From a virus, in the IMG/VR virus record IMGVR_UViG_3300044987_002082, positions 1 through 27,872 of that record: 27,872 bases of DNA; one strand, 5' to 3'. Shown here piece after piece: positions 1 to 27,872 of this stretch (positions are counted from its first letter, which is position 1; the number at the start of each line of letters is the position of its first letter). A program made the position numbers and the translations under genes. The notes under the pieces were generated by a model that was not told the DNA's origin, made no database searches, and saw nothing but the letters and a program-made list of their open reading frames with translations.

Positions 1-25
1 ATGTTTTTTTCTGTAAAAATATATG

Positions 26-55
26 TTGACAGTTATTTTATAACTATTTTATAAT
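26..55 (+). promoter_or_regulatory. Sigma70/SigA-type promoter of the early module
   Basis: A perfect -35 hexamer TTGACA (26-31) and a perfect -10 hexamer TATAAT (50-55) are separated by 18 bases. Transcription would start near 62, about 30 bases before the first start codon. This is the best bacterial-consensus promoter in the window, so the host polymerase would be expected to transcribe the early genes. Confidence 0.8.
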
Positions 56-91
56 ATATATATTATAGATATAAAAAAGGAGGGTGTTGTT

Positions 92-352
92 ATGTTGAAA
101 AATATAGATAGTGATTTTATTTGTCATATGACAAAAAATTTAAATGGTAATACGTTCAGTGTATATATGTATATGTGTAAAAATTCAGATGAGGAAGGAA
201 AAGCGAATTGTAGTCAAACAGAGATGATGAAAGATCTCTGTTTGAGCATAGGTTGTATCAAAAGATGTCTAAAGAAATTATTAGAGAATAAGTATCTTCG
301 TAAAGAAGATACATGGAGTGGTAGAACAGCAAATACTTATTATATTCTCTAA
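92..352 (+). CDS. Small winged helix-turn-helix DNA-binding protein (early regulator or replication accessory)
   Basis: An 86-residue protein that starts 7 bases after a strong AAGGAGGG ribosome binding site (77-84). Residues 20-86 follow the pattern of the HTH_36/replication-protein winged helix seen in many Firmicute phages. There is a first helix with FSVYMYMCKNS, an SQTEMMKDL helix, a recognition helix around LSIGCIKRCLKKLLENKYL, and a beta-wing ending in ANTYYIL. The family binds DNA and often sits next to replication genes; here it is the first gene of the early operon, directly before the primase-helicase. It could regulate the early promoter or recognise an origin. It has no ATPase or nuclease motifs. 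The fold is likely; the role is inferred from position. Confidence 0.65.
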   Translation: MLKNIDSDFICHMTKNLNGNTFSVYMYMCKNSDEEGKANCSQTEMMKDLCLSIGCIKRCLKKLLENKYLRKEDTWSGRTANTYYIL

Positions 353-419
353 TCAATTGTGTAGATGTTGTTGTTTGTTAAGTAATATAGTCAATATAAT
401 ATTTTAGGAGGTTTTTTCA

Positions 420-3128
420 ATGATTATTAAATGTAACGTAGACAGAAAGAGTTTTACTTCAAAACCAGTAGGTTCTGAAATAGGGGATATTCAAAATAGA
501 TTAGCTAAAGGTCAAGAAGAAATAGAGATATCTGAATTAGCTTCATTATTAGCTTGTGGTGCTAGTTTTAAACCTGCTCACTTAGAATCTAAAGATTCAT
601 CAAGTTGGGTGTCACAACAACTATTTGCTTTAGATTTCGACAATGATATTACTAAAAATACTAAAATTACTACAATAGAAGCAGAATTAACTAGAGCCAC
701 TAAAGTCAATGTTCACCCCGCTTTTGGATATACTACATTTAGACACAGTGAAGCATTGCATAAGTTTAGATTAGTATTTGCATTAGATGTTGCTATAACT
801 GATATTAGAATACGTAATACTATACAATTTGCACTACTTAGATTATTCCCTAATGCAGACCAAGTTTGTAAAGATTCTGCAAGATTATTCTTTGGTGGTA
901 GAGAACTAATCTGTAGTAATTATGATTCTGTAGTTAATCCTTATGAGTTGATTCAAAATATGATTGCTACTATTAAATCAGAAAATTTAGCTCCAAAAGC
1001 TACAAAAGCGACAAAAGCTTTTTGTCAGGAAACAGGTTTAAATATGATTAATGGGTTACCAGATGTGCGATTTATTGAAGATGTTGAAAATGGAAATTTA
1101 ACCTGTCGACCTATATTATATATATATAGGTGCGAGGGTGAAATTTCCAAAAATATAGCTTTTAATTTCTTCATCAAAAAAGAAGATATAATAACTACAG
1201 ATTCAGCTACAAAGAAAAAAAATAGTAAGTATGGAATACCTACTAACACAAAAGAAAAAACTACTACAACACAGAGATTTGATTTTGAAGAACTAAGGGA
1301 TAATTGTGAGTTATATAGAAGTTTTGTAGAAGGTTCCCGTTGGGCATATCATCAAGAAGTATTTGGAATGGCAACAAACCTAAGTAATGTTGAGGGTGGG
1401 GAAAAAAGACTACTAGAAGCATTACAGAATGCTTCTTATGATAGTAATAGGAATAACTTAGAACATACTGTTAAATCGTCAAAATCGTACAATTATGAAC
1501 CAACTAGGTGTAATAACTTCTGTCCTTTCGCTTCTGAATGTGAGCATAATTTAAATATGTTACAACAAGTAGAAAATAAACAACGTTCTATAAGACAAAT
1601 AACAGAAGCAACACAAACGATTACATTAGCAGAAGCAGAGAAAAAAACATATGAAGAAATATTAATAGCTTTTAATAATACAAATAAAGATATAGTGAAC
1701 GTAATCAAATCGCCCACTGGGATTGGCAAATCATATATGCTTCAAGAAATAGCAAAAACAGACCCTGATTTTTTTACAAATACGATAGTAGCATTTCCTA
1801 CCCATAAGCTATTAAAAGAGCAAGTAGCAAAGATAATACAATACTTACCTCATTTATTGTATATGAATGAAGCAGAGATAGAAGATAAGAAGCTAAGAAC
1901 GGTAGTCAAAACAGCACAAACGGTAGGTAATTATGAAGGAGTACGTTTGCTATTAAAAGGGCATATAAAGACGTTAGAAGCTAGTAGAACAACAGAGAAT
2001 ACAGTTAGTGTAGATAGGCAAATCAAATCAATCAATAGTTATTTAGAATCATCTACAATAGCAAAAACAACCGATAGACCAATCTTTTGTACGCACAAAA
2101 GATTGACGATATTAAGAAACACTCATGTGAAAAGAATTATAGTTGATGAAGATTTAGTCAATACGTTAGCACAAACAATAACAGTTGATGTGAAGGAACT
2201 AAAGATTTCATTAAATTATGCAAACAGTATGATATTATCTAAGTTTTACGATCTTACTACAATACAATCACACATAATAATGTTAATAGAGTTTTTTGAA
2301 AAAGTAGCAAAAACTCAAAATGTAGTAACAGAATACCCGCATCAATTGTTTGTTGTTCCAGATGCGTCAGAAGTAAAGAATTTCTTATTATCTTGTACCC
2401 CTAATTTCAATTTGATTGATTTATTGAATATCAAAGCCGCAACATGTAATGGAGAAGTAATAACAGCTGTTATCAACAACATAGATAATATACAAGACGT
2501 TCCTATGACGATATTATCAGCTACTGCAAATGAAACTGTATATAAAACGTTATTAAAAAGAAAAACAATCAAATTCACTAACATAGATAATGTTGAAACA
2601 AAAGGTCAAGTGATAATTCACACAAACGGAAATAGCAGAAGTTATTTAACTAAGAATTTTGATAAAACAATAGCTAGAATCAAAGAAGAATCGCCTAACA
2701 TAAAAAATGTAATTACTTTTGCTAAATTTGAAGAGAAATTTGAAAAACAAGGATTTACTCCTATAGCTCATTACGGTGCTACAGCAGGTTTAGATGTATA
2801 CAAAGGTCAAGATTTAATAGTGTTTGGAACACCGCATATGAATATATCAGCATACTTGATTTTAGCACATATGTGTGGAATCAAAAAGGGGATAAAAACG
2901 GAAATGGATGTTGTTTCTTGCAATCGAAATGGCTTTGAATTTTCATTTAGCACATATAATAATGATGATACAAGTGAAGAAGCAAAGCTATTAAGAGAGA
3001 TACAATTTTACTTAATAGAAGCAGAATTGATTCAATCAATAGGAAGAGCAAGAGTATTAAGAGAAAACTGTACAGTGCATGTATACAGCAACTTACCTAT
3101 ACACGGTTGTAAAATATATAAAAAATAA
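420..3128 (+). CDS. AEP-type primase fused to SF2 helicase (phage replication protein)
   Basis: A 902-residue protein with AGGAGG at 406-411, 8 bases before the ATG. The N-terminal part looks like an archaeo-eukaryotic primase (PrimPol-like) domain: acidic pair D72-F-D74 in LFALDFDN, a HKFRLVF strand at 114-120, and DSARLFFGG at 152-160. A Cys/His cluster (C364, C368, C374, H376) suggests a small zinc-binding element between the domains. The C-terminal half is an SF2 helicase: Walker A SPTGIGKS (431-438), Walker B DED (576-578), SAT motif III (700-702), and motif VI Q872-S-I-G-R-A-R878. Together these suggest primer synthesis and unwinding at the phage origin. It lies in the same operon direction as the winged-helix gene and the polymerase-like gene. 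The helicase assignment is firm; the primase assignment is good but rests on short motifs. Confidence 0.8.
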   Translation: MIIKCNVDRKSFTSKPVGSEIGDIQNRLAKGQEEIEISELASLLACGASFKPAHLESKDSSSWVSQQLFALDFDNDITKNTKITTIEAELTRATKVNVHPAFGYTTFRHSEALHKFRLVFALDVAITDIRIRNTIQFALLRLFPNADQVCKDSARLFFGGRELICSNYDSVVNPYELIQNMIATIKSENLAPKATKATKAFCQETGLNMINGLPDVRFIEDVENGNLTCRPILYIYRCEGEISKNIAFNFFIKKEDIITTDSATKKKNSKYGIPTNTKEKTTTTQRFDFEELRDNCELYRSFVEGSRWAYHQEVFGMATNLSNVEGGEKRLLEALQNASYDSNRNNLEHTVKSSKSYNYEPTRCNNFCPFASECEHNLNMLQQVENKQRSIRQITEATQTITLAEAEKKTYEEILIAFNNTNKDIVNVIKSPTGIGKSYMLQEIAKTDPDFFTNTIVAFPTHKLLKEQVAKIIQYLPHLLYMNEAEIEDKKLRTVVKTAQTVGNYEGVRLLLKGHIKTLEASRTTENTVSVDRQIKSINSYLESSTIAKTTDRPIFCTHKRLTILRNTHVKRIIVDEDLVNTLAQTITVDVKELKISLNYANSMILSKFYDLTTIQSHIIMLIEFFEKVAKTQNVVTEYPHQLFVVPDASEVKNFLLSCTPNFNLIDLLNIKAATCNGEVITAVINNIDNIQDVPMTILSATANETVYKTLLKRKTIKFTNIDNVETKGQVIIHTNGNSRSYLTKNFDKTIARIKEESPNIKNVITFAKFEEKFEKQGFTPIAHYGATAGLDVYKGQDLIVFGTPHMNISAYLILAHMCGIKKGIKTEMDVVSCNRNGFEFSFSTYNNDDTSEEAKLLREIQFYLIEAELIQSIGRARVLRENCTVHVYSNLPIHGCKIYKK

Positions 3129-3130
3129 AG

Positions 3131-3169
3131 CTATAGACGATAATCAAAAAGCACAATTATCATCTATAG
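3131..3169. repeat. Inverted repeat, 14-base arms
   Basis: The arms at 3131-3144 and 3156-3169 pair at 13 of 14 positions around an 11-base loop. The repeat lies 3 bases after the helicase stop codon. No T-tract follows, so it is not a classical intrinsic terminator; it may protect the 3' end of the message or act as a protein-binding site. Confidence 0.7.
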
Positions 3170-3180
3170 ACAACAAACAA

Positions 3181-3222
3181 TACCGTGTAGCATTTCAGCG
3201 ACAAAACTAGTGCTACACGATA
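3181..3222. repeat. Inverted repeat, 12-base arms, overlapping a possible promoter
   Basis: The arms at 3181-3192 and 3211-3222 pair at 11 of 12 positions with 18 bases between them, so the half-sites are 30 bases apart (about three helical turns). The right arm abuts a TATAAT at 3221-3226. This geometry suits a protein operator at least as well as an RNA hairpin. Confidence 0.65.
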
Positions 3223-3226
3223 TAAT
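3198..3226 (+). promoter_or_regulatory. Possible promoter before the polymerase-like gene
   Basis: GCGACA (3198-3203, 4 of 6 to consensus), a 17-base spacer, then a perfect TATAAT (3221-3226). It sits inside and beside the palindrome at 3181-3222. The -35 is weak, so this is tentative; it would give the 919-aa gene its own regulated transcript. Confidence 0.35.
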
Positions 3227-3285
3227 ATATAACACAAAAAATAAAAATATGCAATGTTAATATAGAAAAAAATCAGAAGTAATAT

Positions 3286-6045
3286 ATGAGTGTAGCTAAC
3301 AAAGCTAACATTTTTTTGACAAGGTGTGATTTCACAATGATAAACGGAATCAAAATAATGAATTTAGAAGGATCTGATATCTTAAAGAATAACATAGAAA
3401 AGATCTCTATTAACAAAGAATATAGTAGTGTATTTGCAAATAGTTTATTGTTAGATAAACTCAAAAAAACAGGGTTAAAAGTAACAAAGAACACAACAAC
3501 AAGAGATATTATAAATATAAAGATAAACTATGATTACAAGTCAAAAGAAGCGAAAGAAATAGCTATTGAAATAACAACTATAAGGAATCAAATCAAAGAA
3601 AACTCATCTAAAATAAAAGAATTAATAAGTAACAAATTAGATAAACAACTAATCTTAAATTTAAAAGACAACAACAAAGAAGATAGATTATCTATTAAAA
3701 CATTAGAAGAAAAAGCTAAGAAGTTAATTATGAGTAAAGAAGCTATTAGAAATAGATTATATAAAAATGGATTTACATTAGACTTCTACAAAAAAGATAA
3801 AGTAACAAAAGAATATGTAATAGAAAAAACAATCGAATATGTGATGTGGTTCAGAACAACATCAAAAAGCCGTGTAGGTGAAGTTATGTTTATAAATAAA
3901 GAATTATATAACGACATCAAAACGTGGCAAAGAATGGGGTTAGAATTACCAATAGAAGAAGCAAAAATAGTAGAAATGTCAGCATATGAATCATTAACAT
4001 CAAGTTGCGTTGAAGGATATTTAGAAGGAATAGAACCTCAAAAAAATATATTAGTAGTAGATGATATAGAGAGTTTCTTTACTACAAAATGTGCTAGTGT
4101 ATATGTAGATGAATCTAGTGAATGTAAAGTTAAATATGAATTAAATCAAGTAAAAAATACATTATTTGACGGACAAGCATTATTAGATGATAAATGCTTT
4201 ATAAATGGTTATAGTGATAAATCTATGTTATTATTACGTCAGCATTTTTATAAAGCATGTTGTTTTAGAACTAATATAGAATTGTTTATGAAAGAGTATT
4301 GTATGACTAATAATAAAGATTATAATACTTATACAGTAAAAGATAGATATAATAACGATATCTATGTAAAAGATATATTAATGATTACTACAGAGAACGC
4401 AATGAAATGGGAGAAATTTCAATATATCGGAGCAAGTTATGAAAATTGGTGTAATAAAGTAAATGAAGATGGGAATATATTCGGTATATGCAAAACTGAT
4501 CATAGTAGTAAATTTAAGAATAATCAGAGAATGAGTTATCAAATGATAAGCACATTAAATATAAATGAATCAGAAACATTAGAGTTAGCAAAAACATCTA
4601 TAGAATATGTAAATAAAATAAAATATGATAATGAAGCATATATAGAGTTCTTAGAACAAAATTGTAATGAAGTAAATGCTAATCAAATGATAATAGATTT
4701 ATACAAACAAAATAGGTCATTTGAAAAATCTAGCTTCTTTAGAGAATATAAGAAAAAAGATATAAGTAAATACGTTGAAACTTTGCGTAATGGAAAGTTA
4801 TTAGTAGAAGGAGATAATCTCACCGTAGTAGGTAATCCCTATGTTTTATTGCTTCATGCAGTAGGACATGTTCCAGTATTAAATGGAGTATTAGATAAAG
4901 ATTTTGTTGATATAACATTACCAGTATCTAATACTGTTTCAGATCAAAATATATCAGTATATACAGAACGATTTGATGAAGGAGAATATTTAGCAGCTTT
5001 CAGATCCCCTCATAATAGCCCTAATAATATCGGGTATCATAAGAATCATAAACATGAATATATGTCTAAATACTTTAAATTCAACAACAATATAATTACA
5101 GTTAATTTAATACAAACAGAAGAACAAGATTTGAAAAATGGACTCGATATGGATTCAGACTTTGTTTTTGTTACTAATAATACAACGACAGTAGCATCAG
5201 CAAAAAAAGTATTTAGAAATTTTTCATGTATAGTAAATAAGATTGAGAAATCAACTAAGACGTATAAGAATACTGTTGAGAATTTAGCATTAATTGATTC
5301 TAATTTAGCAAAAAGCAAATATGATATTGGATTATCTTCAAATTTAGCCACGTTAGCATTGTCATGGCATTGGAATGATAATACACAAGAATTAGCAGAT
5401 ATAGTATGTATAATGAGTGTATTAGCACAATGTGCAATAGATAATAGTAAAAGATTATATCAAGTAGATATAGCAAAAGAAATAAAGAGAATAAGTCAAT
5501 TAGATTGTATGAAGCATACTACAATAAATACTAATAATAAAGCGATAAAAGCTAAACCATATTTTTGGAAATATATTAGTAGTGCAGTAAATGAAGAAAG
5601 TTTAATTGAATGTAATTGTAGTATGAATCATTTACAAAAAGCATTAGATACTATTAAATGTGCTAGTAAAGAAAATGATACTATAAATACAGTAGAAATG
5701 ATTCAATTAAGAACAGGTAAAGCTAATGATAAGCAAATGAAGATAATTGAGAAAATCATCAAAGGATATGATGATAAAATAAAGGAACATAATGATAAAG
5801 TAGAAAAAAATATAATAGTAGAGAATAAAGAAAAATGGAATAAACAACAACAAGACCTTCTAAACAAAGTTATTACAGATATAAAGAAACTAAAAATACT
5901 GGAGAAAACAATGCAAACATTAATAACAAAAGCAATAGATCCTGCTTCTCAATCAATGAATAAGAAGTATAAGAGAAAATTACTTAATGCATTGCATAAA
6001 TCACATACAGCTTCATTTTTAAATTGTTTTAAAAAAGCAGAGTAA
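3286..6045 (+). CDS. Putative single-chain two-barrel RNA polymerase (YonO/RDR-like)
   Basis: A 919-residue protein whose motifs appear in the order expected of double-psi beta-barrel RNA polymerases. FDGQALL (294-300) and LLLRQHFYK (315-323) come first. A first-barrel lysine block follows: K403 and K409 in KTDHSSKFK, then QRMSYQ (414-419). Next are GNPY (516-519) and R573-S-P-H, then the metal-binding signature D621-M-D-S-D625 in GLDMDSDFVFV. After that come DIG (680-682) and CAIDNSK (716-722), which resemble the segments after the active site of cellular RDRs. The Arg-Pro block precedes the aspartates as RAPTLH precedes NADFDGD in bacterial beta'. The C-terminus is lysine-rich. The ATG at 3286 has a weak ribosome binding site; an in-frame ATG at 3337 follows AAGGTG and may be the true start (902 aa). 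It would make RNA, as a phage transcriptase or perhaps a primer-maker. Confidence 0.72.
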   Translation: MSVANKANIFLTRCDFTMINGIKIMNLEGSDILKNNIEKISINKEYSSVFANSLLLDKLKKTGLKVTKNTTTRDIINIKINYDYKSKEAKEIAIEITTIRNQIKENSSKIKELISNKLDKQLILNLKDNNKEDRLSIKTLEEKAKKLIMSKEAIRNRLYKNGFTLDFYKKDKVTKEYVIEKTIEYVMWFRTTSKSRVGEVMFINKELYNDIKTWQRMGLELPIEEAKIVEMSAYESLTSSCVEGYLEGIEPQKNILVVDDIESFFTTKCASVYVDESSECKVKYELNQVKNTLFDGQALLDDKCFINGYSDKSMLLLRQHFYKACCFRTNIELFMKEYCMTNNKDYNTYTVKDRYNNDIYVKDILMITTENAMKWEKFQYIGASYENWCNKVNEDGNIFGICKTDHSSKFKNNQRMSYQMISTLNINESETLELAKTSIEYVNKIKYDNEAYIEFLEQNCNEVNANQMIIDLYKQNRSFEKSSFFREYKKKDISKYVETLRNGKLLVEGDNLTVVGNPYVLLLHAVGHVPVLNGVLDKDFVDITLPVSNTVSDQNISVYTERFDEGEYLAAFRSPHNSPNNIGYHKNHKHEYMSKYFKFNNNIITVNLIQTEEQDLKNGLDMDSDFVFVTNNTTTVASAKKVFRNFSCIVNKIEKSTKTYKNTVENLALIDSNLAKSKYDIGLSSNLATLALSWHWNDNTQELADIVCIMSVLAQCAIDNSKRLYQVDIAKEIKRISQLDCMKHTTINTNNKAIKAKPYFWKYISSAVNEESLIECNCSMNHLQKALDTIKCASKENDTINTVEMIQLRTGKANDKQMKIIEKIIKGYDDKIKEHNDKVEKNIIVENKEKWNKQQQDLLNKVITDIKKLKILEKTMQTLITKAIDPASQSMNKKYKRKLLNALHKSHTASFLNCFKKAE

Positions 6046-6141
6046 TACCAACACCATTTCTAAATATTCAGTATGTAAACAAAAAAAAACTCTACAACCC
6101 TTGATATGACTGTGTTAACAAATGTTTATATAGTCCCTATA

Positions 6142-6150
6142 TGATATAAT
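6142..6150 (+). promoter_or_regulatory. Extended -10 promoter candidate
   Basis: TGATATAAT contains the TGn extension plus a perfect TATAAT (6145-6150). No good -35 lies 16-18 bases upstream, which extended -10 promoters can tolerate. A 14-base perfect palindrome of A and T (6148-6161) overlaps the -10 and the expected start site near 6157. Confidence 0.45.
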
Positions 6151-6236
6151 AAATATTTATTGTTAAAAATGCTAAAATACATTGTATTGAAGCAAAATCG
6201 CTATTGGCAATGCGATTAATAAATATGCATATTAGT

Positions 6237-6278
6237 TAATTAGAAAGAGATAGCTTCAACTTCATCTCTTTCTAATTA
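6237..6278. repeat. Perfect inverted repeat, 15-bp stem, 12-nt loop
   Basis: The arms at 6237-6251 and 6264-6278 are perfectly complementary (core AATTAGAAAGAGAT). No T-run follows, so it is not an obvious intrinsic terminator. Within the candidate small RNA it would be the main structural element. Confidence 0.8.
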
Positions 6279-6318
6279 TATAAACACACTGATACAAATT
6301 AATAACGATTCCTCTTTT

Positions 6319-6355
6319 GACTAGGTATATATCTACACATATCTAGTCTTTTTTT
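6319..6355 (+). terminator. Rho-independent terminator
   Basis: GACTAG (6319-6324) pairs with CTAGTC (6343-6348). The stem extends inward by a G-U pair and three A-T/T-A pairs, and a run of seven T (6349-6355) follows directly. It would end transcripts coming from the early genes or from the candidate small RNA. Confidence 0.75.
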
Positions 6356-6387
6356 ATATACTCAACCATAGTTGAGTATATAAAAAA
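6350..6387. repeat. Perfect 17-bp palindrome with 4-nt loop; possible bidirectional terminator or antiterminator
   Basis: The arms at 6350-6366 and 6371-6387 match perfectly around the loop CATA. The outer bases are T6 on the left and A6 on the right, a layout usable as a terminator on either strand. Six of the seven T of the preceding terminator form part of its left arm, so the two structures compete. Confidence 0.8.
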
Positions 6388-6451
6388 TCAGCAACAAGTA
6401 ATCTATTGTATATTGGACCGCACATCCAATAAATTCATTATTTTCATTCAG

Positions 6452-6481
6452 CTAGATACTATTTTAGTAGGTAGTATCTAG
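6452..6481. repeat. Perfect 10-bp inverted repeat in the BRO gene leader
   Basis: CTAGATACTA (6452-6461) pairs with TAGTATCTAG (6472-6481) around a 10-nt loop. The segment TAGTAGGTA (6465-6473) is also perfectly complementary to 6531-6539, just before the ribosome binding site of the next gene, so alternative folds are possible. Confidence 0.7.
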
Positions 6482-6567
6482 TAAAAAATCAAAATATGAA
6501 GAAAAAGGTGCGATGTAATATAGAGTAGATTACCTACTACTATTAATTATAAAGGAATGAGTCAATA

Positions 6568-7674
6568 ATGAATAACAAAGTGCAAGTTTTTAAGAATAAA
6601 GAAATGAGTTTCAGTGTAAGAACCTTAACCAAAAATGGAGAAGCCTTTTTTGTAGGAAAAGATGTAGCTGATACGTTAGGTTATAGTAATTCAAGTAAAG
6701 CTGTATCGGTTCATGTTGATGAAGAAGATAAAGCTGAGTTCCCGATCTGGGATGGCAGCCAAAACAGGAATACTTTTATAATAAACGAGAGTGGTTTTTA
6801 TTCATTAGTGTTTTCAAGTAAATTACCACAAGCTAAACAATTCAAAAAATGGGTAACAAGCGAGGTTCTACCAACTATCAGAAAACATGGTGAATATATA
6901 AGTGATAATGCAACACCAAAACAATTACAACGATTACAAGAAGTAATCACGTTAAAGAAGATAACAAAAGAATTAAGTAATTGTAGTGCATTAGAATTAG
7001 AAGCAAAAGTAAATGAGATATTAGAAACAAATATAAGTATTAAATCTAATAAGAGAGAAAAATCTCATATAAATTTAACTAAGAATGAATATAAACAAAA
7101 AATAAGAGAACATATAAGAAAGATTATTATTAATAGAATAATGCCTACAGATAATAACTGTATGATAGAAACAGCCGTAAGATATAAAATACTAGAAACA
7201 TTAGATAGAGAAATATTGAGTACACAAAAAAGAATAGTTACTAGTAATGTCAATAATTCAAAAAAGATTATTAATCAAGCTAAAGATTATATTAATTATT
7301 TAACACCTAAGCTAAATGATTACTCATTAATTAATTTTCATGCATTTTCTCATAATAGTGCTTATAGAGCTGTAGATAATAGAATTGTATCAACCGACAT
7401 TTTTAGGTGGTGGCAAAATCATTTTCCCCTTCATGAATTACCTGGATGGGAAAAATGGGGAGTAGATTCATCAACAGATAAAGTAGAGTTATTTATCAAA
7501 TTAGTTCATAAAGATAAGCTAGATATGCAGAATTTAGAGAAGAACTTAATAGATATGATATTTAATCATTATAATGTAGATGATAAGATTATCGTTAAAA
7601 AACACGTAGAGCAATTAGCTTTATGCAACGATTACCAAGGAGGAAAGATATATGTGTATATTAGAAAAATCTAA
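6568..7674 (+). CDS. BRO-N domain protein (antirepressor-like regulator) with unknown C-terminal domain
   Basis: A 368-residue protein. Residues 1-112 are a typical BRO-N/antirepressor domain: AFFVGKDVADTLGYSNSSKA (26-45), the loop with VHVDEEDK (48-55), and INESGFYSLVFSSKLP (72-87). The domain closes with AKQFKKWVTSEVLPTIRKHG (89-108). The family binds DNA and is common in phages as an antirepressor or regulator. The remaining 250 residues are not a KilA-C or ANT domain that I recognise. They have a basic middle (about 155-190) and a tryptophan-rich stretch near residues 280-300 containing IFRWWQNHF and LPGWEKWG. AAAGGA at 6551-6556 serves as the ribosome binding site, with an 11-base gap. 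The gene stands alone between two non-coding regions, as expected of a switch gene between early and late modules. Confidence 0.8.
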   Translation: MNNKVQVFKNKEMSFSVRTLTKNGEAFFVGKDVADTLGYSNSSKAVSVHVDEEDKAEFPIWDGSQNRNTFIINESGFYSLVFSSKLPQAKQFKKWVTSEVLPTIRKHGEYISDNATPKQLQRLQEVITLKKITKELSNCSALELEAKVNEILETNISIKSNKREKSHINLTKNEYKQKIREHIRKIIINRIMPTDNNCMIETAVRYKILETLDREILSTQKRIVTSNVNNSKKIINQAKDYINYLTPKLNDYSLINFHAFSHNSAYRAVDNRIVSTDIFRWWQNHFPLHELPGWEKWGVDSSTDKVELFIKLVHKDKLDMQNLEKNLIDMIFNHYNVDDKIIVKKHVEQLALCNDYQGGKIYVYIRKI

Positions 7675-7792
7675 AGATCTACACACACTTCTATTACGAG
7701 TAGACGCATGTGTAGATTTTTTGTTGTGCTTTTTAATCTCAATAAATTTAGCAAGTGTATATATATTGATTCATAATTGTACTATAAGATAA
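7652..7792 (+). CDS. Possible 46-aa membrane peptide overlapping the BRO gene end
   Basis: A 46-codon ORF in another frame overlaps the last 23 bases of the BRO gene. It has a perfect AAGGAGG (7637-7643) 8 bases before its ATG. Residues 22-41 (FLLCFLISINLASVYILI core) could form one membrane helix after a short charged N-terminus. The ribosome binding site may be a coincidence, because the same bases encode Gln-Gly-Gly in BRO. A terminator hairpin also lies inside the ORF. Treat as hypothetical; no family is recognised. Confidence 0.3.
   Translation: MCILEKSKDLHTLLLRVDACVDFLLCFLISINLASVYILIHNCTIR
7677..7722 (+). terminator. Rho-independent terminator after the BRO gene
   Basis: ATCTACACA (7677-7685) pairs perfectly with TGTGTAGAT (7709-7717). 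An inner TCTA/TAGA stem is possible, and a T-run (7717-7722) closes the structure. It starts 3 bases after the BRO stop codon and separates BRO from the late genes. Confidence 0.75.
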
Positions 7793-7804
7793 CTAATAAG
7801 TCAA

Positions 7805-7842
7805 TAAGACATAGGATGTTGATTCAATAATTGTATGTCTTA
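7805..7842. repeat. Inverted repeat with half-sites 29 bases apart over a possible late promoter
   Basis: TAAGACATA (7805-7813) and TATGTCTTA (7834-7842) are perfectly complementary. Between and beside them lie TTGATT (7819-7824) and TAATAT (7841-7846), a 4/6 plus 4/6 match to -35/-10 with a 16-base spacer. The layout resembles an operator around a promoter core; the promoter itself is weak. Confidence 0.5.
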
Positions 7843-7934
7843 ATATAGTAAGAATCTCATTTGATAGCGAAATCAGTACAACGGAAAATTCCGTTCTATT
7901 CATACCGAGCGAGAAAAATTAGCTTAGTAGTGTT

Positions 7935-7974
7935 TTTATCACTAGATATAATAGAGATTATATCTAGTGATAAA
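7935..7974. repeat. Perfect 18-bp palindrome with AGAG loop
   Basis: The arms at 7935-7952 and 7957-7974 are perfectly complementary, the longest stem in the window. Five further pairs (7923-7927 with 7975-7979) can close an outer stem with a bulge on the 5' side. There is no downstream T-run. A TATAAT is embedded in the left arm (7947-7952) with no good -35. Possible roles are a 5' stabilising structure for late mRNA, a binding site, or part of a packaging signal. Confidence 0.8.
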
Positions 7975-8112
7975 CTAAGTTAAATAGGTCTAAAAAATGA
8001 GCAAAAACAGATACCTCAAGTTATTACAAAAACATATAAAACATTTTATGTGAATTATAAAAATAACAACAACAACAATAAAACGAAATGAAACGAAAGG
8101 GGAATAGCAACA

Positions 8113-8574
8113 ATGGCAAAAAGTAATGATGAAATAGCAATAATGAGAAATGAATATATAACTACAAAAATTAATCAAAAAGATTTAGCAAAAAAATATA
8201 GCTTATCAGTAGTAACATTAAATAAATATGCTACATCAGAAAATTGGTTTGAATTAAGAGAAGTATTTTTAAATCAATTAAAAACAAGTACGATCAAACA
8301 AGTATCAGTATTAAAAGCAGAGTTACTCGCAGAAGGTGATATAAAAGTAATAGAATGTGCTAAGAAATTATTAGTAAAAGTAGAAGCTATGATATCAAAA
8401 GCAAATAACATCACAGTAGCAGGAAAAATAGCTAACTGTTTACAAAAGATTCAAGAGATAATCAGAAAAGGTTTAGCATTAGATGAAAATAATGACACCA
8501 ATACAAAAGATATAAATATTAAGATAGATTTACCTGATGAATCAGAATTTAAAGAAGATGATATCAATGGCTAA
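8113..8574 (+). CDS. terS: Terminase small subunit
   Basis: A 153-residue protein preceded by AAAGGGGA. The N-terminal 60 residues hold a helix-turn-helix, visible as INQKDLAKKYSLSVVTLNKY, followed by the ENWFELREVF stretch typical of phage small terminase subunits. The middle is helical and could form the oligomerisation core. The C-terminus is acidic (DLPDESEFKEDD), as often found where TerS contacts TerL. It would recognise the phage packaging site and load the large subunit on DNA. Its stop codon overlaps the start of the large-subunit gene, so the two are probably translationally coupled. The context (TerL and portal next) makes the assignment secure even though small subunits diverge quickly. 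Confidence 0.85.
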   Translation: MAKSNDEIAIMRNEYITTKINQKDLAKKYSLSVVTLNKYATSENWFELREVFLNQLKTSTIKQVSVLKAELLAEGDIKVIECAKKLLVKVEAMISKANNITVAGKIANCLQKIQEIIRKGLALDENNDTNTKDINIKIDLPDESEFKEDDING

Positions 8575-9796
8575 TATTAATATAGATTTAACAAATATAA
8601 AGAAAGTAATATCACCACACTTTTACCCCTTATTAAATAATACAAATAGAATCGTTGTATTAAGAGGTGGTTCCTCAAGTGGTAAGTCTAGATTTCTAGT
8701 ACAAATGTTTATAATACGTTTATTATCTAGAGATAAATACAACATCTTATGTTTAAGAAAGTTTGGCTCTACATTAAGAACATCAACATTTGCTGAATTT
8801 ACAAAGGTAATAAGTGATTGGAATCTAAATCAATTGTTTAAGATAAATAAGAGTATATTAAGCATTGAATGTATCAATGGAAACAAAGTAATTTTTATGG
8901 GAGTAGATAATCCAGAAAAATTGAAATCTATATCAGGAATAACTAATGTATTCATGGAAGAATGTACTGAATTTAATCAACAAGATTTTGAACAAATCAC
9001 ATTAAGATTGAGAGGTAGAAATAAATATAAATATCAATTTTATTTAGCATTTAATCCAGTATCCTCGCAGTCATGGGTAAAGAAATACTTTTATGATAGA
9101 ACCAATGCAGATACTTATTTAGATATATCTACATACAAAGATAATCCTTTTTTAGATAAAGATACAATAAGAAACTTTGATAATTTAAAAGAAACAAATC
9201 TGATGTGGTATCAGATTTATTGTTTGGCAGAATGGGGAACCACAGGAGAGCAAGTATATAACAATTATGAAGTAAAAGATATTAAATATAAAGATGAAGA
9301 TTTTAATTTAATATATTATGGATTAGATTTTGGATATCACGATCCATGTACGTTAGTTAAAATAGGATTTAAAGATGATGTAATATATATATTAGATGAA
9401 ATATATCAAAGTAAAATAACTAACAATCAATTTATAGATTTATGTACAGAGAAAGTAGATACAAACAGTTATTATTCAATGATAGGAGATTCAGCAGAAC
9501 CAGATAGAATAGAAGAATTTAAACGTAGTAGATTTAAAAGAATTAAATCAGCTAAAAAAGGACCAGGGAGTATAAAATACGGTATAGATTGGATAAAAAC
9601 AAAGAAGATAATAATAGATCCTAATTGTAAGAATTTTATAAAGGAAATACAAACTTATTGCTATATCAAAAATAAAGATGGAGCAGTAACAGATACCCCC
9701 GCTTCTGGTTATGATCATATATTAGATGCAATGAGATATAGTTTAGAACCATTAATAACAAAGAAAGAAGGACTTAAAATATTAACATGGGAATAG
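8567..9796 (+). CDS. terL: Terminase large subunit (packaging ATPase/nuclease)
   Basis: A 409-residue protein when started at the ATG at 8567, which overlaps the TerS stop by 8 bases; an upstream ATG at 8537 is possible but lies deeper in TerS. The ATPase half has Walker A GGSSSGKS (34-41) and Walker B VFMEE (128-132). The RNase H-like nuclease half has its acidic residues in GLDFGYHDP (D254), GDSAEP (D308) and YDHILDAMRY (D387). The pattern and size fit the PBSX/Terminase_3 family, close to SPP1-type packaging motors. It would cut concatemeric DNA and pump it through the portal. All catalytic residues are present, so it should be active. Confidence 0.95.
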   Translation: MANINIDLTNIKKVISPHFYPLLNNTNRIVVLRGGSSSGKSRFLVQMFIIRLLSRDKYNILCLRKFGSTLRTSTFAEFTKVISDWNLNQLFKINKSILSIECINGNKVIFMGVDNPEKLKSISGITNVFMEECTEFNQQDFEQITLRLRGRNKYKYQFYLAFNPVSSQSWVKKYFYDRTNADTYLDISTYKDNPFLDKDTIRNFDNLKETNLMWYQIYCLAEWGTTGEQVYNNYEVKDIKYKDEDFNLIYYGLDFGYHDPCTLVKIGFKDDVIYILDEIYQSKITNNQFIDLCTEKVDTNSYYSMIGDSAEPDRIEEFKRSRFKRIKSAKKGPGSIKYGIDWIKTKKIIIDPNCKNFIKEIQTYCYIKNKDGAVTDTPASGYDHILDAMRYSLEPLITKKEGLKILTWE

Positions 9797-9806
9797 GTGA
9801 TAAACA

Positions 9807-11213
9807 ATGATAGTAGAAAAGGAATTAATAAAAGCTAAGATAGATTATTTTGCTAATAAAAACAATGAATTAACTCAAATACAAAATGTATTTCAAGATT
9901 TAATAAAAGAACATAGAGAGAAAATCCCAAAATATATAGATGGAGAAAAGTATTATGAGAATAACAACACCTATATAGATAATAAAGCAAAATATGTAAC
10001 GATAGATGGAGTGAAAATAGCAGAAACATCTAGTAGTAATAATAAGATAAGACACCCCTTTCATAGAAATTTAGTAGATCAAAAAGTAAATTATTTACTA
10101 CAAAAACCAATCAGTATAAGTTGTAAAGATCAACAACAAAATGAATTAATCTATACTATATTAAATGAAACATTTGATGATACCTTAATAGAAATAGCAA
10201 AAGAAACAAGGAGTAAAGGAGTAAGTTATATACAAGTATATATAAATGAAGCAGGAGAATTTAAATATAAAAGAATAAGTCCTGAAAAAGTAATTCCTAT
10301 CTATAATAAAATTGAACCAAGCAAATTAGATGGAGTAATAATACTAGATATATATAAAAGTAATAATTATAAAGAAACAATCAAAATATCGTATTGGGAT
10401 GAAAAGAATGTAACTCATTATATAAAATATGATAATACAGATAAATATGTATTAAATGTAGAAGAATTTGATAATGCAAATGAATTTCATTTTTATTCAA
10501 ATGAAAAAGGAATAACTTATGGTCATAGTTGGGGGAAAGTACCTTTTATAGAATTTAGGAATAACTACAAAAAAACATCTGATTTACAATTATATAAAGA
10601 TAAGATAGATCAATATGATTATACAATATCAACATTACAAGATAATTTAGATGATGTACAAAGTTTAATATATGTATTAAAAGGTTATAATGGTCAAAAT
10701 TTAAAAGAATTTATGTCTAATTTACAAAACTTTAAAGCAGTAGCATTAGATAGTGAAGGTGGATTAGATACATTAAAAGCAGAAATACCAATAGAAGCAG
10801 TAGAAGCTAATTTAAATAGAATAAAGAAAGATATATATGCATTAGCAAATGGAATAGATACAACACAAGAAAATGTAATAAGTAATACTAGTGGAGTAGC
10901 ATTAAAATTTATGTATAATAATTTAGATTTAGCAGTAACCCCTATGGAGAATAAATTTAAAGTAGCTATATTAGAATTATTAGAATTAGTATATGTCTAT
11001 ATAAGTTTAAAATCATCAAAATTATATACTAATGAAGAAGTACAAGTTACATTTAATAAATCAAGGATAATCAATGATAAAGAGAAATTAGAAACATTGA
11101 ATTTATGTCAAACTAGCATATCACAATTAACATACTTAGAAAACATACCATTCGTAACAGATGTTAATTTAGAGATAGAAAGAATCAAAGCAGAAAAACC
11201 TATAACAATGTAA
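9807..11213 (+). CDS. Portal protein, SPP1 Gp6 family
   Basis: A 468-residue protein whose start is 10 bases after the large terminase, preceded by AGGTGAT. Family signs are the N-terminal helical stretch with YIDGEKYYEN and KIRHPFHRNLVDQKVNYLL (about 80-100), followed by the conserved KPISIS. The central part carries the loop-like region around GWGKVPFIEF-type residues (GHSWGKVPFIEFRNN, about 232-250). A C-terminal helical region follows with DDVQSLIYVLKGY and SGVALKFMYNNLDL. As a dodecamer it would form the DNA channel at the head vertex and dock the terminase and connector. No separate SPP1 gp7-type minor head gene follows, and the portal has no fused morphogenesis domain. Confidence 0.92.
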   Translation: MIVEKELIKAKIDYFANKNNELTQIQNVFQDLIKEHREKIPKYIDGEKYYENNNTYIDNKAKYVTIDGVKIAETSSSNNKIRHPFHRNLVDQKVNYLLQKPISISCKDQQQNELIYTILNETFDDTLIEIAKETRSKGVSYIQVYINEAGEFKYKRISPEKVIPIYNKIEPSKLDGVIILDIYKSNNYKETIKISYWDEKNVTHYIKYDNTDKYVLNVEEFDNANEFHFYSNEKGITYGHSWGKVPFIEFRNNYKKTSDLQLYKDKIDQYDYTISTLQDNLDDVQSLIYVLKGYNGQNLKEFMSNLQNFKAVALDSEGGLDTLKAEIPIEAVEANLNRIKKDIYALANGIDTTQENVISNTSGVALKFMYNNLDLAVTPMENKFKVAILELLELVYVYISLKSSKLYTNEEVQVTFNKSRIINDKEKLETLNLCQTSISQLTYLENIPFVTDVNLEIERIKAEKPITM

Positions 11214-11265
11214 AAACCTATATCGTTGTCATTCAACGTTAAAAATGAGAATGTAGGAGAATATT

Positions 11266-11841
11266 ATGGAATTTTTAGAAATATTAAAATCAGCAAATTT
11301 AAGTGAAGAAAGTATAGTAGAAATACAAAAACAAATGACAGAAAAGAATGTAAGAATATTAACAGATGAAGAAAATTATATACCTAAAACAAGATTTGAA
11401 CAGGTAAATAATGAAAAGAAGCAATATAAGAAAGATTTAGAAGATACTAAACAACAGTTAGAAGAATTAAGTAAGAATAATAAAAATGAGGAATTATCTA
11501 ATACCATAAAAGAATTAACTGATAAATTAACAACATCAGAATTAAACACTAAAAACATAATGATTAATAGTAATATCAAAGAATATGCACTAAGAAATAA
11601 AATAAAAGAAAATGCTTATGATTTATTAGATAAAATTATAAACAAAGATAATATAGTAATAAATGAACTTGGAGAAATAGAAGGTATAGATAATATATTT
11701 AATGAATTAAAACAAAATAAATCATTTTTATTTGATGAAGAAAAAGTAGATATTACTGGTAAAACACCAGTAGATAATAATAACGATAATAATACTAAAC
11801 AACTAGATCCATTTATATCTGGATTATTTGGTAAATTATAA
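11266..11841 (+). CDS. Scaffold / phage minor structural protein, Gp20-like
   Basis: A 191-residue, highly charged and helical protein between portal and capsid, the usual scaffold position. It starts with MEFLEILKSANLSEESI. It then has IPKTRFEQVNNEKKQYK (about 45-60), which is characteristic of Gp20/DUF4355-type scaffolds, and a coiled coil to about residue 100. The conserved IKEYALRNKIKENAYDLL follows near 105-122, and a C-terminal tail ends in DPFISGLFGKL. Scaffolds of this kind guide assembly of the procapsid and leave or are degraded before packaging; the basic/aromatic C-terminus usually contacts the capsid protein. A weak 5-bp hairpin (11224-11238) lies in the short gap before it. Confidence 0.85.
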   Translation: MEFLEILKSANLSEESIVEIQKQMTEKNVRILTDEENYIPKTRFEQVNNEKKQYKKDLEDTKQQLEELSKNNKNEELSNTIKELTDKLTTSELNTKNIMINSNIKEYALRNKIKENAYDLLDKIINKDNIVINELGEIEGIDNIFNELKQNKSFLFDEEKVDITGKTPVDNNNDNNTKQLDPFISGLFGKL

Positions 11842-11846
11842 ATAAC

Positions 11847-11864
11847 AAAATAAACGGAGGTAAT
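11847..11864 (+). promoter_or_regulatory. Strong ribosome binding leader of the capsid gene
   Basis: AAAATAAACGGAGGTAAT sits just before the capsid start. The identical 18 bases occur before the major tail gene at 14170-14187. The GGAGGT core is optimally spaced, fitting very high expression of both proteins. Confidence 0.75.
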
Positions 11865-11868
11865 AAAC

Positions 11869-12684
11869 ATGGCTATCAATTTAGCAACAAAGTATTCAAA
11901 TGAAGTAATAGAAAAGTTTAAACTAGGAGCATTAACAGAAGGTGCAAATGTAACAAAAGTAGATTTCGTTGGAGCAAAAACGGTAAAAGTATATAGTATA
12001 CCAACAGCAACAATGAATGATTATTCAAGAACTGGTTCAGCAAGATATGGTACACCATCAGATTTAGCAGATACAGTACAAGAATTAACATTGGGTAAGG
12101 ATAGATCATTTACATTTGTAGTAGATGCAGGAGATAATGCAGATCAAATGGGAATTAAAAATGCAGCATTAGCTTTAGCAAGACAAATTGATGAAGTAAT
12201 CATACCAGAAATAGATGCATATAGAATTGCAACATTAGTAGCAGGAGCAGGAACAACAAAAACAGCAGCATTAGAAACAGATGCATATATTGATTTTTTA
12301 AATGCAGTAGAAGTATTAGATGAAAATAAAGTACCTGCTTCTGGTAGAATTGCATTTGTAACACCTGCCTTTTATAATAGCTTAAAATTATCTACATCAT
12401 TCGTAAAAGCTAGTGAAATGGCACAAAGTATGTTAATAAAAGGAGTAGTAGGAGAAGTAGATGGAGTAGCTATAGTAAAAGTACCTAGTTCATATTTTCC
12501 AACAAAAACACCTTTTGTAATGTGTCACAATACAACATTAGTATCTCCTATTAAATTATCTGATTATACAATTCATGAAAATCCACCAGGAGTTAATGGT
12601 GTATTAGTTGAAGGTAGAGTATATTATGATGCTTTTGTATTAGATACATTAGAAAAAGGCGTATATGCTAGAAAAACAGTTTAA
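11869..12684 (+). CDS. Major capsid protein (HK97 fold)
   Basis: A 271-residue protein following the scaffold gene, with an optimal GGAGGT site. Its alanine-rich composition and length match the compact capsid proteins of SPP1-like Firmicute phages. It starts with an N-terminal segment (LATKYSNEVIEKFK), and an E-loop-like region follows around SRTGSARYGTPSDL. The long spine-helix region contains KNAALALARQIDEVIIPEID (about 95-114). The later part has GRIAFVTPAFYNSL (about 159-172) and ends with VYYDAFVLDTLEKGVYA. It would form the icosahedral shell. No N-terminal protease-cleaved delta domain is seen, which agrees with a separate scaffold gene. Codons are among the most uniform in the window, as expected of the most abundant product. 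Confidence 0.9.
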   Translation: MAINLATKYSNEVIEKFKLGALTEGANVTKVDFVGAKTVKVYSIPTATMNDYSRTGSARYGTPSDLADTVQELTLGKDRSFTFVVDAGDNADQMGIKNAALALARQIDEVIIPEIDAYRIATLVAGAGTTKTAALETDAYIDFLNAVEVLDENKVPASGRIAFVTPAFYNSLKLSTSFVKASEMAQSMLIKGVVGEVDGVAIVKVPSSYFPTKTPFVMCHNTTLVSPIKLSDYTIHENPPGVNGVLVEGRVYYDAFVLDTLEKGVYARKTV

Positions 12685-12697
12685 TGAGGTGTTGTAA

Positions 12698-12832
12698 ATG
12701 ATTAAAGTAGTAAAAGGTGAACTAATTCATGAAATAGAAGAAAATACATTAAATTGTTTTTTAAGAAATGGATATGAAATAGTTGATGAAGAAACTATAG
12801 TAAAACCAAGTAAACCAAAAAAGGGAGAGTAA
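12698..12832 (+). CDS. Small capsid-adjacent phage protein (44 aa)
   Basis: A 44-residue ORF 13 bases after the capsid gene, with GAGGTG before the ATG. It begins MIKVVKGELIHEI and has FLRNGYEIVDEE, ending in a lysine-rich tail. Small proteins with this pattern, a beta-start and a helix followed by NGYEIV, often sit directly after the capsid gene in Firmicute phages. I cannot assign a function; a role in head decoration or head-tail joining is possible from position. A 7-bp hairpin overlaps its stop codon. Confidence 0.7.
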   Translation: MIKVVKGELIHEIEENTLNCFLRNGYEIVDEETIVKPSKPKKGE

Positions 12833-12845
12833 TATCTCCCTCTTT
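12822..12845 (+). terminator. Weak intrinsic terminator or attenuator after the capsid cluster
   Basis: AGGGAGA (12822-12828) pairs with TCTCCCT (12835-12841) around a 6-nt loop, with an A-run before it and TCTTT after it. The T-tract is short, so read-through into the connector genes is expected. This would lower their level relative to the capsid protein. Confidence 0.5.
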
Positions 12846-12863
12846 AATTAAGTAGGTGTTTTA

Positions 12864-13175
12864 ATGTTAGATAATATAAAAGTTCTATTAAAAATAACTG
12901 ATGAAACAAATGATGATATATTAAATCTATTAAGGATAAGATCACTAGATGATATATTAAATTATATAGGTATAAATGAATTAGATATAAATATAAGTAT
13001 AGACAATATAATAGATGATTTAACTATATTAAAATATAACAGATTAGATAATCAATATATTAAATCAGAATCTGTTGGTCCATTAACAACAACATATGTA
13101 GATAATGTAGATGGATTACCTGATAGTATAAAGCAACGGTTAATTAGATATAAGAAAATAAGAGTTGTTTTATAG
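12864..13175 (+). CDS. Head-tail connector protein (gp6/SPP1 gp15-like)
   Basis: A 103-residue protein with a TAGGTG site before its ATG. It starts MLDNIKVLLKI and continues DDILNLLRIRSLDDILNYI, the helical layout of the phage connector family (Phage_connect_1, HK97 gp6/SPP1 gp15). Members stack under the portal as a ring and extend the DNA channel. The C-terminal part KSESVGPLTTTY (about 67-78) matches the conserved loop SEsvGplsvsY of this family. It overlaps no gene; the next start is 16 bases downstream. Order and size fit the standard head-completion cluster. Confidence 0.85.
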   Translation: MLDNIKVLLKITDETNDDILNLLRIRSLDDILNYIGINELDINISIDNIIDDLTILKYNRLDNQYIKSESVGPLTTTYVDNVDGLPDSIKQRLIRYKKIRVVL

Positions 13176-13191
13176 GGAGTTGATAAAAAAT

Positions 13192-13494
13192 ATGAAAAAT
13201 ACTGTTGTACAGTTACAAGTTAGTAGTAATAGTGTTGATGTAGAAGGTAATTTAATAAGTTTGTTATCTGATGTAAAAAAAATATCAGGTATATTATTAC
13301 CAACTACACAAGAAGAAATGAATAAGAAATATGGATATTCAAATATTGTATCGTATCAATTCTTCTATAAAGGTAAAGAAAATATAGAATTAGGAAGTTA
13401 TATAAATAATCTATTAGTAGTACACATTGTAGATTATATTAAAATCAAAGTAATTTTATTAAAAGAGGTACAAATACGAATATACAAGTTTTAA
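13192..13494 (+). CDS. Head closure / head-tail joining protein (SPP1 gp16-like)
   Basis: A 100-residue protein when started at the ATG at 13192, which has AGGGAG upstream; a TTG at 13165 in the same frame lacks a site and would overlap the previous gene. The middle shows GILLPTTQEEMNKKYGYS followed by SYQFFYKGKENIELGSYI, a beta-rich pattern typical of the head-closure family that plugs the connector and meets the tail. The short C-terminus (LLKEVQIRIYKF) is unlike the usual ending and overlaps the upstream extension of the next reading frame. Assignment is mostly from position and length. Confidence 0.7.
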   Translation: MKNTVVQLQVSSNSVDVEGNLISLLSDVKKISGILLPTTQEEMNKKYGYSNIVSYQFFYKGKENIELGSYINNLLVVHIVDYIKIKVILLKEVQIRIYKF

Positions 13495-13514
13495 ATTCAA
13501 GTAAAATATTAAGT

Positions 13515-13790
13515 ATGTTAACAAAAGCAGTAACAAAAGAAGTAGATAAATATAATAATGTTTTAGAAACAACAGCAAAAAATATAGTAAATAGAGCTAA
13601 AGAGTTAGCACCTAAATTAAGTGGTAATTTATCTAATTCAATTAAATATACAGTAGCAAAAACTAATAAAATAAGTGAAATAACTATATCAGCAGAAGCA
13701 GATTATGCAGTATGTATAGAATATGGAACAAGTAAACAAAAACCACAACCATACTTAAATCCTGCAATAGATGAATATATCAAGAGGTGA
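13515..13790 (+). CDS. HK97 gp10-like minor tail / tail-connector protein
   Basis: A 91-residue protein from the ATG at 13515. It carries the family features AKNIVNRAKELAPKLSGNLSNSIKY (shown in part, about residues 21-44), YAVCIEYGTSKQKPQPYLNPA (about 65-85) and a final helix. HK97 gp10 proteins sit at the tail-to-head interface. The annotated ATG has no ribosome binding site. The same frame is open upstream, and AAGAGG (13463-13468) lies 7 bases before an ACG codon at 13476. Starting there would give a 104-aa protein beginning NIQVLNSSKIL after the initiator, closer to the usual length. ACG is one base from ATG, so the true start may be this rare codon. It ends in TGA, 6 bases before the next gene. 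Confidence 0.8.
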   Translation: MLTKAVTKEVDKYNNVLETTAKNIVNRAKELAPKLSGNLSNSIKYTVAKTNKISEITISAEADYAVCIEYGTSKQKPQPYLNPAIDEYIKR

Positions 13791-13796
13791 TGTAAA

Positions 13797-14171
13797 ATGA
13801 TAAATGGTAAAGCAATATTATATAACATATTAAAAACTAATACTAATTTGATTAGTAAAATAGGTAAAATACAGAACTCTACATTACCTTGTATATTTAC
13901 AGATTATCCTGCTTCATTTAATAGTTTACCATGTATCAGTTATTATGAAATAGATTTACAAGAAACTGATTTTGCAGATGATGAAGCTATAATAGAACAA
14001 TCAACATTACAAATTGATATATGGAGTAATACTAGCACTACTGAAATATTTGAAATAATAAATCCCTTATTAAAAGCTAATAAATTTACACTAATAAATG
14101 CATTAGATATACCAGACCCACAAATAAAGCATAAAAGTATAAAATATATTATACAAAAAATAAATATATAA
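13797..14171 (+). CDS. Tail completion protein (SPP1 gp17 / DUF3168-like)
   Basis: A 124-residue protein with GAGGTGATG before its start. It has the expected pattern: an N-terminal helix (MINGKAILYNILKTN), then LPCISYYEIDLQETDFADDE (about 42-61). The strand QSTLQIDIWSNTSTTEIFEI follows (about 65-84), and a C-terminal strand pair ends in IKYIIQKINI. Proteins of this family cap the proximal end of the tail tube and mate with the head-closure protein. Its place just before the major tail gene fits. Confidence comes from pattern plus position. Confidence 0.8.
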   Translation: MINGKAILYNILKTNTNLISKIGKIQNSTLPCIFTDYPASFNSLPCISYYEIDLQETDFADDEAIIEQSTLQIDIWSNTSTTEIFEIINPLLKANKFTLINALDIPDPQIKHKSIKYIIQKINI

Positions 14172-14187
14172 AATAAACGGAGGTAAT
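14170..14187 (+). promoter_or_regulatory. Strong ribosome binding leader of the major tail gene
   Basis: The same 18 bases as before the capsid gene, AAAATAAACGGAGGTAAT, overlap the end of the tail completion gene by two bases. The core GGAGGT lies 9 bases before the ATG at 14192. Confidence 0.75.
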
Positions 14188-14191
14188 TAAT

Positions 14192-14734
14192 ATGGCGGGA
14201 ATTAAAATAGGTGTAAGTGATCTTACAGTAAAACAAATTACAAAAGATGATGCAACTGGTTTAATTTTTGGTACACCAGTATCTTTTTCTAAGAAATTAA
14301 TCAAAGTTTCTATAGACCCACAAAATACAACAATAGAATTGTCAGCAGATGATCAAATCGTAGAAACAATGACAACTGTATCAGAAATTAAAATATCTTT
14401 AGATGTAACTGATTTGTTACCATCAGAAAAAGCAGTATTATTAGGTCAAACAATGATAGCAGGAGTAAGAAGTGTAGGTAAGGCTGATATAGCTCCTTAT
14501 TTCACAGTAGCATTTAAATCTAAAAAGAGTAATGGTGATTATAAATACATTAAACTTCATAAAGTAAAATTCACAGAAAGTAAAGATAATTTTGAAACAT
14601 TAGATAAAAGTCCTAAGTTCCAAAACTTAACTTTAGAAGGAATAGCTATTCCTACTATTAATACAGGTTTGTTAATGTCAGAAGCAGATGCCGGTGAAAC
14701 AGCATTTGTAGGAGCAGGTACTTGGTTAGCATAA
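14192..14734 (+). CDS. Major tail (tube) protein, phi13 family
   Basis: A 180-residue protein with an optimal ribosome binding site. Conserved features of the phi13-type tube protein are visible. It starts GIKIGVSDLTVKQIT, then has FGTPVSFSKKLIKVSI (about 27-42), ELSADDQIVET (about 50-60), and EIKISLDVTDLLPSEKAVLLG (about 67-87). PYFTVAFKSKKSNG follows near 103-116, and NLTLEGIAIPT near 146. It forms the hexameric rings of the non-contractile tail tube. No Ig-like C-terminal extension is present. A strong terminator follows the gene, so it may be expressed at a higher level than the downstream tail genes. Confidence 0.88.
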   Translation: MAGIKIGVSDLTVKQITKDDATGLIFGTPVSFSKKLIKVSIDPQNTTIELSADDQIVETMTTVSEIKISLDVTDLLPSEKAVLLGQTMIAGVRSVGKADIAPYFTVAFKSKKSNGDYKYIKLHKVKFTESKDNFETLDKSPKFQNLTLEGIAIPTINTGLLMSEADAGETAFVGAGTWLA

Positions 14735-14746
14735 AATATATAAGTC

Positions 14747-14776
14747 AAAGAGTAGATTAGTTTCTACTCTTTTTTT
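14747..14776 (+). terminator. Rho-independent terminator after the major tail gene
   Basis: AAAGAGTAGA (14747-14756) pairs perfectly with TCTACTCTTT (14763-14772) around a 6-nt loop, ending in a T-run (14770-14776). It separates highly expressed head/tube genes from the tape-measure and tail-tip genes, so read-through or a further promoter is needed downstream. Confidence 0.85.
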
Positions 14777-14814
14777 AAATTAAAATAATATAAAAAAGGA
14801 TAGGTGTATATAAA

Positions 14815-15171
14815 ATGAGAGATACAAATGCGTTAGGATACATAAAAGAAAAAACAATAAAGATAAAATTATTAGATGGAGAACATGAATTAAAGTTTGA
14901 TTTAAATGCATTAGAATTATTAGAAGAAGAATTTGGAGGAATAGATGTATTAGATAATCTAGATTTATCTAAAATGAGAAATTTTAAAGCATTTATAAGA
15001 GCTGGTATAGCACATGAATATGAAGATGATAAAATACCAACACCAAGAGCAGTAGGTAAATTAATAGATTTAAATATGTTAATGCAATTTGAGAAATCAA
15101 TTAGTGAAGCATTTATAAATTCAATGCCAGAAGCAACACCAATAAATAGTACAAAAAAAAAAGACTTATAA
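14815..15171 (+). CDS. Tail assembly chaperone, short form (G-like)
   Basis: A 118-residue protein preceded by GGATAGGTG. It is acidic and helical with KIKLLDGEHELKFDLNALEL (shown in part, about 12-32), EEFGGIDVLDNLDLSKM (about 36-52) and LIDLNMLMQFEKSISEAF (about 84-101). This resembles tail assembly chaperones of Firmicute siphophages, which coat the tape measure protein before tube polymerisation. It lies between the major tail and tape-measure genes, where phage chaperone pairs are almost always found. The gene ends just after a run of ten A (15153-15162), at which a frameshift would fuse it to a second frame. Confidence 0.75.
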   Translation: MRDTNALGYIKEKTIKIKLLDGEHELKFDLNALELLEEEFGGIDVLDNLDLSKMRNFKAFIRAGIAHEYEDDKIPTPRAVGKLIDLNMLMQFEKSISEAFINSMPEATPINSTKKKDL

Positions 15172-15361
15172 ATTAGATGATAATAAAACTGATTTTAAAC
15201 AATTATATTATTTATGGACCGTAGTATTTAATCAACCTAGAGAAGAATTTTGGAAAACAACATTTAAAACAATTTGTATATTAATAGATCAACATGTGAA
15301 AGCAAATTCAATTGAAGAACAAGATGAAGATGAATTAACTTATATAGATGCTATTTGGTAA
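14815..15361 (+). CDS. Tail assembly chaperone, frameshifted long form (GT-like)
   Basis: Downstream of the short chaperone, the frame starting at 15164 stays open for 65 codons to TAA at 15359-15361. It encodes a plausible protein segment (FKQLYYLWTVVFNQPREEFW and EQDEDELTYIDAIW) but has no in-frame ATG near its start. A +1 or -2 slip on the A10 run at 15153-15162 would join it to the chaperone, giving about 181-182 residues. A -1 slip would hit a stop after four codons. G/GT chaperones made by programmed frameshifting are conserved in siphophages; most use -1, while +1 and -2 variants are known. The fused product is inferred and not a directly visible ORF. Confidence 0.7.
15153..15162 (+). 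promoter_or_regulatory. Slippery A10 run (probable programmed frameshift site)
   Basis: Ten consecutive A occur at the end of the chaperone frame (codons ACA AAA AAA AAA GAC). The zero-frame stop comes 2 codons later (TAA 15169-15171), leaving a short window for slipping to the 15164 frame. Confidence 0.65.
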
Positions 15362-15393
15362 GTATTAATATATATATATAGGAGGGAATAGGA

Positions 15394-18300
15394 GTGGCTA
15401 CAAATATAGGAGATTTATTATTAAGAATAACAGCAGATGCTAGTGGAGTTAGTAATTCTTTAAATGAAGTTAAAGGTCAACTATCATCTTTTTCTTCAAT
15501 GGCTAAGGGAATTATAGCAGGTATATCATTAGATAAAATATTTGATACAACTATAAAATCAAATGCAACATTTGAACAATATAGAACGAGTTTTGAAGTA
15601 TTAATGGGTTCAGCAGATAAAGCAAAACAACACATGGAATCTTTAAATAAATTCGCAGCAGAAACACCTTTTGAATTACTTGGAATTATACAAGCATCAC
15701 AACAATTAGAAACATATGGTTTAAAAACAGAAACATATTTAAAAGTAGCAGGTAATACAGCTTCAGCATTTGGTAAACAAATAACAGATGTCACTAGTGC
15801 GTTAGGTAAATTAGCTTCAGGTAATACAGGCGAAGGATTAGAAAGATTAAGAGATTTTGGAATCACTTCTAAACAATTAGCTGAACAAAAAATAACATTT
15901 GATAAAGGTGGAAGTTTAACTAGTTCAGTAAAACAAACCATGGAAGCAGTAGTTAATATAATGAATCAAAAATATAGTGGTATGATGGATAAACAATCAC
16001 AAACTGCTAATGGTTTATTTAGTACATTAAAAGATAATCTAAGTGCTTTTGGTAGACAAATAGGTGAACAAACATTTGATTTATTAAAGGTTAAATTACA
16101 AAGTTTTATGGCTTTATTTCAACAATGGGGTAATGATGGTACATTAAAAGCTATATCTAATAAATTATCAGAAGGATTTATTGGTGTTGTAAATACTATA
16201 CAAGTAGCTATTAATTTTATAGTTACTTATAAATCTCAAATAGCTTCATTAGTAGGTGTATATATTGCAGTTACTACAGCATTAAAGGTAGCCGCTACAG
16301 CACAATCAGTATTTAATGCTGTAGCAATGATGAATCCTTATGTAGCAGTAGCAGCAGCTTTAATAGGATTGGCAGGAGCAGTATGGGGATATAAAGCAGC
16401 AAACGATGCATTAAAAACATCAACAGAAGATGTACAAAAACAACATGATACATTATCAACATCAATAGAGAAATTAACTACTGATTATCAAAATTTAGCT
16501 ATAGTTGAAAGTCAGATGGGAACTTATAATAAAAATTCAGGCTATGAAGAAGCTATGAAAAAGATTGATGCTTATCAAAAAAGGATAGATAACCTAAAAG
16601 ATTATCAAGCAGAATTAGATAAGTTAAATGGAGTAAATGCCGATGCTCCACCAACACAAAATGTAGCAATAGATCAACTTAATGCTAAAATAGATGAATT
16701 AAAAGGGAAATATAAAGATGTAATAGATTTAAATAATAAATTTAATGATGCTTCTAATATAGCAAAACAAAAACAAAAAATAGAATCAACTATAAAAGAA
16801 TCACAAGCTATACAAGATAATACAACGTCTTATGAAGCATTATATAATAAAATTAGATCTGGGCAACCATTAAATCAACAAGAAATAAATGCTAACAATA
16901 AAATGATAGCACAATACCCACAATATAAAACTGTGTTAAATGAAAAAACAGGAGCAATAGGTATAGATATACAAGCATTAGGTTCGCAAAAAAGTGCTAC
17001 AGAAATATTAGCTAAAGCTGAATTTGCAAGTTATCAAGCTAGTATGTCACAACAAGCAAGTAAAACTAGTCAAATAATTGAAAATACAAAAACTAGAATA
17101 ACAGCTATAAATACTGAAATAGAAGCTAACAATAAATTAGCAATAGCATTAGGTGGTTCAGGAACTAGTGAACAAGCATCATTTGCTTTTAAACCAGGAG
17201 TTGGCCCTAATAGTAACTCGCCTACTGGAGATCCATTTAGAGATGCTATAAGTGGTATAGCTAAAAAGAACAATACAGAATTAAAACAACAATCAGCTAC
17301 AGCTCAAGCTGAATTAGATAAATTAAATAATTTATATGCAGCTCAAAAAGGAGCTAGTGATTTAACTTATGAGCAATATTCTTCACAATATACACCATCA
17401 AGTTCAGGTTCATCATCTGATCCATATAGTAATTTAGATAATTCACCTCGTGGTAGTAGTGGTAAAAGTAGTAGAGATAAAGTAGGAGAAGCTGGTAAAA
17501 CAGCACAAGAAATAGCAGCTGAAGAAGCTAGAATAGCAGAAGAAGCTAAACAAAAAGAAGAAGATGATAGACAAACATATTTAAATAATTATATAAGAGA
17601 TAATATTACAGCTAAAAAAGCAGTAGGTGAATTAACATTAGAAGCAGAAGAAAATCAATGGAAATATGTTAGAAATAATTTATCTAAAACAACAGAAGAA
17701 CAACAACAAGCAGACCAAGCAATATATCAAAATAAAAAAGATAAATTTGAAGATGAAGTAAAAGATATAGAAACAAAGAAATCGTTAGGTAAAATAAATG
17801 CAGATGAAGAAATAGCTTTATATAAAAATCTTTTAAATAACAAAGCATATGACGAAGAAACAAAAACAAAATTAACTTTAACATTAAGACAAAAAATATT
17901 AGATAATAGTAAAACATGGATAGATGAAGAAAAACAATATAATAATATGTCTTTAGAAGAAGAAAAATCAGCATGGACTAGAGTATATGAAAATCAAAAA
18001 GATAATATAGAAGCAGTAAAAACAGCAACACAAGAATTATATCGTATTAAAAGAGAAGAAATACAAAACACATTAGAATTACAAAAAGAAGAATCATCAT
18101 TTAATTCAATTATATTAAGTCAAACTAAAAAGGATAGTTATATATCAGATAAAGGTGATGGTACACCTAAATACAATGATACATCATTTGATAAAGCTTT
18201 AGCTTTATCAAATGATGTAGTTAATAATATGAAAATAAAATATGGTATAGGTGGTAGTTTTTCTGATTCAGATATGAGTAAACAAAGTAATGCTATTATG

Positions 18301-19746
18301 GAAAATATAAAAAAAGTAGGAGATTTTAAAAAGAGTGATGTAGATTCTTTTATTGATAATTATTTAAAAGAAATTAAAAAACCTTTCACTGAAATAGATA
18401 AAGCAATACTTCTTGAATTAAATAGGAGTGCTACAGATAAAGACTTGTTTGGATTTCATGAAGCTAAACCTATAGATGAAGTTATTGTAAAAGACAAAAT
18501 TGCAAAAATATTATCTACACCTTTTGATCAAATTAAATCAGAAATGAATCAAAACATTTCAGATATAGCTACCTATTATAAAAGTGCAATAGAAACGAAA
18601 AAGAATACACCAACAGATTTATTTAATTGGAGAACAAACAATAGTAATAAATGGATTACAAATCAAACTAATAATGGTTTATTAGATGAAGCAGGAACAA
18701 AAGAAGCATATGATAGAATGATTAAATATCATCAACAATATTTAAATGAAATTAAAAAGAGCACTACTATGTCAGAAGTAGAAAAATATGCAGAAGAAAA
18801 CAGAGTAACACAATTAATAGTTGATTTAAATGTAAAGAAATATAAATTATATGTAGATGCATTAAAAGCTAATATAAAAAATGAATATGATATACAACAA
18901 GAAAAAATAAAGAAAGACCAACAACTAGATAAAGAAGCATTAGAAGAAAAAAAGACTACTATAAAAGAATTATATGAAGCTAAAGTAGAATCTATAGATA
19001 AAGAGAAAGCATTATATGATGAAACTATTATAGCAGATAATAGATCAAAAGAATTAGGTGAATTAGAGATAAAAAAGCAATTGTATTTAAATGCTGCTAC
19101 AAAAGAAGGTAAAGAGAAATTAGCAGATATAATAAAACAAATGAATACTATAAATGCTGATATAGAAAAAGATGCTAAGAATAAAGAATTTACTGCTAGG
19201 AAAGAAAAATTAAAAGCTGATTATGATATTAATGTAAAAGAATATGAAGATAAACAAAAAGCTGATGATTTAGCTTATGGTAATAAATTAACTAAATTAC
19301 AACAGAATTATGATAATGAAAATAAAGCGACTGAAACATATGTAACACAAAATGTATCTATATTAGAAAGTGGTCAAATTGTATTTTCAGATAAATTAGA
19401 AACTATATTTAAAACTAATAATGATAATATACAAAAAATAAAGAATTTAGGTATAGGATATTTAGATGAGATATTAAAGAAATACAATGAAACTATGGAA
19501 GTAATGTCTAAAGTAAGAATTGATCCTGGTATAAATAATGTAGATATTAGTGCATCTAAATATAGAGATACTATAATGAGTGGTATTTATAAAAAAAATA
19601 AAGGATATGATGCTACACAAGAGTTATTGAATAAATTAAAAATTAACAATAATTATAATACTCAAACTAATAATATTACTGTAAATGATAGCGTATCAGC
19701 TAATATACTTAGTAATGAAATAGGTGTTAATTTTTATAAAGGATAG
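15394..19746 (+). CDS. Tape measure protein
   Basis: A 1450-residue protein starting with GTG, 7 bases after AGGAGGG (15380-15386). The N-terminus (about 1-230) is the conserved tape-measure region, seen in LLLRITADASGVSNSLNEVK and FEVLMGSADKAKQHMESL, with ETPFELLGIIQASQQLETYG and GEGLERLRDFGI further on. A hydrophobic stretch at about 288-336 (VGVYIAVTTALKVAATAQ through AAALIGLAGAVWG) may insert in the host membrane. A Ser/Gly linker follows near 665-695, then about three ~50-residue helical repeats (about 745-890) and long coiled coils. It sets tail length; by the usual rule of about 1.5 angstrom per residue the tail would be near 200 nm. No peptidase or lysozyme domain is obvious. Confidence 0.95.
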   Translation: MATNIGDLLLRITADASGVSNSLNEVKGQLSSFSSMAKGIIAGISLDKIFDTTIKSNATFEQYRTSFEVLMGSADKAKQHMESLNKFAAETPFELLGIIQASQQLETYGLKTETYLKVAGNTASAFGKQITDVTSALGKLASGNTGEGLERLRDFGITSKQLAEQKITFDKGGSLTSSVKQTMEAVVNIMNQKYSGMMDKQSQTANGLFSTLKDNLSAFGRQIGEQTFDLLKVKLQSFMALFQQWGNDGTLKAISNKLSEGFIGVVNTIQVAINFIVTYKSQIASLVGVYIAVTTALKVAATAQSVFNAVAMMNPYVAVAAALIGLAGAVWGYKAANDALKTSTEDVQKQHDTLSTSIEKLTTDYQNLAIVESQMGTYNKNSGYEEAMKKIDAYQKRIDNLKDYQAELDKLNGVNADAPPTQNVAIDQLNAKIDELKGKYKDVIDLNNKFNDASNIAKQKQKIESTIKESQAIQDNTTSYEALYNKIRSGQPLNQQEINANNKMIAQYPQYKTVLNEKTGAIGIDIQALGSQKSATEILAKAEFASYQASMSQQASKTSQIIENTKTRITAINTEIEANNKLAIALGGSGTSEQASFAFKPGVGPNSNSPTGDPFRDAISGIAKKNNTELKQQSATAQAELDKLNNLYAAQKGASDLTYEQYSSQYTPSSSGSSSDPYSNLDNSPRGSSGKSSRDKVGEAGKTAQEIAAEEARIAEEAKQKEEDDRQTYLNNYIRDNITAKKAVGELTLEAEENQWKYVRNNLSKTTEEQQQADQAIYQNKKDKFEDEVKDIETKKSLGKINADEEIALYKNLLNNKAYDEETKTKLTLTLRQKILDNSKTWIDEEKQYNNMSLEEEKSAWTRVYENQKDNIEAVKTATQELYRIKREEIQNTLELQKEESSFNSIILSQTKKDSYISDKGDGTPKYNDTSFDKALALSNDVVNNMKIKYGIGGSFSDSDMSKQSNAIMENIKKVGDFKKSDVDSFIDNYLKEIKKPFTEIDKAILLELNRSATDKDLFGFHEAKPIDEVIVKDKIAKILSTPFDQIKSEMNQNISDIATYYKSAIETKKNTPTDLFNWRTNNSNKWITNQTNNGLLDEAGTKEAYDRMIKYHQQYLNEIKKSTTMSEVEKYAEENRVTQLIVDLNVKKYKLYVDALKANIKNEYDIQQEKIKKDQQLDKEALEEKKTTIKELYEAKVESIDKEKALYDETIIADNRSKELGELEIKKQLYLNAATKEGKEKLADIIKQMNTINADIEKDAKNKEFTARKEKLKADYDINVKEYEDKQKADDLAYGNKLTKLQQNYDNENKATETYVTQNVSILESGQIVFSDKLETIFKTNNDNIQKIKNLGIGYLDEILKKYNETMEVMSKVRIDPGINNVDISASKYRDTIMSGIYKKNKGYDATQELLNKLKINNNYNTQTNNITVNDSVSANILSNEIGVNFYKG

Positions 19747-19759
19747 AGGTATTAATAAT

Positions 19760-20593
19760 ATGGGAATAGAATTTAGAAATGTAAAATCAACTGATTTAGG
19801 ATTAATTGTTAAAACTGTATCTTTAGAATTATTACCTAAAGCTAAAACAAGTATTCAAAGTGCTTTAAATAGAGATGGTAGTTATGATTTTTCAAATGTA
19901 AATGAAGATGGTAGAATACATTATGAAGATAGAGTGTTTCAATTTAAAATATCATTAATTAGGAACACAAGAGTTAATATACAAAAAGCATTTAGTAAAA
20001 TGATAGGATGGTTATATGGGGATTTTGGTCCATTAGAACTAGATGATATGCCTAATATCATATGGGTTGCTAAATTAGAAAATGCAGAGAAAATAAGTCA
20101 AGAATTTATTCATGCAGGTGAAGCTAATATATATTTTAGAGTTAAACCTTTCGCAAAGTCTACTGTAAATACTTATTCAAATGTTAAATTAAATTCAAAT
20201 CTATTATTAGGTAGTAATTATAAAATAGGTGGAGTTATAAAAGATTATACTTATTCAATAGGAACTAGCACTAAATTAAATATAAATAACATAGGTACTT
20301 GGTACACTAAACCTCGGTTTAAAGTGACAGGTACCTATACTTATGTTGAGATAAAAAACAAGTATAATAAGAGTTTTAAATATTTTGGTGGAAGTGTTGA
20401 AAATATAATTGATATTGATTTTGATACTAATTTTATAACTAAAGATAATATCCCTATTAATGATAAAGCAATAGGATTAGGTTGGGAATTTACTTCTGGT
20501 ATTAATGAAACTACATTCTTAACTGATGGTGTTAATGTAAAAGTAATGTTATATATGGATTATTATTATTTATTTGGTGAGGTGGAAGTATGA
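19760..20593 (+). CDS. Distal tail protein (Dit)
   Basis: A 277-residue protein when started at the ATG at 19760, which follows ATAGAGGT; an upstream in-frame ATG at 19724 lies inside the tape-measure gene. The N-terminal domain shows GIEFRNVKSTDLGLIVKTVS and the conserved RDGSYDFSN (about 38-46), followed by YEDRVFQFKISLI (about 57-69). These are characteristic of the siphovirus Dit/phi3626-gp14 family. The C-terminal half is a beta-rich galectin-like region (PRFKVTGTYTYVEI). Dit forms the hexameric hub joining tail tube to baseplate. It overlaps the next gene by 4 bases (ATGA), so translation is probably coupled to Tal. Confidence 0.88.
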   Translation: MGIEFRNVKSTDLGLIVKTVSLELLPKAKTSIQSALNRDGSYDFSNVNEDGRIHYEDRVFQFKISLIRNTRVNIQKAFSKMIGWLYGDFGPLELDDMPNIIWVAKLENAEKISQEFIHAGEANIYFRVKPFAKSTVNTYSNVKLNSNLLLGSNYKIGGVIKDYTYSIGTSTKLNINNIGTWYTKPRFKVTGTYTYVEIKNKYNKSFKYFGGSVENIIDIDFDTNFITKDNIPINDKAIGLGWEFTSGINETTFLTDGVNVKVMLYMDYYYLFGEVEV

Positions 20594-22809
20594 TAACAGT
20601 TTTTTCTCATGATACAACAACATTTAATAATAATGGATTATGTACTTTAATTGAAGCAGAAAAGGTGTGTATTAAAAGAGTTATTAATGGTGAGTATTTA
20701 TTAAGTTTTGAAATGCCATTAAATAATAGTAAATGGCAATATATTAAAAGAAGTAACATAGTTTTGTGTGATGGTCAAATATATAGAATACTTAAAAAAT
20801 CAAGAGAAAAAACTAATAATATATCTTGTAAAGTAGAATGTATGCAAATAGCTATGATTGATGGTTCTGAAAAAAAATTAATGTTAAGTTATGGTCCAGT
20901 AATTGGTGATATACCTTATAATATCATGGTTAATATATATAAAGAAACAAATATAAATATAATGACTACAGCTCAAGTAGAAGCGTTAGGAATGAAATGG
21001 ATTGCTGATAAAACAGATATATTTGCAACTCAATTAGTTAGTCCTTTAGATATTACTAAAAAACTAATAGAAAATATAGGTAGAGGTGAACTCTATATAG
21101 ATAATTATAATATAGCGTTAGTAGAAAGAATCGGTAAAGATACTAATGTCTTATTAAATAGTAATACTAATTTATCTAGTATAAATGATATTGATGATGG
21201 TTCTAATGTAATTACTAGATTATATCCTTTAGGTAATAATGATTTTACTATTGAAAATCTAAATAAAACTGATGGAAATATAATTTATAGAGATGGCTAT
21301 ATTGAATCAATTAGTGGTGTCGCTAAATATGGTGTTGTTATGGGATATAAGAAATATGATGTATCTGAAAAAGAAACAACACCTAAAACAGTTCTATTAA
21401 ATAAAGCATTATATGATTTTGATTCTAGTAATCAAAAAAGACTTGATGATACTAATAATTCTATTACTGTTAATTATATAGATTTAAATAAAATAGATAG
21501 TAGATTTGCTAAATTATATCTAGGAGATAGTATTGTTATTAAAGATGGTTCATTTAATATTAATTCTATAAAAAGAATTACATCTATGGAATATTACCCT
21601 TTTTCAGGTGATGAAGGTAATATAACTTTAGGTATACCTTCTAAAACTTTAATAGATGTAATTAAAGATGTTAATCAAACTACTACTAGTTATAATAATA
21701 CTTTAACTGAAAGTGGCAAAGTAAAATCTACTTTTATAGAAAATATATTACAAAGCAGACAAGAACAATTAGCTAAAGATTTATTAACTTATAAATTAGA
21801 TGAACATAAAAATGGTGACATTTGGTATAGTGGTGATTCAGCTATTGCTATTGTTAATGGGAAATTAGCTATTGCTACTAGTAGAAATAATGATAATTCA
21901 TTTAATTGGAGTACATTCATAGATGGTAAATCTATTGACGCTAATTTATTAAATACTGGTACTCTTAATACTAATCTAGTTAACCTTATTAGCGATAGTG
22001 GGAATATGAGCATTAAGGGTGATAGTTTAAAAATGGTTGCTATTGATGGAACTGTAGTTAGTTTAAGATCTACAGATGATTCCACTGTAAATCCTACCTA
22101 TAGAAAAGGATTAACTGTTGCTAGTAAATTTGATTCATTTGGTAAACCAACCGATTACACTATATTTGATTCAAATGGTCAGAGAAGATATATAGGTGGT
22201 GTTCGTATGCCCACTTATACTATTTCTGTGAATGGTACTATTGATGTCGGTGGTATTGGTGGTGGTTATACAACATCTTCAACAAAGGGATGTTATGCGT
22301 ATACAAATTATATATCATGGAGTTATTTATATTTAGAAGATGATACTTTGAATGGTTATTGGTATAACTTAGCTAATCAACATACTAGTATCAGAAATGG
22401 CACTAATGCTAATAAACAATCTATATTAAAGAAAATGCTACAATGTACTGTTTTGTCTAATCCTGGTAAAGGTTACTTCAATACTAGTTGGAGAGTAACT
22501 AGTGTACTTTCAGAACAATTTAATATTTTTGAAACAGATTCATATGGTAATCCGTTAATTCAACCTATGGTTCCTAGTACTAGATTAAATTATTACTATA
22601 CAACTAATAATAGTAGCAATAATAATGATTGGTTTTCAGCAGACAAAAAAGGTGCATATATTAGATGTGCTTTATATACAGAGCATTCTACAATGTATAC
22701 CATATCAAATTCAAATGGAGGAACAACAACATTTTCCTCTGGAACGTATACAAGTAAAAATACAAATGCTAAATATATTGTAAATTCAACTTTAGATTTA
22801 GATATTTAA
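20590..22809 (+). CDS. Tail-associated protein (Tal), prophage endopeptidase-tail family, with unusual C-terminus
   Basis: A 739-residue protein with GAGGTGG before the ATG. Residues 1-350 match the gp27-like N-terminal region of Tal/minor structural proteins. It starts MITVFSHDTTTFNNNGL, and NGEYLLSFEMPLNNSKW and ISCKVECMQIAMIDG follow. SSINDIDDGSNVITRLYPLG (about 196-215) is close to the family signature, and ARLYLGDSIVI-like residues (FAKLYLGDSIVI) occur near 305. A helical linker (about 356-400) leads to a beta-rich C-terminal half with DGKSIDANLLNTGTLNT (about 444-460). The final part (about 530-739) is rich in Gly, Tyr, Ser and Asn, and I do not recognise it. Tal plugs the tail tip and may open the cell wall, but no catalytic domain is obvious. 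Confidence 0.85.
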   Translation: MITVFSHDTTTFNNNGLCTLIEAEKVCIKRVINGEYLLSFEMPLNNSKWQYIKRSNIVLCDGQIYRILKKSREKTNNISCKVECMQIAMIDGSEKKLMLSYGPVIGDIPYNIMVNIYKETNINIMTTAQVEALGMKWIADKTDIFATQLVSPLDITKKLIENIGRGELYIDNYNIALVERIGKDTNVLLNSNTNLSSINDIDDGSNVITRLYPLGNNDFTIENLNKTDGNIIYRDGYIESISGVAKYGVVMGYKKYDVSEKETTPKTVLLNKALYDFDSSNQKRLDDTNNSITVNYIDLNKIDSRFAKLYLGDSIVIKDGSFNINSIKRITSMEYYPFSGDEGNITLGIPSKTLIDVIKDVNQTTTSYNNTLTESGKVKSTFIENILQSRQEQLAKDLLTYKLDEHKNGDIWYSGDSAIAIVNGKLAIATSRNNDNSFNWSTFIDGKSIDANLLNTGTLNTNLVNLISDSGNMSIKGDSLKMVAIDGTVVSLRSTDDSTVNPTYRKGLTVASKFDSFGKPTDYTIFDSNGQRRYIGGVRMPTYTISVNGTIDVGGIGGGYTTSSTKGCYAYTNYISWSYLYLEDDTLNGYWYNLANQHTSIRNGTNANKQSILKKMLQCTVLSNPGKGYFNTSWRVTSVLSEQFNIFETDSYGNPLIQPMVPSTRLNYYYTTNNSSNNNDWFSADKKGAYIRCALYTEHSTMYTISNSNGGTTTFSSGTYTSKNTNAKYIVNSTLDLDI

Positions 22810-22835
22810 AAAATAATATAAGGAAAGGTGATAAT

Positions 22836-24602
22836 ATGGCTTTATCTTTAAACACAACTTACAATGCCGAAACAGAACTAGATGAATGGTTTTTAATTGA
22901 AAAAGCAAATGAACAACAAATACAAAATTTAGTTAACGCTCATTTAACTGGCACAATACCAACTGGAGCAACAACTGCTGATAAACATAGTTCAAATCAC
23001 ATAATTAACGATAGTAGTGTAACTGGTACAACTCAAAAAGATGTAAATAATAATCTAGCAACATCAATAGCAACTAAAGCAACCACATCTGATGTAGTAT
23101 TGAAATCAGATATAACAGTTACAGTTCCACCTCTAACAAACAAAAAAATACCTGCTATATATATGCCTGAAAATATAGAAGCAAGTACAGCCGTTGAAGC
23201 TGAAAGAGCAAATGTAGCTGTAAAAGATGTAAACCAAAAGAATATAGTAGATCAGTATGCAACTAAAGACGAACTAGAAGTAGTAAAGGACTTAACATAT
23301 ACAGAAAGCATTACCTATAATGAGTTATCAGCTTTGAAGCTACAAGGAAAGCTGATACCAGGTCGCAGATATATTTTAAGGGATTACCATACAAAATATC
23401 AACAACCTACTTCAAACAAGATTAAAATATGTGAGTATGATGTAAATACAATTACAAGTGAACAATTGGCGACTTGTTATGAGCCTTTATTATTAACTGC
23501 ATTATCTACTACTCAATTTTGTGTAGAAGCATATAGTACAGTTTACAAAGATGATATCTTGGTTTATGACTTTGATAACAACAAGTGCGAAGATGGCTCA
23601 ACCCAAAGAAATGGGTTTATTAAAAGACGTACCAATACATTGAATACTGTAAGCATACCTTATGATTATAGAAGAATTTTATTTGCTAGATATTTGCCAG
23701 ACACAAGTACATTTGCAACTTGGACGAGTGGTGCAGTTGCTGAAAAAACTATATATATTATAGAATCTGATTTGTACTATGCTTATAAAAACGGAACTCC
23801 TACTAGCAAAAATGATGTTGGATATTTTATTAAAGTTTACTCTAATTATTCTAATTACTACCTAGTTGGTAACACTGGTATGGTATTCAAACAGTATTTA
23901 GGGACTGCAATGATAAAAAGAAGTGTGAACTACAAAGAGTTTTATACGTTCAATTCTATTGAACAGGTAGCAGTAGATTTGTCTCACAATCTTAAAAATA
24001 TATTTATTGGAGATTATAGCTGGGACAATGTATTTATAATAAACAATGCTAATATAAGTGCTTATAACACTAACATAAGTGCTTATTGTGTCGGCAATAC
24101 ATTTAATGGTGCTGTTGTAAATTCTAAAATTGCTGATAATTGCAAGAATAGCTATTTTGGTGACTTAATTAATAGCGATATAGGTAGTGGGTTTTCTAAA
24201 TGTTTTATTGGAAATTGTTTGGTGAGCTTACTGCATGGTAAGTTTGATTACAATATATTAGATACAGTTAGTTCCTGTATATTCAATACAGATTGGGTCG
24301 TGGAAACCGTGATAGCATCAAATTTCTATCTGAACACTATAAATGGAAGATTTGGATTTAATGTTATTTCTAACGATTTTACAATGAACAATATAAATGC
24401 AGACTTTGCTTATAACAAGATTGGAAGCAACTTTAAATCAAATACGATTCTTTCAGGATTTATACAGAATAAGGATTTTAATTTATACAGTGAATTATTA
24501 AATAAAAGCTACTCGCATACGCTTCAAACTAGGGCAGATGGAAAATTAATAGCAACATGGCTTGATTCTTCAAACGTACCACAATACCTAACAATAACAT
24601 AG
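22836..24602 (+). CDS. Tail protein with C-terminal beta-helix-like repeats
   Basis: A 588-residue protein with AGGAAAGGTGAT before its ATG. Residues 1-120 are an attachment-like region with NHIINDSSVTGTTQKDVNNNL. A central domain (about 155-290) contains YNELSALKLQGKLIPGRRYI and RDYHTKYQQP, a pattern seen repeatedly in phage appendage proteins. Residues about 385-550 are short repeats of the type N-T-x-N/G with alternating hydrophobics, such as NTFNGAVVNSKI, NTINGRFGFNVISNDF and NNINADFAYNKIGSNF, as in a right-handed beta-helix. The C-terminus ends in RADGKLIATWLDSSNVPQYL. It probably binds a host surface glycan. Base usage is less extreme than in the head genes, suggesting modular exchange. 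Confidence 0.7.
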   Translation: MALSLNTTYNAETELDEWFLIEKANEQQIQNLVNAHLTGTIPTGATTADKHSSNHIINDSSVTGTTQKDVNNNLATSIATKATTSDVVLKSDITVTVPPLTNKKIPAIYMPENIEASTAVEAERANVAVKDVNQKNIVDQYATKDELEVVKDLTYTESITYNELSALKLQGKLIPGRRYILRDYHTKYQQPTSNKIKICEYDVNTITSEQLATCYEPLLLTALSTTQFCVEAYSTVYKDDILVYDFDNNKCEDGSTQRNGFIKRRTNTLNTVSIPYDYRRILFARYLPDTSTFATWTSGAVAEKTIYIIESDLYYAYKNGTPTSKNDVGYFIKVYSNYSNYYLVGNTGMVFKQYLGTAMIKRSVNYKEFYTFNSIEQVAVDLSHNLKNIFIGDYSWDNVFIINNANISAYNTNISAYCVGNTFNGAVVNSKIADNCKNSYFGDLINSDIGSGFSKCFIGNCLVSLLHGKFDYNILDTVSSCIFNTDWVVETVIASNFYLNTINGRFGFNVISNDFTMNNINADFAYNKIGSNFKSNTILSGFIQNKDFNLYSELLNKSYSHTLQTRADGKLIATWLDSSNVPQYLTIT

Positions 24603-24612
24603 GAGGTGAATT

Positions 24613-26244
24613 ATGAAAAATTTTAATATAGAATTAAATCTAGCAAACAACACAGTAGTATCCCAAGATGATATTTACGTTGTTGGTGGAGATACAAACT
24701 CATATCAATTTACTGTAAGTCTTAAAGATGGCACAGATGATTATGATTTAACAGCAATAGACCATGCATGGATAATTTTCAGTAAAAAAGACGGTAACGT
24801 AGTACAAGGAAATATGACTATAGATACATTAAATAGCATATTAATATACGAATTAGGCACAAATGAAATAGCTTGTAGTGGTAACGTGAACGTAGAAATA
24901 CAGTTATATAATGCAGATAGTACAGTTAAATTGACAAGTGGAATATTTAGATTTTTGGTACGTGGAGCATTAGCAAGTGATGAAATGGCAGAATCTACAA
25001 CAGAATTTGGGGCAATAACTGAATTGATTAGTGATGTAGAAAGTGCAGAAGCAACTAGACAGAACAATGAAGCTACAAGGCAAACTTCATTCAACGCAAT
25101 GTCAGCAACGATAGAATCAAAAGCAGACAAGTCAACAACTTATACTAAAACAGAGGTCGATACTATATCAAGTAATAAAGTAGACAAAGTAACTAACAAA
25201 GGCTTATCAACTAATGATTATACAACATCTGATAAAGATTTCTTATTTAGTATTAAATGGACAGCTTTTAGTGATGCAATTCAACAAGGTACTAACCATT
25301 TATTTATGACACTAGCAGAGAGAACTAAGCTAGAGGGAGTTACAGGCTCTAATACAGGAGATGAAACAACAACTACCATTAAAACAAAATTAGGTTTTAC
25401 ACCTGAAAATTCAGCAAACAAAACAACCAACTTATTAACCCCTGATAATACTAAATACCCAACGGTATTAGCAGTTACCAATGGTATTGACACTGCTATA
25501 AATAGCCTTAAAGATGGCGTTTCTGATGATGGTAATACACTTGCTAAATTAAAAGGTTTAATATCAGGGGTAAAAACATTGTTAAATTCAAATGATGTTA
25601 ATTTAGATACTTTGCAGGAAATAGTTACTTATATTAAAAATAATAAAAGTGTACTTGATGGTGTAACAACTAATAAAGTTAATGTATCTGACATAATAAA
25701 CGATTTAGTTCACGTAGACACAAATAAACCTTTGTCGGCAAATATGGGTAGACTTCTAAAAGACTTGATTGATAGTTTAACCAACAATAAGGCAAATCAA
25801 AGTACAACTTATACTAAAACAGAGGTCGATAATGCGTTTATAGAGGAGTCACAAAAAGGTGCTAATAATGGTGTTGTTAGTATAACATCAGATGGTTACT
25901 TAGGACAACAAAAATTAAGTAATTATACTGAAAGATTAGAGAGTGCATACTCTACTTATGGCGGAATAAGTAGTTTTGATTTAACTTATTCAAGAATTTT
26001 TAAAGCAATAATAAACAGTCCAATAACAATAGGTAACTTTACCAATATACCTAGTAGTGGGGTTGTATCTGTTACGTTATTTTTAACTATGGGTACAACT
26101 GCTTATTCTGTAGGATTTAACTCTGTTTTTAAATGGACTTATGGTGCAACACCTCTACTTGGAGCAAATAAAACCCATGAATTAGTATTTAAAAGCCTTG
26201 ATGGTGGTGCAACTTGGTATGCTTCAAAGGTAGGTGAATACTAA
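24613..26244 (+). CDS. Baseplate upper protein (BppU-type N-terminal domain) with tail-fibre repeats
   Basis: A 543-residue protein with AGGAGGTGA before the ATG. Residues 1-118 form a BppU-like domain: NIELNLANNTVVSQDDIYVV, YQFTVSLKDGTDDYDLTAID and the closing VKLTSGIFRFLVRGAL. A short helical linker follows (AEATRQNNEATRQTSFNAM, about 145-163). Fibre-like segments come next, including two copies of STTYTKTEVD encoded by a 28-base direct repeat (25135-25162 and 25804-25831). The last 95 residues (from about 449) are a compact domain with FTNIPSSGVVSVTLFL and KWTYGATPLLG, widespread at the C-termini of Firmicute phage tail proteins. It would hold the receptor-binding proteins on the baseplate. 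Confidence 0.82.
   Translation: MKNFNIELNLANNTVVSQDDIYVVGGDTNSYQFTVSLKDGTDDYDLTAIDHAWIIFSKKDGNVVQGNMTIDTLNSILIYELGTNEIACSGNVNVEIQLYNADSTVKLTSGIFRFLVRGALASDEMAESTTEFGAITELISDVESAEATRQNNEATRQTSFNAMSATIESKADKSTTYTKTEVDTISSNKVDKVTNKGLSTNDYTTSDKDFLFSIKWTAFSDAIQQGTNHLFMTLAERTKLEGVTGSNTGDETTTTIKTKLGFTPENSANKTTNLLTPDNTKYPTVLAVTNGIDTAINSLKDGVSDDGNTLAKLKGLISGVKTLLNSNDVNLDTLQEIVTYIKNNKSVLDGVTTNKVNVSDIINDLVHVDTNKPLSANMGRLLKDLIDSLTNNKANQSTTYTKTEVDNAFIEESQKGANNGVVSITSDGYLGQQKLSNYTERLESAYSTYGGISSFDLTYSRIFKAIINSPITIGNFTNIPSSGVVSVTLFLTMGTTAYSVGFNSVFKWTYGATPLLGANKTHELVFKSLDGGATWYASKVGEY
25135..25162 (+). repeat. 28-base direct repeat, copy 1
   Basis: Exact copy of 25804-25831, encoding the TTYTKTEVD fibre motif. 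Copies are 669 bases apart within one gene, a possible recombination point for tail-fibre modules. Confidence 0.85.
25804..25831 (+). repeat. 28-base direct repeat, copy 2
   Basis: Exact copy of 25135-25162. Recombination between the copies would delete 669 bases, a multiple of three, and so keep the reading frame. Confidence 0.85.
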
Positions 26245-27575
26245 TGCTTGGAAATAGAGGTGGTGGTAGAGATTGTATTCCTATAACGCATGGTGCAGGA
26301 CTTCTTAAAGTTGAAGTAAAAGGAACAAATGTTACTTGGGTGTTACCAAATGGCACTATCAGAACTAATCAAACAATACTTAATGAAATAGTTACAGCAG
26401 GCACAACATATTGCTTTGTAAATAGTTTAATAGAGTATGGGTATTTTAAAATTTATGAAGAAACAACTTCATTTATATATTCATTAGATTTAAAAAGTTT
26501 TCAAGGCAAACTCAAAGACACGTTTAGTGCTTACATTATACCGACAACAAACCTAACACTAACAGGTGATTTAAAAGATTTGGGTGGTAGAGGAAATATA
26601 CTTTATACATCAAATGCTTCAAAATTGACAGGTGGCTTATCAGATTTAAGTCAAACATTGACACAGTTAAGATTACAAGGTGGGGCTCAAATAAAAGGGA
26701 ATTTATCGTCTATATCAAATATGTCACTTACAACTGCATGGTTTACTGGCTGTTCATCTTTAGAGGGAGCACTATCAAGTATACCAAAAACAGTTACATG
26801 GTTGAGTTTGATGAATTGTCCTAAGGTAGAGGGAAGTTTAGCAGATTTAAAGACAATAACTAATAATTCTATCGTGTATGAAATTTACATGGACTATTGT
26901 ACAAAAATATTAGGCAGCTTAGCAGACTTAGGAGGTAAGGTCACAAGAACTTTAAGTTTGCGTGATTGCGGAAATATAACAGGTAAATTATCAGATTTAC
27001 AAGGTAAACTCACATATAGATTAAGTTTAGGTCGTAGTACAGGTAATTGGACGAATGTAACAGGCGACTTATCAGATTTACAAAGTAAACTCACCTGTTA
27101 TTTAGATTTATCAGGGTGCGTTGAGATAACAGGAGATATATCATCTTTAGGGAACAAAATTACTGATGTAGTAAATTTAGCTTCATGTTCTAAGATTACA
27201 GGAAATATAGCTTCTTTGAGTAATGTTGGAACCACATTAAATTTATACAACTGTCCTCTAGTTTATGGAGATTTAGCGAGTTTATCTAATACTACAACTC
27301 AAAAATCAAAGATTACGAATATGATTATTTTAAACACTAGTGGGATAACAGGAGTTTTTAAAGCTAATTCACTCACTAAATATATTTATTTATATGGCAC
27401 TGGACAATCACCTTCTGAGGTGGATGCCACATTAATAGCACTTGACAATGTTACACCTATGGGTGCAAGTGGTAGAGTAATCTCTGTTAATAATAGAACA
27501 TCTACATCAGATGGTGCAGTAGCTTCACTCAAAAGTAAAAATTGGCAAGTCAAAGTAAATGGAACAACAGTATAG
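26244..27575 (+). CDS. Leucine-rich-repeat tail protein (putative receptor-binding protein)
   Basis: A 443-residue protein whose ATG overlaps the preceding stop codon by one base. After an N-terminal domain (about 1-100) come about ten repeats of 22-28 residues between about 105 and 380. They follow the pattern LxLxxCxxITGxLxxL, for example YLDLSGCVEITGDISSL and LNLYNCPLVYGDLASL. This is a solenoid of the leucine-rich/BspA-like kind, usually used for protein or glycan binding. The C-terminus (VDATLIALDN and KSKNWQVKVNG) looks like a separate cap. Position after the BppU-type gene suggests a tail-tip adhesin. Such repeats are uncommon in phage structural proteins, so a role in host recognition is likely but inferred. 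Confidence 0.72.
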   Translation: MLGNRGGGRDCIPITHGAGLLKVEVKGTNVTWVLPNGTIRTNQTILNEIVTAGTTYCFVNSLIEYGYFKIYEETTSFIYSLDLKSFQGKLKDTFSAYIIPTTNLTLTGDLKDLGGRGNILYTSNASKLTGGLSDLSQTLTQLRLQGGAQIKGNLSSISNMSLTTAWFTGCSSLEGALSSIPKTVTWLSLMNCPKVEGSLADLKTITNNSIVYEIYMDYCTKILGSLADLGGKVTRTLSLRDCGNITGKLSDLQGKLTYRLSLGRSTGNWTNVTGDLSDLQSKLTCYLDLSGCVEITGDISSLGNKITDVVNLASCSKITGNIASLSNVGTTLNLYNCPLVYGDLASLSNTTTQKSKITNMIILNTSGITGVFKANSLTKYIYLYGTGQSPSEVDATLIALDNVTPMGASGRVISVNNRTSTSDGAVASLKSKNWQVKVNGTTV

Positions 27576-27587
27576 GAGGTGATAAGT

Positions 27588-27851
27588 ATGCACGGAATGA
27601 AAGACGGAATACAACAAAATATACCCATTATAGGTTTTTTAAATGATGGGAGTTCAGTAAGTAATTATAACTTATTACCATTAGAAGTATTAGAGAGTGA
27701 AGGTTGGAGTGAATTACAAGAAGGGTATATGCCTTCACAATCAGCTGAGAATTATAATAACGATGAGAATGAAACTGAAACACTTAGAACAGAATTAAAT
27801 ATAGTAAAGGAAACGTTAGACGCATTATTATTAGCAAATTTGGAGGTGTAG
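27588..27851 (+). CDS. Small tail-module protein with C-terminal coiled coil
   Basis: An 87-residue protein from the ATG at 27588, with AGGAGGTGA (27574-27582) upstream; a GTG at 27579 lies inside that site and is unlikely. The N-terminal half (MHGMKDGIQQNIPIIGFLND, EVLESEGWSELQEGYMPS) is not a family I can name. The end (ETETLRTELNIVKETLDALL) should form a coiled coil. Small proteins like this often sit between tail adhesins and the XkdX/holin/lysin genes in Firmicute phages. Function unknown. Confidence 0.65.
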   Translation: MHGMKDGIQQNIPIIGFLNDGSSVSNYNLLPLEVLESEGWSELQEGYMPSQSAENYNNDENETETLRTELNIVKETLDALLLANLEV

Positions 27852-27872
27852 ATGGTGTTTGAAACATTAAAA
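27852..27872 (+). CDS. Start of a further gene, cut by the window end
   Basis: An ATG follows the previous stop directly, with GGAGGTG (27842-27848) at ideal spacing. Only MVFETL is visible. The position and the FETLK start would suit an XkdX-type small protein, but this cannot be decided from seven codons. Confidence 0.5.

Follow-up and report, generated by a model that had tools for sequence, protein, structure and literature searches.

What kind of enzyme is encoded by the open reading frame at 3286–6045 of this phage DNA, and which step of the phage cycle does it serve? The window, by which we mean the whole stretch analyzed, comprises 27,872 nt (positions 1 to 27,872 of IMGVR_UViG_3300044987_002082) and probably derives from a small phage with a Clostridium-like gut bacterium as the host. 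The frame lies intact on the plus strand and encodes 919 aa. The ATG at 3337 (M18) is probably the true start, giving a product of 902 aa, because close relatives start at MINGIKIM, residues 1–18 are the sole stretch of the structure model with a pLDDT below 50, and an AAGGTG at 3321–3326 is located 10 nt upstream of this ATG.

The protein looks unannotated, since a Pfam search returned only two matches, both sub-threshold and meaningless, and an NCBIfam search returned none. No match above the gathering score was obtained with the eukaryotic RDR family of Pfam (RdRP, PF05183), to which a relative, L086, showed a similarity (E=0.0044, 16.2 bits) under the cut-off of 23.8. Sequence searches of solved structures gave nothing meaningful for the protein, for the profile of its family, or for L086. 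The PHROG profile search, in contrast to these, matched residues 20–917 to PHROG 8308 (E=1.4e-109), a family annotated as unknown function to which YonO of the Bacillus phage phi3T also belongs (E=1.9e-303). The pairwise BLAST match to SPBc2 YonO was weak (E=2e-5). In a profile–profile comparison using hhalign, a 62-sequence alignment of the family (A2, also used for the AlphaFold2 prediction) was aligned with YonO, Perkons, and TR-TP1 with a probability of 99.9% (E=1.1e-37), and the E value reached 3.4e-46 when PMBT24 was joined to the YonO side. PHROG 8308 and the profile–profile comparison thus assign the protein to the YonO family by sequence alone. The first-pass annotation had proposed a YonO/RDR-like enzyme; this assignment is borne out, and the profiles led to YonO and to no unrelated fold. 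A plasmid search with the protein gave no match. PADLOC found nothing, and thus there is no sign of a defence role.

The AlphaFold2 model has a mean pLDDT of 91.5 and a pTM of 0.87. In the PDB comparison of this model, all 21 matches at E<=0.001 were RDR2 or QDE-1 (maize RDR2, ZmRDR2, E=2.5e-13), and the next match had an E value of 0.21. The overall TM-score against RDR2 was ~0.45. Structural alignment (VIA-align) scored maize RDR2 at Z 25.9 across 647 residues and QDE-1 at about 22, after which the phage RNA polymerases (RNAPs) ranked (8f72, 15.3; 8f5m, 15.2; 8h2m, 10.5; 6vr4, 9.2). In BFVD, the top match (E=8e-54) was a phage protein whose label reads RNA dependent RNA polymerase. The predicted structure, which matches eukaryotic two-barrel RNAPs along the entire chain, supports the two double-psi beta-barrel fold expected from the initial reading of the DNA.

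The conserved residues point to the same type of enzyme. The motifs from which the family had originally been guessed are all present and in the described order: FDGQALL (294–300) and LLRQHFYK (316–323), KTDHSSKFK (403–411) and QRMSYQ (414–419) in barrel one, GNPY (516–519), RSPH (573–576), GLDMDSD (619–625), DIG (680–682), and CAIDNSK (716–722). These motifs are not due to chance, since their key residues are identical in 47/47 aligned diverse proteins including YonO: D295, G296, R318, K323, K374, K403, Y418, Q419, G503, R573, P575, D621, D623, D625, G682, D719, and K722. The aspartates D621, D623, and D625, kept in 62/62 family proteins, had been pointed out as a metal site and indeed align with the catalytic triad of YonO (D535, D537, and D539), whose replacement in the 3D>3N mutant abolished RNA extension (PMC5467207). 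K374, K403, Y418, and Q419 correspond to K316, K340, Y354, and Q355 of YonO, the invariant R573 and P575 to R492 and P494, and K722 to K628. K403 and K409 had been named as the barrel-one lysines. K403 is invariant, and K409, where the family has lysine in 28 and histidine in 29 of the 62 proteins, is ruled out as a catalytic lysine by its conservation. The invariant K374 is a better second lysine of barrel one, and K374 and K403 are probably the substrate and phosphate lysines. Barrel one of QDE-1 contains the invariant Q736, K743, and K767 (PMC1750930), and a trigger-loop lysine replaces the histidine of multisubunit RNAPs in RDR2 (K923), QDE-1 (K1119), and phi14:2 (K1615) (PMC8713982). By order and spacing, K374, K403, and K722 may be the natural counterparts of the QDE-1 and RDR2 lysines. 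The resemblance of CAIDNSK to RDRs noted at first sight is retained: D719 and K722 are invariant, and the segment is probably the trigger-loop segment, in a register inferred to place K722 at about the RDR2, QDE-1, and phi14:2 lysine. The succession of elements in RDR2 (PMC8713982) suggests that the helix at 664–698 is the bridge helix.

The gene order around the enzyme gives insight into its role (Table 1). The promoter ahead of the operon is the sole perfect sigma-70 site in the scanned region 1–20000. The enzyme had been described as lying directly after a primase-helicase, and this is plausible for the 420–3128 frame on the basis of motifs and sub-threshold Pfam scores: its product carries DFDND and HKFRLVF in the N-terminal part and the helicase motifs GIGKS, IVDED, and QSIGRAR. 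Its structure prediction, made from two sequences, had a pLDDT of 30. Hardly any relatives of this product were present in the collections of phage and viral sequences (a 29% partial match in locus L010 and a single weak one in a Staphylococcus phage). The RNAP gene is followed by a BRO-N anti-repressor gene (6568–7674), whose C-terminal part is RusA-like at a sub-threshold score, and then by the packaging, head, and tail genes. Among these, a tail protein gene at 14815–15171, probably encoding the tail assembly chaperone, stops close to an A10 run beyond which a start-less open frame runs on; the layout of this region (14815–15382) resembles the programmed frameshifting of tail chaperones.

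Table 1. Features of the window, and interrupted genes of relatives, considered in the analysis
Feature	Position	Strand	Evidence
Sigma-70-type promoter, TTGACA, 18 nt, TATAAT	26..55	+	12/12 matches; before the RNAP-containing operon
Replication-initiator-like gene, first of the operon	92..352	+	PHROG 428, replication initiation protein, E=7.6e-4
Large primase-helicase, probable	420..3128	+	Sequence motifs; PHROG 25531; Pfam ResIII E=0.0035 (below cut-off)
YonO-family single-chain two-barrel RNAP	3337..6045 (longest ORF from 3286)	+	PHROG 8308; hhalign; AlphaFold2 model
Barrel-one segment: TENAMKWEKF (K374, K377), KTDH (K403), QRMSYQ (Y418, Q419)	4390..4542	+	Conservation
RSPH block (R573, P575) ahead of the metal site	5002..5013	+	Invariant
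Metal-binding loop GLDMDSD of barrel two (D621, D623, D625; Ser624)	5140..5160	+	Alignment with YonO
Long helix 664–698 at the bridge-helix position (invariant G682, N686)	5275..5379	+	AlphaFold2 secondary structure; conservation
CAIDNSK (D719, K722)	5431..5451	+	47/47 conservation
Packaging, head, and tail genes (operon presumed to be the target)	8113..24602	+	Terminase, portal, scaffold, capsid, connector, tail, and tape measure matches
Interrupted RNAP genes of relatives	L004 2581-6151; L007 230-3769; L089 1904-4811		

We also looked for promoter-like elements within the window. The intergenic region upstream of the terminase genes contains an inverted repeat at 7935–7974, with perfectly matched 18-nt arms and a loop of 4 nt, and other inverted repeats are found at 6350–6387 and 3131–3223. 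The 7935–7974 repeat had 10 matches elsewhere in the window against 6.1 expected, with no clear excess, and no similar repeat was seen in L002, L003, L010, or L028. We therefore do not claim it as a promoter. No repeated promoter-like motif between the genes of the window was clearly above the shuffled controls; the best intergenic 13-mer occurred in four intergenic regions, resembled a ribosome site, and compared with three in the shuffles.

The late genes of SPbeta are transcribed by YonO, a DNA-dependent RNAP (PMC5467207). The RNAP gene of the window is free-standing and located upstream of the structural genes, an order compatible with late-gene transcription. We consider it highly probable that the protein is a YonO-family single-chain RNAP with two double-psi beta-barrels, whose function is most likely the DNA-templated transcription of later phage genes. 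The family, the fold, and the conservation of the catalytic residues in this best explanation come from the present analyses, and the DNA template, the late-gene target, and the promoter are carried over from YonO. Starting at the 26–55 promoter, the host sigma-A enzyme would read the early operon; the phage RNAP would then be produced inside the cell and would transcribe the later genes for packaging, head, and tail off a DNA template. In the enzyme, barrel one would provide the substrate lysines K374 and K403, and barrel two the Mg-binding D621, D623, and D625, with the bridge helix (about 664–698) and then the trigger-loop lysine K722 downstream of the metal site.

The fact that the nearest solved folds are RDR2 and QDE-1 raises the alternative that the enzyme is an RNA-dependent RNA polymerase copying RNA templates, which is also how relatives are labelled in the PMBT24, TR-TP1, Perkons, and BFVD entries. 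Those labels, however, appear to be similarity-based, YonO, the closest characterized relative by sequence, is DNA-dependent (PMC5467207), and an RNA-silencing partner was not seen in the window; we regard RNA templates as unlikely. Synthesis of primers for phage DNA replication, suggested in the first-pass annotation, would fit the early operon that the gene shares with the replication-initiator-like gene and the probable primase-helicase. Little else speaks for it. The adjoining probable primase, which has primase-like motifs of its own, makes the primer role less likely, this neighbour varies among relatives (a partial match in L010 and none in L002 and L003), and YonO works in transcription, so that a primer-making enzyme seems quite improbable. 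We find it equally improbable that the enzyme is a virion RNAP, delivered by injection for transcription of the first genes in the manner of crAss-like phages and P23-45. The fold class is common to phi14:2 gp66 and P23-45 gp96, but the gene is free-standing in an operon of replication genes that opens with a host-type promoter; there is no fusion to a tail or capsid protein of the P23-45 gp96 type, and the tape measure gene (15394–19746) is separate from the RNAP frame.

Transcription by a YonO-family enzyme is the reading that we prefer, and one departure from YonO lies in the metal loop. The DxDxD metal motif of the two-barrel superfamily is present as DMDSD at 621–625. DxDGD is the form reported to be universal among cellular RNAPs (PMC7598289), and the glycine at its fourth position, a hallmark of the cellular multisubunit (beta') enzymes, is absent here, the residue being Ser624. 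Nearly all members of the family have DxDSD (serine in 59, glycine in two, and threonine in one of the 62 proteins), and the glycine form is found outside the clade in YonO, Perkons, TR-TP1, and PMBT24. A tree of 47 proteins places the window RNAP inside a 43-row clade (SH-aLRT 99) apart from these four, with the root of the split unsure given the long branches. A catalytically dead relic would be the least probable of the explanations considered: the RDR2 substitution G833E causes loss of function (PMC8713982) and the serine replaces the glycine of the DxDGD loop, but neither the three aspartates nor the basic residues vary in any of the 62 proteins, the frame is open, and a serine common to a large clade speaks for an accepted change.

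The description as divergent does not hold if it is taken to mean isolated, as relatives are encoded in 141 or more viral stretches. A scan of genome contigs also found prophage or MAG copies in Clostridium sartagoforme, Eubacterium ruminantium, Cuneatibacter, and other Lachnospiraceae. The small contig that carries one relative, L095, was assigned to a Thermoplasmata archaeon in binning; L095 clusters with Lachnospiraceae sequences in the tree, and thus the binning is likely to be in error. Our literature search found no activity report for any member of the clade. We tentatively suggest that the clade is a large separate branch of phage RNAPs, in which the clade-wide serine might go with changes in metal handling, in fidelity, or in the choice of template. 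The branch might provide a transcription program of their own to Clostridia phages, among them some that seem small, with contigs of about 30–45 kb.

Some relatives have an interrupted gene. Nine viral loci, and phi3T as well, show such a break within a catalytic motif each time. The break is ahead of the first metal-loop aspartate in L004, L021, L024, L026, and L030, behind the second in L007, L008, and L025, and at the CAIDNSK segment in L004 and L020; phi3T YonO is broken at the corresponding FTID|FAK. Rfam group I introns were found in the gaps of four loci, namely L004 (5276–5525), L021, L024, and L030, and we presume that the interruptions lacking an Rfam call are introns as well. Unlike the breaks in catalytic codons, the split in L022 is near the N-terminus and may reflect a frameshift. 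Introns and disruptions, also at DxDxD, have been described for the RNAP genes of crAss-like phages (PMC7886860). As a separate observation, two gut phage contigs carry an RNA element roughly 1–2 kb downstream of the RNAP relative: a ROOL RNA in L004 (8424–9021) and a GOLLD RNA in L005 (11345–11835), the latter adjoining tRNAs.

Single-chain two-barrel phage RNAPs, YonO among them, have already been described (PMC5467207, PMC10770324, PMC7824862), and the enzyme type seen in the window is therefore not new. Two features are less expected: the DxDSD clade separate from YonO and the interruptions in catalytic codons. The present family adds a large, mostly unannotated, and almost unstudied group of phage proteins to the single-chain two-barrel RNAPs, which are thought to resemble the ancestor of cellular RNAPs and RNA-silencing enzymes. 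The clade-wide change from glycine to serine is a natural experiment on a near-invariant metal-loop residue, and this small protein is a practical target for structural and promoter work.

Among the known systems, YonO of SPbeta is likewise a single chain from a Firmicutes phage, belongs to the same PHROG 8308, can be aligned over most of the chain, and has identical catalytic residues. The identity is about 18% in the aligned region, YonO has DNDGD whereas the window RNAP has DMDSD, the long helical hairpin (87–147) in the N-terminal region of the window RNAP is unlike YonO, the Cys-rich C-terminal tail of YonO is lacking, and the SPBc2 genome is 134 kb, in contrast to the apparently small phage of the window. 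RDR2 and QDE-1 share the whole-chain fold (Z 22–26), the metal aspartates, and, as inferred, the position of the trigger-loop lysine. They differ in sequence (10–12% identity), in the N-terminal RRM region of RDRs that is missing here, in the loop (DLDGD in RDR2 but DMDSD here), and in the RNA-silencing context that the window lacks. P23-45 gp64 and gp96, P74 gp62, and P32 gp64 have the two-barrel fold in common (Z 10–15) with sequence similarity below detection in these searches, and gp96 is fused to a tape measure protein, whereas the window gene is free. The crAss-like phi14:2 gp66 shares the two-barrel catalytic core (Z 9.2) but is a 2166-residue virion protein in another gene context. The proteins of Enterocloster phage PMBT24 and Thomasclavelia TR-TP1 annotated as RNA-dependent RNA polymerases are homologous and come, too, from gut Firmicutes phages; with their NGCDFDGD motif, they lie outside the 43-row clade and keep the metal-loop glycine.
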